The translations under genes and the position numbers were made by a program. Below are positions 1 through 64,000 of a stretch of DNA of 64,000 bases, in pieces. The DNA is taken from contig NZ_QMIE01000005.1 of NCBI RefSeq assembly GCF_007625075.1, positions 1-64,000 on the forward strand. The letters run 5' to 3'. Every line of letters begins with the position of its first letter. Within the stretch, counting starts at the first letter, position 1. The DNA comes from Oceanidesulfovibrio indonesiensis. GTDB lineage: Bacteria > Desulfobacterota > Desulfovibrionia > Desulfovibrionales > Desulfovibrionaceae. The notes beneath the pieces were generated by a model. It was not told the origin of the DNA and did not search any database. It was given only the letters and a program-made list of their open reading frames with translations.

Positions 1-97
1 CCCGGGAAGGACCACGGTGATGAACTGGGAGGGCGGATTATTGTGAGAGGATAATGCGGGGGCGACTTGCGATAGAGTCCTGCTCGTCGGAAAAAAG

Positions 98-121
98 AGG
101 TTCATCGCGGAATTCCGGGAA
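98..121 (+). repeat. IS left terminal inverted repeat
   Basis: It starts AGGTTC and contains the 11-base core AATTCCGGGAA, which matches the reverse complement of 1421-1444. The transposase stop codon (102-104) lies inside this repeat. Confidence 0.75.
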
Positions 122-1337
122 ACGCAGCCCTGATCTTGAGGAAAAAGTATTCGTCGTCCCGAAAGCCGTAAGCCATACGTTTTATCACCTTGATCTTGTT
201 GTTGATTCCCTCAAGCAGGCTGGTGTGCAGACCAAAGCGGCAGTGCGCCAGAATGCCTGGCACATACGGCTTCAGACGTCTGGCGAATCGGCGTAGCGGC
301 TCAATGGCGCTTTGCATCGCCCGCCGGTGCCAGTTCTTCCAGGCGCGATGCGCCGCCTTGGGATATTTGTACTGCCACAGCTGCTTCAGGTCCTCCTTGA
401 GCACGTAGACGATCATCAGATTCCGGTTGGCATCCAGCAGATCGTACAGCCTGACGCGGTCCTCTCCCCGGGTGATGTTTGCCTTGTTCCTTAGCAGCAG
501 CCAGCGCGACCCTTTGATTACCGTGCGAGCGGCGTTGTCGTCGGCAACACGCTTGGCTTCGTCGCGACGAACTCTGTCAATGACTTCGCGCCCGTACTTG
601 GCCACCACGTGAAAGAGGTCGTAGACGATCTCGGCCTGGGGGCAATGGGCTTTGACCTCCGCCTCGTAAGCGCCGTTCATGTCCATGGCCACCGCTTTGA
701 GGCGTTTGCAGCCATCTTTCCCAAGCAGTCGAAAAAACGGCCTGATGCTCTCCCGGCTACGGCCGCGGCCGACCCAGAGCACCTGTTTGATGCGCGGCTC
801 GACGATTACCGTTGCGTAGCGGTGGCCCTTCTGGATGGCGAACTCGTCCATGGCGATGACCTCGATGTTCCTGAGGTTCACCGGACCGAGTTTCTCGGCC
901 AGATAGCGTTTGTCGATGGACTTCACGGTCCACCAACTCAGGTCAAAGAACCGGGCCACGTGCTTGATTGACGCCACTTCGCAGAGCCTGCCAACGCTTT
1001 GCGCCAGTCGCTTCGTGACCCGCGCGTACCGGCCAAGCCAGGGTAATTCCTCCAGCTTGGGGCCGCATCGTGGACAGCTCACTCGCCGGCGCCAGACGAG
1101 CAGCCATGTCCGGGCATCGAGAACCGGCAGGTCCCGTATCCAGCGCTCAGAAATGTCGTGCAGGGTGCTCACCAACCGGCCGCATCCGCTGCACTTCATG
1201 CGCCGGCGTTTCAGAGGCATGAGCTCGATCCAGACCTCAGCCAAGTCACCCTTTTCGCCGGGCTCGAATCGCTGAATCGTCCCGATCCGATATCCTTCCC
1301 ATCCGCCCAGGAGCCGCGTAATATCCTGTTTCGACAA
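102..1337 (-). CDS. ISL3-family transposase
   Basis: A 411-residue protein that moves the surrounding element by DDE chemistry. The N-terminal third has paired zinc-binding CxxC motifs (CSGCGR near residue 49 and CPRCGP near residue 88), as in ISL3 transposases. The DDE_Tnp_ISL3 core follows, with acidic residues in VIAMDEFAIQKGH, KAVAMDMNGAY and the C-terminal LLEGINNKIK segment. The frame is intact and full length for the family, so the enzyme is probably functional. The stop lies inside the left inverted repeat. The start at 1337 is preceded by AGGAGGCT, a good ribosome binding site. A perfect 7-bp-arm palindrome (1367-1382) lies in its upstream region. Confidence 0.93.
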   Translation of the reverse strand: MSKQDITRLLGGWEGYRIGTIQRFEPGEKGDLAEVWIELMPLKRRRMKCSGCGRLVSTLHDISERWIRDLPVLDARTWLLVWRRRVSCPRCGPKLEELPWLGRYARVTKRLAQSVGRLCEVASIKHVARFFDLSWWTVKSIDKRYLAEKLGPVNLRNIEVIAMDEFAIQKGHRYATVIVEPRIKQVLWVGRGRSRESIRPFFRLLGKDGCKRLKAVAMDMNGAYEAEVKAHCPQAEIVYDLFHVVAKYGREVIDRVRRDEAKRVADDNAARTVIKGSRWLLLRNKANITRGEDRVRLYDLLDANRNLMIVYVLKEDLKQLWQYKYPKAAHRAWKNWHRRAMQSAIEPLRRFARRLKPYVPGILAHCRFGLHTSLLEGINNKIKVIKRMAYGFRDDEYFFLKIRAAFPGIPR

Positions 1338-1366
1338 CGGTAGCCTCCTTTGGTGATCTCTATAGC

Positions 1367-1382
1367 CTCGATAACTATCGAG
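1367..1382. promoter_or_regulatory. palindrome upstream of the transposase
   Basis: CTCGATA and TATCGAG form perfect 7-base arms around a 2-base centre, 30 bp before the transposase start and inside the IS. It could be an operator or a small hairpin that limits transposase expression. No binding protein can be named. Confidence 0.3.
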
Positions 1383-1420
1383 ATACCGGATGGTTACCGT
1401 TGTCTCAACTCAAATCATCC

Positions 1421-1444
1421 TTCCCGGAATTCTCGGAAGAACCT
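1421..1444 (-). repeat. IS right terminal inverted repeat
   Basis: Read on the minus strand it begins AGGTTC and carries the same 11-base core AATTCCGGGAA as the left end. Confidence 0.75.
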
Positions 1445-1513
1445 GAAATTACCTGGAAAGTGCCGTGCGTTGCGTCTCGAAAAATGGGCTCTGTTGCGGA
1501 TAGTTGATCCTGA

Positions 1514-1530
1514 GAATATGTGACATATTC
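1514..1530. promoter_or_regulatory. 17-bp perfect inverted repeat before the mscS-like gene
   Basis: GAATATGTGACATATTC has perfect 7-base arms around TGA, 67 bp upstream of the channel start. Position and symmetry suggest an operator for a dimeric regulator. The family cannot be told from sequence. Confidence 0.4.
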
Positions 1531-1597
1531 CATTGAGCGGTGCGAGTGTCGAGATCTCCCGCACCTTTAACTGACCACTCTGATTCTGAGGAAAAAC

Positions 1598-3925
1598 ATG
1601 AACGGCTCGCATTCGACAGTCCGTGCCTTGTTCGTCGTGTTGATAATGGCGTTTCTTGCATTGTGCGGATGTCCTGCCCACCTCGCAGCGGCGGAGGGCA
1701 TCGAAAGATCGCCCGCGGCCGCCACATTGCCGGACGATCTGTCGCCGGCCGAGGTGGATGAGGCGATGTCCACCATGGATGACGAGCAGGCCAGGCAGCT
1801 GCTCCACGAACGGCTCAAGGCCCAGGCCGAAGCCCGCGCGGCCCAGGACGCGCCGGAATCGCGCTCGAACAGGCTGATGGACGCAAGCACGCAGCTCCGT
1901 GAGCGGTTGCTGGCAATCAAGGCAAGTCGGGGACACATTCTCGACGAGCTGGGAGACTCTCTTCAAAGAATGGCGCAGGGGGGAGGGTACGGCGCGCTGC
2001 TCCTGGCCTGCGTGGGCGCTTTGCTCATCACGTTCGCGGCCTGGGCTATGGAAACATTGTTCCGCCGCAGGATGACGGGGTGGCGCAACCGGACACGCAT
2101 TTCGGAAGAGTCTTCGTCCAAAGGCAGAATGCTGGCTGCCGATGCATTTCTCGCAGTTTCCGGCCTGTTGCTTTACGCCGTCACGATCCTGGCGCTGTTC
2201 TCGGCGTTTTTTGGCAAGGAGACCCCCGGATATGTGGTCGCGGCGCATATTCTTCTGTTCTTCCTTGTCTTTCGTCCGGTGCAGGTGGTGGCTCGCCTGC
2301 TTTTGCGGCCCAATACGCCGGAGCTGCGCATCATACCGTTGAGCGACAAAGGGGCCTTGGCTCTGAACAGTTTCATCGGCACACTGATGCTGCTGGCGCT
2401 GGGCAGTTGGTACACGATCGAGGCTTTCAGGGCCGTGGGGACATCCGAGACTGCTGTTATCGTGCTGCAGCTTGCGCTTGCGTGCGTCATGCTCGGGTTC
2501 GTCCTTCTGGCGATTTTCTCGTTTCGGAAGAGTGTGGCCGAAGCGATTGCCTGCCGCCGGAACGAAGAGTCTGTTGGTGCGCGACTCAGAGCCCAGTTCG
2601 CATCGCGCTGGCATATCATCGCGATTCTCTACGTAAGCCTGGTGGCCATCATTTACCTGGCCGTGCTGCTCACTCAGGGGATAGACGGACCGCATGGCCT
2701 GTTCCTCATGAGTCTAGGCGTCATCCCCCTGTACTACCTTCTGGATCTGATCGCGAAACGCATTCTGGACGGAGTGTTCGGCATAATCGTGGCCAAGCCG
2801 CCAAAGCCCATGTCCATGGTCCATCCGGTCGATGAGGGTGGATGCGCTCCTGAAGCTGCATCCACGGAGAGTGCGGAAGTCAGGCAACCCGTCTCGCCTG
2901 TTGAAGAACAACCGAGGCCGGAATCCCATCCGCTCTACGAAACCACGCGGCGCAGCGTGCGCATCGCGCTGGCCGGCTTCGTTGCGCTCATCCTGCTGCA
3001 CGCGTGGCGTGTGCCTGTGCCCAGGGCCGATCTGATCATCGAGGCGGGCGTGAACATTCTGGTCATCCTGTTCATAACCGTAGGTCTGTGGCGCCTGATC
3101 AAGCGCGCCATTGAAAGGAAGTTCCGGGAGGCCAGCGAGGCCGGCAATCCCAACCCCCGGTTGCGGACACTGCTGCCCTTGTTCCAGAAGATCCTGGGCG
3201 TATTCTTCCTGGTCACGGCCTCGCTCATGGTCATCGCGCAGTTCGGCGTGGATATCGGCCCATTGCTGGCCGGAGCCGGCGTCCTGGGACTGGCCATCGG
3301 CCTTGGCAGCCAGACTCTGGTGAAGGATGTGGTGGCGGGCGTGTTCTTCCTTATGGACGACGCCTTCCGAGTGGGCGACTACGTGAAGCTGGGCAGCACG
3401 GAGGGCTATGTGATCAGGATGTCCGTGCGCACACTCAACCTGGAACACTATCTGGGCTACGTGCTCATCATCCCCTACGGCGACATCAAGAACGTCATCA
3501 ACTTTTCGCGCAACCCCATCTCCATCAAGCTCAAAATTCCCATGCCGCTGGAGACAGACCCGAAAAAGTTCAAGAAGATCGTGCGCAAAATCAACGATCA
3601 GCTCATGGAGGAAGAGGAGTTCAGGGGCGATCTGGTGCAGCCGGTCAAATCGCAGGGCGTCAAGCGCATCGAGGATTCGGTGATGACCTTCGGCGTGAAG
3701 TTCATGGCCAGGCCCGGCACCCAGTTCAGCATCCGAAAGGAAGTGTATGCGCGGCTCTACAAGGAGCTCAAGAAGGCCGGCCTGACCTTCGCCGCGCCGG
3801 GTGTGACCGTATACACTGCCAAGCAGGATGCTGAAGACGCGGAAACGGCAACGCAGGGCGCAGCTGCCGCCGCGGTGCAGAAGCGCAAGGCCGCCAAGCA
3901 GCAGGAAGAGGGCGCCAAGGAATGA
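1598..3925 (+). CDS. large MscS-type mechanosensitive channel
   Basis: A 775-residue inner-membrane channel of the MscS superfamily, much longer than the roughly 290-residue MscS and closer to the extended MscK/YbdG-type members. It is expected to open on membrane tension and release solutes in osmotic downshock. A signal peptide (residues 1-33) precedes a charged, probably coiled periplasmic segment (to about 120). About ten hydrophobic segments follow to residue 590. The pore helix and hinge are near residues 550-590 (GLGSQTLVKDVVAG), followed by the beta domain (RVGDYVKL) and cytoplasmic cage. The C-terminus is Ala/Lys/Glu-rich. The start is preceded by GAGG. It converges with the diguanylate cyclase gene downstream, with a hairpin between. 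Confidence 0.92.
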   Translation: MNGSHSTVRALFVVLIMAFLALCGCPAHLAAAEGIERSPAAATLPDDLSPAEVDEAMSTMDDEQARQLLHERLKAQAEARAAQDAPESRSNRLMDASTQLRERLLAIKASRGHILDELGDSLQRMAQGGGYGALLLACVGALLITFAAWAMETLFRRRMTGWRNRTRISEESSSKGRMLAADAFLAVSGLLLYAVTILALFSAFFGKETPGYVVAAHILLFFLVFRPVQVVARLLLRPNTPELRIIPLSDKGALALNSFIGTLMLLALGSWYTIEAFRAVGTSETAVIVLQLALACVMLGFVLLAIFSFRKSVAEAIACRRNEESVGARLRAQFASRWHIIAILYVSLVAIIYLAVLLTQGIDGPHGLFLMSLGVIPLYYLLDLIAKRILDGVFGIIVAKPPKPMSMVHPVDEGGCAPEAASTESAEVRQPVSPVEEQPRPESHPLYETTRRSVRIALAGFVALILLHAWRVPVPRADLIIEAGVNILVILFITVGLWRLIKRAIERKFREASEAGNPNPRLRTLLPLFQKILGVFFLVTASLMVIAQFGVDIGPLLAGAGVLGLAIGLGSQTLVKDVVAGVFFLMDDAFRVGDYVKLGSTEGYVIRMSVRTLNLEHYLGYVLIIPYGDIKNVINFSRNPISIKLKIPMPLETDPKKFKKIVRKINDQLMEEEEFRGDLVQPVKSQGVKRIEDSVMTFGVKFMARPGTQFSIRKEVYARLYKELKKAGLTFAAPGVTVYTAKQDAEDAETATQGAAAAAVQKRKAAKQQEEGAKE

Positions 3926-3945
3926 GGCGCGAATCGTTGCGGTTG

Positions 3946-3966
3946 CGAAGGGTCTGAGCCCCTTCG
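3946..3966. terminator. hairpin between convergent mscS-like and GGDEF genes
   Basis: CGAAGGG and CCCTTCG form perfect 7-base arms around a 7-base loop, between two converging genes. No clear T-tract follows on either side, so intrinsic termination is only plausible. Confidence 0.4.
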
Positions 3967-3999
3967 AGACAGGATTCCGGTAGCAAAGCCGCCGTTACG

Positions 4000-5052
4000 T
4001 TACAGGGCCGGACTCTGCGGCGCCACGATGACCCGGTTCCCGCCCAGGGCTTTTGCCCGGTATGCGGCTTTGTCCGCCGTGCGGACGAGTTCCGCGACGC
4101 TTTTTGGATCGAAGCTCCTAGACGAAGGTGTGAATCCGGCCACGCCAACGCTGATGGTCACATCGGTTTTCTGCGTCATGGAAAAACTCTCGCGGATGCG
4201 TTCCGCAGCTTCCGCGGCCTGCTCGGCCGTCATGCCGACGCAGACGACGCCGAATTCGTCGCCGCCGTAGCGGAAGGGGAGGTCGATGTACTCGCGCACG
4301 TTTCGTCGGATGATGGCGGCGAGGTCCTCCAGCAGCATGTCGCCTGCCTGGTGGCCGAGCGTATCGTTGACGAGTTTGAACCTGTCGCAATCGATGAACA
4401 TGAGAGCGAGAGGACGTCTGGTGATGGCGGCTTCGTGGGCCAGTTCGGTAAGTCGGGTTTCAAAACGCCGGCGGTTGGCGAGGTTGGTGAGGGGATCGAT
4501 GTTGGAGAGGGACTCGTAGCGGTTCCTGTCTTCGTGGGCGCCTTCCAGGGCGGCGTGCAGCCTGGATACACGGCGGGAGATCACGTGGGCCATCCAGTTC
4601 AGGTTGCGCTTGAGCACGTTGAGTTCATGTTCGTCGTCGGTTTCGTGGGGCAGGGCGAAACTCGCCGCGTAGTCGCCCTGTTTAAGGCGCATGCAGAACT
4701 GTTCGATGTCCCTGAGTTCCTTGCGGATGAGCAGGTAGCTCACGGCATTGGCCAGCGGCGCGAAAAGAATGATGGACACCACGAGGACCACCGCCAGAAA
4801 TACGTGCAGCTCGCGGGGATGGGATTCCAGCAGGACCATTGAGACGAGTGTTGGCGCTATGACGCAGAAAAACAGCAGCAGCCGTATCTTGAACACCACG
4901 CCCCATCCCGCCACGGCGTTCACGAGCCGGGCGAATGGCTCCATGAGTTGAAGCAGGGTTCTGCGTGCGGCATTGCTTCGCAGAACCGCACTGACGGTGT
5001 CACGATCTTTGCTGGACATATTCGCGGTGTGTTCGGCCGGATTGTGCGACAT
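4000..5052 (-). CDS. membrane-anchored diguanylate cyclase (GGDEF)
   Basis: A 350-residue protein predicted to make cyclic-di-GMP from two GTP. Two hydrophobic segments (about residues 55-75 and 88-110) are followed by a HAMP-like linker with short coiled coil, then a GGDEF domain from about residue 180. The signature RYGGDEFGVV (near 263) and the substrate-binding segment MFIDCDRFKLVNDTLGH are intact, so the enzyme should be active. The product-inhibition site needs RxxD five residues before GGDEF. Here those four residues are EYID, so feedback inhibition is probably lost. The start is preceded by AAAGGG at good spacing. It lies 122 bp after the DUF4198 gene on the same strand. Confidence 0.93.
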   Translation of the reverse strand: MSHNPAEHTANMSSKDRDTVSAVLRSNAARRTLLQLMEPFARLVNAVAGWGVVFKIRLLLFFCVIAPTLVSMVLLESHPRELHVFLAVVLVVSIILFAPLANAVSYLLIRKELRDIEQFCMRLKQGDYAASFALPHETDDEHELNVLKRNLNWMAHVISRRVSRLHAALEGAHEDRNRYESLSNIDPLTNLANRRRFETRLTELAHEAAITRRPLALMFIDCDRFKLVNDTLGHQAGDMLLEDLAAIIRRNVREYIDLPFRYGGDEFGVVCVGMTAEQAAEAAERIRESFSMTQKTDVTISVGVAGFTPSSRSFDPKSVAELVRTADKAAYRAKALGGNRVIVAPQSPAL

Positions 5053-5174
5053 GATGCGCCCTTTCTGACTATTTGACAGCTCGTCGCCTGCGCGGTGGTG
5101 GTCTTCCGGGAGTGGCCGGACCGCGGGACGTGGGGAGTTCGCCGCCGCGGTCCGGAGCGGGACATGGTTGGGAG

Positions 5175-5996
5175 CTATTTCATGTCCACAGCTTTGAACC
5201 AGAGCACGGCGTCCTGGGAGAGTTCCTTGCCTTCATGTTCGGTCTGGGGCCCGGTGCCCAGTGCGCAGAGGCCCCACCAGCCGGCATGGGGGATGCCCAC
5301 AGTGAACTCGCCGCGGTCGTTGGTTTTGATGCCCATGGTGACAAAAGCGTCGTGCGGCGCTTCGGCAATGGCCTCTTTCTGGAATTCGTTTTTACCCTCG
5401 ACAGGCGGATGGTTCATGAATTCCACTTCGAGGTCGGCATTGGCCACGGGCTTTCCTTCGGAAAGGACAACGCCGCGGAACACGCCGCCGGTCCAGTTCG
5501 CATAGGGCTTGTCCAGTGGCACGATCTCGGTGGGCAGGCCCACGGGATCGGCCCAGTTGCCGGGCAGGCCGCCTACGTTGAGCACAGTCTTGGTGATCTG
5601 CTGGATGTAAATTTCTTCTTCTTCCTCGTAATACGGGCCAGGCACGGCGACGAAGACGTAGTCGCCCATGGAGCGCACAACCTTTCTGGGCAACTTGGCT
5701 TCGTACGCGGCGCCGGAGTTGGTCAGGCTGGTCCAGGTGATTTTCTCGACATACTCCATGAGATCGGTCTTCTTGGGCTCGGCCGCCTCGCCGCGCTGGC
5801 TTATTACGTAGAACTCCTGCAACGGCGCCATGTCCATGGTGTGGCCGGCCTCGAAGGGGTGGGTGAAGACGAGCTTCATGTTGAGGTCCGTTCCTTCATC
5901 CAGCGCGATCTCCGGGGTGTAGACCATTTGGAAATGAGCAAATGCCGGCACCGCAGTAAGCAGGGTGAGGCACAGTGCGAGTATGATGCGTTTCAT
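5175..5996 (-). CDS. secreted DUF4198 protein
   Basis: A 273-residue exported protein with a clear signal peptide (MKRIILALCLTLL...AFAH) and a DUF4198/NikM-like fold of beta repeats. It has an N-terminal His right after the cleavage site (AFAHFQMVY), a segment rich in acidic residues, and a C-terminal stretch (NDRGEFTVGIPHAGWW) typical of DUF4198. DUF4198 proteins often sit beside metal transporters and are thought to handle metals in the periplasm, which fits the feo operon upstream. The start at 5996 was preferred to the in-frame ATG at 6029 because it gives a clean signal peptide and has AAAAGGA just upstream. The exact ligand is unknown. Confidence 0.8.
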   Translation of the reverse strand: MKRIILALCLTLLTAVPAFAHFQMVYTPEIALDEGTDLNMKLVFTHPFEAGHTMDMAPLQEFYVISQRGEAAEPKKTDLMEYVEKITWTSLTNSGAAYEAKLPRKVVRSMGDYVFVAVPGPYYEEEEEIYIQQITKTVLNVGGLPGNWADPVGLPTEIVPLDKPYANWTGGVFRGVVLSEGKPVANADLEVEFMNHPPVEGKNEFQKEAIAEAPHDAFVTMGIKTNDRGEFTVGIPHAGWWGLCALGTGPQTEHEGKELSQDAVLWFKAVDMK

Positions 5997-6097
5997 GGTC
6001 GATCCTTTTCTTTTTACACTGATTCCCATTCTCAGAAACAGTTGTTAAAAAAAGCGGCGCGTCGGAATCCGGGCCGAACGCAACCGCGTTCTGCATG

Positions 6098-6415
6098 TTA
6101 CTCCACGATCTTCGAGCCGGGGATTTCGATGACATGGCCTTCGCCCGCATCGAAGTATACGGTGTAGTCTCCCTCGGGTTTGTCGAACTCGAAGTCGCTG
6201 TTTTCGGACATCTGGCCTTCAAGCAGCACGTTGCCGGACGAGTCCTTCACGTACATCTTTACGCCGGCGGCGGAGGAGCCGTCGGAGAAGCCGCCTTCGC
6301 ACAGCACGGTGCCGTCGCCGTTGTCGAAGCATGAGCACAAGGGCGTGTGAGCAAAAGCCACGGAGGCGGCGAAGACGAATCCCGCCAGGAGGGTGAGGGT
6401 GATGAGTTTACGCAT
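6098..6415 (-). CDS. small secreted protein with a carboxypeptidase-regulatory-like beta fold
   Basis: A 105-residue protein with a signal peptide (residues 1-22, cleavage after AFA) and a mature part starting HTPLCSCFDNGDG. Two cysteines in a CxC near the new N-terminus could bind a metal. The rest (KMYVKDSSGNVLLEGQ, PEGDYTVYFDAGEGH) resembles an isolated prealbumin-like/CarboxypepD_reg beta-sandwich, the fold also found in DUF4198 proteins. The start is preceded by AAGGAG. It lies 101 bp before the DUF4198 gene and may work with it as a periplasmic metal-handling pair. The function is an inference. Confidence 0.75.
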   Translation of the reverse strand: MRKLITLTLLAGFVFAASVAFAHTPLCSCFDNGDGTVLCEGGFSDGSSAAGVKMYVKDSSGNVLLEGQMSENSDFEFDKPEGDYTVYFDAGEGHVIEIPGSKIVE

Positions 6416-6458
6416 ACGAGCTCCTTTGTTTGTTTGGTGTGTATGGTTATCGGTTCAT

Positions 6459-6475
6459 GCCCCTGTCTGAGGGGC
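6459..6475 (-). other. intercistronic hairpin
   Basis: GCCCCT and AGGGGC form perfect 6-base arms with a 5-base loop between the DUF4857 gene and the small secreted protein gene. There is no T-tract, so it is more likely an mRNA-processing or stability element than a full terminator. Confidence 0.4.
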
Positions 6476-6489
6476 TCCGTTACGCGCAT

Positions 6490-7761
6490 CTATTCATCAA
6501 ATGCCATGGCCGAGGCGGCCAGACCGAAGATTCCAGAGACGAGCACAAGGCCGAATCTCCTGAACCGCTCGCCGCTACGGCTCCAGCGCATGGCGGCGAG
6601 AACGGCCAGCGCCAGGCCGATGCCGACCAGGGATATCCGGCTGCCGACGTGGGCTTTCAGAACGAGCCGGCCTTCGCGCTCCAGCGAGAGGCTGAAGGGA
6701 AAGATGGCGTCGCGCACGATCTGCGCCGTGGAGCGGGCGGCACGGGACATCGTATGGGTGTATTGCCGTACAGGATGCAGGACGCCGTTTTTCAGGGTGG
6801 CGGCCATGCCCTGGATAGTCGCGTCGTCTGAGTACACCGCCGTGTAGTAAAGTGGGTCGACGATCACCTTGAAGTCCATCCGTTCGGGGGCGTAGCCTTT
6901 GAGCGGGAGTTTCACGAGGGCGTACCCTTGTTCGCGCAGCAGGAAGATCCGATCATCCTCCGTGAGCAGCAGGCCGTAGTAGTCGCGGTTCCTGCTTTCC
7001 GAAACCTCGATGTGCCGGACGCCGAGAGCCGGATCGATGGGGGTGCGAAACACCCGGGGCTCCCCGTTCACGCGCTTCAGGTGGAACACGGCGCCGGTGG
7101 CGTCCACAATGAAATGGCCGGCGTCGTACGCCTTGAGGATGGTGTGCTTGCCTGCCACGAACCTGGCCGGGAAACGGAAGCCGGCGTCTTCCAGCGCGGC
7201 GGTGAATGTCCGGCTCAGCTTCTCGTCCACTTCGTTGCGGTCGGCGTTGATGAACTCCAGGCCGTCCGGGGTCAGTCGGTAACGGTCCTCCGGAAACACG
7301 AGGCGTGCCTGTCCAGGGTTGGACTCCAGGAGCGGGTACAGGCCGGGGTCCACGGCGCGGCCGTGTATCGCGTTTGATTTCAGCTCAAGCACGCGGCGGT
7401 TTTCGCGGATTGCGGCGGCATCGAAGGTCTGTCCTCCGATTTCCAGCGGCAACAGCCCCCACAACTCCATGTTCTTGTAATAGATGAAGGGAAGATTCCG
7501 TTCGAACTCCTCGCGGCTGTAATAGTGACCGGACTCGTCCCGGTAGACGAACTCCGCGTGATGGTCCTCGGCCTTGGCCCGGGCTTCAGCCGGCGGGTTC
7601 AGCACCTTCTCTTTCCAGATGAACTGCTTCAGCGTCGGACTGTAAAGCAGGTGCGTTTTCTCCATGTCCATCACAAATGCCTTGTCGTACAGAGCCGGCA
7701 GATACAGGGCCAGAAGCCCCACGAGCAGTGCAGCGAAGCACCATTGGGAAAGACGCCGCAT
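6490..7761 (-). CDS. DUF4857 membrane protein
   Basis: A 423-residue protein with one N-terminal transmembrane helix (residues 5-25), a long extracytoplasmic domain, and two C-terminal helices (about 375-420). The domain matches DUF4857, a family seen next to ABC-2-type transporter genes, with typical segments such as LLYSPTLKQFIWKEK and NADRNEVDEKLS. The start ATG overlaps the permease stop (TGATG), which shows translational coupling and places it as the third component of the ABC system. The biochemical role is unknown. A longer open frame reaching 9228 on this strand is an artefact, because it runs antisense-like through the permease and ATPase genes in another frame. Confidence 0.78.
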   Translation of the reverse strand: MRRLSQWCFAALLVGLLALYLPALYDKAFVMDMEKTHLLYSPTLKQFIWKEKVLNPPAEARAKAEDHHAEFVYRDESGHYYSREEFERNLPFIYYKNMELWGLLPLEIGGQTFDAAAIRENRRVLELKSNAIHGRAVDPGLYPLLESNPGQARLVFPEDRYRLTPDGLEFINADRNEVDEKLSRTFTAALEDAGFRFPARFVAGKHTILKAYDAGHFIVDATGAVFHLKRVNGEPRVFRTPIDPALGVRHIEVSESRNRDYYGLLLTEDDRIFLLREQGYALVKLPLKGYAPERMDFKVIVDPLYYTAVYSDDATIQGMAATLKNGVLHPVRQYTHTMSRAARSTAQIVRDAIFPFSLSLEREGRLVLKAHVGSRISLVGIGLALAVLAAMRWSRSGERFRRFGLVLVSGIFGLAASAMAFDE

Positions 7762-8501
7762 CACCCCGCCCTCCTGGAACGATAGCGGTAGGCCGGGTGG
7801 AGATCGGCCAGGAACAGCAGCGGAATGGACACCACCAGCCAGGGCAGCACGCCGGCGTACACGCCGGGCGGCACGTCCCGGTAGAACAGCCCCACCACGC
7901 CGGCCGCCGCGGCCAGATTGCAAAGCCGGCGGGGAAAGGAGGGCTCCAGCAGGGTGAGCACCACGCCGAGGTACCCTGCCACGCCTGCCAGAGCCCAGGG
8001 GAGCCATGTGCCGAATGCCAGAGTGAGCGCCTCCGCCGGGAACCACGCCCGAGTTATCCAGGCGAGCCCCGCCGCCTGCACCGCGAGGCAGCAGCACAGG
8101 GCCGCGAGCCCGGCGCCGAAGTGCGCGAGCATCATGGCGGAGGCGTCCACAGGGAGATGGAGCGAGAGCCTGATGCGCTCGTTGCGCATCTCCGGCAGGA
8201 ACTGCACCAGCGCCAGCGCCACGCCCACAGCCACAGGCGCGTACTCCAGCGCTCCATAGTAGAGACGGCCCAATTGCAGAACCTGATACCAGACCATCTC
8301 GGCGTGCTCCTTGCGGAACAGCTCGCGTGTCTCCAGCCAGACGTATGCCACGGCCACGAGATTGATCGCGAGGATGGCCAGGAAAGGCCGTCGTATCTTG
8401 AGATATTCCTTGTAGGTGATCGTTCGTATCATGGTTGTGTCCATAGTCTGGCCAGGCCGGTGACGCTTCGCTTCGTCGTTCCGGCGCTGCGGTTCGTGCA
8501 T
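7761..8501 (-). CDS. ABC-2-type transporter permease
   Basis: A 246-residue integral membrane protein with about six hydrophobic segments (for example ILAINLVAVAYVWL, VAVGVALALVQFL and LAALCCCLAVQAAGLAW). It is predicted to be the membrane partner of the ATPase encoded 21 bp upstream. No substrate can be inferred. Starts at 8444 (MDTTM) or 8432 are also possible. The 8501 start has a loosely placed GAGGA overlapping the upstream stop. The stop overlaps the DUF4857 start. Confidence 0.75.
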   Translation of the reverse strand: MHEPQRRNDEAKRHRPGQTMDTTMIRTITYKEYLKIRRPFLAILAINLVAVAYVWLETRELFRKEHAEMVWYQVLQLGRLYYGALEYAPVAVGVALALVQFLPEMRNERIRLSLHLPVDASAMMLAHFGAGLAALCCCLAVQAAGLAWITRAWFPAEALTLAFGTWLPWALAGVAGYLGVVLTLLEPSFPRRLCNLAAAAGVVGLFYRDVPPGVYAGVLPWLVVSIPLLFLADLHPAYRYRSRRAG

Positions 8502-8522
8502 CGTGCTGTGCTGGCCTTGTCC

Positions 8523-9410
8523 TCAGTACCGTCCAGTGTATCCGATGAACGCGTCCTCCAGGGACATGGGCAGCTGCTGCATATCTTTCACGACCACTTC
8601 CTGCGATTCGAGCAGCCGGGCCGTGTCCGCAGGATCGGAGAAGGCGAAGAGCTCCCAATGGCGGGCGTGCTCCTCCACGTTCTTGATCATGCCGTCCGGG
8701 TGCGGTGCGCGACCATTGGACTTTGGCAGCCGGTAGCGGTTGAAGGCGCAGAGAAACTCCTTGAGCTGGAAGCTGCGTATGGAGCCGCCGCGTTCGAGGA
8801 AGATGATTTCGTCGGCGAGGCGCTCCATGTCCTGGATCACGTGGGAGGTGAGAAAGACGGTGCGCTCGCCGCTGCCGAGGTATTCGGCCATCATGTCCAG
8901 GAAGAGGCGGCGGTATCCGGCGTCCAGGCCCATGGAGTAATCGTCCAGGATCAGCAGTTCGGGCTGCTGGGCCATGAGCAGGCCGAGGGCAACCTGGGAG
9001 CGCTGCCCCTCGCTCATTCTGGCGATGACGTGGCTGTCCGGCAGGCAGAGCCGCTCCACGAGGGCGTCGTACATGTCTCTTCGCCAATTCGGGTAGAACG
9101 CAGCGTAGAATCGCTCGATCTCCCGGATGGTCATGAACTCGTAGGCAAGGTGCCCCTCGAACAGCAGGCCCACCTTGCGCCGGGTGGCCGTGCTCAGAGC
9201 GTGGGATGGATCGCCCAATACCCGGCATTCCCCGCCGGCTGGCCTGAGGAAGCCCATGAGGATGTTGAGCAGGGTGGTCTTGCCCACGCCGTTCTTGCCC
9301 AGCAGGGCCACCACTTTGCCACGCGGCACGGTGAAGTTGAGATCCTCGTAGATGGTCCGCGCGCCATAGTTGTGGCGCAGGCTGCGCACCTCGATGACCG
9401 CATCCGACAT
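8523..9410 (-). CDS. ABC transporter ATP-binding protein with altered catalytic loops
   Basis: A 295-residue nucleotide-binding subunit with Walker A GKNGVGKTT, signature MSEGQRSQ, Walker B LLILDD and the switch His in LTSHV. Two usually conserved residues differ. The Q-loop glutamine position reads Glu (GLLFEGHL), and the catalytic Glu after Walker B is Asp (LILDDYSMGLD). The DDYSMGLD form recurs in ABC-2-type ATPases linked to DUF4857, as far as I recall, so it is probably a subfamily trait. Hydrolysis may be slow. The start is 1 bp after the stop of the FeoB-associated gene, which puts it in the feo operon. Confidence 0.88.
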   Translation of the reverse strand: MSDAVIEVRSLRHNYGARTIYEDLNFTVPRGKVVALLGKNGVGKTTLLNILMGFLRPAGGECRVLGDPSHALSTATRRKVGLLFEGHLAYEFMTIREIERFYAAFYPNWRRDMYDALVERLCLPDSHVIARMSEGQRSQVALGLLMAQQPELLILDDYSMGLDAGYRRLFLDMMAEYLGSGERTVFLTSHVIQDMERLADEIIFLERGGSIRSFQLKEFLCAFNRYRLPKSNGRAPHPDGMIKNVEEHARHWELFAFSDPADTARLLESQEVVVKDMQQLPMSLEDAFIGYTGRY

Positions 9411-9411
9411 G

Positions 9412-9651
9412 TCAGCTGCTCTCCTTCCGGTCGGAATGCTGCGCCTGGGGCGTGTCGTCGGTCATGGGCTCCAGCGTAGCCTGGCCGCTGCAACAGCCGG
9501 GGTGGCCCTTCTGGTGGCCGTTGGATTCCTTGCCTGCCGCCACGCTGCATGTGGAGCTGCCGCATCCGCAACCCTTCCTGCGGGCGTAGGTTTTCCACAG
9601 GTAATAGACGGCCCAGCCGATAATCGCGGCGACTATGATGTATTGCCACAT
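9412..9651 (-). CDS. FeoB-associated Cys-rich membrane protein
   Basis: A 79-residue peptide with one N-terminal transmembrane helix (MWQYIIVAAIIGWAVYYLW), a basic stop-transfer, and a CGCGSSTC cluster followed by CC further on. This is the FeoB-associated Cys-rich family, which follows feoB in many anaerobes and is thought to assist ferrous iron uptake, perhaps by passing Fe(II) at the membrane. It lies 9 bp after feoB. The hydrophilic tail is longer than usual. Confidence 0.88.
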   Translation of the reverse strand: MWQYIIVAAIIGWAVYYLWKTYARRKGCGCGSSTCSVAAGKESNGHQKGHPGCCSGQATLEPMTDDTPQAQHSDRKESS

Positions 9652-9660
9652 GGTGAACTC

Positions 9661-12171
9661 CTAGGATTGCTCGACGTATGTCGTATGCGGCGCTTTCCAG
9701 GCAGGATCCGGAACGAAGGCCAGGCCGATGGCCGTGACCAGGGCGAGGCCGTAGAATCCGGCCATGGCCTGGATGCCGGAGAGTCCCAGCAGATTGCCGC
9801 CCGTGTAGATGGCGCTGGCCACGGTAAGTCCCAGCGCCGTTGGGAACAGGATGGAGAAAAGCATCCACTTGTACGAGCCGGTCTGCACCCGAACCATGAT
9901 GGTGGTGGCGAGGCACGGCGGGTACAGGGCGAAGAAGACGATGAGCGCGAGGGCGCCCAACGGGGTGCGGCCTTCCTGCTCGCCTTCGGCGGCCATGCGT
10001 TGCTCCAGGGTTGCTCCTTCGTCGGCCCCTTCCTGGAAGATAGCGCCCAGGGTGGCCACGCTGGATTCGCGCGCAGCAAAGGAGCTGATGAGCGCGATGT
10101 TCACCTTCCAGTCGAACCCGGCGAACTGGGTGACGGGCTCCAGCGACCGGCCGAGGCGGCCAAAGAAGCTGTGCTCGATCTGCTCGCTGCGAATTTCCCG
10201 GCGGATGGACTTGCGCGTGTTGGAGAGGCCCCGCAACTGACGGTTGATCTGTTTGGAGGCGTCATCATCACCGCGGGAAATAAGCGGATAATATTCCGGA
10301 TAGGTTTGCTCGAACGTTTCGTCTACGCCGGAGCCGCCGCCGAGCTTGGCAGAGCGGTAGGAGTCGTAGACCACGACGAGTTCTTCGAGCCGCTCGCCCT
10401 GGATGATCGCATCGTAGGGCGTTTCGCCGAGTGCGGCGGCCACGTCTGCGCGGAATTCGGCAAGGGCCTCGTCCATGCGCAACTCGTACGCATCCATACG
10501 CTCCGCGGGGACGCCGGGGAACTGCAGCAGAACGTACACGCACACGGCCACCGCGATCACGATGGTTCCGACCTTCTTGATGTACTGCCAGGTGCGGTCG
10601 AAGGCACGGCGCAGCATGCTCATGATCGTGGGCAGGTGATAGGTCGGCATTTCCATGACGAACGGCGCCGTTTCTTTGCCGCGCAGCACCACGCTGGTGA
10701 GGAACTTGGCGATGATAAGGGCCATGAGGATGGTGATAGTGGAGATGAAGAGCATGGCCCAGGATTTGTGCGCGGCGAAGTAGATGTTCACCAGCAGTGT
10801 GTAGAGAGGCACTTTGGCCAGGCAGTTCATGAACGGCACGGTGAGGATGGTGGCCAGCCGGGAGCGCTCGTCCGGAATGCCCTTGGTGGCCATCACGCCT
10901 GGCACGGCGCAGCCTCCTGCGAACACGCCGCCAAGGATGAAGGGCAGGGTGGACTGCCCGTGCAGGCCGAAGCTGTGGAAGATGCGGTCCAGGATGAAGG
11001 CGATGCGCGCCATGTAGCCGGAGTCCTCCAGCGCGGCGATGAGCGCGAAGAGGATGAAGAAAATGGGAACGTAGTTGAGCAGCGTGTTGGCGCTGTCCAC
11101 CATCCACAGCACGAGGGAGCGCAGCATGGGGTCCTCGACCAGCCCCGGCGCCGGCAGCACCGAAGCCACGACATCCCGGAACCAGGCCAGGGCCGGCCAG
11201 GTGTACTTGGTGAGCTCGTAGCCCTGGACGATGGACAACTCGTAAATCAGGTAGACCGAAGCCACGAGCACGAACGGCGCGAGGGCACGATTCAATACGA
11301 TCCGGTCCAGCTTTTCGGAAAACGTGGCCCTGCCGCGGAGTTCCTGCTGCACGCACGCCGCCACCACCTGCGCGGCCAGGGCGTCCCGGCACGTCACGAT
11401 ATGATCGGCCGGGCTGATGTTCATTTCACTTTCGAAGGATTCCGTCATGGTGCGCACCAGCTTGCGTACGGCCGGTGCGTCCGGGTGATTCTCCTCCAGA
11501 AGGCGCGTGGCCTCGGCGTCTTCCTCCAGCAGTTTCAGGGCGAGCCACCGAGACGGGACGAGGAGGTCCAGTCCCGGCGCCTCGGCCACTCGTTTCTCGA
11601 TGGCGGCGATGTATGGCTCGAGCGCCTCGTAGGCAACGACGGTTCGAGGCTGCTCGGCTTCAGCGCTTAGCGAAGCCCTGGCGCGAATTGCCTCGCGCAG
11701 TTCGGCCTTGCCCGTGCCCCTGCGCCCCACAGTGGCTACCACCGGAATGCCGAGCGTGGAGGCCAGCATGTTCACATCGAGTTTCTGGCCGTGCGCTTCG
11801 GCCACATCCACCATGTTGCAAGCCAGCACCACGGGCAGGCCCATCTCCAGCAACTGGAAAGTAAGATACAGGCTGCGCTTGAGTTGCGAAGAATCCACGA
11901 CGTTCACAATGGCGTCTGGCTTTTCTGAGCGCAGGAAATCCCGCGCCACGCGTTCTTCGAGCGAGTAGGAGGTGAGACTGTAGGTGCCGGGCAGGTCCAC
12001 GACCTCCACGCGGCCTGTGGAGTCGCGGTAGTAGCCGACCTTCTTGTCGACCGTGACGCCGGGGTAGTTGGCGATGTGCTGGCTCGCCCCGGTGAGCATG
12101 TTGAATATGGTGGACTTGCCGGAGTTCTGCTGGCCTGCCAGGCCGATGAGAATCGTGCGTTTCGCGGACAT
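9661..12171 (-). CDS. feoB: ferrous iron transport protein B
   Basis: An 836-residue inner-membrane Fe(II) transporter with an N-terminal G domain. GTPase motifs are G1 GQQNSGKST, G3 DLPGTYSL and G4 CNMVD (in place of NKxD). A helical guanine-nucleotide-dissociation-inhibitor region (about 170-270) precedes the membrane domain with two Gate segments, including ILGGVFAGGCAVPGVMATK and the second-half ISSFAARESSVATLG. A large hydrophilic insertion (about residues 540-690) between the two membrane halves is larger than in E. coli FeoB. It lies 51 bp after feoA in one operon. Confidence 0.96.
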   Translation of the reverse strand: MSAKRTILIGLAGQQNSGKSTIFNMLTGASQHIANYPGVTVDKKVGYYRDSTGRVEVVDLPGTYSLTSYSLEERVARDFLRSEKPDAIVNVVDSSQLKRSLYLTFQLLEMGLPVVLACNMVDVAEAHGQKLDVNMLASTLGIPVVATVGRRGTGKAELREAIRARASLSAEAEQPRTVVAYEALEPYIAAIEKRVAEAPGLDLLVPSRWLALKLLEEDAEATRLLEENHPDAPAVRKLVRTMTESFESEMNISPADHIVTCRDALAAQVVAACVQQELRGRATFSEKLDRIVLNRALAPFVLVASVYLIYELSIVQGYELTKYTWPALAWFRDVVASVLPAPGLVEDPMLRSLVLWMVDSANTLLNYVPIFFILFALIAALEDSGYMARIAFILDRIFHSFGLHGQSTLPFILGGVFAGGCAVPGVMATKGIPDERSRLATILTVPFMNCLAKVPLYTLLVNIYFAAHKSWAMLFISTITILMALIIAKFLTSVVLRGKETAPFVMEMPTYHLPTIMSMLRRAFDRTWQYIKKVGTIVIAVAVCVYVLLQFPGVPAERMDAYELRMDEALAEFRADVAAALGETPYDAIIQGERLEELVVVYDSYRSAKLGGGSGVDETFEQTYPEYYPLISRGDDDASKQINRQLRGLSNTRKSIRREIRSEQIEHSFFGRLGRSLEPVTQFAGFDWKVNIALISSFAARESSVATLGAIFQEGADEGATLEQRMAAEGEQEGRTPLGALALIVFFALYPPCLATTIMVRVQTGSYKWMLFSILFPTALGLTVASAIYTGGNLLGLSGIQAMAGFYGLALVTAIGLAFVPDPAWKAPHTTYVEQS

Positions 12172-12222
12172 GAATTGAACTCGTGGTGTGTGAAGCGGCT
12201 GTCGTTTGGGGTGCGTCGCGGC

Positions 12223-12552
12223 TCAGGCCGCGGTGGTCTCTATCTGTTCGGCTTCGCGTTTACGCAGGGTGACGAAGGAATCGCCCACGCGGATTTCCAT
12301 GGGGTCTCCCAGGGTCGCCACGCGGATAACCTCGACCTCGGCATTGGGCACGAATCCCATGTCCATGAGACGCTGCCGTACGGCGCCGCGGGCGCGGTGG
12401 CGGCGTATGCGGCAGCGGCAGCCCTTGCCCACGGCGCTCAGGGGTTGGAAGTCGCTGCAGGCCGGGCAGCCGCCCAGCATGGCCGGGCTGGTGTCGACGG
12501 CGAGGGGTTCGTTTCCATGGCGGTGGCGAATGCGATTTCGTTTCATGAACAT
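12223..12552 (-). CDS. feoA: FeoA-family protein
   Basis: A 109-residue protein whose C-terminal 75 residues form the SH3-like FeoA domain (GAVRQRLMDMGFVPNAEVEV...DPMEIRVGDSFVTLRKREA). FeoA binds FeoB and supports Fe(II) uptake. The N-terminal extension has Cys motifs (GGCPAC, GCRCR) not found in the minimal FeoA and may bind Fe or Fe-S. The start at 12552 has AAGGAG at 7 bp. Longer in-frame starts reach into the probable Fur site and were rejected. It is the first gene of the feo operon. Confidence 0.9.
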   Translation of the reverse strand: MFMKRNRIRHRHGNEPLAVDTSPAMLGGCPACSDFQPLSAVGKGCRCRIRRHRARGAVRQRLMDMGFVPNAEVEVIRVATLGDPMEIRVGDSFVTLRKREAEQIETTAA

Positions 12553-12588
12553 GGCGTGGCTCCTTGGCTGCGGTGGGTACGAAGGGAC

Positions 12589-12611
12589 TTGATATTGAAA
12601 ACGGTTATCAA
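12589..12611. promoter_or_regulatory. putative Fur box before feoA
   Basis: A 23-bp near-palindrome 37 bp upstream of feoA begins TTGATATTGA and ends GGTTATCAA. The outer six bases (TTGATA / TATCAA) are perfectly paired, and the layout resembles the GATAAT-type Fur operator. The gene downstream is a classical Fur target. The match is by eye. Confidence 0.55.
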
Positions 12612-12773
12612 AGTCAAGTGGTAGAGAAAGGATTTGTGTCGACGCCGACGACTCCTGCGTTCGTGGCGGAAAAAATGGCTGATGCGGATTCGTCCGTAGA
12701 GCCGGTTCGAACCGGTTGGAAGAGAATGCGTGGATGAGAAATGTCGTGAATCCAGGCCAGGGGGATGGCCTGG

Positions 12774-12805
12774 AAAAAACGACGCCCCCGGGGGGACCGG
12801 GGGCG
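12774..12805 (-). terminator. rho-independent terminator of the DASS transporter gene
   Basis: On the minus strand, CGCCCCCGG and CCGGGGGCG form a perfect 9-bp stem with a 5-base loop, followed by TCG and six Ts. It starts 27 bp after the transporter stop and insulates the feo operon. Confidence 0.9.
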
Positions 12806-12831
12806 GTGCGGGTTGGCAAACCGGGGGGGTG

Positions 12832-14178
12832 CTAGAAGGGCCAGATCATGGGGATGAACACCACGCAGATGATGAAGCTGATGATCTGCAGCGGCCAACC
12901 CGCCTTGAAGTAGTCCATGAACCTGTAGTTGCCCGGGCCCAGTACGATGGTGTTGGGGGGAGTGGCTACAGGAGTCAGGAAGCAGGCCGATGCTGACATT
13001 GCAATGCCCATCACGACAGGCAGGGGCGAGATGCCGCTCTTGATGGCGATCGGTATTGCCAGGGGCGCCATGAGCGCCGTGGTGGCGGTGTTGGACATGA
13101 AGTTGGTCACCAAGGCCGTGATGCCGCAGCAGACGGCGAGGATGAGGTACGGGTTGTCCACCATGTTGACCACGTTCTCGGCGATCAGGGCTGCAGCGCT
13201 GGACTTTTCCATGGCCGTGGACATGGAGAGCATGCCGGCGAACAGAAAGATGGTGGTCCAGTCAACCGACCTGAAGGCTTCCTTCATGGTCATGCAGCCG
13301 GTGATGACCACGAGACAGGCGCCCAGCATGGCGGCGACCTCAAGGGCCAGAAACTTGGTGGCCATGGCTGCCACGACGAACGCGAAGATGAGCAGGGAGA
13401 AGGGCATCTTTTCGGGGCGTTTGGGCTTTGCGGCCAGCTCTTCCTCGGTGCATTCCACCACGGAATCGGGCAGGAATTTTTTCCCGATGAGCGCGTAATA
13501 GGCGATGCCCACCACGAAGAGGATGGCGCCGATCTTGGCGAATTCGAAGAAGGCGAAGGGGGCCACGCCTTCCGGCCCCATCTTTTCCAGCACGGAGTTG
13601 ACCAGGCCGTTGGGAGGCGTACCGACCAGGGTCATGGTGCCGCCCAGGGACGCGGCAAAGGCCACGGGCATGAGGATCTTGCCCGGTTTGATGTTCGCGC
13701 TGGCGCACATGCCCATGATCATGGGAATGGCCACCACGGTGGTGCCGGTGTTGGACAGGAAGGCGGAAAGAATGCCCACCGAAAGCATGGACAAGAGGAG
13801 CAGCGAGGTCTGGTTGCCTTTGGAGAGCTTGACTGTAGCTTTGCCCACCTTATCCGCAAAGCCCGTGACAAACGTGGCCTCGCCCACGATGAACATGGCC
13901 ATGAAGATGATCACCCACTTGTTGCCGAAGTTGGCGAAAGCGGCCGCCGAAGGAATTATGTTGAATATGGACAAGGCGACCGGGACCAGCATGGCCGTGA
14001 CGGGGAGCGGAATCACCTCGGTGAAGAAGAGAACGGCAGCCACCGCGAGAATGGCGAGGGTGATGTAGGCGTGCGATGTCGGCGGCTGCGGGACGGCGCC
14101 CTGGGCAAAGCAGAGGCCTGCGGTGAGCAAGACTATCGAGGCTACGAGCAATACCGCCAGAAGTATTTTCCTGGGCAT
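12832..14178 (-). CDS. DASS/SLC13-type dicarboxylate transporter
   Basis: A 448-residue carrier with 11-12 hydrophobic segments of the divalent anion:Na+ symporter family. The two signature motifs are SNTGTT (first half) and SNTATT (second half), each followed downstream by a TPPN or TPPNT motif. That is the substrate and sodium site pattern of VcINDY-like C4-dicarboxylate carriers. An N-terminal hydrophobic segment ends in CFAQ and may be a signal or first helix. The start at 14178 (MPRK) has GAGAGGG just upstream; in-frame ATGs at 14220 and 14229 are less likely. Next to malic enzyme, fumarase and fumarate reductase genes, succinate, fumarate or malate is the likely substrate (inference). 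Confidence 0.87.
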   Translation of the reverse strand: MPRKILLAVLLVASIVLLTAGLCFAQGAVPQPPTSHAYITLAILAVAAVLFFTEVIPLPVTAMLVPVALSIFNIIPSAAAFANFGNKWVIIFMAMFIVGEATFVTGFADKVGKATVKLSKGNQTSLLLLSMLSVGILSAFLSNTGTTVVAIPMIMGMCASANIKPGKILMPVAFAASLGGTMTLVGTPPNGLVNSVLEKMGPEGVAPFAFFEFAKIGAILFVVGIAYYALIGKKFLPDSVVECTEEELAAKPKRPEKMPFSLLIFAFVVAAMATKFLALEVAAMLGACLVVITGCMTMKEAFRSVDWTTIFLFAGMLSMSTAMEKSSAAALIAENVVNMVDNPYLILAVCCGITALVTNFMSNTATTALMAPLAIPIAIKSGISPLPVVMGIAMSASACFLTPVATPPNTIVLGPGNYRFMDYFKAGWPLQIISFIICVVFIPMIWPF

Positions 14179-14275
14179 ATTCCCTCTCTTTTTTTTGGTA
14201 AAATAGTAGGGGCTGAGCATGGTTTTCATATATTCTTCAAACGGGCTGATTGACCTGACTGTGCAGCAAGCAAGG

Positions 14276-14308
14276 CCGCCCGCCGACCGGATATCCGGCA
14301 GCGGGCGG
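14276..14308 (-). terminator. hairpin after the malic enzyme gene
   Basis: CCGCCCGC and GCGGGCGG form perfect 8-base arms with an inner CCGGATATCCGG palindrome, 12 bp beyond the malic enzyme stop. The tract after it is only weakly T-rich. It probably ends the frd-fum-mae transcript. Confidence 0.6.
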
Positions 14309-14319
14309 TATCGAATAAG

Positions 14320-15630
14320 CTAGCCATAGCTTTCCACAAAGGCGTTGATGCGTTTCCGCGATGTGGCGATGCGGTCCCGGAGCTGGATGGCGTAGGCGTC
14401 CAGATCCTCGATGGTGGTCGACGCCACGCCGGAATCCATGGCCGCCTTGGCCACGGCTGGGGTCTCCCACTCCAGCATGCGCGGGTCCAGAGGCTTGGGG
14501 ATCACATAGTCATACCCGAAGGTGAGTTCCTTCACGCCGTAGGCGTCGCAGATCTCGCTGGGCACGGGTTCCTTGGCCAGGGCGGCCAGCGCTTCGGCAG
14601 CCGCCACCTTCATGGGCTCGTTGATCTCCGAAGCCTGCACGTCCAGGGCGCCGCGGAAGATGTACGGGAAGCCGGAAACGTTGTTCACCTGGTTGGGGTA
14701 ATCGGTGCGGCCTGTTCCCATGATGCACTCCGGCACGGCGTCCTTGGCGTCCGGATAGCTGATCTCGGGGTCCGGGTTGGCCATGGCGAAGATGATGGGC
14801 TTGGGAGCCATCGCCTTGACCATATCCTTGCTCACGAGATCCTTTGTGGACAGGCCCAGGAAAACGTCCGCGCCCTTCAAGCACTCTTCCAGGGTGGCTT
14901 CCCTGTCCTGGGCGAACTCTTCCTTGTACTTGTTCAGGCCTGCGCGCCCTTTGGTGATGAGGCCGCGGGAGTCGAACATGAAGATGTTCCCGGGGTCGAT
15001 GCCCAGGGACACGTAGAACTTGCTGCAGGCGATGCCGGCTGCGCCGGCGCCCACCACGACCACCTTCAGGTCCTCCATCTTGCGGTTGGTGATCTCGCAG
15101 GCGTTGATGAGCCCGGCGCCGGAGATGACGGCGGTGCCGTGCTGGTCGTCGTGGAACACGGGGATGTTCATCTCGGCCTTGAGGGTGTCCTCGATGTAGA
15201 AGCACTCCGGCGCTTTGATATCCTCCAGGTTGATACCCCCGAAGGTGGGCTCCATGGTTTTGACGACCTCCACGAGCTTCTCCGGATCGGTGATGTCCAG
15301 GTTGATGTCGAAGACATCGATGTCCGTGAAGGTCTTGAACAGCACGCCCTTGCCTTCCATGACGGGCTTGCCGGCCAGCGGGCCGATGTTGCCCAGGCCC
15401 AGGACGGCGGAGCCGTTGGAGACCACGGCCACGAGGTTGGACCGGCCGGTGTAGAGGGCTGCGTTCGCAGGGTCTGCGGCTATCGCCTTGCACGCCTCGG
15501 CAACACCAGGAGAGTAAGCCATGGACAGGTCCTTCTGGTTGTTGCAGGGCTTGATCGGGATGACTTCCACTTTCCCGCGACGGGGATATTGGTGATAGTT
15601 CAGCGCTTCTTCTTTGGTGAACAGAGCCAT
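14320..15630 (-). CDS. malic enzyme (NAD(P)-dependent, decarboxylating)
   Basis: A 436-residue malate dehydrogenase (oxaloacetate-decarboxylating) that converts malate to pyruvate and CO2 with reduction of NAD(P). It carries the N-terminal malic domain ([14 protein letters not shown], the Tyr being catalytic; [13 protein letters not shown]), the metal-binding region FHDDQHGTA, and the Rossmann motif [15 protein letters not shown]. The length matches the short prokaryotic form without the phosphotransacetylase-like tail of MaeB. It is the last gene of the frdCAB-fum operon, 38 bp after the fumarase beta gene, linking malate from fumarase to pyruvate. Confidence 0.95.
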
Positions 15631-15667
15631 GGTGCGAATCTCCTCTCGGTTCTACGAACGTCGTGGT

Positions 15668-16213
15668 CTACAGTTCGTAATTGGGCTTGGCGTATTGTTC
15701 CGCGCCGTGGGCGTCGTTGACGACCAGCAGCGGGAAGTCCTGCACGGTGAGCTTGCGAATGGCCTCGGGCCCGAGTTCGTCGTAGGCGATGACCTCGGAG
15801 TCGGTGATGCGTTGCGAAAGCAGTGCGCCAGCGCCGCCCGTGGCGCCGAAGTACACGCCCTTGTATTGCTGCAAGGCGTCGCGCACCTCCTGCGAGCGTT
15901 TGCCCTTGCCGATGCTGGCCTTCACGCCCAGGCTGTGCAGTCGCGGGGCGTAGGCGTCCATGCGGCCGCTGGTGGTGGGTCCGGCGGAGCCGATTGCGGC
16001 GCCGGGAGGTGCCGGCGCCGGACCCACGTAGTAGATGACCGAGCCTTCGAGCTCGAAGGGCAGTTCTTCGCCCTTGTCCAACGCTTCTATGAGCTTCTTG
16101 TGGGCGGCGTCGCGCGCCGTGTAGATGGTGCCGGTAAGGTTGACCACATCGCCGGCCTTGAGCTGGACGATGTCTTCATCCGTGAGGGGAGTGGTGAGGT
16201 TGTACGTCGCCAT
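15668..16213 (-). CDS. class I fumarate hydratase, beta subunit
   Basis: A 181-residue C-terminal-domain subunit of the two-subunit, oxygen-sensitive [4Fe-4S] fumarase. It has the characteristic segments GPTTSGRMDAY and FGATGGAGALL. With the alpha subunit it interconverts fumarate and malate. The start ATG overlaps the alpha stop (TGATG), so the two are translationally coupled. A longer in-frame reading to 16858 is an artefact across the alpha gene. Confidence 0.95.
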   Translation of the reverse strand: MATYNLTTPLTDEDIVQLKAGDVVNLTGTIYTARDAAHKKLIEALDKGEELPFELEGSVIYYVGPAPAPPGAAIGSAGPTTSGRMDAYAPRLHSLGVKASIGKGKRSQEVRDALQQYKGVYFGATGGAGALLSQRITDSEVIAYDELGPEAIRKLTVQDFPLLVVNDAHGAEQYAKPNYEL

Positions 16214-17052
16214 CAGAGAACGACCTCCTTCGTGCGGGATGAGTGGCATTGCACATTGACGGCCACGGGCATGCTGGCGATGTGGCAGGGGTGCATCTCC
16301 ACCTTGACGTCGAGACTGGTGGTCTTGCCGCCGAGACCCATGGGGCCGATGCCCAGATCGTTGACGGCGGCGAGCAGTTCTTCCTCCATGGCGGCGACTC
16401 GCGGGTCCGTATTGCGCTCGCCCAGGGGACGAAACAGAGCCTGCTTGGCCAGGGTCGGAGCCAGATCGAATGTGCCGCCGATGCCCACGCCGACCACAGT
16501 GGGCGGGCATGGATTGGGGCCGGCCTCGGCCATGGTGCGGACCACGAAGTCCTTGATGCCTTCCCAGCCCTGGGCGGGCTTGAGCATGGCAATCCTGGAC
16601 ATGTTCTCTGAGCCGCCGCCCTTGGCCATGAACTTCACCTTGAGCGAATCGCCAGGCACCACGTGGCTGTGGATGACGGCAGGCGTGTTGTCGCCGGTGT
16701 TCTTGCGGGTCAGCGGGTCGCACATGGACTTGCGCAGGTAGCCCTTGTCGTAGGCCTCGACCATGGCGTCGTTGAGAACCTGCTCCAGGTTGCCTCCCTC
16801 GATGGTGACGTCCTCGCCGTAGTCCACGAAAAAGACGGCGACGCCGGTGTCCTGGCACAGGGCGAGCTGGGTGTTGCGCGCCAGGTCGGCATTTTCGATA
16901 AGCTGGGCGAGCACTTCCTTGGCCGATTCGGACTCCTCTTCGTCCAGCGCACGCTGGAGCGCGCCGTATACGTCGTCCGGGAGGATGCGGCAGGCGTCCA
17001 TGATCATGTCGCGCACCGCGTCGTGCAGATCCTGAGCCTTAATGCTTTTCAT
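16213..17052 (-). CDS. class I fumarate hydratase, alpha subunit
   Basis: A 279-residue catalytic subunit carrying the [4Fe-4S] cluster. Cluster-ligand candidates are the Cys in ALCQDTG, in KSMCDP and in NPCPPTVVGVGIGG. The length is normal for the alpha subunit of the split enzyme (also used for tartrate dehydratase). The operon with fumarate reductase and malic enzyme favours fumarase. The first bases overlap the end of frdB by 14 bp. Confidence 0.95.
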   Translation of the reverse strand: MKSIKAQDLHDAVRDMIMDACRILPDDVYGALQRALDEEESESAKEVLAQLIENADLARNTQLALCQDTGVAVFFVDYGEDVTIEGGNLEQVLNDAMVEAYDKGYLRKSMCDPLTRKNTGDNTPAVIHSHVVPGDSLKVKFMAKGGGSENMSRIAMLKPAQGWEGIKDFVVRTMAEAGPNPCPPTVVGVGIGGTFDLAPTLAKQALFRPLGERNTDPRVAAMEEELLAAVNDLGIGPMGLGGKTTSLDVKVEMHPCHIASMPVAVNVQCHSSRTKEVVL

Positions 17053-17827
17053 GGCAGCACCCCTTGTGTTGGAGGGCGTTGATTACGGATTTGGGCAGAA
17101 TGCCCTTGACCGAATTGAGAGCCAGCATGCGGCGCATGATGCCGAGCTGATCCTGCAGCGGTATGCTCTTGGGGCAAACGTCTTCACAAGCAAGCAGGCC
17201 CATGCAGCCGAACACGCCCTGGTCGTTGCCGATCACGTCGTAGTAATCGTCCTCGGAACGCTGGTCGCGCGGATCGAGGTAAAAGCGGGCTATACGGTTG
17301 ATGGTGGTGGCGCCCATGAAATCCTCGCGCATGCGCGCCGTGCCGCACGCGGCGACACAGCACCCGCATTCGATGCAGCGGTCGAGCTCGAATATCTGCT
17401 CGGCCACCTCGTTCTCCATGCGCATTTCCTCGTCCGCCGGGTCGAAGGCCGCGTCGTTGGAATGCACCCAGGACTCGATCTTCGCGCCCACGCCGCGGAA
17501 CCAGGTGCCCGTGTCCACGGAGAGGTCGCCCAGCAGCTTGAACACCGGGAGAGGGTGCAGGGTGATCTCGTTAGGCAGGTCTTTCGTCTGCGTGTGGCAG
17601 GCCAGGCCGGGACGGCCGTTGATGACCATGCCGCAGGAGCCGCAGATGCCAGCGCGGCAGCAGAAGTCCACCTTCAGCGTCGGATCCATCTCGTCGCGGA
17701 TCTGTGTCAGCGCGATGAACAGGGTCATGGAGTCGTATTCCGTGATGTGGAACGACTGCATGCGGGGTTCCGAATAGGGGTCGTGGGGGTTGTACCGAAA
17801 CACTTTGATGTGCAGCTTGCGATTCAT
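17039..17827 (-). CDS. frdB: fumarate reductase / succinate dehydrogenase iron-sulfur subunit
   Basis: A 262-residue electron-transfer subunit with three cluster motifs. The [2Fe-2S] site is CCRAGICGSCGM followed by a Cys in GLACHT. The [4Fe-4S] site is CIECGCCVAACG. The [3Fe-4S] site lies around CMGLLACEDVCP. It links FrdA to the haem subunit FrdC. The stop overlaps the fumarase alpha start. Confidence 0.95.
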   Translation of the reverse strand: MNRKLHIKVFRYNPHDPYSEPRMQSFHITEYDSMTLFIALTQIRDEMDPTLKVDFCCRAGICGSCGMVINGRPGLACHTQTKDLPNEITLHPLPVFKLLGDLSVDTGTWFRGVGAKIESWVHSNDAAFDPADEEMRMENEVAEQIFELDRCIECGCCVAACGTARMREDFMGATTINRIARFYLDPRDQRSEDDYYDVIGNDQGVFGCMGLLACEDVCPKSIPLQDQLGIMRRMLALNSVKGILPKSVINALQHKGCCHEKH

Positions 17828-17843
17828 GTGACGTATTCCTCCG

Positions 17844-19733
17844 CTAGCCCTTGCTCTTGGCTTCTTTCAGGTTTTCGAGCGCTTTCTTGGGTATCTCGAA
17901 CTTCTTCTTGGGCAACTCGTTGGGGATGATCTTGCCCCCGCCGTAGCCGCGCTCGCCCGGAGGAAGCTCGTAGTAGGGGGAGGCTTCTTCGTATTGGAGG
18001 ATGGGCAGGTGTTCGCCTTCCTTCCAGTAAGCCAGGGTGCGGTTGAGCCAGTCCTTGTCGTTGCGCTCGGGGAAGTCTTCGCGGGTGTGGGCGCCGCGGG
18101 ATTCGGTCCGCTGGAGGGCGCCGTAGGCCGTGCACTGGCAGAGCTTGATCATGCCCTGGACGCGCAGCGCCGTGGACATCTCGGGGTTGTAGCCCTTGAT
18201 GTTACCTTTGAGGGCAATCCTGTAGGAGCGCTCGTGCAGCTCGGCCAGCTTGTCCACGGCCTTTTGCAGATCCGGCCCGTTGCGGAAGATGAAGACGTTT
18301 TCCATCATGGTGGCGTGCATCTCGTCGCGTATTTCCAGCGCGCTTTCCGAGCCCTTGCGGCCGGAGACGATGTCGTCGATGCGCTCCTTGAGCTTTGCTT
18401 CGGCGTCGCGCAGGGCGGCGGTGGAGAAGTTGACGGAAGCGCCCTGGAGGAACTTGACCATCTGTTTGCCGATGTAGCGGCCTGCCACGACCGTTTCGGC
18501 CAGGGAGTTGCCGCCCAGGCGGTTGAAGCCGTGCATGTCCCAGCAGGCGGCCTCGCCGGCGGAGTACAGACCCTTCAGGCCGTATGCTGCGCCGTCGCGA
18601 TTGGTGCGCACGCCGCCCATGGAGTAGTGCTGCGTGGGCCGCACCGGAATGAGCTGCTCGATGGGGTTCACGCCCAGGAAATTGGTGCAGATGTCGTAGA
18701 CTTCCCGCAGCTTGGTGGTGATGTGCTTGACGCCCAGATGGCGGATGTCCAGCCAGAGGTGGTCACCGTAGGGTGACTTCACGCCCAGGCCCTTGCGCAT
18801 GTGCTCGGTCATGCGGCGGGAGACCACGTCGCGCGAGGCGAGCTCGGCCTTTTCGGGCTCGTAGTCGGGCATGAAGCGGTGCTCGTTCACGTCCAGCAGG
18901 GTGCCGCCGTCGCCGCGGCAGCCTTCGGTCACCAGGATGTCGGTGGGCACGGTGCCTGTGGGGTGGAACTGGACGGCTTCCATGTTGCCCATGGGGACGA
19001 GGCCGGTGTCCAGTGCGCAGATCTGGCCGCCGCCGTCGCAGATGACCGCGTTGGTGGTGGCGCTGTAGCAGCGGCCGTAGCCGCCTGTGGCGATGAGGGT
19101 TGCGGTGGCGAAGTAGGCGCGCAGTTCGCCGGTGCGCATGCAGCGGGCGATGCAGCCCAGGCAGTTCTCGCCGTCGTGGATGAGCACCTCGGCCTGGGTG
19201 CGGTCGTGGATCTGGACGCCGTATTGCAGACACTTGCTGTCCAGGGTGTTCAGCACGGATCGGCCGGTGCCGTCCGCGGTGTAGCAGGTGCGCCACTTGG
19301 CGGTGCCGCCGAATGCGCGGGCGTGGATCAGTCCGTGTTTTTCCTTTTTCTCTTCGGCTTCGAAGGGTTTGCCGCCCTTGTAGTACGTGTGGACGCCGGC
19401 CACGACGCGGTTCCACGGCACGCCCCAGTGGGCCACCTCGCGCATCACGATGGGGGCGGTGTCTGCGAAGATGCGGGCGACTTCCTGGTCGCAGCCCCAG
19501 TCCGAGCCCTTGACCGTGTCCTGGAAGTGGATGTCCGGGGAGTCGCCGTCGCCCATGATGGCGTTGCCGAGGGCAGCCTGCATGCCGCCCTGGGCAGCGG
19601 AGGAGTGCGAGCGGCGGGGGGGGACGATGGACAGACAGATGGTCTCGAAGCCCGCCATGGCGGCCTCCACGGCCACGCGCTCTCCGGCGAGGCCGGCTCC
19701 TATGCACAGGACGTCCGTATAAAATATCTGCAT
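17844..19733 (-). CDS. frdA: fumarate reductase / succinate dehydrogenase flavoprotein subunit
   Basis: A 629-residue catalytic subunit interconverting fumarate and succinate. The FAD motif GAGLAGERVAVEAAMAG lies at the N-terminus. SHSSAAQGGMQAA holds the His that binds FAD covalently. The capping domain and the substrate segment HPTGTVPTDILVTEG follow, then QHYSMGGVRTN. The length agrees with the Wolinella-type QFR family. It lies 14 bp after frdC. The direction in vivo (fumarate respiration or menaquinone-linked succinate oxidation) cannot be told from sequence. Confidence 0.96.
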   Translation of the reverse strand: MQIFYTDVLCIGAGLAGERVAVEAAMAGFETICLSIVPPRRSHSSAAQGGMQAALGNAIMGDGDSPDIHFQDTVKGSDWGCDQEVARIFADTAPIVMREVAHWGVPWNRVVAGVHTYYKGGKPFEAEEKKEKHGLIHARAFGGTAKWRTCYTADGTGRSVLNTLDSKCLQYGVQIHDRTQAEVLIHDGENCLGCIARCMRTGELRAYFATATLIATGGYGRCYSATTNAVICDGGGQICALDTGLVPMGNMEAVQFHPTGTVPTDILVTEGCRGDGGTLLDVNEHRFMPDYEPEKAELASRDVVSRRMTEHMRKGLGVKSPYGDHLWLDIRHLGVKHITTKLREVYDICTNFLGVNPIEQLIPVRPTQHYSMGGVRTNRDGAAYGLKGLYSAGEAACWDMHGFNRLGGNSLAETVVAGRYIGKQMVKFLQGASVNFSTAALRDAEAKLKERIDDIVSGRKGSESALEIRDEMHATMMENVFIFRNGPDLQKAVDKLAELHERSYRIALKGNIKGYNPEMSTALRVQGMIKLCQCTAYGALQRTESRGAHTREDFPERNDKDWLNRTLAYWKEGEHLPILQYEEASPYYELPPGERGYGGGKIIPNELPKKKFEIPKKALENLKEAKSKG

Positions 19734-19747
19734 GGTTCACTCCGTGC

Positions 19748-20401
19748 TTAAACAGTGAGGAAAGAGAAGCGGGCGAGGGTGATGAGCCCGATGCAAATGA
19801 AGCCGGCCATCATCACGTACTCGGCCTTCTGGTACCAGGCGCGTCTTGCGCTGGAGATGAAGCCGTACTTGACGCCGATCCGGTAGAACCCGATGCCTAC
19901 GTGCAGTTCGGCCATGGGCAGCAGAACGAGGTAGAAAGGAAGCCAGGGGCCATCCTGAATGCGCGCGGCGCTCTTTGCGGCTGTGATGGGCAGATCGGTG
20001 AGGACCACGAACATGTGGATGGAGGCCAGCACCAGGATGACCAGTGCGGTGATCACCTGAACAAGCCACAGGGTGGTGTCTTTGTGGCGCATCATCTTGC
20101 TGTGGAGCCGGAACGCTTTCCACTCACCCTGTTCAAAGGGCATCTTGCGCGCAGCCAGAACGAAGTGCAGCAGCATGATCACGAAGATGACGGGTCCACC
20201 GACCTGCGCCATGTATGTGGCCTCGAAGAAGTCGGCCAGGGCGTTCATCAGGGCTGGGCTGATGACGACGCTGGAGACAAGGATCAAGTGCGCCCAGAGA
20301 AAAAGGATGAGCAGCACGCCGGTGGTCATCATCAAAAAGTCGAGACGACCGGAGATCTTGCTGCGTTGCGGAACATGCAATGTCATGGTGCTCGAATTCA
20401 T
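19748..20401 (-). CDS. frdC: dihaem cytochrome b subunit of fumarate reductase
   Basis: A 217-residue membrane subunit with five hydrophobic helices. Four histidines sit inside helices (LWAHLI, MLLHFVL, LASIHMFV, AELHVGIGF), matching the axial ligands of two haems b in Wolinella-type enzymes. It exchanges electrons with menaquinone and anchors FrdAB. It is the first gene of the operon. A sigma-54-like site lies about 280 bp upstream, and no clear sigma-70 promoter was recognised. Confidence 0.95.
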   Translation of the reverse strand: MNSSTMTLHVPQRSKISGRLDFLMMTTGVLLILFLWAHLILVSSVVISPALMNALADFFEATYMAQVGGPVIFVIMLLHFVLAARKMPFEQGEWKAFRLHSKMMRHKDTTLWLVQVITALVILVLASIHMFVVLTDLPITAAKSAARIQDGPWLPFYLVLLPMAELHVGIGFYRIGVKYGFISSARRAWYQKAEYVMMAGFICIGLITLARFSFLTV

Positions 20402-20676
20402 AGATGCTATCCTCCAAAGACAGTCCTATGGGTTTTGTGTTCAGCGACATCTCCCTGTGCAGTTGCCGCCCTGGTCGCACGTCTGTGCATGAGGAGGCGG
20501 GACCGCTGGACCGGGGCAGCCGCTTCCAGAGCATCCTCACTCGAACGGAATCGACGCGTCGCCTGACCGCCGCTTCCGCGTTGGTTCCTGCGCGAGCAAT
20601 TCCCTCAGGCATTATTCGGGGAAAGGCTTGGTCGATTTCCGTGATGTTTCCGGGATTGGGCATTACGCCACCCCTC

Positions 20677-20692
20677 AGCACGTGCCGTACCA
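20677..20692 (-). promoter_or_regulatory. putative sigma-54 promoter for the frd operon
   Basis: On the minus strand the site reads TGGTACGGCACGTGCT, 14 of 16 matches to TGGCAYRNNNNTTGCW with GG and GC correctly spaced. It implies a leader of about 260 bases before frdC. The divergent neighbour encodes a sigma-54 activator. Confidence 0.42.
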
Positions 20693-20864
20693 AGCGACGA
20701 AAAATACAAGATGCAATGATTGTGACGTATTAGAGCGGGAGGAAATAAAGGCGCTCAGCCTTTTCCGGTTACACGGGAACACGCATTCCTGCCGTACAGG
20801 AATTGTTCTTGTTGCGGGGTGGACAAATCGAGGGCGGGAAAAGAGATTCAGAAATGGACGGGGA

Positions 20865-20903
20865 ATGAAACAACCGGACCGCACTCCGGGCTGTACGGTC
20901 CGG
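20865..20903 (-). terminator. terminator-like hairpin after the NtrC-type regulator
   Basis: CCGGACCG and CGGTCCGG form perfect 8-base arms around a 14-base loop. On the minus strand it is followed by TTGTTTCATT. It lies about 150 bp past the regulator stop. Confidence 0.5.
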
Positions 20904-21054
20904 CAACGACGGTGGGGGAAGCGGCGCCCGGCAATACTACTTGAAAAACAAAGTCGTTGATTTCATGCCCCGCGGCATTCCCCGTGCTGTCCGCCGGAGG
21001 CGTGGTTGTCAATATGTCCGGGGAGGCGGGAGGACGGATGTATCCTGGTCCCTG

Positions 21055-22482
21055 TCATAGCGAACGTGATGAAATGCCGTGCTTCTTCAGAAGAGCGTAC
21101 AAACGGGATTGCGAGAGGCCGGAGCGGCGGATGGCGTCTTTCATGTTTCCCTTTGTCGCATTCATCAGACTCTTGAGATACCGGCTCTCGGCATTGGCGC
21201 ATACTGCTTCCCGGTATGGCTGGAGTTCGGGGATTTCGTCCGGATCGAATTCAGCTTCGTCCATTTGTACAAATTGATCCTCGAAGGCCGGCGAGCTGAT
21301 GCGGTTTCGCGCCACCTTGGCCCGGATGTTTGCCGGCAGGTGTTGCGAAAAGAGGTAGGGGTCACGCTTGGAGGCAGCCAGCGCATGCTCCAGGGTATGT
21401 ATGAGTTCCCGGACATTGCCTTGCCAGTCATAGGCTTCCATTGTTTCGATGAAGTCCGTGCTGCAGGGCTTTGCCGGGGTGCCGGCGCGTTCGCAGAGGG
21501 CTTCTATGAAATGGTTGGCAAGTGGTTTGATGTCGGCGGGGCGCTCGCGCAGGGACGGCAGGTGGATGTGGATTGAACGTATGCGGTAAAGCAGATCGTT
21601 GCGGAAGAGTCCTTCCTGAGCCATGGCGTCCAGGTTCCTGTTGGTGGCGACAACGAGTCTGAAGTCGCTCTTCTGGACTTCTTTGCCGCCCAGGGAGCGC
21701 ACCGCGCGTTCCTGAAGCACGCGAAGAAAGCTCTTCTGAAGCGAGAGGGGCATTTCGCCCACTTCATCCAGAAAGAGCGTGCCTTTGTCCGCCTGGAAGA
21801 CGAGGCCCACCTGATCCTTTTCCGCGCCGGTGAACGCACCCTTCTTGTGGCCGAACAGGATGGATTCCACGATGCTTTCGGGCAGGGCTGCGCAGTCCAC
21901 GATAATGAAAGGGCCACTGGCGCGAGGGCTGTTGTCGTGGATGGCCCGGGCGAAGAGTTCCTTGCCTGTGCCGGTCTCCCCGGTGATGAGCACGTTGGAG
22001 TCGCTTTCCGCGGATTGCGCCACCAGATCCAGGGCGCGGGTCAGCGCCTGGCTGTCACCGATGATCCTTTCCCGGCGCAACGCCTTGATGGTGCTGCCCA
22101 CCTGATCATGCTGCCGCGCCCGATGGTATTCCAGGGCGCGCTTGAGGGTCAGCGAGATCTGCTGAATGCTGTGGGTCTTTTCTATGTAATCCCAGGCGCC
22201 GTTGCTGATGGCCAGCTCCGCACCTTCCGGTTCGCCCTTGCCGGTGATGATGATGACCTCCGGATTGGACGGGGTGGCTGCGAGATCTCCAAGGATGGAG
22301 AGCCCGTTGCCGTCCGGCAGGCGGACGTCCAGGAATATGATGTCGTACAAACGCGATCGGGCCATATCCAGCCCCGCAGCCAGCGTGCCGGCGCTTTCCG
22401 CTTCGCAGCCCATCCGGCGGACGGCCCGCGAAAGGGCGTAGCACATGGGTTCGTCGTCATCTATGATAAGTACGCGCGCCAT
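21055..22482 (-). CDS. NtrC-type sigma-54-dependent response regulator
   Basis: A 475-residue activator with three domains. The receiver (residues 1-120) has the acidic pair IIDDDE and a phospho-acceptor Asp in IIFLDVRLPDG. The AAA+ domain (about 140-375) has Walker A GETGTGKE, the sigma-54 contact loop GAFTGA, and LFLDEVGEMP. A Fis-type helix-turn-helix (GNMKDAIRRSGLSQSRLYALL) closes the C-terminus. It overlaps the end of the kinase gene by 22 bp, so kinase and regulator form a pair. Likely targets are the sigma-54-type promoters on either side (24997-25012 and 20677-20692), judged from position. Confidence 0.94.
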   Translation of the reverse strand: MARVLIIDDDEPMCYALSRAVRRMGCEAESAGTLAAGLDMARSRLYDIIFLDVRLPDGNGLSILGDLAATPSNPEVIIITGKGEPEGAELAISNGAWDYIEKTHSIQQISLTLKRALEYHRARQHDQVGSTIKALRRERIIGDSQALTRALDLVAQSAESDSNVLITGETGTGKELFARAIHDNSPRASGPFIIVDCAALPESIVESILFGHKKGAFTGAEKDQVGLVFQADKGTLFLDEVGEMPLSLQKSFLRVLQERAVRSLGGKEVQKSDFRLVVATNRNLDAMAQEGLFRNDLLYRIRSIHIHLPSLRERPADIKPLANHFIEALCERAGTPAKPCSTDFIETMEAYDWQGNVRELIHTLEHALAASKRDPYLFSQHLPANIRAKVARNRISSPAFEDQFVQMDEAEFDPDEIPELQPYREAVCANAESRYLKSLMNATKGNMKDAIRRSGLSQSRLYALLKKHGISSRSL

Positions 22483-24419
22483 TCTTCATTCCCTTTCGAG
22501 TTCTGCATTTCCCTCTCGAACTTGGTGGTGTCCAGCAGGCCCCGCACGGCCCGGCATATTTCGATGGTGTCGAATGGTTTTCTGAAGAAAATCGACACGC
22601 CGGCCTTTTTCAGGTCCTTTGGAACACGTTGCAGCCGGCCGTCGCCCTCGAAACCGCTGCACAGGATGACCGGCAGCTTCTGGTTGATCTGCTTGATTTC
22701 CTTGATGAGCTCCGCGCCGGTCATCTTGGGCATGAGCTGATCGGTCAGCAGGAGATCGAAGCTGTGCGGGGCTTCCATGAACATTTCCAGCGCCTTGTAG
22801 CTGTCATTGCAACTCGTTACCGTGTAGCCAAGCCGGGTGAACAGCTTGTGGAGCGACGAGAGCAGGTCTTTGTCGTCATCCACGATCAGCAGTGATTCCG
22901 TACCATGCGGCAAGTCGGGACGCTTGACATCCGGTATGTTCTCCTGGCCCTCGTCGGCGCACGGAAGCAGCACCTTGAACACCGAGCCCTTGCCCAGCGC
23001 GCTGTTCACTGTGATGGCGCCGCCGTGCATGGTGACGATGCTCTGGGTCATGGACAGTCCGAGGCCGGTGCCCCGTGATTTTCTGCGCGTGGTGTAGAAC
23101 GGCTCGAAAATGCGTTTGAGGATCACGGGCTTCATGCCCACCCCCGTATCCTGCACCGAGAGCCGGGCGTAGCTTCCCGCCTTCAGACCCATGGCGCGAG
23201 CTTCGTCGGCATCGAGCTCCACGGCGTCGAGCTCCACGGTGAGCACGGCCTTGAAGCCGCGCATGGCCTGCTCCGCGTTGGTGCACAGGTTCATTATGAC
23301 CTGGAGCAACTGGTCCGGGTCGGCTCGCACGCGGATGTCGTCCACATGTATCCGGATGCGCACGTCCACGTTGGCCGGCAGGATGGTCTGCACCAGTTCC
23401 ATGCATTCGCCGGTGACGCGGGCCAGATTGACCGTGCTGCGCGGAGTATCCGTCTTGCGGCTGAACTCCTTGATGCGCCGAACCAGGCTCTTGCCACGCT
23501 TGGCCGCCTTGTGGATGTGCTGGAGATCTTCGTATACCGGGCTGTTCTTGTCCGTATCGTACATGGCGAGCTCGGAGCAGGCGGTGATGGCGCCGAGCAC
23601 ATTGCTGAAGTCGTGCGCGATGCCGCCGGCGAAAATGCCGATGGCCTCCATCTTCTGCGCCTGCATCAACTCTTTTTCCAGTTGCCGCCATGGCTTGAGA
23701 ATGGAGTTGATCATCAGAATGCTGACCGGCAGAACCACGAACAGCAGCACGATGACCACGCCGGCGCCGACCGTGACGATGGCGCGTCGGTGTATGTGGG
23801 CGAAGCGTTGGGAAATGCGCTGCTGCTCTCTGTTGATATCGTCGATGTAGAGGCCGGACCCGAGCCAGTATTCGGTGCCGGGTATGGGATGCGCGTAGAC
23901 CAGTTTGGGAAGCAGCGTATCCTGCCCGGGTTTGTAGAAATTGTACGAGACGAATCCACCGCCGGCGAGGGCCTTTTCCGTGAGGGCCTTGATGTACCGG
24001 GTGCCTTCGTTGTCTTCCACCTCCATACGCATCTGGCCGCGGAACTCCGGAAAGAACGGATGGGTGATGTTCACGCCGCTGGTGTTGTAGACGAAGTAGT
24101 AGCCGTACTCTTCGTATCGCACCTCGTTGATGACCTCGCGCAGCTGTGTTTCCGGATCGCCTCCCTCGGCAATGGTTTCGCGCACCATCTCTCCAAGCGT
24201 GTCCGCAAGACTGATAACTGCTGCTTTGAGTGTCCGCTGATGCCCGGTCAGCATCATCTCGCGGGCGGCGATCTGCGTCTCCTTTTGCGATTTGTTGATG
24301 TAATAGCTGTAGACCACGCTGATGGCCGCGGCGAACAGCGACAGAAAAAGCAGCAAGAGGCCGACCCGACTGATTATCGTGTAGCTGCGGTGAGTGAATA
24401 GGGTGCGAAGATTGAACAT
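22461..24419 (-). CDS. hybrid sensor histidine kinase with Cache sensor
   Basis: A 652-residue membrane kinase. One helix (residues 15-38) leads to an extracytoplasmic single-Cache domain (about 40-205; YYFVYNTSGVNITHPFFPEF is typical), and a second helix lies near 215-240. HisKA has its phospho-acceptor His in GGIAHDFSNVLGA (near 265). The ATPase has DTGVGM and GTGLGLSM. A C-terminal receiver (about 515-635, Asp in SFDLLLTDQLMPKM) makes it a hybrid kinase. Cache domains usually bind small organic acids. The start faces the cluster 1 promoter across a 700-bp divergent region. Confidence 0.94.
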   Translation of the reverse strand: MFNLRTLFTHRSYTIISRVGLLLLFLSLFAAAISVVYSYYINKSQKETQIAAREMMLTGHQRTLKAAVISLADTLGEMVRETIAEGGDPETQLREVINEVRYEEYGYYFVYNTSGVNITHPFFPEFRGQMRMEVEDNEGTRYIKALTEKALAGGGFVSYNFYKPGQDTLLPKLVYAHPIPGTEYWLGSGLYIDDINREQQRISQRFAHIHRRAIVTVGAGVVIVLLFVVLPVSILMINSILKPWRQLEKELMQAQKMEAIGIFAGGIAHDFSNVLGAITACSELAMYDTDKNSPVYEDLQHIHKAAKRGKSLVRRIKEFSRKTDTPRSTVNLARVTGECMELVQTILPANVDVRIRIHVDDIRVRADPDQLLQVIMNLCTNAEQAMRGFKAVLTVELDAVELDADEARAMGLKAGSYARLSVQDTGVGMKPVILKRIFEPFYTTRRKSRGTGLGLSMTQSIVTMHGGAITVNSALGKGSVFKVLLPCADEGQENIPDVKRPDLPHGTESLLIVDDDKDLLSSLHKLFTRLGYTVTSCNDSYKALEMFMEAPHSFDLLLTDQLMPKMTGAELIKEIKQINQKLPVILCSGFEGDGRLQRVPKDLKKAGVSIFFRKPFDTIEICRAVRGLLDTTKFEREMQNSKGNEEWRAYLS

Positions 24420-24922
24420 ATTGTAGGAGATACCGGCATGTGTTGTGTCACAAGAGACATGATGCTGAAAGGAGCTCCTGTCAAATTATGTCGGCGAAGC
24501 CAAGCGACATTGCGTCGGAGACATGCTTCGGGCGGCTCGAATTTGAAACGCCATGTTGGAAGCACAATTCGCGCCAACCTGCACATGAGTGGAAAATGTT
24601 AATATAATAATATGTTGAGTTCAGGATTCTTCTGAAGCAGGAGTGTTCCGAAAAGGCTTTTCCTGCCGAACAGTAAAGGTGTCTGCACCGCACCATTTCG
24701 TCTTGTTTCTCCACAGACAGGTGACCGGCACAAGGCACCGTTCATTTAGCTGATGTCGGAGTTACCCCGGGAGAACGATTCCTGCAACTCGATAGAGCGG
24801 AATCTCAAACACAACCACTTTGAATACAATGCTTTATTGTATGAGAAGAAAGATGGCCCATGCAATAATTCTGTGAAAAATAACGTATTCCCGGCAGATA
24901 GGAAACTGTTCATCTACGGCAA

Positions 24923-24964
24923 GAAACAAAGCGTTTCCATAATGGAGTTCTTGGTGAAAGTTTC
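24923..24964. promoter_or_regulatory. candidate activator sites upstream of the cluster 1 promoter
   Basis: GAAACAAAGCGTTTC (24923-24937) and GAAAGTTTC (24956-24964) are small palindromes that share a GAAA/TTTC half-site, 33-74 bp upstream of the sigma-54 promoter. They could be binding sites for a sigma-54 activator such as the neighbouring NtrC-type regulator. Confidence 0.3.
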
Positions 24965-24996
24965 AAAAAGACAGTGGGTTGCGGGTGGGTGGAATG

Positions 24997-25012
24997 TGGC
25001 ATGTCCCGTGCA
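24997..25012 (+). promoter_or_regulatory. sigma-54 promoter for HdrABC-FlxABCD cluster 1
   Basis: TGGCATGTCCCGTGCA matches TGGCAYRNNNNTTGCW at every specified position except one (G for T at position 12), with exact GG-GC spacing. It predicts a start near 25024 and a leader of about 100 bases before the first gene. Confidence 0.7.
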
Positions 25013-25126
25013 GCCGCAACTGCCGTCATGGAGCCGGCCTGCCCTTTGTCTGCAGGCGGCGTCCCTTCTTGCTAACGAAACGATTCAGATCGGCCTCGTC
25101 CCGGCCAAAAAGCATGGGAGACGGAC

Positions 25127-27400
25127 ATGTCGAATACCATTCTCGAAAAGGAGCAGCTCATCCCGGATCAGACCAGCAAACTGGTGATCGACGCGCCGGA
25201 AATAGCGGCCAAGGCCGAGCCCGGCAACTTCGTGATCCTGCGCGTCGATCCCCGGGGCGAGCGCATCCCTCTGACAATAGCCGACACGGACAAGAAAAAG
25301 GGCACTATCACCATCGTCTACCTGGTGTTGGGCAAGACTACAGCAATGCTGGAGGAGCTCAAAGAGGGCGACACGATCCTCGATCTCTGCGGCCCGCTGG
25401 GCAAAGCCACGCACATAGAGAAAGAAGGCACTGTCATCTGTGTGGGCGGCGGCACCGGCATCGCTGCCATGCACCACATCGCCAAAGGTCACCACGAGGC
25501 AGGAAACAGGGTCGTGGCAATCATCGGCGCACGCACCAGGGATCTTCTGCTTTTCGAGGACGAACTCATGAAATTTGCCGACGAGGTCCTCGTCTCCACG
25601 GACGACGGCAGCTACGGCCACAAGGGGCTCGTTACGGAGCTGCTGGAGCAGCGTCTCCAGGAAGACGAAAGCGTGTTCGAGGTCGTGGCCGTGGGACCTG
25701 TGCCCATGATGGCGGCCGTGGCCCGCACCACCGAGAAGTACGACGTGAAGACCACCGTGTCCCTGAACTCCATCATGGTCGACGGCATCGGCATGTGCGG
25801 CGCCTGCCGCGTGACCGTGGGCGGCGAAACCAGATTCGCCTGCGTGGACGGCCCGGAGTTCGATGGTCACCAGGTCGATTTTGTGGAATTGAGCAACCGG
25901 CTCCGGTATTTCAAGGAGCTGGAGTGCGTGTCCTACGACGAGTTCAAGGAATGCAGATGCGCGGAAAAAGAAGGAAAAAAAAAGAAGGCGAAGAAACTCT
26001 CCATTCCGCGCGTACCCATGCCGCATCAGCCGGCCAGTCAGCGTATCACCAACTTCGACGAAGTCGCCCTGGGCTACAGCATGGACATGGCCGTAAAAGA
26101 GGCCCAGCGCTGTATGCAGTGCAAGAAGCCCAAATGCGTGCAGGGCTGTCCGGTGGAGGTGAACATTCCGGACTTCATATCCGCGCTCGTGGAGCGTGAT
26201 GTGGAAAAGGCTTACAAGGTCATCAAAGCCACCAACAGCCTGCCGGCGGTCTGCGGCCGCGTCTGCCCGCAGGAGAGCCAGTGCGAAGGGGCATGCATCC
26301 TGGGGATCAAGGACGAGCCCGTGGCCATCGGCCGTCTGGAACGCTTCGTGGCCGACGAGTTCTTTCACCGCGACGCCTGCGACCTCATCTCGGACAAGCC
26401 GGAGTGCCCGCTCATCGACGAGGAAAAAAAGGTGGCCTGCATCGGCTCCGGCCCGTCATCCCTCACTGTGGCCGGCTACATGGCCTCCCGAGGCTGCAAG
26501 GTTACGGTCTTCGAAGCCCTGCACGAGCTGGGCGGCGTGCTGGTCTACGGTATTCCCGAGTTCCGTCTGCCCAAAAGCAAGATCGTGGGCAAGGAAGTGA
26601 ACGCCCTCAGCGATCTGCAGGTGGACTTCAAGCTGAACGCCGTGGCCGGCAAAACCTTCAGTATTCAGGAGCTGTTCGACCAGGGGTACAAATCCGTGTT
26701 CATCGGAGTGGGTGCAGGACTGCCCAAGTTCCTGAACATTCCTGGCGAGAACCTGAGCGGCGTGTTCTCGGCCAACGAATATCTCACTCGGGTCAACCTG
26801 GGCAGGGCCTACAGCTTCCCGGACTATGACACCCCCATCGTGCGCGGCAAGAAGGTGACCGTGTACGGCGGCGGCAACGTGGCCATGGACGCAGCGCGCA
26901 CCGCAGTCCGCCTGGGTGCGGAGAGCGTGCACATCGTCTACCGGCGCACGCAGGACGCCATGCCCGCGCGGCTGGAGGAAGTGGAGCATGCCGTGGAAGA
27001 GGGCGTGATCATGGAGTGTCTGGCCGCTCCCCTGGAGTTCCTGCCCGGCGAGGACGGCAACCTGGGCGCGGTTCGCTTGCAGCGCATGGAACTAGGCAAG
27101 CCCGATGAATCCGGCCGGCGCAGCCCTAAACCCATTGAGGGCGACATCTACGAACTGCCCACAGATATCGCGGTCATCGCCGTGGGAACGCGCTCCAACC
27201 CGGTGCTGCTGGAGAACGAGCCCGCCCTGGAATTGAATAAATGGGGGTATATCGAGGTTGACGAAGAGACAGGCGAGACTAGTATTCCTAATGTATACGC
27301 CGGCGGCGATATCGTCACCGGCGCAGCCACGGTGATCCTGGCAATGGGCGCCGGACGCACCGCGGCCAAGGAAATGGCCCGACGTCTGGGCTGCGAGTAG
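25127..27400 (+). CDS. NfnAB-like fusion: PyrK/FNR-type domain plus GltD-type oxidoreductase
   Basis: A 757-residue fusion. The N-terminal 280 residues resemble the PyrK/NfnA FAD and NAD-binding module with a [2Fe-2S] site (CGACRV near 224, distal Cys in RFACVDG). The C-terminal 470 residues resemble NfnB/GltD, with Fe-S cysteines (CMQCKKPKCVQGCPVEVNIP near 330; VCGRVCP; CEGAC), an FAD motif (IGSGPSSLTVAGYMA, near 440) and an NADPH motif (GGGNVAMDAAR, near 583). Separate NfnA and NfnB catalyse electron-bifurcating NADH-dependent ferredoxin:NADP+ oxidoreduction. Such fusions are also annotated as sulfide dehydrogenase or glutamate synthase. It heads cluster 1, taking the place alcohol dehydrogenase has in cluster 2. 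The start has GGGAGA upstream. Confidence 0.88.
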   Translation: MSNTILEKEQLIPDQTSKLVIDAPEIAAKAEPGNFVILRVDPRGERIPLTIADTDKKKGTITIVYLVLGKTTAMLEELKEGDTILDLCGPLGKATHIEKEGTVICVGGGTGIAAMHHIAKGHHEAGNRVVAIIGARTRDLLLFEDELMKFADEVLVSTDDGSYGHKGLVTELLEQRLQEDESVFEVVAVGPVPMMAAVARTTEKYDVKTTVSLNSIMVDGIGMCGACRVTVGGETRFACVDGPEFDGHQVDFVELSNRLRYFKELECVSYDEFKECRCAEKEGKKKKAKKLSIPRVPMPHQPASQRITNFDEVALGYSMDMAVKEAQRCMQCKKPKCVQGCPVEVNIPDFISALVERDVEKAYKVIKATNSLPAVCGRVCPQESQCEGACILGIKDEPVAIGRLERFVADEFFHRDACDLISDKPECPLIDEEKKVACIGSGPSSLTVAGYMASRGCKVTVFEALHELGGVLVYGIPEFRLPKSKIVGKEVNALSDLQVDFKLNAVAGKTFSIQELFDQGYKSVFIGVGAGLPKFLNIPGENLSGVFSANEYLTRVNLGRAYSFPDYDTPIVRGKKVTVYGGGNVAMDAARTAVRLGAESVHIVYRRTQDAMPARLEEVEHAVEEGVIMECLAAPLEFLPGEDGNLGAVRLQRMELGKPDESGRRSPKPIEGDIYELPTDIAVIAVGTRSNPVLLENEPALELNKWGYIEVDEETGETSIPNVYAGGDIVTGAATVILAMGAGRTAAKEMARRLGCE

Positions 27401-27491
27401 GCACCATTCCAGGCAACCTCCCGCAGCAATCCGTACGACAACCAACGCCGGCGCGGAGATCCGCCCCCTTGAGTCGGCTCATGAGTGTGCA

Positions 27492-28052
27492 ATGACTACC
27501 ACGACGTCTTTAGACCTCAGTACCATAGACCACGGCTTCATCGAGGACGTGCAGAAAGCTTCCGGACAGAGGCCGGGACGATGCATCCAGTGCGGCAAGT
27601 GCACGGCCGGGTGCCCGGCGCAGTTCGTTTACGATATTCCGGTCAACGCCATCATGCATGCCGTGCAGCAGGGACTGAAGGAGAAAGTGCTCACGAGCCG
27701 CTCCATCTGGCTGTGCGCCATGTGCCAGACCTGCTCGGCGCGATGCCCCATGGAGATCGACGTGGCCGCGGTCATGGAGACACTGCGCTCCATGGCCTGG
27801 GCCGAAGGCTACGCCAACAGGGAGAAGACCAAGCCGTTCTTCGAGGCGTTCCTCAGCTCTGTCCAGAAAAGTGGACGCGTGCACGAGATGGGCATGATGG
27901 TCTCCTACATGCTCAAGACAGGCCGCTTCACCACGGATATCGACATCGCGCCCAAGGCGGCCGGCAAGCTCTCTCTGCTGCCGCACACGATCAGGAACAA
28001 GGCCGCGGTGGATTCGATCATCTCGCGCTACAAAAGGAAGAGGGGGCTCTGA
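27492..28052 (+). CDS. hdrC: HdrC-like iron-sulfur protein, cluster 1
   Basis: A 186-residue soluble electron carrier with two [4Fe-4S] motifs, CIQCGKCTAGCP (near 31) and CAMCQTCSARCP (near 76). It passes electrons between HdrA and HdrB in heterodisulfide reductase-like complexes. It lies 91 bp after the NfnAB-like gene. The stop overlaps the hdrB start (TGATG). Its paralogue at 45579-46136 has the same layout. Confidence 0.93.
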   Translation: MTTTTSLDLSTIDHGFIEDVQKASGQRPGRCIQCGKCTAGCPAQFVYDIPVNAIMHAVQQGLKEKVLTSRSIWLCAMCQTCSARCPMEIDVAAVMETLRSMAWAEGYANREKTKPFFEAFLSSVQKSGRVHEMGMMVSYMLKTGRFTTDIDIAPKAAGKLSLLPHTIRNKAAVDSIISRYKRKRGL

Positions 28053-28960
28053 TGCAGACCCCGGCGTATGCATATTACCCGGGTTGTTCCCAGACGGGCA
28101 CGGCCAGGGAATACGATCTGTCGGTGCGCAGCGTGTTCAAGGCGCTGGGCATGGAGCTTGCCGAGGTGGACGACTGGAGCTGCTGCGGCTCCACGCCGGC
28201 CCATTCTCTGGATACCGGTCTGATGGCGGCGCTGGCCGCCCGCAACCTGAAGCAGGTCCAGAAAATGGGACTGGAGCAGGCGCTCACCCCATGCCCCAGC
28301 TGTCTGGGTGCGCTCAGAACCGCCTCCAGGCATTTGGTCCATCCGGAAAAGCGCGCCGCCATGAACGAACTGCTGGACGAATCCCTCGAAGAGGATGTGC
28401 CGAGTCGCTCCATACTCCAGGCGCTGCTGGAGGACTACGGTCTGGACAAGCTCCGTGAGCAGGTCGTCGTGCCGCTGAAAGGGCTGAAGGCCGTGCCGTA
28501 CTACGGCTGCCTCATGACCAGGCCCGCCGACCTCATGCGCTTTGACAATCCGGAGAATCCCACTTCCATGGATGAAACGCTCAAAATTCTGGGCGCGACG
28601 GTCCCGGAATTTCCCTTCAAGGTCGAGTGCTGCGGCGCCAGTCTCGGCGTGCCCAGGCAGGAAATGGTCCTGCGTCTGTCCCACAACATTCTGTCCATGG
28701 CCGCGCAGGTGGGCGGCAACGCCGTGGTGGTGGCCTGCCCGCTGTGCCACCAGAACCTCGACCTGCGGCAGTCGCAGATCAACAGGGCCAACAAGAGCAA
28801 TCACAATATGCCGGTGCTGTACATAACCCAGGCCATAGGCCTGGCGCTTGGGCTCATGCCCGAAGAACTGGGTCTCAACAAGCACGCCGTGAGCGTGCGC
28901 GGTCTCCTGGATACGATATCCGGAGACGCCGCTGTGGAAGAAAAGGGGGCGGCGTCATGA
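28052..28960 (+). CDS. hdrB: HdrB-like subunit with two CCG domains, cluster 1
   Basis: A 302-residue catalytic subunit of the heterodisulfide reductase-like complex. It has two complete cysteine-rich (CCG) domains: YYPGC, WSCCGSTPAH and CPSC in the first, and YYGC, ECCGAS and CPLC in the second. Both noncubane cluster sites therefore look intact. In sulfate reducers, which lack methanogenic thiols, the proposed disulfide partner is DsrC (family knowledge). The start at 28052 overlaps the hdrC stop and the end overlaps the hdrA start (ATGA). Confidence 0.94.
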   Translation: MQTPAYAYYPGCSQTGTAREYDLSVRSVFKALGMELAEVDDWSCCGSTPAHSLDTGLMAALAARNLKQVQKMGLEQALTPCPSCLGALRTASRHLVHPEKRAAMNELLDESLEEDVPSRSILQALLEDYGLDKLREQVVVPLKGLKAVPYYGCLMTRPADLMRFDNPENPTSMDETLKILGATVPEFPFKVECCGASLGVPRQEMVLRLSHNILSMAAQVGGNAVVVACPLCHQNLDLRQSQINRANKSNHNMPVLYITQAIGLALGLMPEELGLNKHAVSVRGLLDTISGDAAVEEKGAAS

Positions 28961-30924
28961 AAATAGGCGTGTTCGTCTGCCTATGCGGCAGCAACATTGC
29001 GGCCACCGTGGATACGGAGCGCGTGGCAGAGATCGCCCGGAGCTATCCGGACGTGGTCTTCTCCAAGGCCGAGATGTACGCCTGCTCCGAGCCTGGTCAG
29101 GAAGCCATTCGCGAAGCCATCGTCGAGAAAGGTCTCGAAGGCGTGGTCGTGGCCTCGTGTTCCCCGCGCATGCATGAGACCACATTCCGCCGCGCCGTGG
29201 AACGCGCCGGCGTGAACCGCTACATGTTCGAGATGGCCAACATTCGCGAGCACGTCTCCTGGGTGAGCCTGGACAGGGAGGTGAACACCCGCAAGGCGGC
29301 TGAACTGGTGCGCGCCGCGGTGGAGAAGCTGCGCCTGAACAGGCATCTCACGCCGTCGAAGTTCGAGATCAACAAGCGCGTGATGGTCATCGGCGGGGGC
29401 GTGGCAGGCATCCAGGCCGCGCTGGACATGGCCGACGGCGGACTGAAAGTCGTCATGGTGGAGCGCGAGCCCTCCGTGGGCGGCAAGATGGCCAAGCTGG
29501 ACAAGACCTTCCCCACCGTGGATTGCTCGGCCTGTATTCTGGGCCCCAAGATGGTGGACCTGGCGCAGCATCCCAACATAACGCTCCATGCGTTTTCCGA
29601 AATAGAAGACGTGGCCGGGTATGTGGGCAACTTCGCCGTCACCGTGCGCAGGAAGACGCCCTACGTGGACTGGGAAAGGTGCACGGGTTGCGGCCTGTGC
29701 ATGGAAAAGTGCCCGAGCAGGAAGAGTCCGGACGTGTTCAACGAAGGGCTCAAGCCCACCACGTCCATCAACATTCCGTTCCCTCAGGCCATTCCCAAGA
29801 AGGCGACGATCAACCCCGATACCTGCATCATGCTCACCAAGGGCAAATGCGGCTCCTGCGCCAAAATCTGCCCCACAGGCGCGGTGGACTTCGAAAAGCA
29901 GGACGAACTCGTCACCGAGGAAGTGGGCGCCATCATCGCGGCCACGGGATACGACGTCTTCGACCACGCCAAGTACGAGGAATACGGCGGCGGCCGCATT
30001 CCGGACGTCATCACCTCCATGCAGTATGAGCGCATGCTCAACGCCTCCGGTCCCACATCCGGCCACGTGAAGCGCCCCTCGGACGGCAAGGAGCCCAAGA
30101 AGGTCGTCTTCGTGCAGTGCGTGGGTTCGCGCGATCCGTCAAAAGGAAGGCCGTACTGCTCCGGCTTCTGCTGCATGTATACGGCCAAGCAGGCCATTCT
30201 CACCAAGGACCATATCCCGGACGCCGAGGTCTATACCTTTTACATCGACGTACGCGCTCCTTCCAAGATGTACGAGGAGTTCTACAACCGCGCCCGCGAC
30301 GAGTACGGAGTGCGCTACCTGCGCGGTCGGCCCTCCAGGATATACCAGGACGGCGACAAGGTCGTGGTCCGTAGTGTGGACACTCTGCTGCAGGCGCAGG
30401 TGGAGGTGGAGGCCGATCTCGTGGTCCTCGCCGTGGGCGGTGAGCACTCCAGGGGAGCGAGCGAGTTGGCCGAAAAGCTGCGCATCTCCGCCGACCAGAA
30501 CGGCTTCTTCATGGAAAGCCATCCCAAGCTGCGGCCCGTGGAGACCAACACGGCCGGTGTGTTTCTGGCCGGCGCCTGTCAGGGGCTCAAGGACATTCCC
30601 ACCGCCGTTGCCCAGGGCACTGCCGCCGCGGCCAAAGCGCTGGTGCTTCTGTCCAGGGATATGCTGGAGGCTGATCCCCAGGTGGCCCGGGTCAACCAGT
30701 CCCGGTGCATCGGTTGCGCCAAGTGCGTGGGCGTGTGTCCGTTCCAGGCCATACGCATGGGCAAGGATCGTTGGGGCAACCCAAAGGCTGAGGTCGTGGA
30801 AACCATGTGCCAGGGCTGCGGCGTATGCAACGTGGCTTGCATGGACAAGGCCATTCAGCTGGATCACTTTACCGACGACCAGATCCTCGCGGAGGTCAAC
30901 GCATTATGTCGGGAATGGACGTGA
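28957..30924 (+). CDS. hdrA: HdrA-like flavin-bifurcating subunit, cluster 1
   Basis: A 655-residue flavoprotein core. An N-terminal domain with cysteines (VCLCGSN, CSEPGQ, ASCSPRMH) precedes the FAD-binding Rossmann motif (VIGGGVAGIQAALDMA near 145) and inserted ferredoxin clusters (CTGCGLCMEKCP near 243; KCGSCAKICP near 298). Two C-terminal [4Fe-4S] sites follow: CIGCAKCVGVCP (near 583) and CQGCGVCNVACM (near 618, with Met where Pro is usual). HdrA is the proposed site of flavin-based electron bifurcation. The coupling with hdrB and flxD by overlapping ends argues for one complex. Confidence 0.95.
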   Translation: MKIGVFVCLCGSNIAATVDTERVAEIARSYPDVVFSKAEMYACSEPGQEAIREAIVEKGLEGVVVASCSPRMHETTFRRAVERAGVNRYMFEMANIREHVSWVSLDREVNTRKAAELVRAAVEKLRLNRHLTPSKFEINKRVMVIGGGVAGIQAALDMADGGLKVVMVEREPSVGGKMAKLDKTFPTVDCSACILGPKMVDLAQHPNITLHAFSEIEDVAGYVGNFAVTVRRKTPYVDWERCTGCGLCMEKCPSRKSPDVFNEGLKPTTSINIPFPQAIPKKATINPDTCIMLTKGKCGSCAKICPTGAVDFEKQDELVTEEVGAIIAATGYDVFDHAKYEEYGGGRIPDVITSMQYERMLNASGPTSGHVKRPSDGKEPKKVVFVQCVGSRDPSKGRPYCSGFCCMYTAKQAILTKDHIPDAEVYTFYIDVRAPSKMYEEFYNRARDEYGVRYLRGRPSRIYQDGDKVVVRSVDTLLQAQVEVEADLVVLAVGGEHSRGASELAEKLRISADQNGFFMESHPKLRPVETNTAGVFLAGACQGLKDIPTAVAQGTAAAAKALVLLSRDMLEADPQVARVNQSRCIGCAKCVGVCPFQAIRMGKDRWGNPKAEVVETMCQGCGVCNVACMDKAIQLDHFTDDQILAEVNALCREWT

Positions 30925-31379
30925 AAGAACTGCGGATCATAGGATTCCTGTGCAACTGGTGCTCCTACGGCGGGGCCGACAGTGCTGGCGTGGCCCGCTA
31001 CAAGCAACCTACGGACATGCGCATCATCCGTCTGCCCTGTACGGGCCGCATGGATCCGTTGTTCGTGCTCAAGGCCTTGCTCGGCGGGGCGGACGGCGTA
31101 CTCGTTTCTGGCTGCCATCCGTTTGATTGCCACTACACCTCGGGTAATTTTTACGCCCGCCGCCGGCTCCAGGTGCTCAAGAGCTACCTGCCGGTGCTGG
31201 GCATCCACGAAGACCGCTTCGAGTACACCTGGGTCTCGGCCTCGGAAGCCGCCAAGTGGCAGTCCGTGGTCACGGCCTTTACCGATAGAATCCACGAACT
31301 GGGCCCCGCGCCCCGGCTGCTCGAACTTGAGGATATGCCCCTGCGCTTCAAGGAGGGTATGGATATATGGCCGAGCTGA
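30906..31379 (+). CDS. flxD: FlxD (MvhD-like) [2Fe-2S] protein, cluster 1
   Basis: A 157-residue protein of the MvhD family. Cysteines in LCNWCSYGGAD, LPCTGRMDP and GCHPFDC are the expected cluster ligands. MvhD-type proteins link the input module (here FlxABC) to HdrA. The start at 30906 was preferred over 30915 because GGAGG lies 10 bp upstream. It overlaps hdrA by 19 bp and flxC by 13 bp. Confidence 0.92.
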   Translation: MSGMDVKELRIIGFLCNWCSYGGADSAGVARYKQPTDMRIIRLPCTGRMDPLFVLKALLGGADGVLVSGCHPFDCHYTSGNFYARRRLQVLKSYLPVLGIHEDRFEYTWVSASEAAKWQSVVTAFTDRIHELGPAPRLLELEDMPLRFKEGMDIWPS

Positions 31380-32326
31380 ACGAACTCAGGGAAGCAGTCG
31401 CCAAGGTGCTTCCGGACGTCAAGCATGTCATCGGCTGGCAACGCGGCTATCATGCCGTGCGTTCATCGCCGCTGTTCATACGAAACCAAGAGGACCTGGA
31501 TAAGCTCATCTGGGACCGCACGTGCTACCAGAACCTCGCCTCGTACCTCACCAGCACAAGGGGCGAGCGGGTCGGCATTATCGTCAAGGGCTGCGACAGT
31601 CGTTCGGTGAATCAGTTGCTCCAGGAGCAACTCATCAATCGCGAGGATGTTGTTGTCATTGGCGTGCCCTGCACAGGCGTCATCAGTCTGGACAAGATAC
31701 GCGCGAAGTTTCCCATCAACAGGGTGAAGGACATGCAGGTGGAAGGCGACGAGCTGACCATCGCCACGCGCGACGGCGAGGAGCACAAATTGAACCGTTG
31801 GGACGTGGCGCCGGACAAATGCCTTGCCTGCAAGTATCCGAATCCCCTCATCTTCGATACGCATGTTGGTGAACCAATCGAGACGTGGGAACCCAAGCAG
31901 GGCCTTTACGCGCGGGACGAGGAATTCGACCAGAAGAGCCTCGATGAACGTTTCGAGTTCTGGCGGCGGGAGATGAGCCGCTGCATTCGCTGCTACGCCT
32001 GCCGCAACGCCTGCCCAATGTGCGTGTGCCGCGACCACTGCATCGCTGAATCCCGGCAGCCGCACTACCAGTCGCAGGAAGCGGACGTACGCGAGAAGTT
32101 CTTCTTCCAGCTCATCCACGCCATGCATCTGGCCGGCCGCTGCACCGAGTGCGGCGAATGCGAGCGCGCCTGCCCCATGGACATTCCGGTCCTCCTGTTC
32201 AAGACCAGGATGGGCAAGGTCGTGAAGGACCTCTTCGATTACGAAGCCGGCGTCGACCAGACCGCAGTCCCACCCCTGCTCACCTTCCAGGCGGAAGAAA
32301 GCAACATCGAAGAAAAGGAGTGGTGA
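31367..32326 (+). CDS. flxC: FlxC-like iron-sulfur protein, cluster 1
   Basis: A 319-residue protein of the FlxABCD NADH-oxidising module. The N-terminal half has segments seen in F420-dehydrogenase beta-like proteins (IVKGCDSRSV, IGVPCTGVI, DKCLACKYP). The C-terminal half has an unusually dense Cys cluster (CIRCYACRNACPMCVC, near 206) and a second [4Fe-4S] motif (CTECGECERACP, near 259). It passes electrons from FlxA/FlxB towards FlxD. The stop overlaps the flxB start. The assignment as FlxC rather than FlxB rests on gene order and recalled family content. Confidence 0.88.
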   Translation: MAELNELREAVAKVLPDVKHVIGWQRGYHAVRSSPLFIRNQEDLDKLIWDRTCYQNLASYLTSTRGERVGIIVKGCDSRSVNQLLQEQLINREDVVVIGVPCTGVISLDKIRAKFPINRVKDMQVEGDELTIATRDGEEHKLNRWDVAPDKCLACKYPNPLIFDTHVGEPIETWEPKQGLYARDEEFDQKSLDERFEFWRREMSRCIRCYACRNACPMCVCRDHCIAESRQPHYQSQEADVREKFFFQLIHAMHLAGRCTECGECERACPMDIPVLLFKTRMGKVVKDLFDYEAGVDQTAVPPLLTFQAEESNIEEKEW

Positions 32327-33402
32327 TGTCTCAGGCCCGCTTCCTGCCATACGATGCGGTCACGGACTGGCTCAGAAAAATCGCAGAAACCATGCGGGTC
32401 ACGGCGCCTGTGCGCGAGGGCAACTCTGTGGTGTTCCGCGATTTCGATCCCGAAGAGCCGCTCGTGCTGGGCCACCAGTCCGCGGCAAGTCCCAAGTCCG
32501 TGGTCTTTCCACAACTGGAGTACCTTTTCCGCTACAAGACGGATCGCACTGCGGATGAAAACGGCGTGCGCCAGATAACGCTGGAGCCGATCTACCCGGA
32601 CGAAGACGTCTTCGTCTTCGGCGCCAACCCCTGCGGCGCCAGAGGGCTGACCACCCTGGACCCCGTGTTCATCAACGACGAGTACGTGGACCCGTATTAC
32701 AAGGCCCGGCGTGAGCGCAGCATCATTGCATCCATCGTGTGCACGCTGCCGGGAGATGCATGCTTCTGCCATTGGGTAGGGGGGAATCCGAACGATCCCG
32801 TGGGGTCGGACCTAGTGCTCACTCCCATCGAAGGTGGCTACCTGGTCCGGGCCCATTCGGAAAAAGGCGAGAAACTGGCGGCCGGTCTGGACAAGGCCGA
32901 CGCTCGGGAGGAGCAGGCGGCACAGCAGGTTGAGGACGCGGTGCTTGCGACTCTGGACCCGCCGCCAGATCTCACGGACTGTCCGGACGTGATGGAGAAT
33001 GTCTTCGACGACATGGAGCTGTGGGAGCAGGTCTCGGACAAGTGCATTTACTGTGGCGCATGCACATACTACTGCCCGACCTGCTACTGTTTCAACATCA
33101 CGGACGAGGCGTCCGGCATCGCCGGCGAGCGCATCCGGAGTTGGGATTCGTGCATGTTCCCGACCTATACGCGCGAAGCCAGCGGCCACAACCCCCGGCC
33201 CACCAAAGCCCACCGCTTTCGCAACAGGATTCTGCACAAGTTCTCGTACTATCCCAAGCTTTATAACCGCGTGTTCTCCTGCACAGGCTGCGGCCGCTGC
33301 ATCCGCATGTGCCCCACCACCGTGGATATCCGCGACGCGGTGCTGCGTGTGAAAGAAGCGGCCACCAAGGATGAGTCTGCCAAGGAAGTGTCTGATGGAT
33401 AA
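32326..33402 (+). CDS. flxB: FlxB-like iron-sulfur protein, cluster 1
   Basis: A 358-residue protein similar to anaerobic sulfite reductase subunit A and hydrogenase beta-like Fe-S proteins. It has a Cys pair in NPCGARG, CFCHWVG, then two [4Fe-4S] sites (CIYCGACTYYCPTC near 239 and CTGCGRCIRMCP near 319). Electron transfer inside the Flx module is the expected role. The start at 32326 has AAAAGGAG upstream and overlaps the flxC stop; in-frame sequence back to 32149 lies in the flxC gene. Confidence 0.88.
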   Translation: MSQARFLPYDAVTDWLRKIAETMRVTAPVREGNSVVFRDFDPEEPLVLGHQSAASPKSVVFPQLEYLFRYKTDRTADENGVRQITLEPIYPDEDVFVFGANPCGARGLTTLDPVFINDEYVDPYYKARRERSIIASIVCTLPGDACFCHWVGGNPNDPVGSDLVLTPIEGGYLVRAHSEKGEKLAAGLDKADAREEQAAQQVEDAVLATLDPPPDLTDCPDVMENVFDDMELWEQVSDKCIYCGACTYYCPTCYCFNITDEASGIAGERIRSWDSCMFPTYTREASGHNPRPTKAHRFRNRILHKFSYYPKLYNRVFSCTGCGRCIRMCPTTVDIRDAVLRVKEAATKDESAKEVSDG

Positions 33403-34231
33403 GAAGATCAACCCCTATCTGCCGGACCTCGCCACCATCCGGGAGGTCATCGAAGAAACGCCGAACATCAAGACCTTTCGCGTTACCCTGGACGATCCCG
33501 GTGTAATGCAGAACTTCACCTTCCAGCCCGGTCAGGTCGCGCAGCTCTCGGTTTTCGGCACGGGCGAGGCCACATTCGTCATCAACTCCCCGCCCACCCG
33601 CATGGACTACCTCCAGTTCAGCGTGATGAAGGCCGGCGAAGTGACCACCAGGCTGCACACCCTGAGCGCCGGGGACCGCGTCGGCGTCCGCGCTCCTTTG
33701 GGCAACGCCTTCCCCGTGGAAGCCATGCGCGGCAAGAACCTTTTGTTCATCGGCGGCGGCATCGGCATGGCGCCGTTGCGCACGCTGTTGCTCTACGCCC
33801 TGGACAACCGCGACGATTTCGACCGGATCAAGCTCTACTACGGCGCGCGTTCGCCCGTGGACTTCTGCTACAAACAGGACATCGAAGAGTGGAAATCGCG
33901 GCCGGACATGGATGTGGTCCAGGCCATCGACAACCCGGCCGAGGGCTGGGAAGGACGGGTGGGGCTGCTGCCGAACGTGCTGCTTGAAGACGCGCCCGAA
34001 GCCGCTGATACCGTAGCCATTCTGTGCGGTCCGCCCATCATGATCAAGTTCACTCTCCAGGCGCTGGAGAAGCTGAATTTCCCCCACGAGGACATCGTGA
34101 CCACGCTGGAAAAGCGCATGAAGTGCGGCATCGGCATCTGCGGTCGCTGCAACGTGGGCGTGAAGTACGTGTGCAGGGACGGCCCGGTGTTCACCATGGC
34201 CGAGCTTGATGAGTTGCCGAACGAACTGTGA
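33395..34231 (+). CDS. flxA: FlxA-like FAD/NAD(P)H oxidoreductase, cluster 1
   Basis: A 278-residue flavoprotein of the ferredoxin-NADP reductase superfamily, close to AsrB. The FAD-binding barrel includes RxxS-type NSPPTRMDYLQF. The NAD-binding motif is GGGIGMAPLRTLLL (near 120). A C-terminal [2Fe-2S] site is formed by CGIGICGRC with Cys in YVCRDG. It is the NADH entry point of the complex. The start at 33395 has AAGGA at 8 bp; an ATG at 33371 is also open. Last gene of cluster 1, followed by a strong hairpin. Confidence 0.92.
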   Translation: MDKKINPYLPDLATIREVIEETPNIKTFRVTLDDPGVMQNFTFQPGQVAQLSVFGTGEATFVINSPPTRMDYLQFSVMKAGEVTTRLHTLSAGDRVGVRAPLGNAFPVEAMRGKNLLFIGGGIGMAPLRTLLLYALDNRDDFDRIKLYYGARSPVDFCYKQDIEEWKSRPDMDVVQAIDNPAEGWEGRVGLLPNVLLEDAPEAADTVAILCGPPIMIKFTLQALEKLNFPHEDIVTTLEKRMKCGIGICGRCNVGVKYVCRDGPVFTMAELDELPNEL

Positions 34232-34690
34232 TTACTCAAGCAGGTTGTGTTCCGAGGGTGCTGTCCTTCAGGCTCTCTGGCAGGGAGCCCAATTCCCCGG
34301 GTTGCCAGATGCTTTTCTCGTGGAGAAAGCCCAAGTTCGTCAAAGAAGAGCATTCATAAGCAAAGGCGCCGCCGTGAACGTTTGGACCGGGAGTCACGGT
34401 CCTGGTTCGCGGCGGCGCCTTCCTTCTCCCTCTCCTACCGCTCGAATCCCGTCTGTGGGCGATGCGGGCCGGGCCTTCGCAACCGTAATCCGAGGAGGCG
34501 CGGTGTCAGTCGTGCGCGGGAGTCGGAGCCGCAGAATCCCTTGCGGAGTCTAGTCTTCCAGTACGCGGCGGCCCTCCCTGGCGCGTGGCTTCGTCAACCT
34601 GCGCCGGCACAAGCCCCGACTGCGCCGGGTGCGGTTTTCAGAACGTGCGCCGAGCCGCCTGCGTGCTGGAACGCCAGAGTGCGCGGGGAG
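34232..34690. other. intergenic region between convergent cluster 1 and the glutaredoxin gene
   Basis: Apart from the terminator at 34363-34421, nothing with coding character was recognised in this 459-bp stretch. Frames here overlap one another and show no family features. Confidence 0.6.
34363..34421 (+). terminator. long double hairpin terminating cluster 1
   Basis: A 17-base stem (AAGGCGCCGCCGTGAAC with GTTCGCGGCGGCGCCTT, one mismatch) encloses a second perfect hairpin (GGACCG / CGGTCC). A pyrimidine-rich tail (CCTTCTCCCTCTCC) follows. It stands 130 bp after flxA, between convergent transcription units. Confidence 0.75.
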
Positions 34691-35146
34691 TCATTCGCCG
34701 AGGAGGATTTCGCGAATCCGCTGCTCTTTGGCTCCAATGACCACTTGGTCGCCCACGACGAGGGTGGGGAAGGAAATTTCCGGGTTATAGCCTTTGAGTT
34801 CGCGCATGCGGTGGTTGCGTTCGTCGCCGGCGAGCCGGTCCACATAGAGCGTATCGAAATCCACGTTCAGGGAAATGAGCAGTTCCTTGACCTTGGCGCA
34901 GTGCACGCATGTGCTCAGAGCGAAGAGCTTCGGTTTCGTCATGTCGTCTCCATTGTTCAGCACCATCACGGGAAAGGTCACGGGCGATCGGGTCCGTTCC
35001 AACTCCCGGACGAGGTTTCTGCGGGCAGCCCGCTCAAGATAGTCGATGTAAACGGTGTCATGATCCACGCCGATTTCCACCAGCTGTTGCTGGATCCATG
35101 CGGAGTGGATGCAGAGGCTTCGCGCATACAGGGTGGGCTTGCTCAT
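34691..35146 (-). CDS. tandem glutaredoxin-like protein
   Basis: A 151-residue protein made of two thioredoxin-fold glutaredoxin-like repeats. The second (residues 71-151, starting KPKLFALSTCVHCAKV) has a full CxxC active site (CVHC) and the cis-Pro segment ISFPTLVVGD. The first (residues 1-68, KPTLYARSLCIHSAW) has CIHS, with the resolving Cys replaced by Ser, but keeps the cis-Pro segment (VTFPVMVLN). Only the second half can do dithiol chemistry; the first may act by a monothiol route or bind a partner. The start has AAGGA at 6 bp. It lies 44 bp after nadB. Confidence 0.88.
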   Translation of the reverse strand: MSKPTLYARSLCIHSAWIQQQLVEIGVDHDTVYIDYLERAARRNLVRELERTRSPVTFPVMVLNNGDDMTKPKLFALSTCVHCAKVKELLISLNVDFDTLYVDRLAGDERNHRMRELKGYNPEISFPTLVVGDQVVIGAKEQRIREILLGE

Positions 35147-35190
35147 GGTGAATCCTTCTTTCAATCCCTGTCTCGGGAATGAGATACGTG

Positions 35191-36777
35191 TCATTCCAGG
35201 TGGTGGCAGCCTTTGCTCACCGGGTTGCGCAATGCACTGAGCGCAACGATGTAGGCGGCGTAGCTGCTGTGAAAAATGTCGACGAGCGGCTTGGACACGG
35301 GCGTGCTCTTGTAGAATTCCGTGAGGTTGCCGTAGAGGCTGCGCAGCTCGTCCGCGGCCCGCTTGAGGCGTTGCCTGGTGCGTGTGATTCCCACGTAGTT
35401 CCACATCGTGCTCTGAATGACGTTCCAGTCCTGGGCCAGCAGAGCCGGGTCAGGCGCGTCGCCGTGCATGGGGTCGGCCCAATCGGGTATGTCATCCAGC
35501 AACTTGCGTGCCGCCTTTCTGCCGCGTTTCAGCTGCTTGGAAATATGCACGCCGGCAGCCTCGCCCCAGACCACGCCTTCCAGCAGAGAGGTGCTGGCCA
35601 GACGGTTGGCGCCATGGATCCCGGTGCAGCTGCATTCCCCAACAGCGTAGAGCCCGTCTATGTTGGTGCGGCCATGGACGTCGCTGACTACGCCGCCGCA
35701 CTGGTAGTGCGCGGCCGGCACCACGGGGATTGTGTCGCGGGTGATGTCCAGGCCGAGGTCGAGGCATTTCTTGTGGATCGTGGGAAAACGGCGGGGCAGA
35801 TCGCACGACATGTTCCTGCAATCCAGGAAAACGCACGGATCGCCTGAGCGGTGCAACTCGTCCACAATGGCCCGGGAGACCACGTCGCGGGGAGCGAGCT
35901 CGCCGCGGGGGTCGTAGCGGAGCGCGAAACGCTCTCCCTCGCCGTTGAGCAGGAGCGCGCCTTCGCCACGCATGGCCTCGGTGATGAGAAAGCGCCGCCG
36001 GCTCTTGTGATAGAGGGCCGTGGGGTGGAACTGGACGTATTCGATGTTCATGAGCCGGGCGCCGGCGCGGTGGGCCATGGTCAGCCCGGAACCGCGGGCG
36101 CAACGGGCATTGGTGGAGTGCAGGTAGATGCGGCCCAGCCCGCCGGTGGCGAGCACCGTGGCGTGGGCAAGCACGGTCTCCATTCGCTGTCCCGCGTCGT
36201 TGAAGACGTATGCGCCCAGGCACTGGTTGAGCCGCTGATAGCGATAGGTGAGCGAGCGCGCGTGGTGCTGGCTGGTGAGGAGGTCCACGGCCGTGCGGTT
36301 GGCCAGCACCCGGATGTTCGGATGATTGCCCACTGCCCGCACAAGGCACTGCATGATGGCCCGGCCCGTGAAGTCCGCGCAGTGCAGCACCCGGTGGATG
36401 CTGTGTCCGCCCTCGCGCGTCAGGTCGTACTCTTCGTCCTCGTCCATGCCCCGGGTGGCGAAGCGCACGCCGGCCCGCCGCATGAGGATGCGTTCCACGG
36501 CGCCGGCGCCTTTGGCGGCCAGGTGGCGCACGGCCTTGTTGTATGAATGGAAACAGCCGGCCTTGCTGATGTCCCTGGCGAAGAGCGTGGGCGAGTCGTC
36601 CGCTCCGGGGTAGACGATTCCACCCTGGGCGTAGACAGTATTGCCATCGTCGAGGTTGGAGCCCGAAGTGAGCAGAATCACGTCGAGACCCTGGTCCGCC
36701 ATGGCCAGAGCGGCTGTCGACCCGGCGATGCCGGAGCCGATGACGAGGGCCTGAGCAAAATGTCGAATGTCCGCCAT
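35191..36777 (-). CDS. nadB: L-aspartate oxidase
   Basis: A 528-residue flavoenzyme that oxidises L-aspartate to iminoaspartate in de novo NAD synthesis, using fumarate as acceptor in anaerobes. FAD motif IGSGIAGSTAALAMADQG at the N-terminus, YAQGGIVYPG, the substrate loop EYVQFHPTAL, and GECSCTGIHGANRLASTSL are typical. NadB is told from FrdA by the short capping domain and the EYVQFHPT region. No nadA or nadC is nearby. It follows the TrfA-like gene by 125 bp. Confidence 0.93.
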   Translation of the reverse strand: MADIRHFAQALVIGSGIAGSTAALAMADQGLDVILLTSGSNLDDGNTVYAQGGIVYPGADDSPTLFARDISKAGCFHSYNKAVRHLAAKGAGAVERILMRRAGVRFATRGMDEDEEYDLTREGGHSIHRVLHCADFTGRAIMQCLVRAVGNHPNIRVLANRTAVDLLTSQHHARSLTYRYQRLNQCLGAYVFNDAGQRMETVLAHATVLATGGLGRIYLHSTNARCARGSGLTMAHRAGARLMNIEYVQFHPTALYHKSRRRFLITEAMRGEGALLLNGEGERFALRYDPRGELAPRDVVSRAIVDELHRSGDPCVFLDCRNMSCDLPRRFPTIHKKCLDLGLDITRDTIPVVPAAHYQCGGVVSDVHGRTNIDGLYAVGECSCTGIHGANRLASTSLLEGVVWGEAAGVHISKQLKRGRKAARKLLDDIPDWADPMHGDAPDPALLAQDWNVIQSTMWNYVGITRTRQRLKRAADELRSLYGNLTEFYKSTPVSKPLVDIFHSSYAAYIVALSALRNPVSKGCHHLE

Positions 36778-36902
36778 GGGGAGGGTCCGCGCTGTCCCCG
36801 GTCAGCCCGTGGGAAGCGGTCGCAGGAAATTCGGATGGGGCGAGCCGCGACGACGTACGCTCGCCTTGCCGGTTGCCAGAGAGAGCCTTCTGGGCGCACA
36901 GG

Positions 36903-37793
36903 CTACGCGGAAACGCATGTCATCTCCTGTGCGTTGCTGTGCAGCATGTCCGGTTCAAGGGAAAGGAAGCCACAGGCCTCGGCATGGGTGTTGTTGCGGC
37001 GACCCTCGATATGCATGCGCCCGGAAGCTTCCACAGAGAACATGGTGACCGCGCCGTTGCCGACCAGCAAATCCAGGGCGTCCAGGCATTGCTTCTGGAA
37101 TCCGTAGGCGCTCTTGCGGCGCAGACCACTCAACTCGGCGAGGGTGGCGAGGTCTGAGGAGAAACCGGCGGGAAAGACCCAGAGCACGCCGTGCAGCCAT
37201 TTGGCCAGGCCATTGCTTCCCAGGCCGCGCCGTTCGTGCAGCAGCATGTCCAACCCGCGCATGGTGCGAATGGAGTCGGCGAAGTCGTTGTTCACCTCCA
37301 CCAGGCTGGCGCAGGCGGCGCTGTTCAGCAGGGCGCGGTTCACCAGTCGGGTCATGTAGCGGTAGCCATCGCCATCTATGCCGATGGAACATTCCTGGAG
37401 CCTGGTCAGACTGTCGCAGATGCGTTGGCGCATGGCCGCATCGTTGCGCTTGCCGAGGGCTCTGATGAGTGCGGCGTGTTCGATCCAGATACCGCGTCTG
37501 CGAGAGCCGCCGGCGGCCGTGCAATGCAGCAGTATGTCCAGGTCGAACTGGTCGAGGGGCTCGCCGCTGTAGGTGTAGCGTTTCGAGCGGGATGGGCTGG
37601 GCAGCGGCGCGTCGCGCACGTGGCTGCGTTGTCCCGCGCTTGCGGCGAACAAGCCTGAGGCGAAATAGCGCACTGGCTTCTGCACGTTGAAGGAGGCGCG
37701 GGTCGATCCGAAAATATTCGTGTTTGCAAGAGCGAGCGGACCGACGGCGGCGGTGTCTTCGGGGTCATGGAAGGGCAGAGGCGAACTCAGCAT
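36903..37793 (-). CDS. TrfA-like replication-initiator-related protein
   Basis: A 296-residue protein. From about residue 80 it parallels the plasmid initiator TrfA: YTYSGEPLDQFDLDILLH at the start of the conserved part, a winged-helix unit ending DSLTRLQECSIGI, and a second winged-helix unit (FSSDLATLAELSGLRRKSAYGF). TrfA-type proteins bind iterons and open the origin. No iterons were seen nearby, and the gene sits inside a chromosomal metabolic operon. It may be a plasmid relic or a domesticated DNA-binding regulator. The start at 37793 has GAGGA at 7 bp. The assignment is from memory of TrfA and needs a profile search. Confidence 0.6.
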   Translation of the reverse strand: MLSSPLPFHDPEDTAAVGPLALANTNIFGSTRASFNVQKPVRYFASGLFAASAGQRSHVRDAPLPSPSRSKRYTYSGEPLDQFDLDILLHCTAAGGSRRRGIWIEHAALIRALGKRNDAAMRQRICDSLTRLQECSIGIDGDGYRYMTRLVNRALLNSAACASLVEVNNDFADSIRTMRGLDMLLHERRGLGSNGLAKWLHGVLWVFPAGFSSDLATLAELSGLRRKSAYGFQKQCLDALDLLVGNGAVTMFSVEASGRMHIEGRRNNTHAEACGFLSLEPDMLHSNAQEMTCVSA

Positions 37794-37837
37794 GGCTATG
37801 TCCTCGTGTTTGTTCGACCGATGCGCCTGAGGGCGCG

Positions 37838-38494
37838 TCAGGAAAGCTCCTCGTTGTCCTGGATGTTCACAGCTTCCATGGTGCGGAACGCAGCGAGATG
37901 GTCGGGAAGGGCCATGGCGGGCACCGGTTCGTCGTTGCAACGGACGTTTCCGAGACGTTCGAAAAACGACGGGGCCTGGTGGTCCAGAAATTCCAGGAAC
38001 CGTTCGCCGCCAACGTACAAGCCTTTGCGCAGGAAGACGTGCGCGAGTTCGCGCGCGAGGAAATTGAAAAGGCGTACGCGAACGAAGCAGTCGGGGCCTG
38101 TTTCTGTTTCCGTGTCGTCCGGCGCCCTGAGCGAGATGGACTCGCGCATGCGGGCGTAGTAACCGCCGCGGCGCATGGTGGCGCCCACCAGTCCGGGCAT
38201 AGCGGCGGAGAAGGCGAGGTGGTCGCCGGGGTGAACGATGGCTGTATCGAGGTCATCGACAGGCTTGCCGTTCAGAAAAATGGTCTGGATGCGAATCTGG
38301 GTATAGTCGCCGCACACGCCCATCTGGATGCAGAGAAACTCGCGGACAGAGCACCCGGACGAGCAGACCACGCAGAAGCCGCTTTGCAGCAGGAGTTCGA
38401 AATCCTGCGGGTTTCGCGAATGCATCGAGATGCGGGCGACGCGATCGGACGCGAGCGCCTGCGGGGTGGGGTGGAGTTCTTCAAGAATAGTCAT
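37838..38494 (-). CDS. unrecognised protein with a beta-grasp-like (MoaD/ThiS-like) segment
   Basis: A 218-residue protein I do not recognise. Its middle (about residues 40-110) has five cysteines (CVVCSSGC, EFLC, GVCGDY) and a stretch IQTIFLNGKPVDDLD...HPGDHLAFSAAMPGLVGA, which has the shape of MoaD/ThiS-type beta-grasp proteins but no terminal GG. The C-terminal third is hydrophilic and aromatic. The start at 38494 is supported by the family-like start but has a weak ribosome site; the frame is open to 38671 (277 residues). It lies 44 bp before the TrfA-like gene and probably shares its transcript. Confidence 0.6.
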   Translation of the reverse strand: MTILEELHPTPQALASDRVARISMHSRNPQDFELLLQSGFCVVCSSGCSVREFLCIQMGVCGDYTQIRIQTIFLNGKPVDDLDTAIVHPGDHLAFSAAMPGLVGATMRRGGYYARMRESISLRAPDDTETETGPDCFVRVRLFNFLARELAHVFLRKGLYVGGERFLEFLDHQAPSFFERLGNVRCNDEPVPAMALPDHLAAFRTMEAVNIQDNEELS

Positions 38495-38610
38495 AAAGGT
38501 TGGCCCGGATCCGCTCCAGATCTGGAAATTTCGGGCAGAGGAGACGCGAAGGCCCCCTCTGCCCTGGGTGTGGAGGATGACGGCCTGAACGAAATTGCAG
38601 ACCTGATCCA

Positions 38611-38626
38611 GTTCCTGCGCAGGAAC
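38611..38626. promoter_or_regulatory. 16-bp perfect palindrome in the rbr downstream space
   Basis: GTTCCTGCGCAGGAAC is fully self-complementary. It lies in the 278-bp space between the rubrerythrin gene and the beta-grasp-like gene, or inside the latter if its longer start is used. It could be an operator. No other gene was seen in 38495-38772. Confidence 0.35.
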
Positions 38627-38772
38627 ATCGAAAAATACGCCGTGGGTTCGGCTGATATCTTCACACCGCATTCTGCGGCGGTGGTGGTGCTAAAAAATCG
38701 ATCCATCTCATGCTCGTTCGGAACAGTCCGTAGCGAATACGATTGTAGCTGCTCCAGGCCAGGCAACATGCC

Positions 38773-39246
38773 CTATGCCTTCAAAAGCCCGCGCAGCATG
38801 CGCATGTGGGAGCGTTCTTCCTCGATGCACTGCTGCACCAGCGGCTTCTCGGAGTCGGGCACCAGCTCCTTCATCTCCATGAAGAAAAGCAGTGTGTCCT
38901 TCTCGAAGGCCAATGCGATGTCCACGGCGGATTTCAGGTCGCTGGCCTCGGCCGCCAGCTTTTCGGCCACGCCGCCGTTGAACAGGGCGTGGGATTCGAT
39001 GAGCGCTTCCAGGTAGTCCTGGTACTCGTCCGCATTGGAATAGGCCGGCATCTCGATGTCGCCGAGGCGGTCCTTGAGGGCCTGGAACACGACCTCGTGC
39101 TTGGACTCCTCGCCGGCCATGAAAGTGAACAATTCCCTGGCGGCATCGCTTTGGGCGGCCTTTGCCACGTTGCGGTAGAACGCCTGGCCCTTGCGCTCGA
39201 TTTCCACGGCGGCCTGGGCCACCTCGTTGGCTTTGAAGAATTTCAT
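38773..39246 (-). CDS. rubrerythrin-like ferritin-family protein
   Basis: A 157-residue four-helix protein with the di-iron carboxylate pattern (Glu in AVEIERKGQAFYRN, EESKHEVVF, and EERSHMRML). It lacks the C-terminal rubredoxin domain of classical rubrerythrin. Such proteins reduce peroxide or store iron in anaerobes. The start at 39246 gives the standard MKFFKANEVAQ beginning. It lies 25 bp after flxA of cluster 2, so it is probably made with the Flx complex. Confidence 0.88.
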   Translation of the reverse strand: MKFFKANEVAQAAVEIERKGQAFYRNVAKAAQSDAARELFTFMAGEESKHEVVFQALKDRLGDIEMPAYSNADEYQDYLEALIESHALFNGGVAEKLAAEASDLKSAVDIALAFEKDTLLFFMEMKELVPDSEKPLVQQCIEEERSHMRMLRGLLKA

Positions 39247-39271
39247 GTGCGCTCCTTGTGTTTGCGCCGGA

Positions 39272-40117
39272 TCACAGTTCGTTGGGGAGGTCGCCCAGTT
39301 CGGCCGCGGTGAAGACCGGCCCGTCCACACAGACGTACTTGGTGCCGATGTTGCAGCGACCGCAGATGCCGACGCCGCACTTCATGCGCTTTTCCAGGGT
39401 GGTGACGATCTGGGAATCCTCGAAGCCCAGCTTTTTGAGCGCCTGCAGGGTGAACTTGATCATGATGGGCGGACCGCAGGTGACGGCCACAGTGTCCTTC
39501 GCGCCGGGCTCCATCTCCAGAAGCACGTTGGGGATGAGGCCCACGGTGTGCTCCCAGCCCTCGCACGGATTGTCGATGGTGAGCACTGTGTTCAGGTCCT
39601 CGCGCTCCAGCCATTCCGGCAGCTCGTACTGGAACGCCATGTCCTGCGGGCTGCGAGCGCCGTAGAGCAGGGAGATGTCCCCGTAGTCCGCGCGGTTGTC
39701 GAGCATGAACAAGAGCAGGGTGCGCAGGGGCGCCATGCCGATGCCGCCGCCGATGAAGACGATGTTCTTGCCCTTCATGGACTCGTAGGGGAACCAGTTG
39801 CCCAAAGGAGCTCGCACGCCCACCTTGTCCCCGGCCGAGAGCTGGTGGAGCTTGGTCGTGAGCTCGCCGACCCGCATGACGCTGAACTGCAGATAATCCA
39901 TCCGGGTGGGCGGCGAGTTGATGACAAAGGTGGATTCGCCCACGCCGAATACGGAGAGCTGGCCCACCTGGCCCGGTTCGAAGGTGAACGCGTTCATGGC
40001 GTCCTCGTTGTCGAGGACCACGCGGAATGTCTTGATGTTCGGTGTCTCCTGGATGACCTCGCGCACGGTGGCGATCTCCGGGAGATAGAGGTTTTTCTGC
40101 GGCATGTTCGTCATCAT
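39272..40117 (-). CDS. flxA: FlxA-like FAD/NAD(P)H oxidoreductase, cluster 2
   Basis: A 281-residue paralogue of the protein at 33395-34231, with the same layout: FAD barrel (NSPPTRMDYLQF), NAD motif GGGIGMAPLRTLLLF, and C-terminal [2Fe-2S] site (CGVGICGRC, then YVCVDG). It is the expected NADH entry site of the complex, linked to ethanol oxidation by the alcohol dehydrogenase at the head of this operon. The start at 40117 has AGAGGG at 7 bp. Confidence 0.93.
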   Translation of the reverse strand: MMTNMPQKNLYLPEIATVREVIQETPNIKTFRVVLDNEDAMNAFTFEPGQVGQLSVFGVGESTFVINSPPTRMDYLQFSVMRVGELTTKLHQLSAGDKVGVRAPLGNWFPYESMKGKNIVFIGGGIGMAPLRTLLLFMLDNRADYGDISLLYGARSPQDMAFQYELPEWLEREDLNTVLTIDNPCEGWEHTVGLIPNVLLEMEPGAKDTVAVTCGPPIMIKFTLQALKKLGFEDSQIVTTLEKRMKCGVGICGRCNIGTKYVCVDGPVFTAAELGDLPNEL

Positions 40118-40128
40118 CGAGATACCCT

Positions 40129-41196
40129 CTAGCTGGCCTTGGTTTCGGCGGTGGCGGTCTCCATGGCGCGCAGGACTATCTCGCGGATGTCCACGCTGAC
40201 GGGACAGCTCTTGATGCACCGGCCGCAACCGCAGCAGGCGATGAGCCCCTCGTGCAGACCGGGGTAGTAGCTGAACTTGTGGCCGACGCGGTTTTTCAGA
40301 CGATGGGCCTTGGTGGGACGCGGGTTGTGGCCGCTGCCCTCCAGGGTGAAGAGGTAGGACATGCAGTTGTCCCAGGAGCGGATGCGGAAGCCCTGGTTGC
40401 CGCAACTCTCGTCCGTGATGTTGAAGCAGTAGCAGGTGGGGCACAGGTACGTGCAGGCTCCGCAGCTGATGCACTTGGCCGAGACGTCCTGCCAGAACTC
40501 CATATCGTCGAAGAGACGGAGCAGGGCCTCCTGGGCCTCGCTCACGTCCACGGCGTCACCGAGGGAATCGCGCGCGTCCTGCTTCACCTGCGCCGTTGCG
40601 TCCAGTTGCTCCTGAGTGGCATTGTCCAATGTTTTGGACTCGACCAGGGCCTTGCCCTGTTCCGTGATCGGCTCCAGCACGTAGCCCTGGCCGACGGGTG
40701 TGGCAAGCACGTCGCTGCCACGCGTGTCGGCTGGGCCTTCGCCCACCCAGTGGCAGAAGCAGGACGAGGCGGTCTCCTTGCAGACCAGGGAGACGAAGGA
40801 CGTGTTTTTGCGGCGGGCGGCGTAGTAGTGGTCACGCATGCCGTCCGTGTTGTAGACGCGATCGAAGATTGTGAAGCCGCGGGCGTCGCAGGGCCGGCAG
40901 CCGAAGACCACTGTGGGTGCGGCCTCCATTGTGGGCTGCACCGCCACGTCCACTTTCCCGGGGTTTTCTTCGTCCTTGCGGTACTCGAAGGTCATCAGCG
41001 GCTCGCTGGCCGGGAACACGGAACCCTTGGGCGGGGTGGTGGCCTGCGTATCCAGGACTAATTCCTGATCGCCACCCGTGTACGGCTGGAAAGCCACGGC
41101 CGCGTTGTCGCGCACGGGCACGAGCACGCGGTTGCTCGCGGCGAGCTCGTCCAGCCAGGCGGTGAGTCTGTCTGCGGGAATGTACTTGGAAGTCAT
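40129..41196 (-). CDS. flxB: FlxB-like iron-sulfur protein, cluster 2
   Basis: A 355-residue paralogue of 32326-33402. Cysteines CRPCDARG and CFCHWVG are followed by two [4Fe-4S] sites, CISCGACTYLCPTC and CCGCGRCIKSCP (an extra Cys precedes the second). It transfers electrons inside the Flx module. It lies 3 bp after flxC and 11 bp before flxA. Confidence 0.89.
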   Translation of the reverse strand: MTSKYIPADRLTAWLDELAASNRVLVPVRDNAAVAFQPYTGGDQELVLDTQATTPPKGSVFPASEPLMTFEYRKDEENPGKVDVAVQPTMEAAPTVVFGCRPCDARGFTIFDRVYNTDGMRDHYYAARRKNTSFVSLVCKETASSCFCHWVGEGPADTRGSDVLATPVGQGYVLEPITEQGKALVESKTLDNATQEQLDATAQVKQDARDSLGDAVDVSEAQEALLRLFDDMEFWQDVSAKCISCGACTYLCPTCYCFNITDESCGNQGFRIRSWDNCMSYLFTLEGSGHNPRPTKAHRLKNRVGHKFSYYPGLHEGLIACCGCGRCIKSCPVSVDIREIVLRAMETATAETKAS

Positions 41197-41199
41197 GAA

Positions 41200-42159
41200 T
41201 TACCACTCCCTCTCTCGGATGTTCTGCTCCTCCACCTGGAAGGCGAGCAGCGGCGGCGTGGCTTCGGGGTCGATGCCCGCCTCGTAGTCGAAGAGCTCCT
41301 TGAGCTCCTTGTTGATTTTCTTCTTCAGGCCCACGAGGGGGATATCCACGGGGCAGGCTCGCTGGCATTCACCGCATTCGGTGCAGCGGCCTGCAAGGTG
41401 CATGGCGTGGATGAGCTGGAACATCATCTTTTCGCGCACGTCGTGGCGCTGGGAGAGCCAGTTGGGGTCGCGGCTCTGGGCAACGCAGTGGTCGCGGCAC
41501 ACGCACATGGGGCAGGCGTTGCGGCAGGCGTAGCAGCGGATGCAGCGGCTCATCTGCTCTTCCCAGAAGGCCATGCGCTCGGTCGGGGTCTGTTCCTCGA
41601 AAGCGGCGACGTCGGCGTAGACCGCCTCAGCCGGCGCGCTCGGCTCGATGGGCGTGCCCACGAACTCGTCCACCATGACGGCGTTGTGGTACTGACAGAC
41701 CGCGCACTTGTCGGCGCGGACGTCGTCGAAGGCGAGGGTGTGCGTCTGGCCGCCAGCGGTGACAGTGACGGAGCCGTTCTCGAACTGCACGTCGCGCACC
41801 TTGCCGAGGTCGCCCACGGCGTTCCGAATTTTGGACAGATCCACGACGCCCTCGCAGGGCATGCCGAAAATCACGACCTCGTTGCGGTTGATGAGTTTCT
41901 CCTGGAGCAGCTGGACCACGGAGCGGCTGTCGCATCCCTTGACCACGACGCCCACGGTCTTGCCCTTGAGGCCAGTGAGGTACGTGGCCGTGTTGTGCAC
42001 GCACAGGGGGCTCCACTCCAGCTTGTCCACGTCCTTCTCGGATTTCATGAATAACGGGGTGGCGTGGATGGGATCGAATCCCTTGCCCCAGCCGATGACC
42101 ACGTCAAGCTCGGGCAGCCGCTTTTTGATGGCGGTCTGGAGTTCCTCAAGAAGCGACAC
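41200..42159 (-). CDS. flxC: FlxC-like iron-sulfur protein, cluster 2
   Basis: A 319-residue paralogue of 31367-32326, exactly the same length. The N-terminal half keeps VVKGCDSRSV, GMPCEGVV and DKCAVCQYH. The C-terminal half has CIRCYACRNACPMCVC and CTECGECQRACP. The start is a GTG at 42159, chosen because AGGAGG lies 6 bp upstream and the length then equals the paralogue; no suitable ATG exists. It overlaps the flxD end by 14 bp. Confidence 0.9.
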   Translation of the reverse strand: MSLLEELQTAIKKRLPELDVVIGWGKGFDPIHATPLFMKSEKDVDKLEWSPLCVHNTATYLTGLKGKTVGVVVKGCDSRSVVQLLQEKLINRNEVVIFGMPCEGVVDLSKIRNAVGDLGKVRDVQFENGSVTVTAGGQTHTLAFDDVRADKCAVCQYHNAVMVDEFVGTPIEPSAPAEAVYADVAAFEEQTPTERMAFWEEQMSRCIRCYACRNACPMCVCRDHCVAQSRDPNWLSQRHDVREKMMFQLIHAMHLAGRCTECGECQRACPVDIPLVGLKKKINKELKELFDYEAGIDPEATPPLLAFQVEEQNIREREW

Positions 42160-42661
42160 GTTCCACCTCCTGTTTCTCGGTGGCCTTCCCGCCTGCGCTG
42201 TCCAGCAATTTGGACAATCTCGCTTCCACCTGCTCCGGCGTGGCGCCGAAGGGTTTGATTGGGCCGATGGCATGGACCTCGTTGGTGAAGGTCTGAACAA
42301 CCTTCTGCCAGCGTTGGCCTTCAGAGGCCGAGACCCAGGTATACGCGAAACGCTCGGGCTCGATGCCTATGTAGGGCATGAGTCGTTGAAGGATTTCCAG
42401 CCGGCGTCGGGCGTAGAAGTTGCCTTCGGAATAATGGCAGTCGCGCGGGTGGCAACCCGACACGAGCACGCCGTCGGCGCCGTTCATGAACGTGCGCAGG
42501 ATGAACAGCGGGTCGATGCGGCCGGAGCATGGAACCCGGATGATGCGCAGGTCCGTGGGCTGGGCGAACCGGCCCACGCCGGCGGTGTCGGCGCCGCCGT
42601 AGGAGCACCAGTTGCACAGGAAGCCGACTATTCGAAGCTCTTTTCCAGCAAGGGGGGGCAT
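42146..42661 (-). CDS. flxD: FlxD (MvhD-like) [2Fe-2S] protein, cluster 2
   Basis: A 171-residue MvhD-family protein with LCNWCSYGGAD, VPCSGRIDP and GCHPRDC. It is 14 residues longer than the cluster 1 copy, with a charged C-terminal tail. It should connect FlxABC with HdrA. It overlaps the end of hdrA by 34 bp. Confidence 0.92.
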   Translation of the reverse strand: MPPLAGKELRIVGFLCNWCSYGGADTAGVGRFAQPTDLRIIRVPCSGRIDPLFILRTFMNGADGVLVSGCHPRDCHYSEGNFYARRRLEILQRLMPYIGIEPERFAYTWVSASEGQRWQKVVQTFTNEVHAIGPIKPFGATPEQVEARLSKLLDSAGGKATEKQEVERVAS

Positions 42662-44607
42662 AATGACATAACCTCTGCGAGAATCTGGTTGTCTGTGAAG
42701 TGCTGCAGCTGAATGGCGCCCTGCGGACACGTGGAGGTGCAGATGCCGCAGCCCTGGCACACGGTCTCGATGACCTCGGCCTTGGGTTGTCCGCGGAAAT
42801 CGATTTCCTTGATGGCGCCGAAGGGACAGGTGCTGATGCACTTGCCGCAGCCGATGCAGCGCTTGATGTCCACCTGGGATATCTGGGGATCGCTCTCCAG
42901 CTGATCCTTGGAGAACAGGGTGAGCACCTTGGATGCGGCGGCGCTGCCCTGGCCCACGGAGGACGGGATGTCCTTGGGGCCCTGGCAGCAGCCGGCCAGG
43001 AAGACGCCGGCGGTGTTGGTTTCCACCGGTTTCAGTTTGGGGTGGCTCTCCATGTAGAAGCCGTATGTGTCGTAGGAGATGCGCAGCTTCTCCGCGAGAG
43101 CGGACGCGCCGCGGGTGGATTCCGCGCCCACCGCGAGCACCACGAGATCGGCCTCCACCTCGATGGAGGTGCCGGTCAGGGTGTCGGCGCCGCGCACGAT
43201 GAGCTTGTCGCCTTTCTCGTACACCTGGGCCACGCGGCCGCGGATGTAGCGGGCTCCGTACTCCTCCATGGCCCGGCGGGTGAACTCGTCGTAGTTCTTA
43301 CCCGGCGAGCGGATGTCCATGTAGAAGACGTAGGATTGGGAGTCCGGGATGTGGTCCTTGGTGAGGATGGTCTGTTTGGCTGTGTACATGCAGCAGAAGC
43401 CGGAGCAGTAAGGCCGGTTCACGGACTTGTCGCGCGAGCCCACGCACTGGATGAAGACCACGCTTTTGGGCTCCTCGCCGTTGGAGGGCCGCTTCACGTG
43501 GCCGCCGGTGGGACCGGAAGCCGAAAGCATGCGCTCGTACTGCATGGAGGTGATGACGTCCCGGATGCGGCCGCCGCCGTACTCGGTGTAGATGCTGTGG
43601 TCGAAGAGGTCGTAGCCAGTGGCGGCGACGATGGCTCCCACCTCCTCGTGCGCGATCTCTTCCTTTTGGTCGAAGCGGATGGCCTCGGTGGGACAGACCT
43701 CTGCGCATTTGCCGCATTTGCCCTTGCGCAGCATGATGCAGGTTTCGGCATTGATGGAGGCTTTTTTGGGAATGGCCTGGGGAAAGGGGATGTTGATGGC
43801 CGTGGTGGTGCCGACGAACTCGTTGAACGGGTCGGGCGTCTTCTTGCTCGGGCACTTCTCCATGCACAGGCCGCAGCCGGTGCAGAGGTTCCAGTCCACG
43901 TAGGTCTGCTTCCTGCGGATTGCCACTTTGAAGTTGCCCACGTAGCCGGAGACGTCGTCCACCTCGGCGGCTGCGTAGAGCGTGATGTTGGGATGCTGGG
44001 CCACGTCCACCATCTTGGGACCCAGGATGCAGCTGGAGCAGTCCACTGTAGGGAAGGTCTTGTCCAGCTTGGCCATCTTGCCGCCGATGGTCGTTGTCTT
44101 TTCCACAAGCACGACCTCGAGGCCGCCTTCTGCGCAGTCCAGGGCGGCCTGGATGCCGGCCACGCCGCCGCCGATGATCATGACGCGCTTGTTGATGTCG
44201 AACTTCTTGGGGAAGAGGAGGCGGTTCTCGCGCAGCTTGGCCACGGCCATGGCCACCAGATCGGCGGCCTTGTTGGTGTTGGACTCCATGTCCTTGCCGA
44301 TCCAGGAGACGTGCTCGCGGATGTTGGCCATTTCGAACATGTAGCGGTTCAGGCCGGCGCGTTCCACTGTGCGGCGGAATGTCGCCTCGTGCATGCGCGG
44401 GGTGCAGCTGGCCACGACCACGCCGTCGAGCTCGTTCTCCTTGACGGCGTCGATGATGCCTTCCTGGCCTGGCTCGGAGCACGCGTACATGGTGTCCGTG
44501 GCAAAGGCCACGCCGGGCAGGGCGCGTGCGGCTTCCGCCACCTGCGCGGTATCCACGGTACCGGCGATGTTCGATCCGCAGTGGCAGACGAAGACTCCGA
44601 TTTTCAT
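42628..44607 (-). CDS. hdrA: HdrA-like flavin-bifurcating subunit, cluster 2
   Basis: A 659-residue paralogue of 28957-30924. It has the N-terminal Cys domain (VCHCGSN, CSEPGQ, ASCTPRMH), FAD motif IGGGVAGIQAALDCA, inserted ferredoxin sites CTGCGLCMEKCP and KCGKCAEVCP, and C-terminal sites CIGCGKCISTCP and CQGCGICTSTCP. Unlike the cluster 1 copy, the last site has the usual Pro. The start has AAGGAG upstream. It lies 78 bp after hdrB, the widest gap between hdr and flx genes here. Confidence 0.96.
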   Translation of the reverse strand: MKIGVFVCHCGSNIAGTVDTAQVAEAARALPGVAFATDTMYACSEPGQEGIIDAVKENELDGVVVASCTPRMHEATFRRTVERAGLNRYMFEMANIREHVSWIGKDMESNTNKAADLVAMAVAKLRENRLLFPKKFDINKRVMIIGGGVAGIQAALDCAEGGLEVVLVEKTTTIGGKMAKLDKTFPTVDCSSCILGPKMVDVAQHPNITLYAAAEVDDVSGYVGNFKVAIRRKQTYVDWNLCTGCGLCMEKCPSKKTPDPFNEFVGTTTAINIPFPQAIPKKASINAETCIMLRKGKCGKCAEVCPTEAIRFDQKEEIAHEEVGAIVAATGYDLFDHSIYTEYGGGRIRDVITSMQYERMLSASGPTGGHVKRPSNGEEPKSVVFIQCVGSRDKSVNRPYCSGFCCMYTAKQTILTKDHIPDSQSYVFYMDIRSPGKNYDEFTRRAMEEYGARYIRGRVAQVYEKGDKLIVRGADTLTGTSIEVEADLVVLAVGAESTRGASALAEKLRISYDTYGFYMESHPKLKPVETNTAGVFLAGCCQGPKDIPSSVGQGSAAASKVLTLFSKDQLESDPQISQVDIKRCIGCGKCISTCPFGAIKEIDFRGQPKAEVIETVCQGCGICTSTCPQGAIQLQHFTDNQILAEVMSLCPPLLEKSFE

Positions 44608-44685
44608 ACAGAAAAACTCCTTGGCTGGCGCTGTGAGCGAATGGAATGCGACTCGCGGCCGCGTTCTGCGTGGGTATGCATGCGC

Positions 44686-45582
44686 CTACTGGGCGACATG
44701 CGACTGCTCCTGGATGGCACGCAGAACTTTGTCCGGGTTCACGGCCAGTTTATCGAATCCCAGCTGCTTCTCCGGCAAACCGAGGGCGAGGCCGATGAGC
44801 TGGGTGTAGTAAAAGACCGGCATGTTGTAGCGGGATTTGTTGGCGGCGTTGATCTGCCCCTGGCGCAGGTCGAGGTTCATCTGGCACAGGGGGCATGCCG
44901 CGACCATGGCCATGGCGTTCTCAGCGTAGGCCAGTTCGATGAGCCGGCCGGACAGGGTCGTGACCACGTCCTTTTGGGCGATGCCGTGAGAGGCGCCGCA
45001 GCACTCCACCTTGAGACCGAAGGGCACGACATCCGCGCCCAGGGCGGAGAGAATCTCGTCCATGGCGATGGGGTTCTCCGGGTCGTCGAACTGCATGACG
45101 TCGGGCGGCCTGTTCATGATGCAACCGTAATATGGCGCTACAGCCAGGCCACTGAGCGGCCGCACCACCTGCTGGCGAATGGTTTCCGGACCAACGTCCT
45201 CGTAGATCACCTGGAGCACGGACTTGACCGTCACGGTGTTGTTCGCCGGCTTGTCCAGCAGGGCGTCCACCTTTTGCTTGAAGGCCGGGTTTTCCATGCG
45301 GTGGGTGGCCGTCTTCAGGTTGGTGAGGCAGCTGGGACAGGGGGTGATGATGGTGTCCAGGCCCATGGACTCCGCAATGGACAGATTGCGTCCGGACAGG
45401 GCGGCGGAAAGCACGTGGTCCACGGTGTGCGCTGGCGTGGAGCCGCAGCAGCTCCAGTCTTCCAGGTCCACCAGCTTGATGCCCAGAGCCTCGCAGACAG
45501 CCCGGGTGGAGCGCTCGTACTCCATGGAAGTGCCCATGCCGGAACAGCCCGGATAGTAGCCGAACGTACGAGCCTCGCTCAT
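44686..45582 (-). CDS. hdrB: HdrB-like subunit with two CCG domains, cluster 2
   Basis: A 298-residue paralogue of 28052-28960 with both CCG domains complete: YYPGC, WSCCGSTPAH, CPSC and YYGC, ECCGAS, CPLC. Predicted to reduce a protein or small disulfide; DsrC is the proposed partner in sulfate reducers. The start overlaps the hdrC stop (ATGA). Confidence 0.95.
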   Translation of the reverse strand: MSEARTFGYYPGCSGMGTSMEYERSTRAVCEALGIKLVDLEDWSCCGSTPAHTVDHVLSAALSGRNLSIAESMGLDTIITPCPSCLTNLKTATHRMENPAFKQKVDALLDKPANNTVTVKSVLQVIYEDVGPETIRQQVVRPLSGLAVAPYYGCIMNRPPDVMQFDDPENPIAMDEILSALGADVVPFGLKVECCGASHGIAQKDVVTTLSGRLIELAYAENAMAMVAACPLCQMNLDLRQGQINAANKSRYNMPVFYYTQLIGLALGLPEKQLGFDKLAVNPDKVLRAIQEQSHVAQ

Positions 45583-46136
45583 CGTTGCTGCTCCTTGTAG
45601 CGCTCAAATATCTTGGCCACTTCGTCGCGGCCCTGAATGCGGTGCGGTTTGAAGGATATCTTGCCTTTGGGAAGAATCTTGCGGCCGAGGTCGGCGTCGG
45701 TCCAGAACCGGCGGGTCTTGGTCATGTAGTTGGCCATGAGGCCCATCTCAAACACGCGGCCGTGCTTTTCCACGGAATCGAGGAACGCATCCACGAAGGA
45801 CCGGACGTTCGGCACGGTGTTGTAATTGTAGCGGCGGGCCATGTGGCGCAGCACGTCCATGATCCGGGCCACGTCGATGCCGTTGGGGCAACGGGTGGTG
45901 CAGGATTCGCACGTGGCGCATATCCAGATCGACTTGCAGCCCAGGACTTTGTCCTTCTGACCGGTTTGCGAGAGCCGCATGATCTGGCTGACCGGGATGT
46001 CGTAAGCGAAGTTGTACGGGCAACCGGCGGTGCAGTTGCCGCATTGGTAGCAGAGCCGCACGTTCTGTTCGCTTTCGGCTTCCACCTCGGCGACGAATGC
46101 CGGGTCGTAGGAGTGCGTGATGTTGATGACTTCCAT
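45579..46136 (-). CDS. hdrC: HdrC-like iron-sulfur protein, cluster 2
   Basis: A 185-residue paralogue of 27492-28052 with CYQCGNCTAGCP and CATCESCTTRCP. The start at 46136 (MEVINITH) has AAGGA at 5 bp; the longer in-frame reading to 46319 crosses the intercistronic hairpin and has no family support. First hdr gene after adh. Confidence 0.93.
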   Translation of the reverse strand: MEVINITHSYDPAFVAEVEAESEQNVRLCYQCGNCTAGCPYNFAYDIPVSQIMRLSQTGQKDKVLGCKSIWICATCESCTTRCPNGIDVARIMDVLRHMARRYNYNTVPNVRSFVDAFLDSVEKHGRVFEMGLMANYMTKTRRFWTDADLGRKILPKGKISFKPHRIQGRDEVAKIFERYKEQQR

Positions 46137-46281
46137 GACGTTCCTTGGGTGCGTGTTGCGTGCCCCGATGCGTTCTGCGGTGTTGATGCGCGGTGAGGAT
46201 CGCCGGGTTGCACGGATTGGTGCGTTCCTCGCGCGTTTATTTCCGGTGTGATGTGTCGTCATTTCCTGGTTGTTGCCGCTC

Positions 46282-46307
46282 CGGGGGAGGGGAGGTTCCC
46301 TCCCCCG
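46282..46307 (-). other. perfect 10-bp hairpin between adh and hdrC
   Basis: CGGGGGAGGG and CCCTCCCCCG pair perfectly around a 6-base loop. The tail has no T-run. It is more likely an attenuator or mRNA-stabilising 3' end for adh than a full stop, since the hdr-flx genes have no other promoter that I can see. Confidence 0.55.
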
Positions 46308-46328
46308 TGAGAGGCACAAGCCGTGGAG

Positions 46329-47510
46329 TTACATGGCGGCTTCGTAAATGGCGGCCACGTCCTCGTCTTTGGGGCAGCGAGGGTTGGTGAATCCGCAGGC
46401 GTCTTTCTGCGCGTTGGCGGTCATGATCGCGATATCCTCGAACTTGACCTGCTTGCCGTAACGCTTGCCCAGCTCGACCAGGCCGGCCGGGATACCGATG
46501 TCGGTGGAGAGACGCTTGATCTCGTCGAGAGCCACTTCGGCGGCGTCGCGCTTGGACATGCCGGCAATGTTGGCGCCCATGATCTCGGCCATCTTGGCGA
46601 AGCGGTCCACCTTGGCGATGAGATTGAACTTCTCCACGTGGGGCAGGAGAATGGCGTTGCACTCGCCGTGAGGCAGATCGTAGAAGCCGCCCAACTGGTG
46701 CGCCATGGCGTGCACGTGGCCCAGGGAGGCGTTGTTGAAAGCCATGCCGGCCAGATACTGGGCGAAGCACATGCCTTCGCGGGCTTCGATGTCCTGACCG
46801 TTGGCCACGGCGGCGCGCAGGTGCTTGAACACGAGTTCAATGGCCTTCTCGGCGCAGGCGTCGGTCATGGGGGTGGCGATGGTGGAGACGTATGCTTCCA
46901 CAGCGTGGGTCAGAGCGTCCATGCCGGTGGCGGCGGTGAGCGCGGGAGGCATGCCGACCATCAGCAGCGGGTCGTCCAAAGCGATGTTCGGGGTCACGCG
47001 CCAGTCCACGATGGCCATCTTCACCTTGCGGGAAAGATCGGTGATGATGCAGAAGCGGGTCATTTCGGAGGCGGTGCCGGCGGTGGTGTTCACGGCCACG
47101 TAGGGCGGCAGCGGCTTGGTGGACTTGTCGATGCCTTCGTAGTCATGAATCTTGCCGCCGTTGGAAACGACGAGGCCGATGCCCTTGCCGCAGTCGTGAG
47201 AAGAACCGCCGCCCAGGGTGATGAGGCTGTCGCACTTGTTCTCTTTGTAGATGTCAACGCCCTTGTGGACGTTCTCATCGGTGGGGTTGGGGATGGTTTC
47301 GTCATACACGGCGTACTGCATGCCGGCGTCGTCCATCAGATCGGTGATCTGCTTGAGGATGCCGGCGCCGACAATGCCTTTGTCAGTGACGATCAGGGGT
47401 TTCTTGCCGCCGAGGTCTTTGATTTTACCAGGAATTTCTTTGGCCGCGCCAATTCCGATGAGCGTGACGTTCGGGATGAAGAAACCATACACTTGTTCAC
47501 GAACACTCAT
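46329..47510 (-). CDS. adh: iron-containing alcohol dehydrogenase, head of cluster 2
   Basis: A 393-residue NAD-dependent enzyme of the Fe-ADH family. It has the nucleotide-binding GGGSSHDCGKGIG, the NTTAGTASEMTRF segment, and the metal ligands in GMDALTHAVEAY and GHVHAMAHQLGGFYDLPHGECN (Asp and three His). It oxidises ethanol or reduces acetaldehyde. The start at 47510 has GGAG at 6 bp; the in-frame ATGs upstream contain this site. A sigma-54 promoter lies 73-88 bp upstream. In D. vulgaris an adh gene also heads an hdr-flx cluster and is highly expressed (family knowledge). Confidence 0.95.
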   Translation of the reverse strand: MSVREQVYGFFIPNVTLIGIGAAKEIPGKIKDLGGKKPLIVTDKGIVGAGILKQITDLMDDAGMQYAVYDETIPNPTDENVHKGVDIYKENKCDSLITLGGGSSHDCGKGIGLVVSNGGKIHDYEGIDKSTKPLPPYVAVNTTAGTASEMTRFCIITDLSRKVKMAIVDWRVTPNIALDDPLLMVGMPPALTAATGMDALTHAVEAYVSTIATPMTDACAEKAIELVFKHLRAAVANGQDIEAREGMCFAQYLAGMAFNNASLGHVHAMAHQLGGFYDLPHGECNAILLPHVEKFNLIAKVDRFAKMAEIMGANIAGMSKRDAAEVALDEIKRLSTDIGIPAGLVELGKRYGKQVKFEDIAIMTANAQKDACGFTNPRCPKDEDVAAIYEAAM

Positions 47511-47582
47511 AGCACACTCCATGGTTTTAGGGGTTGAGCGGGGATCAATCCGCATGAATCTGGCAGCGTCATTGTTCTCTAA

Positions 47583-47598
47583 GGCACTTTTCGGGCCA
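47583..47598 (-). promoter_or_regulatory. sigma-54 promoter for adh-hdrCBA-flxDCBA (cluster 2)
   Basis: On the minus strand the site reads TGGCCCGAAAAGTGCC. GG and GC are exactly spaced; mismatches to TGGCAYRNNNNTTGCW are at positions 5, 12 and 16. It predicts a start near 47571 and a 60-base leader. Confidence 0.62.
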
Positions 47599-47672
47599 AA
47601 AGTGTATGAATCACTATTTCAGTGTGTTATCGTGAAAGGTCTGAATGAGGGCGATTCCATTTGACCCACATC

Positions 47673-47710
47673 AAAAAAAATCACCCCGGCCGCGTATGTG
47701 GCGGCCCGGG
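47673..47710 (-). terminator. rho-independent terminator of the adh2-kinase-regulator operon
   Basis: On the minus strand CCCGGGCCGC pairs with GCGGCCGGGG (one internal mismatch, 7-base loop), followed by TGA and eight Ts. It separates the regulator gene upstream from the adh promoter downstream. Confidence 0.85.
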
Positions 47711-47776
47711 CGGGTGTCGAAAAAAATATATTAGAATCAGATGGTTGACGAGGTGTGTCAAAAAGGAAAGGCCAAA

Positions 47777-47801
47777 ATGACGCACATTGGGTCATAATGA
47801 C
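47777..47801. promoter_or_regulatory. candidate activator site for the cluster 2 promoter
   Basis: Three half-sites alternate: ATGAC (47777-47781), GTCAT (47791-47795) and ATGAC (47797-47801). The last two make the near-palindrome GTCATAATGAC. The block lies about 180-200 bp upstream of the sigma-54 promoter, a usual distance for an enhancer-like site, and next to the sigma-54 activator gene. Confidence 0.45.
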
Positions 47802-47821
47802 TCAGAGGTGTGCTCACTCTT

Positions 47822-49171
47822 TCACAATCCGTATTTTTCAAGCTTACGGTACAAAGTTTTTCTTCCGATACCCAGGGCCTGCGCCGTCTTCTGGCGGTTG
47901 CCGCCGTATAAGGACAGCATGTGCAGGATGTGCTCTTTTTCCATGGATTCCAGTGTGTTGGCGCCAAAACTCTGATCCGTCGAGTTTTCTGTATGCTGAC
48001 GGTCCACGAGCTCCTTGGGTAATGAGCTTTCCGTCACAAGGCCGTTCTCTGCGAGGATGAGGCTGCGCTCCAGCACGTTGCGCAACTCACGCACGTTACC
48101 GGGCCAGTTGTAGGAAAGCAGGCAGCCCATTGCCTTTTCCGAGATTGCCGCGGAATCGGCCCGGGGGGAGAGCCGACCCAGGAAATGTTCCACGAGCAAC
48201 GGGATGTCTTCCTTGCGCTCGCGCAGAGGCGGAATCTCGATTTTGAAGACGTTGATGCGATGGAACAGCGCCTCGTTGAACTCGCCGTCCTCCACAGCAG
48301 CCGCGAGGTTACGGTTGGTGGCGAAGAGGAAGCGGATGTCAGCCTGGCGTTCCTCTTTCCCGCCTATGCGCCGGTATTTCTTGGCTTCCAGCACGCGCAG
48401 GAGGGAAGCCTGCACTTCCAGGGGCAGATCGCCTATCTCGTCCAGGAAGAGAGAGCCCTTGTTGGCGTAGGCTATGAGGCCCTCCTGGCTTTCCGTGGCG
48501 CCGGTGAAGGAGCCCTTGGCATGGCCGAAGAGTTCGCTGCGCATGAGTTCGCGCTGGAGAGTCGCGCAGTTCTTGATAATGAGCGGCTCCGTCGCGCGGT
48601 TGCTGCGGTCGTGGATGGCCCGCGCGACCACGTCCTTGCCCACGCCGGACTCGCCGGTGAGCAGCACGGGGACGTCCGTGGGCGCGACCTTCTCCACGAG
48701 ATAGAGAATCTGCTTGATAGCCTTGGACTTGCCGATGAGTCGCCCGAAGAGGTTGTCTTCGCCTTGGGAGAGACGCAGGCCGCGGTTTTCGCGTTGCAGG
48801 CAGACGCGCTGGAAGGCGCGGTCCATGACGAGTTCCAACCGGTCCAGTGCGAAGGGCTTGGGGATATAGTCGTACGCGCCCATGCGCATGGCCACCACGG
48901 CGCTGTCGATGTCGCCGTGGCCGGTGATGAGCACAATCTCCACATCCGGGATGCGGCCCTTGAACTCCTCGAACAGTTCCAGCCCGTCGGCGTCCGGCAG
49001 GCGGATGTCCAGAGCGATGACGTCGAACATCTTCCGGGCGAGTTTTTCGCGGGCTTCCCTGGCCGTGGAAGCTGTCTCGATTTCACGGTCCTCCGTGGAG
49101 AATTCCTTTTCGAGAAGCCGAAGGATGGGTTGTTCGTCGTCCACGACGAGAACGCTGTACTTGTTAGCCAT
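47822..49171 (-). CDS. NtrC-type sigma-54-dependent response regulator next to adh
   Basis: A 449-residue activator with receiver (acidic VVDDEQ; acceptor Asp in DVIALDIRLPDADG, near 55), AAA+ domain (Walker A GESGVGKD; loop GSFTGA, a Ser variant of GAFTGA; LFLDEIGDLP) and a Fis-type helix-turn-helix (NRQKTAQALGIGRKTLYRKL). It overlaps the kinase gene by 8 bp. Its probable target is the sigma-54 promoter before adh, by position and by the conserved arrangement known in D. vulgaris. Confidence 0.95.
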   Translation of the reverse strand: MANKYSVLVVDDEQPILRLLEKEFSTEDREIETASTAREAREKLARKMFDVIALDIRLPDADGLELFEEFKGRIPDVEIVLITGHGDIDSAVVAMRMGAYDYIPKPFALDRLELVMDRAFQRVCLQRENRGLRLSQGEDNLFGRLIGKSKAIKQILYLVEKVAPTDVPVLLTGESGVGKDVVARAIHDRSNRATEPLIIKNCATLQRELMRSELFGHAKGSFTGATESQEGLIAYANKGSLFLDEIGDLPLEVQASLLRVLEAKKYRRIGGKEERQADIRFLFATNRNLAAAVEDGEFNEALFHRINVFKIEIPPLRERKEDIPLLVEHFLGRLSPRADSAAISEKAMGCLLSYNWPGNVRELRNVLERSLILAENGLVTESSLPKELVDRQHTENSTDQSFGANTLESMEKEHILHMLSLYGGNRQKTAQALGIGRKTLYRKLEKYGL

Positions 49172-50459
49172 TGATTTCGTCAGGGTTGGTCGGGAGCGTC
49201 ACGATGAACTTCGAACCTTTTCCGACCTGGCTATCCACGGTGATTTCGCCTTTATGCCCGCGCACGATGTTGTAGCAGGTGGAAAGCCCCACGCCGATGC
49301 CCTTGCCCACGGGCTTGGTGGTGAAGAAAGGCTCGAAGAGCTTGTCCTTGTTCTTCATGGGAATGCCGCATCCGGTGTCCGAGACCTCCAGCCGCACCCA
49401 GTCCTCAGCCGGCGTGGCGGATGTGCGGATGGTGATGGTGCCCTCTCCCTGCCGGCCTCCGCAATCGCCGTTGTTCAGGGCGTCCACCGCGTTGGTCAGC
49501 AGGTTGAGCAGCACCTGCATCATCTGCGGCGCATCGCCGTAACTAATCGGCAGGTTTTCCGCAAGCTCGGTTTCCAAGGTGATCCGCCTCTGACTCTTTA
49601 GGTGGTGGTGCAGGAGCTTGAGGGTTTCCGTGACGATGTCGTTGATGCACATGGGTGAAAAAGTGCAGATCGGGTGGCCGAAGGTGAGCAGCGAGTGGAC
49701 GATGTCGCGGCAGCGGTTGCACTCGTTGACGATGGTCTGCGTATATTCGCGGAAGTCCTCCAGCGTGGTGTTGTCCGCCTGCTGCTGGATATGGGCGAGC
49801 TTGCGCTGCAGCCCCTGGGCGTATCCGGATATTGCGGCCAGCGGGTTGTTTACCTCGTGCGCCACGCCGGTGGCGAGCACGCCGAGGGTGGCCATTTTCT
49901 CCGCCTGGTAATACTTGGCCTGGTAGATCTTCTCCATGGTGACGTCGCGCTTGAAGATGAGCACGCGATGCTTGGGCCACTCCGGATTCTTGAGCGGCGA
50001 GGCGATCATTTCGTAGTGCCGGTTGGTGCCGTCGATGCGGAATATGGCTGTTTCCTTGCACACGGTGTTCGTGGAGAGGGAGCGGAAGGCCGGACACTCC
50101 GGGCAGGGTGTGCTCTCGTGGCGGAAAAGGTCGTAGCAGTAGTGGCCCTCCGGATTTTCGATGCCCGGAAAAGTTTCGTGGAACACGTGGTTCACGGAGA
50201 TGATTTTGAGGTCTTCGGTAAGCACCATCATGAGGTCGCTGATGCCGTCCAGGATGGCTGCGGTCTCGCGACGGCGGTCCTCGGTCTCCTGGTTCTTGGT
50301 CTCCAGTTCTTCGATCTTCTGTCGCAGTTGCTCGAAAAAGCCCAGCTTGGTGTGCTCTATGCCGATGATGTCTTCCAGGTGAGCCGGGCGCGCCGGCGGC
50401 GAGTGCACCTGAAGCTCTCCGGGTTTGATGGGAACGATCGGTTTGCGTCGGGTAGTCAT
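49164..50459 (-). CDS. cytoplasmic PAS sensor histidine kinase
   Basis: A 431-residue kinase without transmembrane segments. A coiled coil (about residues 38-65) precedes a PAS domain (about 65-180) that contains cysteines in YCYDLFRHESTPCPECPAF, a motif type suited to a metal, haem or redox ligand. HisKA has its His in TGVAHEVNNPLAA (near 199). The ATPase has DTGCGIP and GVGLSTCYNIV. The start at 50459 has AAGGAA at 8 bp and overlaps the adh2 stop (TGATG); ATG 50465 is also open. It pairs with the following regulator. Confidence 0.93.
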   Translation of the reverse strand: MTTRRKPIVPIKPGELQVHSPPARPAHLEDIIGIEHTKLGFFEQLRQKIEELETKNQETEDRRRETAAILDGISDLMMVLTEDLKIISVNHVFHETFPGIENPEGHYCYDLFRHESTPCPECPAFRSLSTNTVCKETAIFRIDGTNRHYEMIASPLKNPEWPKHRVLIFKRDVTMEKIYQAKYYQAEKMATLGVLATGVAHEVNNPLAAISGYAQGLQRKLAHIQQQADNTTLEDFREYTQTIVNECNRCRDIVHSLLTFGHPICTFSPMCINDIVTETLKLLHHHLKSQRRITLETELAENLPISYGDAPQMMQVLLNLLTNAVDALNNGDCGGRQGEGTITIRTSATPAEDWVRLEVSDTGCGIPMKNKDKLFEPFFTTKPVGKGIGVGLSTCYNIVRGHKGEITVDSQVGKGSKFIVTLPTNPDEING

Positions 50460-51610
50460 CACCATGCTTCCTTGCAGATGCTTTGCAGGTCTTCCCAGGT
50501 CACGTCGCACGGGTTGGTCAGCGTGCAGGCGTCGTATACCGCCATTTTGCAGATAGGCTCCAGCACCTCGGGGTCGGGCAGAATTTCGCCCAGCCGCGTG
50601 GGCACATTCAGCGATTTGAAGAGCGTTTCGAGTTGGTGAATGCCCTCCTCGGCCGCGTATTCGTCGCTGTGCGGACAAGGGCCGAGCAGGATGCGGCCGA
50701 TGACCGCCATCTTTTCCAGGGAGTGGGGCATGTTGAAGCGCATGACCGCGGGCAGCAGAATGGGGTGGACCAGTCCGTGGAGCACGTCGAACATTCCACC
50801 CAGAGAGTGGGCCAGCGAATGGAGCGCCCCAAGCCCTGCGTTGGAGAAGCTCATGCCGGCCGCCGTGCTGGCGATGGAGAGCTGCTCCAGCGCCTTGGGA
50901 TCGCGGTATTCCACCGCGCGTTCCAGGTTCTCGACGAACAGCCGTATGGCCTGCAGAGCGTGGTGGTCCGTGAACGGCGAGGACAGCCTGGAGACGTAGG
51001 ATTCCACTGCGTGGGCCAGGGCGTCCACGGCCGAGGCGATGATCAGTTCCTCCGTTTTGGTCCGCAGCATGGTGGGGTCGATGATGGAGATGTTCGGCAC
51101 CAGCGAACGGCTGATGACGGTCATCTTCACCTGGCGGGACACATCGGTGATGATGGAGTACTGCGTCATGTCCGAGCCGCTGCCCGCCGTGGTGGGGGCG
51201 AAGATCATGGGCGGCAGGGGGCGCTTGATGCGGTTGGCGCCTTCGTAGTCCGAGATATTGCCGCCGTTGCCGGCGATGATGCCGATGCCCTTTGCCGTGT
51301 CCATGGGGCTGCCGCCGCCCAGGGCGACGATGACGTCTGCCCCTTCGGCCAGGTAGATTTCCAGACCGGCATGGACCTGGCTGTCGCGGGGATTGGAGTC
51401 TATCTCGTTGAAGTAGACGCACTCCAGGGAATTCTGGTCCAGAATGTCCATGACGACCTGGACCCAGCCGGCGTCCTCCACGCCCTGGTCGCTGACGAGC
51501 AGGATGCGTCTGGCGCCGAGCCCCCTGGCGCAGCTGGCAAGATGATTGATCGACCCGTTGCCGAAGATGATTTCCGGGATCGCAAATTTTGTGGCAAAGC
51601 TGGAGGACAT
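50459..51610 (-). CDS. second iron-containing alcohol dehydrogenase
   Basis: A 383-residue Fe-ADH family enzyme, a paralogue of the one at 46329. Nucleotide motif GGGSPMDTAKGIGI, substrate-side TTAGSGSDMTQYSI, and metal ligands in DALAHAVESY, HSLAHSLGG and DVLHGLVHPI. The start at 51610 has AAGGTGG upstream; the longer open frame to 51976 has no family support. It is the first gene of an operon with the kinase and the sigma-54 regulator, so a sensed alcohol or aldehyde may also be its substrate (inference). Confidence 0.93.
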   Translation of the reverse strand: MSSSFATKFAIPEIIFGNGSINHLASCARGLGARRILLVSDQGVEDAGWVQVVMDILDQNSLECVYFNEIDSNPRDSQVHAGLEIYLAEGADVIVALGGGSPMDTAKGIGIIAGNGGNISDYEGANRIKRPLPPMIFAPTTAGSGSDMTQYSIITDVSRQVKMTVISRSLVPNISIIDPTMLRTKTEELIIASAVDALAHAVESYVSRLSSPFTDHHALQAIRLFVENLERAVEYRDPKALEQLSIASTAAGMSFSNAGLGALHSLAHSLGGMFDVLHGLVHPILLPAVMRFNMPHSLEKMAVIGRILLGPCPHSDEYAAEEGIHQLETLFKSLNVPTRLGEILPDPEVLEPICKMAVYDACTLTNPCDVTWEDLQSICKEAW

Positions 51611-52103
51611 GGCCCACCTTTTGGCGAAACGTTTTCTAAGAAAGTTGCTCTCTGTTGCCAAATAGTCAAGACCGGCGCCCGACCCACAAAGTGGTAACGG
51701 CCACCATCGAAGAGGATGGCGGCCCCGTGGTGTGAGCGTGTAACATCTCGACGTGACGGAGGAAAATCGAGGAATTGTGCAGTGTATCAGGGCATCGGCC
51801 GCATGCGGAATTATTGCAGGGAGCAGAAAGTTGTTCGTTTCATGTTTCCGTCTCACTCGCCGCGCGGCCCGCAGGAGCGCTGCTTCACGAATGACAGGAA
51901 AGCGGAGGTGCAGAATTTTCTGGCAATCAGTGAGAGCTGGGCATGTCGCCGGTGCGCCTTGCGCAGGGGCATTCATCCGGAGAAGGGTGACGCGCGCAAT
52001 GAAGCTGAACGGTATGACTGCGTGCTATGAATGCAGAGCGCGTATTATCGTGCGGTATGCTCGCAGAAAAACGGTCGCACCCGGACCAGGGTTCACATGG
52101 AAG
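51611..52103. other. intergenic region, no gene recognised
   Basis: This 493-bp stretch upstream of adh2 has no frame with coding character. A sequence resembling a sigma-54 site at 51645-51660 has its two elements one base too close. Confidence 0.55.
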
Positions 52104-52508
52104 TCAGGACCCTGCGTCGTCCACCTTGGACAGGGCACCCTGGAGGGCGTTTCTGATGGCTTCGATGTTTCCGGTGCGGTTGATGGTGGCCAGAGTCATA
52201 TCGGCCAAAGGCGCAAACGTCTGGGCGCCGAAGCTGTGGATAAGCAGATGTGACCGTTTTGCCGCGCGGCGCAACCGATGCAACACGGCGTCGTCGGCCA
52301 GGCCGGGAAGATCGGGGTCCAGGAGGATGATGCGAGGCGAGGAGTCGGCCTCCAGTTCCCGGCACAGGTCCGCGCCGCTGGCCAGCGCGCACACGGTATA
52401 CCCATCGCGGCTCAGTTCACGTGAAAGCAGTTGCCGTACGTTTCTGGCGCGCTCGGCAATGACCAGCGAACGAGGGGAGGCGTTGGCCGCAGGGGAATTG
52501 TTCTGCAT
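52104..52508 (-). CDS. degenerate receiver-domain protein
   Basis: A 134-residue protein with the fold pattern of a response-regulator receiver. It keeps an Asp in the acceptor position (RIILLDPDLPG) but lacks the acidic pair (VIAERARN where DD or DE is usual) and the C-terminal Lys-Pro. It probably cannot be phosphorylated normally and may act as a phosphorylation-independent output or partner-binding domain. It is the last gene of the signalling operon, 66 bp after the previous receiver, with a hairpin between. Confidence 0.7.
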   Translation of the reverse strand: MQNNSPAANASPRSLVIAERARNVRQLLSRELSRDGYTVCALASGADLCRELEADSSPRIILLDPDLPGLADDAVLHRLRRAAKRSHLLIHSFGAQTFAPLADMTLATINRTGNIEAIRNALQGALSKVDDAGS

Positions 52509-52529
52509 GGATGCGTCCGCAGAGTTGTT

Positions 52530-52554
52530 CCGGAAGGGGGCTTGCCCCTTCCGG
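52530..52554 (-). terminator. perfect 10-bp hairpin between two receiver genes
   Basis: CCGGAAGGGG and CCCCTTCCGG pair perfectly around a 5-base loop, 20 bp past the stop of the receiver gene at 52575. No T-run follows on the minus strand, so termination may be partial. Confidence 0.45.
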
Positions 52555-52574
52555 ATGTAGTGATTCGAAAACTG

Positions 52575-53021
52575 CTACTTTTTCTTTTCCTTGAAAGCCT
52601 TCATGGCGCCTTCGGCATCGCCTTCCTCGGCATAGCCGGCGCTGGCCATGGTGCTCTCCATCTTGTGCGGCAGGTTCTTGATGAACTCCCAGAACCGGCC
52701 CATCTCACCCTTTTCAAAGTATACGGACTCAAGGCCTTCCGTGGCTTCCTTCACCTTGGCGTCGCCGTAGCCGGTAAGAAGCACGGTCTTGAGGCCATGA
52801 TGGATTTCCTTGAGCTTGGCGATGCAGACGAGGCCGTCCATGCCGGGCATCTTGAGGTCCACGATGGCCGCGTCGATGTGGTGCTCGCGCGCCTTTTCCA
52901 GCGCCTCTTCGCCGCTAGAGGCCAGCACCGTGTTGAAACCCTTGAGCTTCATGCGCTCGTCCAGGTTTTCCAGAAAGCTCTGTTCGTCATCGACCAACAG
53001 GATCGTGATTTGCTTGGTCAT
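52575..53021 (-). CDS. stand-alone response-regulator receiver with short C-terminal tail
   Basis: A 148-residue protein with acidic pair LLVDDEQ, acceptor Asp in AAIVDLKMPGMDG, Thr in LLTGYGD, and Lys in YFEKGEM (Gly instead of Pro after it). A charged 35-residue tail ends in KEKKK. No output domain is present, so it must act by binding or in a phosphorelay. The start has GGAGGAG just upstream. Second of two adjacent receivers. Confidence 0.88.
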   Translation of the reverse strand: MTKQITILLVDDEQSFLENLDERMKLKGFNTVLASSGEEALEKAREHHIDAAIVDLKMPGMDGLVCIAKLKEIHHGLKTVLLTGYGDAKVKEATEGLESVYFEKGEMGRFWEFIKNLPHKMESTMASAGYAEEGDAEGAMKAFKEKKK

Positions 53022-53061
53022 AATCTCCTCCATTAGGGGTCGGCCGTAGCCGGCTTGCAGG

Positions 53062-53454
53062 TCACGCCTCTTCGGCCGGCGCCGCGCCGGCCGAAGTTGT
53101 TTCTTCGAGCAACTTCGCGAGTGTTTCAATATCGATAGGCTTTTGCAGGTATGTGCTTGCGCCGCTCGCCAAAGCTTCGTCGCGTTCTTGTTCCGAACCA
53201 TGTCCCGTGAGCATGATCACCGGCAACTTCGGAGACTTGCGCAAGCCCTCGCGCAACACTTCGAGGCCGCCCATGCCGGGCATTTTCAGGTCCAGAACCA
53301 TCACATCTGGTCCGAAGTTTTTCAGCCGTTCCAGAGCGGCTGGCCCATCCAGAGCCACGGAAGGCTCGAAACCGCGGATCTCCAGCCGTTCGGCCAAAGT
53401 TTCCACGAAATCGGCCTCGTCGTCCACGAGCAGTACGCGTATGGGCTTTGTCAT
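53062..53454 (-). CDS. stand-alone response-regulator receiver
   Basis: A 130-residue single-domain receiver with all key residues: LLVDDEAD, acceptor Asp in VMVLDLKMPGMGG, MLTGHGS, and YLQKP. A short Ala/Glu tail follows. The start is 1 bp after the preceding kinase-like gene. It resembles the receiver at 61109 in layout and context. Confidence 0.9.
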   Translation of the reverse strand: MTKPIRVLLVDDEADFVETLAERLEIRGFEPSVALDGPAALERLKNFGPDVMVLDLKMPGMGGLEVLREGLRKSPKLPVIMLTGHGSEQERDEALASGASTYLQKPIDIETLAKLLEETTSAGAAPAEEA

Positions 53455-53455
53455 G

Positions 53456-54106
53456 TCAGACCCCCATCAAGGTGACGCGCAGTCGGTCATTGTCGGTTTC
53501 AAGTTCCATGCCTGCGGACTCTGTCAGACGGCGGACGTCCTCGGGCAGGCCGTCCAGATCCGGAGCGTCGGGAATCTCGATCGCCGGTGCGCCATCGACG
53601 GCCGCTACGGCGACTTCCTCGCCGGGCTGGCGCGACTTGTATATCCACTCCAGCAGAACAAGGCACGCCGCAAGGCAACCCTGGGCGTCGGCCGGGGCAG
53701 TGGCTCCGACGGCAGCCGGCGGACTTAACTGCACGTGGGCGCGTCTGGCGTTGCGTTCCAGCATGCGGCACGCAAGCCCTGCAATGAGGCTCAGGTCCAC
53801 ATCCGGCAATGTCGGCTCCAGCCGCCTGTCCGGCAGATGTGCGAGCATGTTCAGATCCGAGGTCAGCTTGTGGCCGCGTTCCACCTGAGCGGTTATGGAT
53901 CCGAGAGCCTTGTCCACTCGGGCGGCCATGTCCTCCGGCATTGCGCTTTCGGGATTCCGCATGCGCTGGAGAGCGAGAATGTCCTCGGCGAGTCCCGCTG
54001 CCTCGCCCACTATGGCCAGGACGTTCTTCAACTCGTGGCTGTGGGCGGCCAATGCCCGGCCGAGAGCCATGCTTTCCAGAACGTCGACCTGCGCAGTGTT
54101 CTTCAT
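53456..54106 (-). CDS. kinase-like protein with DHp helix pair but no recognisable ATPase
   Basis: A 216-residue protein. The N-terminal half has a phospho-acceptor-like His in AAHSHELKNVLAIVGEAAG and a second helix (AARVDKALGSITAQVERGHKL), as in a dimerisation/phosphotransfer domain. The C-terminal half, where the ATPase should be, has no N-box or G-boxes. This pattern recalls ChpT-type histidine phosphotransferases, which descend from kinases. It starts 1 bp after the membrane kinase stop and ends 1 bp before the receiver start, so a relay from kinase through this protein to receivers is a reasonable guess. Confidence 0.7.
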   Translation of the reverse strand: MKNTAQVDVLESMALGRALAAHSHELKNVLAIVGEAAGLAEDILALQRMRNPESAMPEDMAARVDKALGSITAQVERGHKLTSDLNMLAHLPDRRLEPTLPDVDLSLIAGLACRMLERNARRAHVQLSPPAAVGATAPADAQGCLAACLVLLEWIYKSRQPGEEVAVAAVDGAPAIEIPDAPDLDGLPEDVRRLTESAGMELETDNDRLRVTLMGV

Positions 54107-54107
54107 T

Positions 54108-55700
54108 TTAGCCACCGTTAATTTGTGTGCCGACTGTTTCGGCGATGTTCGCACGCAGGGGGAGATGGATCGTGAACAGGCTGCCTTCGCCTTCGGCGCT
54201 GTCCACTTCTATGGAGCCGCCGAGTTTGTCCACGATGCCGTAGGTGATGGACAGCCCCAGGCCCGTGCCTTGCTCGCCCTTGGTGGAAAAGAAGGGCTCG
54301 AAGATGTGGGCCAGGGTCTCGCGGGACATGCCCACGCCGTTGTCCTCGATCTCCACAGCAACACCGTCTGGCTCGCGCCGGGTGGACACCCGGATGCGGC
54401 CCTTGTCGCTCACGGCGGCCATGGCGTTGTTGAGTAGGTTGAGGAAAACCTGTTGGAGCTGGCCACGGTCGCTTTCGATGGCGGGCAGGTCCTCGTCGAG
54501 TTCCTGGTCCAGGGTGATGCCGCGATACAGGGCGTCGCGCTCCAGAAATCCGAGTGTCTCGCGCAGCACGTCGTTGACGTCAAGTTCCATGGGGCGCACC
54601 TCCATGCGTCTGGCGAACCCGAGGAGCCGGTGCGTTACGGCGCGGCAGCGCGTCACGGCCTGGAGAATGGAATCGTTGAGTCCGATGAACCGCTGAGCCT
54701 TTGGCATGTCCTTGGCTGCGGAGGCGAGGTCCTTCATGAGGCCGGCCTTCTCCGCGATGATGGCCAGGGGGTTGTTGATCTCGTGCGCCACGCCTGCGGC
54801 CAGCCGGCCGATGGAGGAGAGTTTCTGGACATGCTCCATCTCCTGGAACGCCAGGGACCGTTTGGCGTCGGCTTCAACCAGACGGCGGCGGACCAGAGTG
54901 GTGAGGACGAGGAACCCCGCAGGGACAAGAACAAGGCACAAGCCAGCGCCCACGAGCAGAGAGCGACCGTTTTGCATGAGCAGCGACCAGCCGTCCGGCT
55001 CGGGACGGGCGAGACCGACGTAGATGGGAAAATCACGCAGCGGACGAATGGTCCTGAGCATCGATTCGGGGCGCGCCGCGGAGAGGCTGTCGCTGCTGTT
55101 GGTCCAGGCCTGACCAGCAGTATTTCCGTGCAGAGCGTGGTGTGCACGATCAAGCAATGCCGCCTCGCCCAGGGGCTCCCTGCGCGGCACGGCGCCGAGC
55201 AGTTCGTCGGGCGATATCTCGGCCATGGCGATTCGTGCGGGTCGGTCCGGATGGTCCGCTACAGCGAGTACGAGCATGGGGGAAGAACCCTCGTCCACGA
55301 CGAGAGCCGAACCGACAGCTCGGGCCTGCCGTACGGCCCTGGCGTGCGCGGCTTTTGCAGGCGCCTCGTCCAGGCCGTACAGAGCCTTGGATTGCAAAGC
55401 CTCGATATCGTGGTGGGTCGAGGAGTCGTCCCATCCGTGCAGGGCGGCGGATTCCAGCGTGCTTATGATTTCGAGCAGCTCGCCGTTCACGCGGGCTGCA
55501 AGCAGATCCCCCTCGGCGCGGAGGTCCTGGTCGGCGTAGGCTCGGGCCTGGGCGATGACGGCGTCCGCCCCCAGCCAGGCAACAGCCAGGATGGCGGCCA
55601 GAGGCAGCAGGAAGGCCGCAATGACGACCCACGGGCCAAGACCGGCGCTGCCTTGTCCGGCGGCCGTCTGTCTGGATGGGCGTATGTGGTGTCGAGTCAT
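54108..55700 (-). CDS. membrane sensor histidine kinase
   Basis: A 530-residue kinase with an N-terminal helix (about residues 22-45), an extracytoplasmic sensor of unknown type (to about 250), a second helix (about 255-278), HisKA with His in AAGVAHEINNPLAI (near 303), and an ATPase with DNGVGMS and GTGLGLSITYGIV. The start at 55700 is an ATG; the frame is open to a TTG at 55751. A weak sigma-54-like site lies 130 bp upstream. It heads a set with the kinase-like protein and three receiver proteins. Confidence 0.9.
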   Translation of the reverse strand: MTRHHIRPSRQTAAGQGSAGLGPWVVIAAFLLPLAAILAVAWLGADAVIAQARAYADQDLRAEGDLLAARVNGELLEIISTLESAALHGWDDSSTHHDIEALQSKALYGLDEAPAKAAHARAVRQARAVGSALVVDEGSSPMLVLAVADHPDRPARIAMAEISPDELLGAVPRREPLGEAALLDRAHHALHGNTAGQAWTNSSDSLSAARPESMLRTIRPLRDFPIYVGLARPEPDGWSLLMQNGRSLLVGAGLCLVLVPAGFLVLTTLVRRRLVEADAKRSLAFQEMEHVQKLSSIGRLAAGVAHEINNPLAIIAEKAGLMKDLASAAKDMPKAQRFIGLNDSILQAVTRCRAVTHRLLGFARRMEVRPMELDVNDVLRETLGFLERDALYRGITLDQELDEDLPAIESDRGQLQQVFLNLLNNAMAAVSDKGRIRVSTRREPDGVAVEIEDNGVGMSRETLAHIFEPFFSTKGEQGTGLGLSITYGIVDKLGGSIEVDSAEGEGSLFTIHLPLRANIAETVGTQINGG

Positions 55701-55827
55701 CGCATTACATGTTCCTGGATCCAGATAATCAGGAAGCGAGAAGGATGCCAAGTGTATCCGAACAATTTTCCCTTAAGATACAGAATATTCAGAGCGCGAC
55801 TCATAACGTGGATGGGTGGGTCCTGTC

Positions 55828-55843
55828 AGCAATTTTTACACCT
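55828..55843 (-). promoter_or_regulatory. weak sigma-54-like site before the kinase gene
   Basis: The minus strand reads AGGTGTAAAAATTGCT. The -12 part (TTGCT) is perfect and the GG-GC spacing exact, but the -24 part has three mismatches. The rest of the 55701-55991 space holds no gene. Confidence 0.3.
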
Positions 55844-55991
55844 CGTCAAACAGGGGTGATATTGCCTGGAACACAACGGCATTCGTGCTCCAGCTGCTTG
55901 TGCGCGTGGAACCTGCCGGAAGGCGAAGCCGTCCTTAGCTGACAGCGGAATGAAAAGGCATGAATCTCCAGCTCCCGGGTGTTCTCAATAT

Positions 55992-58643
55992 TCAGGAGAC
56001 GAGGCGGGCGAGGTGTTCGGAAAGGGACTGGCGGTAGGTTTCCATGGCATCGTTCGAACTGAGCACCATGTCCAGCTGGCGGGTGTGCATCGTGATGAAT
56101 CCGAGTGCGGCGAGGCGGGCGACCATGGTTTCGGCGGAGCGGTTGTCCATGCGTGCGCGGACCGCGTCGAAGTGGCGATCCGTTTCGAAGCCGAGGTCAT
56201 TCAGCAGAGTGGCAACCAGTACGGCGCGTGCCTCCCGCCTGTTCTGGTCAGCTGCTCCGCCGGCGAAGCGAAAGCTAATGTAGTTTTCCCGGATGCGCTG
56301 GCCCACCAGGGCCTCTACGGTGGAAAAATGGAATCCGAACCGGGACTGGGAACTCATGAAGTCCCTGGCGACCATGAAGTAGTTCTGGACCGTGTAGGAG
56401 CTGGGCATCGAAGGCTCCAGGTTCGTGTTGAGCAGAGCTTCGTGCAGAATGGACGCGAGGCCCCTTGTCTCCACAGGCGGCGGACCGGCCCAGGGAACGG
56501 CCATCATCCCGCGCCAGAATGCCTGGAAAGGCACGGAGTCGATTTCCTCCACGCGGATTTTGTTATCGCGGGTTTTATCGTGGAAGGCGTCGCCGAGGTC
56601 GATGACCTTGAATTGCGAACTCTTGCCCCCGGCCAGGAGCTGGGCGGCGCGTTCAGGGAATGGGTTGTCTTCGCCGAAATCGAACATGGCGAGCAGCGCG
56701 CGCTCATGGCAGAAGCGAAATATGTCGTGCATGCTCTTGCAGTTGCGGGCGGCAAACTCTTCGGATTGCGGGTCGCGCAGGGTCAGCCTGGCGATGTGCG
56801 GCAGCACCTTGAGCAGCATGTCGTGGACCCTGGAGCCGCGCATCAGGTTGGTCTGCGGCGTGGTCCGCTGCAGGCGGTCCTCCTGGCGTCCGGCGAGCAG
56901 AACCATGGAGTCTGCGTCCACAGTGATGGTCTCGCCGACCGGTAAACGCCGCATGGCGTCCACCACGCCGAAGAGTGCGGGTTTGCCCAGCTCGCGGGCT
57001 ACGCTGGCCAGATGGCCGGCGGCCCCGCCTTCTTCGGCCACGATGGCCGCCGCTTCGGCCAGGGCAGGGGCAAAACGGGGCAGGGGGCGTTTGACAACGG
57101 CGACGGCGCCCATGGGCATGGTGAGCATGTCGGCCTCGCGCTCGATGACGTGCACGGGTCCGACGGCCACTCCCGGGCTGGCCACTATGCCGCGGCCAAG
57201 CTCCTGCACCTGCGGTTTTGCGTCGGAGGCCGCATCGTCGCCATCGGCATGCGACGCAGGCAGGGGCAGGTCCAGTTCATGCGCGGTCACTCCCCGCCGG
57301 GCCGCAGCAGGCAGCGGTCTGGTCTGGAGCACAACGATATCGCCTTGCGGCGACAGGGCCCATTCCATGTCCTGGGGCTCGCCGAAATGCTCTTCGAGCT
57401 TCATGACGAGATCGAAAATTCGGCGGGCCGTAGGCGGATCGATGGAGGAGCGTCCGGCAAGGTCGGGGTCGAGTTCTTCGCGGCGGACGCCTTCGTCAGC
57501 ATAGGATACCGTGCGTATTTTCTTGGGCCCGATGTCATGTTCGAGGATGTCTGCGGATTCGCGGTCCAGGGCGATGAAGTCTGCGGCATCGGCGCCGTCC
57601 ACCATCTGTTTGGGCAAGCCGAAAACCGAGTGGATGATGGCTGAATCCGCGCGAACGCCGAGAGGATCGCGGGAATAGGCCACGCCGCCGGCAGCCGCGT
57701 CCACCATCTGCAGCACACCCACGCACATGACGGCGCTTTCCTCGGGGATGCCTCTGGTCAACCGGTAGCTGATGGCTTCCAGACTGTAGGTGGAGGCCAC
57801 GATCTCTTTGTACACGCTGGCCAGTGAGTCCGGGCTCACGTTGACTGCCGAACGGTGTTGCCCGGCGAAAGATGCGCCGGTCTGGTCTTCGCCCAGGGCG
57901 CTGGACCGGACCACAAGCTGCGGGGTCGCGCCTATCCGTTCGGCGAGGCCGGCGCAGGCACGAGCCATGGCTTCTTCCAGGGCCGGGGGCAGCGGCGCAT
58001 TGAGCACCAGATTCTGGAGCTCCTGGGCAAGGGCCATGCGAGAGGTCAACTCATCGCTGCGGGACTGGATGCGACGGTTGATTTCATCGCGAAGATCCGA
58101 CGCCGCCATGAACTCCTGGAACGCGGCGGCCGTGATGACGAAGCCGTCCGGCACGTTCATGCCGAGAATGTTTCTGGCTTCGCCGAGTCTGGCCATCTTT
58201 GGGCCGACCTGGTCCACGTCCTGCTTGGTTACGGCGTCGAGGGTCAGGATCCGCGGTCCTGCGGAAACGCCGTCTCCGGAAAGCTGCGGGGTGAGCACCG
58301 CATCAATTTTCTGCTTGATGTCGTTGAAACGATCGACGAGAGTGGTTTGCTTTGAACCGGTAATCGCCTCGAGGTGCTTGATGGTTCGGAAGGCGAGGGC
58401 GATGATTCTCGCTGCCGACGCCCGGACGGCCTGCCCGCCGAATGGGTGCACGCCGCGGGCCAGCTCCTCGAGGCGGCCGATATGCTCCAGAGCTTCGTTG
58501 TTGCCCGAGAGCAGCAGTTTGAAGTTATGGTGGCGAGCCCTGAATCGTCGCCGCAATGTTTCGAGTTCCTCCTCGCCAAGGGGTTCAGGACGCAGCTTCC
58601 GGGCACGCATCCAGGAAAGGAGGGAGTCGAGTATTCGGCGCAT
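55992..58643 (-). CDS. PEP-synthase-like protein: ATP-grasp PPDK_N domain plus phosphohistidine domain
   Basis: An 883-residue protein. A helical N-terminal part (1-125) precedes a PPDK_N ATP-binding domain (about 130-490; LVVRSSALGEDQTGASFAGQH and MEWALSPQGDIVVLQTRPL are typical). A PEP-utiliser mobile domain (about 510-600) has the expected His in EEGGAAGHLASVAREL. The C-terminal 280 residues are helical and do not look like the PEP/pyruvate barrel, so it cannot be a normal PEP synthase. It may transfer phosphate to another partner. The start at 58643 has no strong ribosome site. It lies 32 bp after the two-TM protein gene. Confidence 0.8.
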   Translation of the reverse strand: MRRILDSLLSWMRARKLRPEPLGEEELETLRRRFRARHHNFKLLLSGNNEALEHIGRLEELARGVHPFGGQAVRASAARIIALAFRTIKHLEAITGSKQTTLVDRFNDIKQKIDAVLTPQLSGDGVSAGPRILTLDAVTKQDVDQVGPKMARLGEARNILGMNVPDGFVITAAAFQEFMAASDLRDEINRRIQSRSDELTSRMALAQELQNLVLNAPLPPALEEAMARACAGLAERIGATPQLVVRSSALGEDQTGASFAGQHRSAVNVSPDSLASVYKEIVASTYSLEAISYRLTRGIPEESAVMCVGVLQMVDAAAGGVAYSRDPLGVRADSAIIHSVFGLPKQMVDGADAADFIALDRESADILEHDIGPKKIRTVSYADEGVRREELDPDLAGRSSIDPPTARRIFDLVMKLEEHFGEPQDMEWALSPQGDIVVLQTRPLPAAARRGVTAHELDLPLPASHADGDDAASDAKPQVQELGRGIVASPGVAVGPVHVIEREADMLTMPMGAVAVVKRPLPRFAPALAEAAAIVAEEGGAAGHLASVARELGKPALFGVVDAMRRLPVGETITVDADSMVLLAGRQEDRLQRTTPQTNLMRGSRVHDMLLKVLPHIARLTLRDPQSEEFAARNCKSMHDIFRFCHERALLAMFDFGEDNPFPERAAQLLAGGKSSQFKVIDLGDAFHDKTRDNKIRVEEIDSVPFQAFWRGMMAVPWAGPPPVETRGLASILHEALLNTNLEPSMPSSYTVQNYFMVARDFMSSQSRFGFHFSTVEALVGQRIRENYISFRFAGGAADQNRREARAVLVATLLNDLGFETDRHFDAVRARMDNRSAETMVARLAALGFITMHTRQLDMVLSSNDAMETYRQSLSEHLARLVS

Positions 58644-58675
58644 CTGGGTGCTCAGGGCTCGCCTTATCCCTTGGT

Positions 58676-59380
58676 TTAGGTTTCCTTCTTCGCGGTCTTG
58701 GTCATGGTGAGACCGACCCCGGCAAAGAGCTCGAAGATCGCAAAGCCCCACCAGATGGTGTAGACCACGTAGAAGACCAGAGCGAACAGGATGATGCCAA
58801 CGCGTTCGCTCGCCGGCGTCGGGTTGACGCCATAGTAGTTGTACGCCACTTCAACGGTACGCGTCCTTACTTCGTCAAGAGCTTTCGCGGTGTCAAAGCG
58901 TTTGTCCAGGAAGAATTCCTTGGACGCGGCGGATGCGTACATCCACCAGGCGTACAGGGCGGCCTCGGGGTCGATGCCGTAGGCATCCTGCAAGGCGGCG
59001 CCATTGTTGTCGAACATGTACCTGGCGTCTACCAGCATTTGATCGAGCAGCGGGTTGATCTCGCCGCGCACGGTGAGGGTGCCGTTTTCATAGGTGGCTT
59101 CCTGGCCGGTGGTGTTGATGAGGAGCGCCGCGTTCTGCCCCACGGTTTCGGACAGCTGAATCTCCTGATCCGCCGGCATGGTTTCCAGGGAAGCGACCGT
59201 CGTGCCCACCTGTTCGAACTGGTTCGCGGACGCCTTGGAAATGGAGTTGAACAACCCATCCGCAGCGTGGAATGCGTTCGTGCCGCCGAAGATGGGCATG
59301 AACATGATGAACAGTACCACGAAGAAACCGATGGTCAAAATAAGACCATAGGTGAAATTCTTCTTGTTTTTGACGAGCAT
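58676..59380 (-). CDS. two-TM membrane protein of unknown family, partner of TauE
   Basis: A 234-residue protein with one N-terminal helix (about 11-32), an extracytoplasmic domain of about 150 residues (with INPLLDQMLVDARYMFDNNG and YYGVNPTPASERVG), and a C-terminal helix (about 188-212) with a short tail. I do not recognise the family. The start at 59380 has AGGAGG at 6 bp and lies 1 bp after the TauE/SafE stop, so the two are probably made in fixed ratio and may form one transporter. Confidence 0.78.
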   Translation of the reverse strand: MLVKNKKNFTYGLILTIGFFVVLFIMFMPIFGGTNAFHAADGLFNSISKASANQFEQVGTTVASLETMPADQEIQLSETVGQNAALLINTTGQEATYENGTLTVRGEINPLLDQMLVDARYMFDNNGAALQDAYGIDPEAALYAWWMYASAASKEFFLDKRFDTAKALDEVRTRTVEVAYNYYGVNPTPASERVGIILFALVFYVVYTIWWGFAIFELFAGVGLTMTKTAKKET

Positions 59381-59381
59381 G

Positions 59382-60665
59382 TTATGCCTCCTCACGGAAC
59401 TTGGGAATGTTACGGAAGAACACGCTGCAGACCCAGATTGCGAAGAATGCGACAACGATGAAGAAGAAAATGTTGCCTGCCTGGGCGATCAGCGTGGCTG
59501 TGGATTTGGACATGCTGATGTATTCGAGGTCCACGAGCTTGGTGGGCAGGGCGAACAGACGGTTGATGAAGCCCGCCATGATGGCGATGGCGTAGAAGCC
59601 GCGGATGTAAATGCCCTTGACCATCTTGGTGGCCAGCGCGCCGATCTGGATGCCCACGAGGGAGCCCAGGAGCATGCCCATAGCCAGCGTGTAGAAGATG
59701 AAGCCGTAGATGGCGTACTGGGTGATGGAGGCGAAGCCTGCCGTGAAGATGATCTGCAGGATGTCCGTACCCACGGTGGTGAAGGAAGAGACGCCCAGCA
59801 CGTACACGAACATGGGGAAGGTGAGGAAGCCGCCGCCAACGCCCATGATTGCCGCGACGAAGCCCACGAACGCGCCGCAGATGGCCACGTAGAGAGCGGG
59901 GATCTTCTTGCCGCCGGGGGTCAGGTCCTCGTCGAAGGTGATCAGCGGCGGAATCTTGGAGGACTGCAGGATGGTCGGCAGGCTCTTCTTCGTGTCGGCC
60001 TCGCCCTTGCCGCCGTGGCCGTGTGCGTCGCCGTGGTCGCCGCTACGGTATGAGCGGATGAAGTCGGTCATCGCGTACATGCCCAGGAAGCCGAGCAGAA
60101 TGACGTACACGAAGCTGATGAAGGAGTCGGACAGCATGGGGTCGTAGTCGTAGATGGCGCGGTTGATGAGACCTCCGCCGAGCACGCCGCCGATGGAGCC
60201 CACAAGGAAGGCGACGGCCAGGCCGACGGAAACGTTGCCGAGCTTCTTGTGCGCCACGGTGCCCATGATGGCTTTGGCGAAGATGTGGAAGAGGTCCGTA
60301 CCAACGGCCAGAATGCCCTTGATGCCGGCGCTCATCAGCGCCGGAGCGATGATGAAGCCGCCGCCCGCGCCGATACAGCCGGTGATGAGGCCGGCCGCCA
60401 GGCCGATGGCGATGGAGACGCCAAAGATGAAGGGCGTGTAGTAGGCCGGGCTGTACGCATGCTTACCACCCAGAATGCTGGGCATGTCTTCCGCGCCGGC
60501 AAGCACCAGGCCGGAGAAGACGAGCAGCGGCACGGTGCATGCCAGGATGATCATCATCCGTTTCTTGCTGCCCAGGATGTTCATGGATGCCTGGTACTCC
60601 CAGCGAGCCTGAGCTTGCGCAGCCCCCAGCAGTACCCCGTAGGTCTGACGTAGCATTTTTCTCAT
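59382..60665 (-). CDS. TauE/SafE-family anion exporter
   Basis: A 427-residue membrane protein with about nine hydrophobic segments and the two-repeat pattern of the family (GCIGAGGGFIIAPALM in the first half, GVGGGFLTFPMFVYVLG in the second). A cytoplasmic loop between halves is His/Gly/Asp-rich (GDHGDAHGHGGKGE). TauE/SafE proteins move sulfite, sulfoacetate or related anions; in a sulfate reducer a sulfur oxyanion is plausible but not shown. The start has AGGA at 7 bp and sits 9 bp after a receiver gene. Confidence 0.9.
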   Translation of the reverse strand: MRKMLRQTYGVLLGAAQAQARWEYQASMNILGSKKRMMIILACTVPLLVFSGLVLAGAEDMPSILGGKHAYSPAYYTPFIFGVSIAIGLAAGLITGCIGAGGGFIIAPALMSAGIKGILAVGTDLFHIFAKAIMGTVAHKKLGNVSVGLAVAFLVGSIGGVLGGGLINRAIYDYDPMLSDSFISFVYVILLGFLGMYAMTDFIRSYRSGDHGDAHGHGGKGEADTKKSLPTILQSSKIPPLITFDEDLTPGGKKIPALYVAICGAFVGFVAAIMGVGGGFLTFPMFVYVLGVSSFTTVGTDILQIIFTAGFASITQYAIYGFIFYTLAMGMLLGSLVGIQIGALATKMVKGIYIRGFYAIAIMAGFINRLFALPTKLVDLEYISMSKSTATLIAQAGNIFFFIVVAFFAIWVCSVFFRNIPKFREEA

Positions 60666-60674
60666 GGCGCAATC

Positions 60675-61112
60675 CTATGGTTTGTTTGTGGTAGAGGGTT
60701 CATGTGGCATATCCGTTCCAATATCGCCGGCCAGGCGCTTGCGCTCGGCGGCGTCGAGAATCTTGTCGTGCAGGGCGTCGATGTCGATGGGCTTGAGGCA
60801 CCAGTCGAAGGCGCCCAGCTCCAGCCCTTCCAGGGCGCAATTCGCATCCACGTGGCCTGTGAGGAAAATGACCTCGGTATCGGGGTTCTGCTTTTTCATG
60901 GCGCGGAAGGTCTCCACGCCGTCCATTTCCGGCATGCGCATGTCCAGCACCACGATGTCCGCCGGCTTCTCCTGCATGGCGGCAAGCCCCTTGGCCCCGG
61001 AGTCTGCGGTGCGAACGGAGAAGCCCCGTTTGGTCAGGCGCTTGCTCAGGATGTCGGAGAAAGAGACCTCGTCGTCTATAATGAGCACTTCGAGATTTTT
61101 GTTCCCCGTCAT
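60675..61112 (-). CDS. stand-alone response-regulator receiver
   Basis: A 145-residue single receiver with LIIDDEVS, acceptor Asp in IVVLDMRMPEMDG, FLTGHVD and WCLKPID, and a basic C-terminal tail. The start overlaps the preceding receiver stop (ATGA). It is the last signalling gene before the TauE/SafE gene. Confidence 0.9.
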   Translation of the reverse strand: MTGNKNLEVLIIDDEVSFSDILSKRLTKRGFSVRTADSGAKGLAAMQEKPADIVVLDMRMPEMDGVETFRAMKKQNPDTEVIFLTGHVDANCALEGLELGAFDWCLKPIDIDALHDKILDAAERKRLAGDIGTDMPHEPSTTNKP

Positions 61113-61510
61113 TGCTGTGCCCTCGCTTTGTGGGCGGCCTTGGTGATCTTTCTGAAGAGCACGTCCAGGTCGCACGGTTTAAGGAGGTAGTCGCTGGCTC
61201 CCAAAGTCACGCCTTCGCGGGCTGCCTGCTCGGAGCCATGGCCCGTGAGCATGATCACAGGCGTTTCCGGCGCTACGATGCGAACCGTCTTGAGCACCTC
61301 CAGGCCGCTCATCTCCTCCATCTTCAGGTCGAGGAGCATCACGTCGAACTCCTGCTTGCGGATCAGCCGGAGCGCCTCGGCGCCGGAAAGCACTGGCGTG
61401 ACGTCCACTCCGCGACGCCTGAGACGTTTGGTCAGCACGCTCACAAAGCTCTCCTCGTCATCGACAAGGAGCAGACGAATGGGACGCTCCGGCGTTTCGG
61501 GGGCGCTCAT
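61109..61510 (-). CDS. stand-alone response-regulator receiver
   Basis: A 133-residue receiver with LLVDDEES, acceptor Asp in VMLLDLKMEEMSG, MLTGHGS and YLLKPCD. It overlaps the kinase stop (ATGA) and the next receiver start. Two tandem receivers after one kinase, as in the set at 52.6-55.7 kb. Confidence 0.9.
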   Translation of the reverse strand: MSAPETPERPIRLLLVDDEESFVSVLTKRLRRRGVDVTPVLSGAEALRLIRKQEFDVMLLDLKMEEMSGLEVLKTVRIVAPETPVIMLTGHGSEQAAREGVTLGASDYLLKPCDLDVLFRKITKAAHKARAQQ

Positions 61511-63243
61511 CGCTTTCCTCCCTGTGGTTGTGTGACGCAGAAGGAGCTGACGGCGGTTTCGGGCGCCTGCGGCAGATGGACTCGGAAAGTGGCGCCTTGG
61601 CCGATGGAACTGGTGACGGAAATGTCTCCCCCCATGTTCTTGATGAGACCGTAGCAGACCGCCAGCCCGAGGCCGGTCCCGCTGCCAACTGGCTTGGTGG
61701 TGAAGAAGGGGTCGAAAATCTTGGAGATTATGGGCTCCGGGATGCCTGGGCCTGTGTCGCGGATTTCGATTTCGACCATTTTGTCCAGCTTGCGGGTGGC
61801 GATGGTAAGATCGCCGCCGGTTTCTTCCATGGCGTCGAGGCTGTTGTTGATGAGGTTCAGCAGAACCTGCTGCATTTCGGTGACTGACGCCTGGATATGA
61901 GGCGGCCAGGGCGAAAGTTTCGTCGCAATGTGCACGTTGGCGTAACGGGCCTTGGAGGCCACGAGGTCCACGGTCTCCAGGATGAGGCTGTTCACGTCCA
62001 GCATGCAGCGTTCAGGCTCGGTCTTGCGGGCAAAGGAGAGCAGCTTCTGGGTGATGTCCTTGCAGCGATTGCCCTGCGTCTTGATCTGCGCGATGGAACG
62101 CTTGATCTCCACGGTGTCGCAGGAGCCGCCCTCGGGGGTGTCATCGAGGATATCCTGAATCCAGCCTGCCTCTTCCACCATGACCGCGACGGGATTGTTG
62201 ATCTCATGCGCGATGCCGGCTGCCATCTCGCCCAGCGAAGCCATTTTGGAGGCATGGATCACCTGCTCGTTCATCTTTTCCTTGTCTTCGTCGAGCTTGG
62301 CTATGTAGGCCACAACGCGCCGGGTCAGGATGATGGCGGTGATGATGATGCCCAGCGAGCCGAGGGCGAGGACCGAGAGCAGGATGAGCCGGGCATGATA
62401 GATGTCGCGGAAGGCGTCGCGGGTCATCTGCTCGTAGAATAGCACCCAGTCGCCCTGCTTGAGGGTGGCGAGCACGAACACCGCATCGGAGTCGGTTTCG
62501 CACGCCTTGTCCTCGGTGACCACGAGCAGGGGACCCATGGGCTTTTCTGAGGGCAGCAGGGATTTGATGAGGTTGAGCAGGAAATTTTTGCACTGGGAGA
62601 AGTCTTCGCGCGGCTGGGTCTGGAATGCCCCCTCGCGATTCACGATGAAGGCGTGCCCTGTTTCGCCGATGCGGATGTTCTCCACAAGCCGGGTGAACGA
62701 CTCGAAATCGATGGTTGCGCGCAGAATGTACCGCCTGCCGTCCCAGTCGCGGCTTGCGGCCACGATGAAATGGGGCTGGTTGCGGATGCCCATGAAGACG
62801 TCACTTATATGGTGGTCGTTCTCCATGGCGTTCTGAAACCATTCGGATTGCCCGTATTGAGCATCGCCCAGTTGGAATGGGCCGGCGTAGGCTATGAGCG
62901 CGCCGGTGTCGTCGACGAGTCCGAGGTCCACGAACGCCCGTCCGTATTGGGAGTGCAGCGTATACAGGAGCTCCTTGAGGAACTCCGTGCGTCTGAGGTC
63001 ATTGAGCGGACAGACGTCCATGAGGGTTTTGATGGAGGCGAGCCGTTCATGCAGGTGCGCATCGACGATCTCCCGATGCTTGCTTACCACTTCTTCCAGA
63101 TGCGCGATGGTCTTTTCCTGGTATGCCGTGTGGAAGAGGTGCGCGAATATCCCGCTCACCACGATAAGCGGTGTGAGCGAGACAAATATGATCAGCAGGC
63201 TGATCTTTTTTGAAAGCGCAGAGCTCAATGAAGGTGTCGCCAC
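61507..63243 (-). CDS. membrane sensor histidine kinase with Cache-type sensor
   Basis: A 578-residue kinase. Helices at about 13-35 and 285-305 enclose a double-Cache-like extracytoplasmic sensor (about 40-280; [13 protein letters not shown] is typical). HisKA has the His in [14 protein letters not shown] (near 343). The ATPase has DTGPGIP and [12 protein letters not shown]. The start is a GTG at 63243 with GGAG upstream. A near-consensus sigma-54 promoter lies 64-79 bp upstream. It heads the receiver-receiver-TauE operon. Confidence 0.93.
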
Positions 63244-63306
63244 GGCAAATCACTCCGGATTCATTTTGGCAAAGGCGGGACGCAATGGCCCCCGCAATGC
63301 TGGAAA

Positions 63307-63322
63307 GGCAAGCGGCATGCCA
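63307..63322 (-). promoter_or_regulatory. near-consensus sigma-54 promoter for the kinase-TauE operon
   Basis: The minus strand reads TGGCATGCCGCTTGCC, matching TGGCAYRNNNNTTGCW at all specified positions except the last. It predicts a start near 63295 and a leader of about 50 bases. A sigma-54 activator gene lies directly upstream. Confidence 0.72.
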
Positions 63323-63426
63323 AACAGGACTGCGCTTGTGAAATTTGTAACAGACTGGAATAAAGGCAGAAAAAATGACCCGAGGCAAAACCCGGCCGCA
63401 GCCGAGATACCGCGGTGTCAGCTTCT

Positions 63427-63441
63427 TTTACAGTTTGTAAA
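63427..63441. promoter_or_regulatory. TTTACA/TGTAAA palindrome
   Basis: TTTACAGTTTGTAAA has perfect 6-base arms and a 3-base centre. It sits about 105 bp upstream of the sigma-54 promoter and 32 bp after the stop of the sigma-54 activator gene, so it could be that activator's binding site or a weak hairpin. Confidence 0.4.
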
Positions 63442-63473
63442 GGCGGGACTGTATGCGAAAGGGAAACAGGAGA

Positions 63474-64000
63474 TCAGGAGTCGGATTTGGGTCCGGTCAC
63501 TTTGGTGCTCATCGCCAGCCGATGCTTGTCGATCTTGGCCAGAAGCGTGGGCCGGGTGAGCCCGAGCAGTTTGGCCGCGCGGGTCTTGTTGCCTTCGGTC
63601 ATCTCCAGGGCGCTCTTGATCAGCAGGGCTGAAATGACATCCATGGCTTCTTCGTAAGGCTTCTCCGACCGGGAAGAAAGCAGAGTATCTCCAGCCCACT
63701 GGAAAAGGGCGTCTTCTGTATCAATCGGCGGAGTTTTTCCGTGCGGTACGGGCTGGCGTAGCGAGGATTCAATATCCTTTTCACTCAGCGGCGCGCCTTT
63801 GCTGAAAATGATGGCTTTCTGCAAGCAGTTGGACAGCTCGCGCACGTTGCCCGGCCACTGGTAGCGCAACAGTGCGGCTTCTCCTTCCGGAGAAAGCCCG
63901 GGATTGGGCAATTCCATCTCGTGGGCGTGGAGGCTGAGAAAGTGGCGCGCCAGCAGGGGAATGTCGTCGATGCGCTCGCGCAGGGGCGGCAGGGTCAGGG
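63474..64000 (-). CDS. sigma-54-dependent activator, C-terminal part (cut by window edge)
   Basis: The frame stays open to the window edge, so the N-terminus is missing. The visible 175 residues hold the end of the AAA+ domain (LPPLRERIDDIPLLARHFL; YQWPGNVRELSNCLQKAI) and a Fis-type helix-turn-helix (NKTRAAKLLGLTRPTLLAKI). Its orientation, just upstream of a sigma-54 promoter, suggests it drives the kinase-receiver-TauE operon. Confidence 0.92.
   Translation of the reverse strand, partial: LTLPPLRERIDDIPLLARHFLSLHAHEMELPNPGLSPEGEAALLRYQWPGNVRELSNCLQKAIIFSKGAPLSEKDIESSLRQPVPHGKTPPIDTEDALFQWAGDTLLSSRSEKPYEEAMDVISALLIKSALEMTEGNKTRAAKLLGLTRPTLLAKIDKHRLAMSTKVTGPKSDS

Follow-up and report, generated by a model that had tools for sequence, protein, structure and literature searches.

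In Oceanidesulfovibrio indonesiensis, an hdrCBA-flxDCBA gene cluster is headed by a gene for an NfnAB-like fusion protein, in the place that alcohol dehydrogenase takes in a second such cluster nearby, and we wanted to understand what this pairing is for. The analysis covered a stretch of 64,000 nucleotides (NZ_QMIE01000005.1:1-64000), referred to here as the window. An earlier note on this DNA had read the pairing as a redox hub joining NADPH, NADH, ferredoxin, and the Hdr disulfide route under one sigma-54 promoter.

Fused Nfn and the hdr-flx cluster that it heads

The ORF at 25127-27400 (plus strand; 757 amino acids) has exactly the boundaries and the single-chain PyrK/GltD-type architecture that the earlier note had given it, and it was identified as a fused NfnA-NfnB transhydrogenase from Pfam/NCBIfam domains, solved NfnAB relatives, and an AlphaFold model with structural matches. 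In domain and profile searches, residues 1-280 are NfnA/PyrK-like (DHODB_Fe-S_bind, NAD_binding_1, and PRK06222) and residues 295-757 are NfnB/GltD-like (Fer4_20, Pyr_redox_2, and TIGR01316, which scores 540 bits and has a cut-off of 471.75); the top full-length model is that of the fusion (PRK12778/NF009414), which matches residues 3-754 with 1014.7 bits, below its equivalog cut-off of 1103. The solved NfnAB enzymes of Pyrococcus furiosus and Thermotoga maritima cover each half end to end with the cofactor residues retained (NfnA half, 5jca_S at 9e-91; NfnB half, 4ylf_B at 1.5e-155 and 5jca_L at 6e-144). D219, C224, C227, and C239 align with 5jca_S and 4ylf_A and do not vary in an alignment of 17 fused homologues, in which the cysteines of the two NfnB [4Fe-4S] motifs (329/332/337/341 and 376/380/386/390) are also invariant. 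The Fe-S, FAD, and nucleotide motifs are as expected, except that the b-FAD motif does not read GxGPxG. This Rossmann motif (NfnB residues 440-445, window positions 26444-26461) is GSGPSS; the terminal serine (GxGPxS) is common to nearly all Desulfovibrionales NfnB proteins examined, with glycine in P. furiosus and T. maritima. Since this difference and the remaining ones are order-wide or scattered, we rejected the idea that the active site of the fused Nfn is specially altered.

The AlphaFold model, built from the fused-homologue alignment, has a pLDDT of 76.9, is weak near the linker and in the Fe-S region, and matches 5jca_S with a Z of 36.8 (274 aligned) and 4ylf_B with a Z of 35.2 (448 aligned). 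The gene neighborhood and the single chain could be taken to mean that fused Nfn is physically joined with Hdr-Flx in one super-complex, in which NADH or electrons would pass directly between flavin sites. However, the linker between the halves is short and poorly ordered, no extra interaction domain is present, both halves resemble NfnAB chains already known, and the gene order varies between genomes (nfn precedes hdr-flx, follows it, or is missing), and we regard such a complex as very improbable.

The same one-chain NfnA-NfnB order, at similar length, is found in the Pattern B Nfn proteins of Clostridium autoethanogenum and Bacteroidetes; a review lists this pattern for Firmicutes, Bacteroidetes, and Fusobacteria (PMC6405883), whereas the fused proteins found here belong to Desulfovibrionaceae and form two distinct groups in the NfnB tree. 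In this tree, the window copy clusters with the fused copies that have the two-component system HK1/RR1 described below (97), and a wider group (99) joins it to Halodesulfovibrio nfnAB. Not every single-frame hit is a true fusion: a stop lies between the halves in L048-L050, L132, L133, L136, L167, and others, so the counts of "fused" members in the tree groups are too high. In another genome (G004, L158:8757-9968), a fused nfn that is 86% identical to the window copy has ~340 internal residues missing in frame, with the Fe-S regions gone, a loss that may be genuine or may stem from an assembly error. The O. indonesiensis genome also carries a second Nfn, an ordinary two-gene NfnAB on contig C12 that is ~70-77% identical to the fusion.

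Domain and profile models confirmed the order nfn-hdrC-hdrB-hdrA-flxD-flxC-flxB-flxA, all on the plus strand, and each hdr-flx gene overlaps or almost abuts the next one. The FlxABCD-HdrABC set is complete. It consists of hdrC1 (27492-28052; HdrC models and two CxxCxxCxxxC motifs for two 4Fe-4S clusters), hdrB1 (28052-28960; HdrB models, two CCG domains, and CCG and CxxC motifs), hdrA1 (28957-30924; HdrA2/HdrA models and FAD and Fe-S motifs), the MvhD/FlpD-like flxD1 (30921-31379; PF02662, 161 bits), flxC1 (31367-32326; Fe-S and FrhB_FdhB_C domains, with homologues in hdr-flx clusters), flxB1 (32326-33402; Fer4_22, sulfhydrogenase beta-like), and flxA1, which is NAD- and [2Fe-2S]-binding (33395-34231, start possibly at 33371; NAD_binding_1 and DHODB_Fe-S_bind).

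A promoter or terminator between nfn and hdrC would weaken the link that the earlier note had drawn. Site scans of this 91-bp gap (27401-27491, plus strand) found no terminator-like and no sigma-54 site, and its folding gave a z of -0.9 against shuffled sequence; a weak sigma-70-like match at 27258-27285 was discounted because it lies within conserved nfn coding sequence. A terminator-like hairpin with a 17-pair stem (z -6.3) follows flxA1 at 34363-34421 (plus strand). With a conserved sigma-54 promoter at the head and a terminator at the end only, nfn-hdr-flx is a predicted operon whose genes would be co-transcribed; no clear ribosome-binding site was found before hdrC, which counts as a caution against the one-operon reading. 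We rejected the idea that cluster 1 is foreign DNA because its GC and GC3 are in line with those of its neighbors. The nearest relative of its hdr-flx genes is a copy in genome G176 (FlxC 70% and HdrA 80%), where a search detected no Nfn above the threshold used, indicating that Nfn is not obligatory for this hdr-flx type.

The contrast that had been drawn with an ethanol-linked cluster 2 was borne out. This comparison cluster (39272-51617, minus strand) has the order HK2-RR2-adh-hdrCBA-flxDCBA, with a two-component pair and an Fe-ADH, and is of the type known from D. vulgaris Hildenborough, where adh-hdrCBA-flxDCBA (DVU2405 onwards) is controlled by DVU2394 (PMC3333781, PMC4641369); RR2 carries the same GSFTGA variant as DVU2394. 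Cluster 1 shares with the D. vulgaris cluster the hdr-flx set placed after an NADH-making enzyme and a sigma-54 response regulator, but its head gene is Nfn instead of alcohol dehydrogenase, and its regulator, RR1, is a different one located beside frd-fum-mae. In Desulfovibrio, genes for alcohol and aldehyde dehydrogenases are the described neighbors of hdr-flox (PMC4287179).

A fumarate/malate operon and a probable common regulator

To the left of nfn, on the minus strand, lie frdC for fumarate reductase cytochrome b (19748-20401), frdA (17844-19733; PRK08626 over cut-off), frdB (17039-17827; PRK13552 over cut-off), fumA for fumarase alpha (16213-17052; PRK06246 over cut-off), fumB for fumarase beta (15668-16213; TIGR00723 over cut-off within the ORF 15668-16858), a malic enzyme gene (14320-15630; PF00390/PF03949 and a match to subfamily PRK12861, from whose name NADP use is presumed), and a gene for a DASS/CitMHS-type transporter, probably for dicarboxylate uptake (12832-14229; CitMHS, with TIGR00785 just under cut-off). 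Judged by its predicted gene products, frdCAB-fumAB-malic enzyme-DASS is an operon for fumarate/malate uptake and oxidation. Next to it, also on the minus strand and back to back with nfn, are the genes for HK1, an sCache hybrid histidine kinase conserved beside fused nfn (22461-24419), and RR1, a sigma-54-dependent response regulator with a GAFTGA motif (21055-22482). The redox-hub reading of the earlier note was sound in linking NADPH, NADH, ferredoxin, and the Hdr disulfide route but had missed this operon and the two-component system. A hub confined to nfn and hdr-flx was rejected as too narrow once the frd-fum-mae operon, which is kept in relatives, had been found, and the operon together with the two-component system suggests the purpose that the hub serves.

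The sigma-54 promoter that had been proposed ahead of nfn is there: a -24/-12 element (TGGCATGTCCCGTGCA, 24997-25012, plus strand) has one mismatch to the consensus and is kept in relatives. Each of the six distinct relative loci that we scanned has a one-mismatch element ahead of nfn, although the surrounding sequence has mostly diverged; the loci were G275 (same genus), L039, L040, and G086 (Nitratidesulfovibrio group), G017 (whose entries L042 and L126 are one record), and G273, and they represent four genus groups, that of the window included. Alignment of the nfn upstream regions also yielded a palindrome, TTCCTGC-N3-GCAGGAA, and a scan then located copies upstream of frdC in the window and in relatives. 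The copy upstream of nfn (24660-24676, also in relatives) has one mismatch to TTCCTGYNNNRCAGGAA, with a weaker copy at 24888-24904, and the copy upstream of frdC (20786-20802, same place in relatives) is the only exact TTCCTGYNNNRCAGGAA in the genome. The 4.29-Mb genome holds this exact site at 20786 and seven one-mismatch sites, that at 24660 among them (8 in total), and the reversed control pattern has 2 sites in the same genome. The palindrome, rare in the genome and shared by the frdC and nfn upstream regions, is probably the site of RR1, as predicted from these positions. The best sigma-54 candidate found for frdC (20677-20692, minus strand) has two mismatches and is not convincing.

The neighborhood in relatives and in other genera

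Fused nfn has HK1-RR1 and frd or fum genes as its neighbors in G275, the genome of the same genus, and in L039, L040, L120/G086, L121/G273, and L042/G017; in another part of the clade (G294, G337, G062, and G064), frd/fum genes were not seen beside fused nfn in the stretches read. The order in G275 is nfn, HK1 RR1 frdCAB fumAB mae DASS, followed by an adh-type hdr-flx cluster. Downstream of fused nfn, hdr-flx is absent in G275, G086, G017, and G273 over the 7-13 kb read (the sequence in L039 and L040 is too short to count), and strong hairpins follow nfn in G275 (z -5.1). The exact order of fused nfn followed by hdr-flx was therefore found only in the window genome among the fused-nfn relatives readable downstream, and hdr-flx was rejected as a conserved partner of fused nfn; it is the fumarate/malate genes that are its shared neighbors in relatives. 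The hdr-flx genes behind nfn look like a later addition in the window genome. Compared with G275 (L119, L143, and L159), window positions 12832-51617 have the blocks nfn-HK1-RR1-frd..DASS and HK2..hdr-flx2..nadB in swapped order, which indicates that a rearrangement went along with the acquisition of hdr-flx behind nfn. G275 itself has two near-identical adh-type hdr-flx copies (L142 and L143), of which that at C1:1583000-1602900 has no adh in front.

The same facts could mean that a rearrangement placed an unrelated hdr-flx cluster behind nfn by accident, to be expressed from its own promoter or by mere read-through. The pairing with fused nfn in the window genome alone, the same-genus genome with nfn but without hdr-flx and with reordered blocks, and the resemblance of cluster 1 to the G176 copy that lacks nfn all fit such an accident. 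The gap between nfn and hdrC, without promoter or terminator signal, argues against it, as do other lineages, which unite the same neighbors using different hdr-flx copies, and we consider an accidental pairing quite unlikely.

The conservation of this neighborhood, on which the link depends, was found in part: the exact arrangement with fused nfn occurs in one genome, but split nfnAB adjoins hdr-flx in other genera, so the link is recurrent and not unique. Split nfnAB adjoins hdr-flx in 7 of 7 Fundidesulfovibrio-like genomes, in 3 of 3 Halodesulfovibrio-like genomes checked and a Halodesulfovibrio MAG, and in G227. The locus is frdCAB-fumAB-nfnAB-hdrCBA-flxDCBA in the Fundidesulfovibrio-like genomes (order read in L084, L140, and L181; nfn-flx linkage in the 7 genomes by coordinates), frdCAB-fumAB-mae-(DASS)-nfnAB-hdr-flx in the Halodesulfovibrio-like ones, and frdCAB-fumAB-hdr-flx-nfnAB in G227. 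In the first two groups, nfnAB directly precedes hdr-flx as in the window, within a frd-fum or frd-fum-mae-DASS locus on one strand; they differ from the window in that nfnA and nfnB are separate genes and in that hdr-flx comes from other lineages. Further, frdCAB-fumAB-hdr-flx stands without nfn in G212/G216/G226 and in G075, and G328 has frdCAB-fumAB-nfnAB-mae. Dicarboxylate loci elsewhere in Desulfovibrionales thus include split nfnAB plus hdr-flx in three other genera and hdr-flx alone in two further genera. A GltD-like protein of ~705 amino acids, ~42% identical to NfnB and without an NfnA half, lies a few kilobases from fum-mae genes in several genera (L174 in G235, L175 in G292, and L176 in G090) and, by coordinates, is also close to fumA in G064 and in G285. 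This protein may be a further redox partner of the fumarate/malate locus.

Co-location was surveyed in 78 genomes of 48 genera. Nfn and FumA lie within 15 kb of each other in 8 genera (0.5 expected), FlxC and FumA within 15 kb in 6 (0.48 expected), and Nfn and FlxC within 8 kb in 4 (0.25 expected); when the window genome, which was chosen for the pairing, is left out, the last figure becomes 3 genera against 0.25 expected, with P ~0.002. All these figures take genera as independent units in a Poisson formula and use start-to-start distances on broken contigs. In the HdrA tree, a single clade of the hdr-flx copies from dicarboxylate loci was rejected (AU p 2.4e-7), as was a clade of the window and Fundidesulfovibrio copies (AU p 2.6e-8), and in the FlxC tree the Halodesulfovibrio-type FlxC is set apart by a very long branch. 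We therefore rejected one ancestral dicarboxylate-hdr-flx locus: for the classic HdrA type on the AU test, and for the Halodesulfovibrio/G227/G075 FlxC type on its distance. According to these trees, the Hdr-Flx of dicarboxylate loci is of several different lineages of origin. A third, divergent Hdr-Flx type with two tandem HdrA-like stretches was seen in L059, L134, L135, L162, L166, L167, and L173; its FlxC is 32-35% identical to both window copies, and L166 has an hdrC-like stretch downstream of flxA. The Halodesulfovibrio hdr-flx type is likewise divergent, with two HdrA-like stretches in tandem, unlike cluster 1 of the window.

A proposed electron relay from dicarboxylates to DsrC

With a probability of roughly 60%, we read the locus as a dicarboxylate-linked relay in which electrons would run from malic enzyme NADPH through Nfn to NADH and ferredoxin, and from there through Hdr-Flx to DsrC and sulfite reduction. 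HK1/RR1 would sense a signal, probably a C4-dicarboxylate, and RR1, bound at the TTCCTGC-N3-GCAGGAA sites, would switch on two divergent units, frdCAB-fumAB-malic enzyme-DASS and, from its sigma-54 promoter, nfn-hdrCBA-flxDCBA. Malic enzyme would convert malate (or hydrated fumarate) to pyruvate and NADPH, and fused Nfn would use 2 NADPH, NAD+, and oxidized ferredoxin to give NADH and reduced ferredoxin. FlxA would accept the NADH, and Flx-Hdr would split the electrons between ferredoxin and the disulfide substrate of HdrB, most likely DsrC, leading to sulfite reduction. Nfn could take the place of alcohol dehydrogenase because both would supply NADH to Flx. We observe the anatomy, the conserved promoter and palindrome, and the recurrent independent co-location; for O. 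indonesiensis, we infer the co-transcription, the signal, the coenzyme of malic enzyme, the direction, and the partners.

The Nfn reaction, the malate/fumarate phenotype of NfnAB-2, and the proposed Hdr-Flx reaction are carried over from published relatives. Nfn is described as catalyzing 2 NADPH + Fd + NAD+ <-> 2 NADP+ + reduced Fd + NADH + H+ (quoted in PMC4215793). In D. alaskensis G20, NfnAB-2 (Dde_1250:1251) matters when malate or fumarate is used with sulfate, and the authors proposed that it converts the NADPH of malate oxidation into reduced ferredoxin and NADH (PMC4215793); the growth rate of nfnAB-2 mutants is ~22% (malate) and ~10% (fumarate) of that of the wild type (PMC4916218). 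Hdr/flox was proposed to pass NADH electrons to ferredoxin and to a disulfide carrier such as DsrC (cited in PMC4215793), and a report of DsrC interacting with FlxABCD-HdrABC is listed among the references of PMC10553843 (Ferreira et al. 2023). As in the window, G20 NfnAB-2 is by gene number close to malic enzyme (Dde_1253) and fumarase (Dde_1254:1255); unlike in the window, it consists of two separate genes, Hdr/flox-1 (Dde_1207:1213) and Hdr/flox-2 are by gene number elsewhere, and an operon of NfnAB-2 with hdr-flx is not described (PMC4215793).

The identical genes would also serve the opposite direction, and the relay could run mainly in reverse, in fermentation: Hdr-Flx would re-oxidize reduced ferredoxin and thiols to make NADH, Nfn would draw on NADH plus ferredoxin to form NADPH, and the electrons would end up in succinate by way of malic enzyme, fumarase, and Frd. 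Consistent with this, fumarate reductase and fumarase matter in pyruvate fermentation by G20, as do Hdr/flox-1 and Rnf according to one earlier study (both PMC4215793), and the frd genes belong to the same predicted regulated set in the window. However, the G20 Nfn-2 mutants grew poorly on malate and fumarate but showed no such defect on pyruvate (PMC4916218), and a mainly reversed relay, although a serious alternative, seems unlikely to us.

Taken singly, fused Nfn, Hdr-Flx, and the control of hdr-flx by sigma-54 are already known, and cooperation of Nfn with Hdr-Flx was proposed for D. alaskensis. Among the papers searched, we found no report of nfn beside hdr-flx or of hdr-flx in a fumarate/malate locus. 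We tentatively suggest that the fumarate/malate locus of Desulfovibrionales may be an evolutionary docking site, to which Nfn and separate Hdr-Flx lineages could have been added independently to give a dedicated NADPH-to-DsrC conduit, which in the window would be one sigma-54 operon that includes a fused Nfn. The part that NAD(P)H plays in the energetics of Desulfovibrio was described by Price et al. (2014) as a long-standing mystery; their mutant fitness data led them to propose that Nfn and Hdr/flox channel NAD(P)H electrons into sulfate reduction (PMC4215793). Malic enzyme, Nfn, and Hdr-Flx encoded next to each other, with a regulator that they probably share, provide genomic support for such a series connection of Nfn and Hdr-Flx, which is also supported by the repeated independent assembly of the same gene set in other genera.

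What the first reader, a model, noticed from the sequence alone, without database searches (positions are those of the whole stretch)
36903..38494. TrfA-like initiator and a Cys-rich beta-grasp-like protein inside a chromosomal redox operon
A protein resembling the plasmid initiator TrfA lies between nadB and a family I do not recognise, all downstream of the Flx cluster. No iterons, partition genes or other plasmid genes are seen. It could be a relic of an integrated replicon or a winged-helix protein taken over for regulation.
Basis: inference. Interest (0 to 1): 0.55.

Follow-up and report, generated by a model that had tools for sequence, protein, structure and literature searches.

The report
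Plasmid initiator domesticated in ethanol operon
A protein descended from a plasmid replication starter has been kept, without any plasmid machinery, inside the chromosomal ethanol-metabolism operon of many sulfate-reducing bacteria, where it most likely now switches genes instead of copying DNA.

Summary
The TrfA resemblance is real. The protein at 36903-37793(-) misses Pfam's TrfA model, but is homologous to plasmid TrfA by tblastn (best E 5e-8), profile-profile comparison (99.9%, E 1.6e-32) and predicted tandem winged-helix fold (RctB Z 15.3, RepE54 13.7). It is not a plasmid relic. In Desulfovibrionaceae, 57 of 62 TrfA-like matches sit downstream of, and co-oriented with, alcohol dehydrogenase-HdrCBA-FlxDCBA-rubrerythrin(-AOR) genes and lie on one side of a 100/99 branch, apart from 30 other TrfA proteins. 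Listed adh-led flx clusters carry it in 45 of 46 cases (the miss is an assembly break), others in 6 of 104. It is under purifying selection, diverges in step with HdrA (r 0.93), lacks iterons (1 of 57, against 21 of 29 other TrfA loci) and has clade-specific cysteines. Best reading: a domesticated initiator regulating this operon. Precedent: plasmid TrfA represses a host promoter. No operator was found; function is inferred. The neighbour (37838-38494) is an aldehyde-ferredoxin-oxidoreductase companion whose family is not Cys-rich and whose beta-grasp fold is unproven; the pair is not fixed (9 of 57). DVU2397 of D. vulgaris is the predicted orthologue, untested.

The parts
36903..37793 (-). 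TrfA-like tandem winged-helix protein (P0001, 296 aa), domesticated initiator
37838..38494 (-). P0002, AOR-companion protein of unknown fold (218 aa; alternative start 38671 gives 277 aa)
38773..39246 (-). rubrerythrin-like protein (Rbr)
   Evidence: PF02915 E 4.6e-10
39272..40117 (-). FlxA-type NAD/flavin + FeS subunit
   Evidence: flx names given by order, compare PMC10920352 table
40129..41196 (-). FlxB-type subunit
   Evidence: NCBIfam HydB/ShyB/AsrA-like, below cut-offs
41200..42159 (-). FlxC-type 4Fe-4S subunit
42146..42661 (-). FlxD-type subunit (FlpD/MvhD family)
   Evidence: PF02662 E 4e-50
42628..44607 (-). HdrA
   Evidence: NF040770 E 3.7e-247 (822 bits, cut-off 1100)
44686..45582 (-). 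HdrB (named by position; not profiled)
45579..46136 (-). HdrC (named by position; not profiled)
46329..47510 (-). iron-containing alcohol dehydrogenase, leading gene of the operon
   Evidence: PF00465 / PF25137
47511..47821 (-). operon promoter region with GTCATTTTGACCCA-type elements (about 47768-47804); attributed to the NtrC-type regulator, not to the TrfA-like protein
47822..49171 (-). sigma54-dependent NtrC-type response regulator
49164..50465 (-). histidine kinase (named by position and reading; not profiled)
50459..51610 (-). second iron-containing alcohol dehydrogenase
35191..36777 (-). NadB-type (L-aspartate oxidase) flavoprotein, downstream partner in part of the loci
   Evidence: TIGR00551 478.9 bits over cut-off 452.75
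34691..35146 (-). double-domain glutaredoxin-like protein
   Evidence: PF00462 E 1.6e-13 on residues 74-136

Best explanation
P0001 belongs to a chromosomal group that shares ancestry with plasmid TrfA initiators. It has no replicon context and has been kept as a protein dedicated to the adh-hdrCBA-flxDCBA-rbr(-aor) operon. Shown here: homology, predicted fold, location, near-perfect coupling to the adh-led operon, grouping apart from other TrfA, purifying selection, absence of iterons. Inferred: it still binds DNA through its two winged-helix domains and adjusts transcription of its own operon (and perhaps of aor, nadB, grx or adh2-HK-RR next door), as a local brake or modulator beside the sigma54/NtrC two-component pair. 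Speculative: the clade-specific cysteines (C91, position 163, C274) let it sense thiol redox state or a metal, tying operon output to electron flow.
For: TrfA homology; the A1 model matches in all 42 named loci, best E per locus 1e-111 to 4e-15 in a small database, 29 of the 42 being outside Desulfovibrionaceae with no operon marker in the held stretch. Fold. Location: 57 of 62 matches in the operon neighbourhood, co-oriented with the upstream genes. One side of a branch, 100/99, 0 of 500 shuffles as low, unrooted. 45 of 46 listed adh-led flx clusters have it against 6 of 104 not adh-led; the one miss ends 194 bp after flxA at a contig end. Co-divergence with HdrA, Mantel r 0.933, n 44, 0 of 2000 permutations. 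dN/dS 0.08-0.41 in 16 chosen pairs. Basic core, net charge +8.4 against +7.2 in other TrfA. Iterons in 1 of 57 against 21 of 29 (shuffled 0.0 and 0.1). Downstream adh2 starts within about 4 nt of its end in 6 loci. Precedent: plasmid TrfA binds and represses PexsC in P. aeruginosa (PMC12691604; abstract and section 11 read).
Against: No operator found: the conserved promoter element also stands before adh genes that have no flx or TrfA-like gene nearby (5 of 6), so it fits the NtrC-type regulator. The WH2 recognition helix has fewer basic residues than in other TrfA (K/R 3.0 against 4.2), so DNA binding is not assured. An adh-led operon probably without the gene exists in G061, though contig breaks leave this open; G001 copy 1 and G265 copy 1 have the gene without adh. 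adh without flx carries no TrfA-like gene (0 of 6, five of them with NtrC near adh), so it is not simply the regulator of adh. The window protein lacks the cysteine at position 163 (S163, with C161 nearby). No expression, binding or mutant data.
Confidence: 0.55

Rival explanations
1. Relic of an integrated plasmid or ICE: a decaying initiator left behind in the operon.
For: The family is plasmid-borne elsewhere; two unlinked Desulfovibrionaceae TrfA lie with MobA/toxin-antitoxin-like or ParA-like genes and 4 iteron-like units (L176, L180; gene kinds read by eye).
Against: Same place in 15 genera, one side of a well-supported branch, purifying selection, co-divergence with HdrA, no iterons.
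Confidence: 0.08
2. DNA-binding protein with a structural or replication role rather than transcription: a weak local origin, copy-number or replication-fork function at the operon.
For: Best structural match is RctB, initiator of Vibrio chromosome 2. G001 holds two hdr-flx-rbr copies 99.6% identical over 6190 bp with diverged TrfA-like genes; but G061, which seems to lack the gene, holds three flx copies, so extra copies do not need it.
Against: No iterons in 56 of 57; by eye, no partition or helicase-loader genes alongside in the window.
Confidence: 0.1
3. A protein-protein role: the fold serves as scaffold or accessory factor for the Hdr-Flx-Adh enzymes and does not bind DNA.
For: Coupling is to the adh+flx enzyme block rather than to the regulator pair: adh with NtrC but without flx lacks it (0 of 5, L288-L292). 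WH2 recognition helix less basic.
Against: Core stays basic and the DQxDxD and W[LMV] motifs remain in 56 of 57; the best solved fold kin are DNA-binding initiators. L044 keeps the gene with adh-AOR without hdr/flx between.
Confidence: 0.17
4. Regulator acting mainly outside the operon (trans targets), using the operon only as its expression site.
For: The P. aeruginosa TrfA paper has a section headed 'Global regulatory role of the TrfA' (heading seen only, PMC12691604).
Against: Tight linkage in cis across 15 genera suggests local function.
Confidence: 0.1

Closest known systems
TrfA, plasmid replication initiator (Pfam PF07042)
   Same: Alignable core 39-269, shared motifs (G-x-x-[LF]DQxDLD, LAxWLHG), tandem winged-helix fold
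   Different: No PF07042 hit, chromosomal operon location, no iterons, separate side of the tree, extra conserved cysteines
RctB (initiator of Vibrio chromosome 2) and RepE54 / Pi / RepA initiators (Rep_3 type)
   Same: Two winged-helix domains in similar arrangement; RctB Z 15.3, RepE54 13.7, Pi 12.7, RepA WH1 11.0
   Different: About 9-12% identity; Pfam scan of homologues gives Rep3_N or RPA only below cut-off
TrfA acting as repressor of the host exsC promoter in Pseudomonas aeruginosa (PMC12691604)
   Same: TrfA-family protein affecting chromosomal transcription by direct promoter binding
   Different: There the protein is still a plasmid initiator acting on a foreign chromosome; here it is a resident chromosomal gene of one operon
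FlxABCD-HdrABC / adh operon of Desulfovibrio vulgaris Hildenborough, DVU2405-2397, controlled by DVU2394 (PMC3333781; PMC4641369 gives DVU2405-DVU2399)
   Same: Same gene order adh-hdrCBA-flx, followed by adh2 and the regulator; five held loci (L170, L171, L173-L175) also have a fused FlxDC
   Different: The passages I saw do not say what DVU2397 and DVU2398 encode; identity with the TrfA-like and rbr genes is my prediction

Membership tests
TrfA (PF07042) | Match to Pfam TrfA profile above curated cut-off | tested here: not met
   P0001: 0 families at E<=1; 0 of 5 clade members, against 5 of 5 other TrfA. One search found it in 0 of 99 family genomes but rang in no control either, so that search alone shows nothing
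TrfA (PF07042) | Sequence homology to plasmid TrfA over the core | tested here: met
   best E 5e-8; hhalign 99.9%, E 1.6e-32, columns 39-269
TrfA (PF07042) | Shared DQxDxD and W[LMV] motifs (chosen by me from the alignment) | tested here: met
   56 of 57 clade members each; 27 and 28 of 30 other TrfA
TrfA (PF07042) | Iterons / oriV beside the gene | tested here: not met
   1 of 57 (window: none) against 21 of 29; shuffled means 0.0 and 0.1
TrfA (PF07042) | Plasmid or mobile-element location | tested here: not met
   57 of 62 family matches in the metabolic operon neighbourhood
TrfA (PF07042) | Iteron binding and replication initiation | not testable with these tools
   needs bench work
Rep_3-type tandem winged-helix initiators (RepE, Pi, RctB) | WH1-WH2 fold | tested here: met
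   model pLDDT 85
Rep_3-type tandem winged-helix initiators (RepE, Pi, RctB) | Sequence profile match (Rep3_N PF01051) | tested here: not met
   P0001 has no Pfam hit at E<=1; among relatives one hit, L087, E 0.043, below cut-off
ThiS/MoaD beta-grasp (for P0002) | Match to PF02597 ThiS | tested here: not met
   1 of 30 members at E 0.075; P0002 itself 0 families
ThiS/MoaD beta-grasp (for P0002) | Beta-grasp fold | tested here: inconclusive
   model pLDDT 38 from two sequences

The most novel reading that the evidence does not exclude
A plasmid initiator was captured once in an ancestor of Desulfovibrionaceae, lost its origin, gained conserved cysteines and became the dedicated redox-responsive regulator of the adh-Hdr-Flx ethanol electron-bifurcation operon: an exapted replication initiator as resident metabolic regulator.
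Probability: 0.25. Interest if true: 0.8.

Novelty: new variant of a known kind. Interest (0 to 1): 0.6.

Why it matters
Plasmid initiators are known as replication proteins. An origin-less group tied to one metabolic operon and diverging in step with it would be a clear case of an initiator turned into a chromosomal regulator. It also offers a candidate for missing control of adh/flx expression: for hnd, adh and aor of Solidesulfovibrio fructosivorans one paper says the mechanism of regulation 'remains to be elucidated' (PMC10084766, passages), and Solidesulfovibrio loci are among those that carry the gene. If DVU2397 is the orthologue, it can be tested in a genetically tractable model.

Tried and rejected
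Pfam, NCBIfam, PHROGs (best E 0.23) and PADLOC gave nothing useful for P0001 or P0002. Solved-structure sequence search: 0 chains for the TrfA-like profile at E<=10, 3 chains at E 0.29 or worse for P0002. Rfam and tRNA scans of the window: 0. Iteron searches around the window gene were negative. The GTCATTTTGACCCA element before adh was considered as the TrfA-like operator and rejected: it stands before 35 of 40 TrfA-positive adh genes, but also before 5 of 6 adh genes without flx or TrfA-like gene nearby, and before 3 of 20 hdrC-led TrfA-negative clusters (14 bases, 3 mismatches allowed; shuffled means 1.6, 0.2 and 0.5). Whether it is the DVU2394 motif was not tested. The fold of P0002 failed. 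The P0002-TrfA pair as a unit was rejected (9 of 57). A beta-clamp-type Q[LM]xLF motif (recalled) was found in 0 of 57 and 0 of 30, so it tells nothing. Absence from print: searches listed no paper that by title or abstract start treats a TrfA-like gene in this operon; only the held open-access library was searched, no supplements; PMC5088516 was opened and held no whole-word TrfA. The DVU2394 evolution paper PMC8319347 was seen in passages and not used.

Limits: genomes of one genus are not independent, so Fisher's p (1.8e-30) overstates certainty. The flxA and adh lists were cut by the tool's output: 150 flxA places (those listed) and 116 adh places (those I copied of the listed) were used. 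The 20 TrfA-negative clusters were chosen by me from the listed flxA places. The tree is unrooted; some rows have long branches or odd composition (one search says so). dN/dS is NG86, rough at high dS. Starts of homologues are approximate. Gene names in other genomes rest on similarity to window genes. Gene calls came from my own simple caller, which in high-GC stretches called some antisense ORFs (judged by eye). The shuffles were of two-base blocks, 10 per set. L087-L099 partly or wholly repeat genomes also searched under G handles (matching contig lengths), so they are not extra evidence. The neighbours of L179 were scanned for operon markers only (none).

Full report
WHAT IS THERE. On the minus strand the window holds a run of genes from a response regulator and alcohol dehydrogenase (adh, 46329-47510) through HdrC, HdrB, HdrA, FlxD, FlxC, FlxB, FlxA and rubrerythrin to P0002 (37838-38494), the TrfA-like P0001 (36903-37793), a NadB-type flavoprotein and a double glutaredoxin. 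By coordinates the gap P0002-P0001 is 44 bp and P0001-nadB 125 bp. A second flx cluster, without adh and without a TrfA-like gene, converges from the other side (27-34 kb).

IS IT TrfA? Pfam, NCBIfam and PHROGs show no TrfA match for P0001. PF07042 was sought in 99 family genomes with 0 matches, but it rang in none of the 14 control genomes either, so that search alone proves nothing. Yet tblastn against plasmids returns 36 records, 32 with a TrfA-annotated gene under the match, best E 5e-8, at 22-30% identity. A profile of 10 relatives aligned to 22 plasmid-type TrfA proteins gives 99.9% and E 1.6e-32 over columns 39-269. Five of five other TrfA proteins pass PF07042, while none of five clade members does. 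The AlphaFold2 model (pLDDT 85) is a tandem winged-helix protein whose best solved matches are RctB domains 2-3 (Foldseek E 2.1e-6, Z 15.3), RepE54 (Z 13.7; 14.1 for one Rep-DUE complex), Pi (12.7) and RepA WH1 (11.0).

WHERE DOES IT OCCUR? With the 10-row profile, 59 of 288 Desulfovibrionaceae genomes match, 62 places in all. I fetched the surroundings of all of them (the window's own from the window) and scored markers. In 57 of 62 the gene lies downstream of and co-oriented with this set. In 52 of the 57 at least one hdr/flx gene is in the stretch. The other five show only rbr, adh, aor or the HK-NtrC pair: L044 truly lacks hdr/flx between adh and the gene; L046, L151, L154 and L172 lie near contig ends. 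One further match (L177) is cut by a contig end but is followed by adh2-HK-NtrC. Four (L176, L178, L179, L180) are unlinked, with no operon marker. Two of these, L176 and L180, lie with genes that read like mobilisation, toxin-antitoxin or partition genes and have runs of 4 iteron-like units; L178 and L179 have runs of 2. Linked genomes span 15 genera (17 of 44 matched, less the two with unlinked matches only). Among the named loci, all 13 Desulfovibrionaceae ones (including Pseudodesulfovibrio, Solidesulfovibrio, Humidesulfovibrio and Halodesulfovibrio) carry operon markers and 0 of the 29 others do. In a draw of 395 genomes from the phylum 10 match, the window's own and G167 among them; two of the loci outside the family that I read (L211, L214) stand beside genes that look like conjugation genes (by eye).

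COUPLING. Using the listed flxA and adh places, 46 flx clusters have adh upstream within 9 kb on the same strand; 45 have the TrfA-like gene within 5.5 kb downstream. The miss, G081, ends 194 bp after flxA at a contig end (contig 21794 bases), and its TrfA-like gene lies near the start of another contig. Of 104 flx clusters without adh, 6 have it. Four of those six lie on short contigs; G001 copy 1 and G265 copy 1 are true exceptions. In a direct look, 40 of 42 upstream stretches of TrfA-positive operons held this adh, against 0 of 20 TrfA-negative clusters chosen for comparison. adh without flx had no TrfA-like gene (0 of 6, L287-L292; in five of the six NtrC is near); in G010 and G074 adh1 and adh2-HK-NtrC are neighbours with the whole hdr-flx-rbr-trfA block absent from between them. 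Against this, G061 probably has an adh-led operon (flxA-rbr-AOR-nadB) without the gene, though contig breaks leave it open.

EVOLUTION. The 57 linked proteins form one side of a branch with 100/99 support; the 30 others (27 named ones and 3 unlinked) form the other; the tree is unrooted. L177 (truncated) and L180 (very weak) were left out, as were L109 and L120 (broken). TrfA-like distances follow HdrA (Mantel r 0.933, n 44) and FlxA (0.833, n 50), 0 of 2000 permutations each, while the TrfA-like protein diverges far faster (mean p-distance 0.69 against 0.19). dN/dS lies between 0.08 and 0.41 in 16 chosen pairs. In G001 two hdr-flx-rbr copies are 99.6% identical over 6190 bp (and 99.4% over 622 bp further upstream), but their TrfA-like genes only about 79%.

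NO REPLICON LEFT. A run of at least 3 units at 19-25 bp pitch within 1 kb of the gene occurs in 1 of 57 linked loci (L049; by eye a low-complexity tandem after the gene) and in 21 of 29 other TrfA loci, the positive control; shuffled stretches give means of 0.0 and 0.1. The window itself has none.

HOW IT PROBABLY WORKS. The core stays basic and the family motifs persist, so DNA binding is likely but not shown; the WH2 recognition helix has fewer basic residues than in other TrfA. Placement after the enzyme genes, or a few nucleotides before adh2-HK-NtrC (6 loci), suits a feedback or modulating regulator. The operon already has a sigma54 system: in D. vulgaris DVU2394 'regulates the DVU2405-2397 operon' and its site is a direct repeat (PMC3333781, passages); a later paper lists the target as DVU2405-DVU2399 (PMC4641369, passage). 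A sigma54-like pattern lies upstream of 37 of 40 adh-led TrfA-positive operons (not in the window's), 1 of 20 hdrC-led TrfA-negative clusters and 5 of 6 adh genes without flx (shuffled means 0.3, 0.4, 0.1). The GTCATTTTGACCCA-like element follows the same distribution (35 of 40, 3 of 20, 5 of 6), so I assign it to NtrC, not to the TrfA-like protein. Clade-specific cysteines: C91 in 53 of 57 (others 4 of 30), position 163 in 42 of 57 (0 of 30; absent in the window protein, which has C161), C274 in 44 of 57 (0 of 30); 7.5 against 3.7 Cys per protein. A redox switch is attractive next to rubrerythrin, glutaredoxin and ferredoxin enzymes, but it is speculation. The precedent that a TrfA protein can act on a chromosomal promoter is experimental (PMC12691604; abstract and section 11 read).

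THE NEIGHBOUR P0002. It has homologues in 36 of 59 genomes, the own one included. Of 35 distinct homologous ORFs held, 31 have an aldehyde ferredoxin oxidoreductase gene within the held stretch, co-directional or divergent; the window copy has none beside it. In L050, from the same genome, AOR, a P0002 paralogue and a ThiS-family gene stand together. The consensus holds an FLDGxPVDD stretch, an SAAMPGLxGATMRR stretch and an LFN stretch; no cysteine is conserved. I read it as an AOR companion, perhaps for tungsten-cofactor handling (inference). It directly precedes the TrfA-like gene in 9 of 57 loci.

MODEL ORGANISM. Published D. vulgaris Hildenborough numbering runs adh1 DVU2405, hdrCBA 2404-2402, flxCD 2401, flxB 2400, flxA 2399, adh2 2396 (PMC10920352 table), with DVU2394 as regulator. 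Five held loci (L170, L171, L173-L175) have a fused FlxDC too and carry rbr and the TrfA-like gene between flxA and adh2. This predicts DVU2398 = rbr-like and DVU2397 = TrfA-like. That genome was not identified among those I searched, so this is untested; the words DVU2397 and DVU2398, so written, occur in no held paper.

Noticed in passing
window 27492-34231 (+): A second hdr-flx cluster, without adh, rubrerythrin or TrfA-like gene, converges on the first; FlxA 72% identical to that of the first.
   Followed up: partly
window 34363-34421: A 17-nt inverted repeat (94% complementary, 25 nt loop) lies between the two convergent clusters, a possible shared terminator.
   Followed up: no
window 34691-35146 (-): Double glutaredoxin: only the second half matches PF00462 and has the CxxC (CVHC); the first half reads CIHS, so may be inactive.
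   Followed up: no
L041 and L042 (G001): Two hdr-flx-rbr copies 99.6% identical over 6.2 kb in one chromosome, with near-identity ending before the diverged TrfA-like genes: recent duplication or gene conversion.
   Followed up: partly
L283-L286 (G061): Three flx copies at or near contig ends, one with FlxC in pieces, in a genome whose adh-led operon seems to lack the TrfA-like gene.
   Followed up: partly
L290, L291 (G010, G074): adh1 directly followed by adh2-HK-NtrC, with the whole hdr-flx-rbr-trfA block missing from between them.
   Followed up: partly
L102-L105: Desulfobulbaceae/Desulfocapsaceae contigs with TrfA genes and runs of 7-14 iteron-like units beside them: likely plasmids or integrated replicons.
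   Followed up: no
window 102-977 (-): ORF that reads like a transposase at the edge of the window (by eye only).
   Followed up: no
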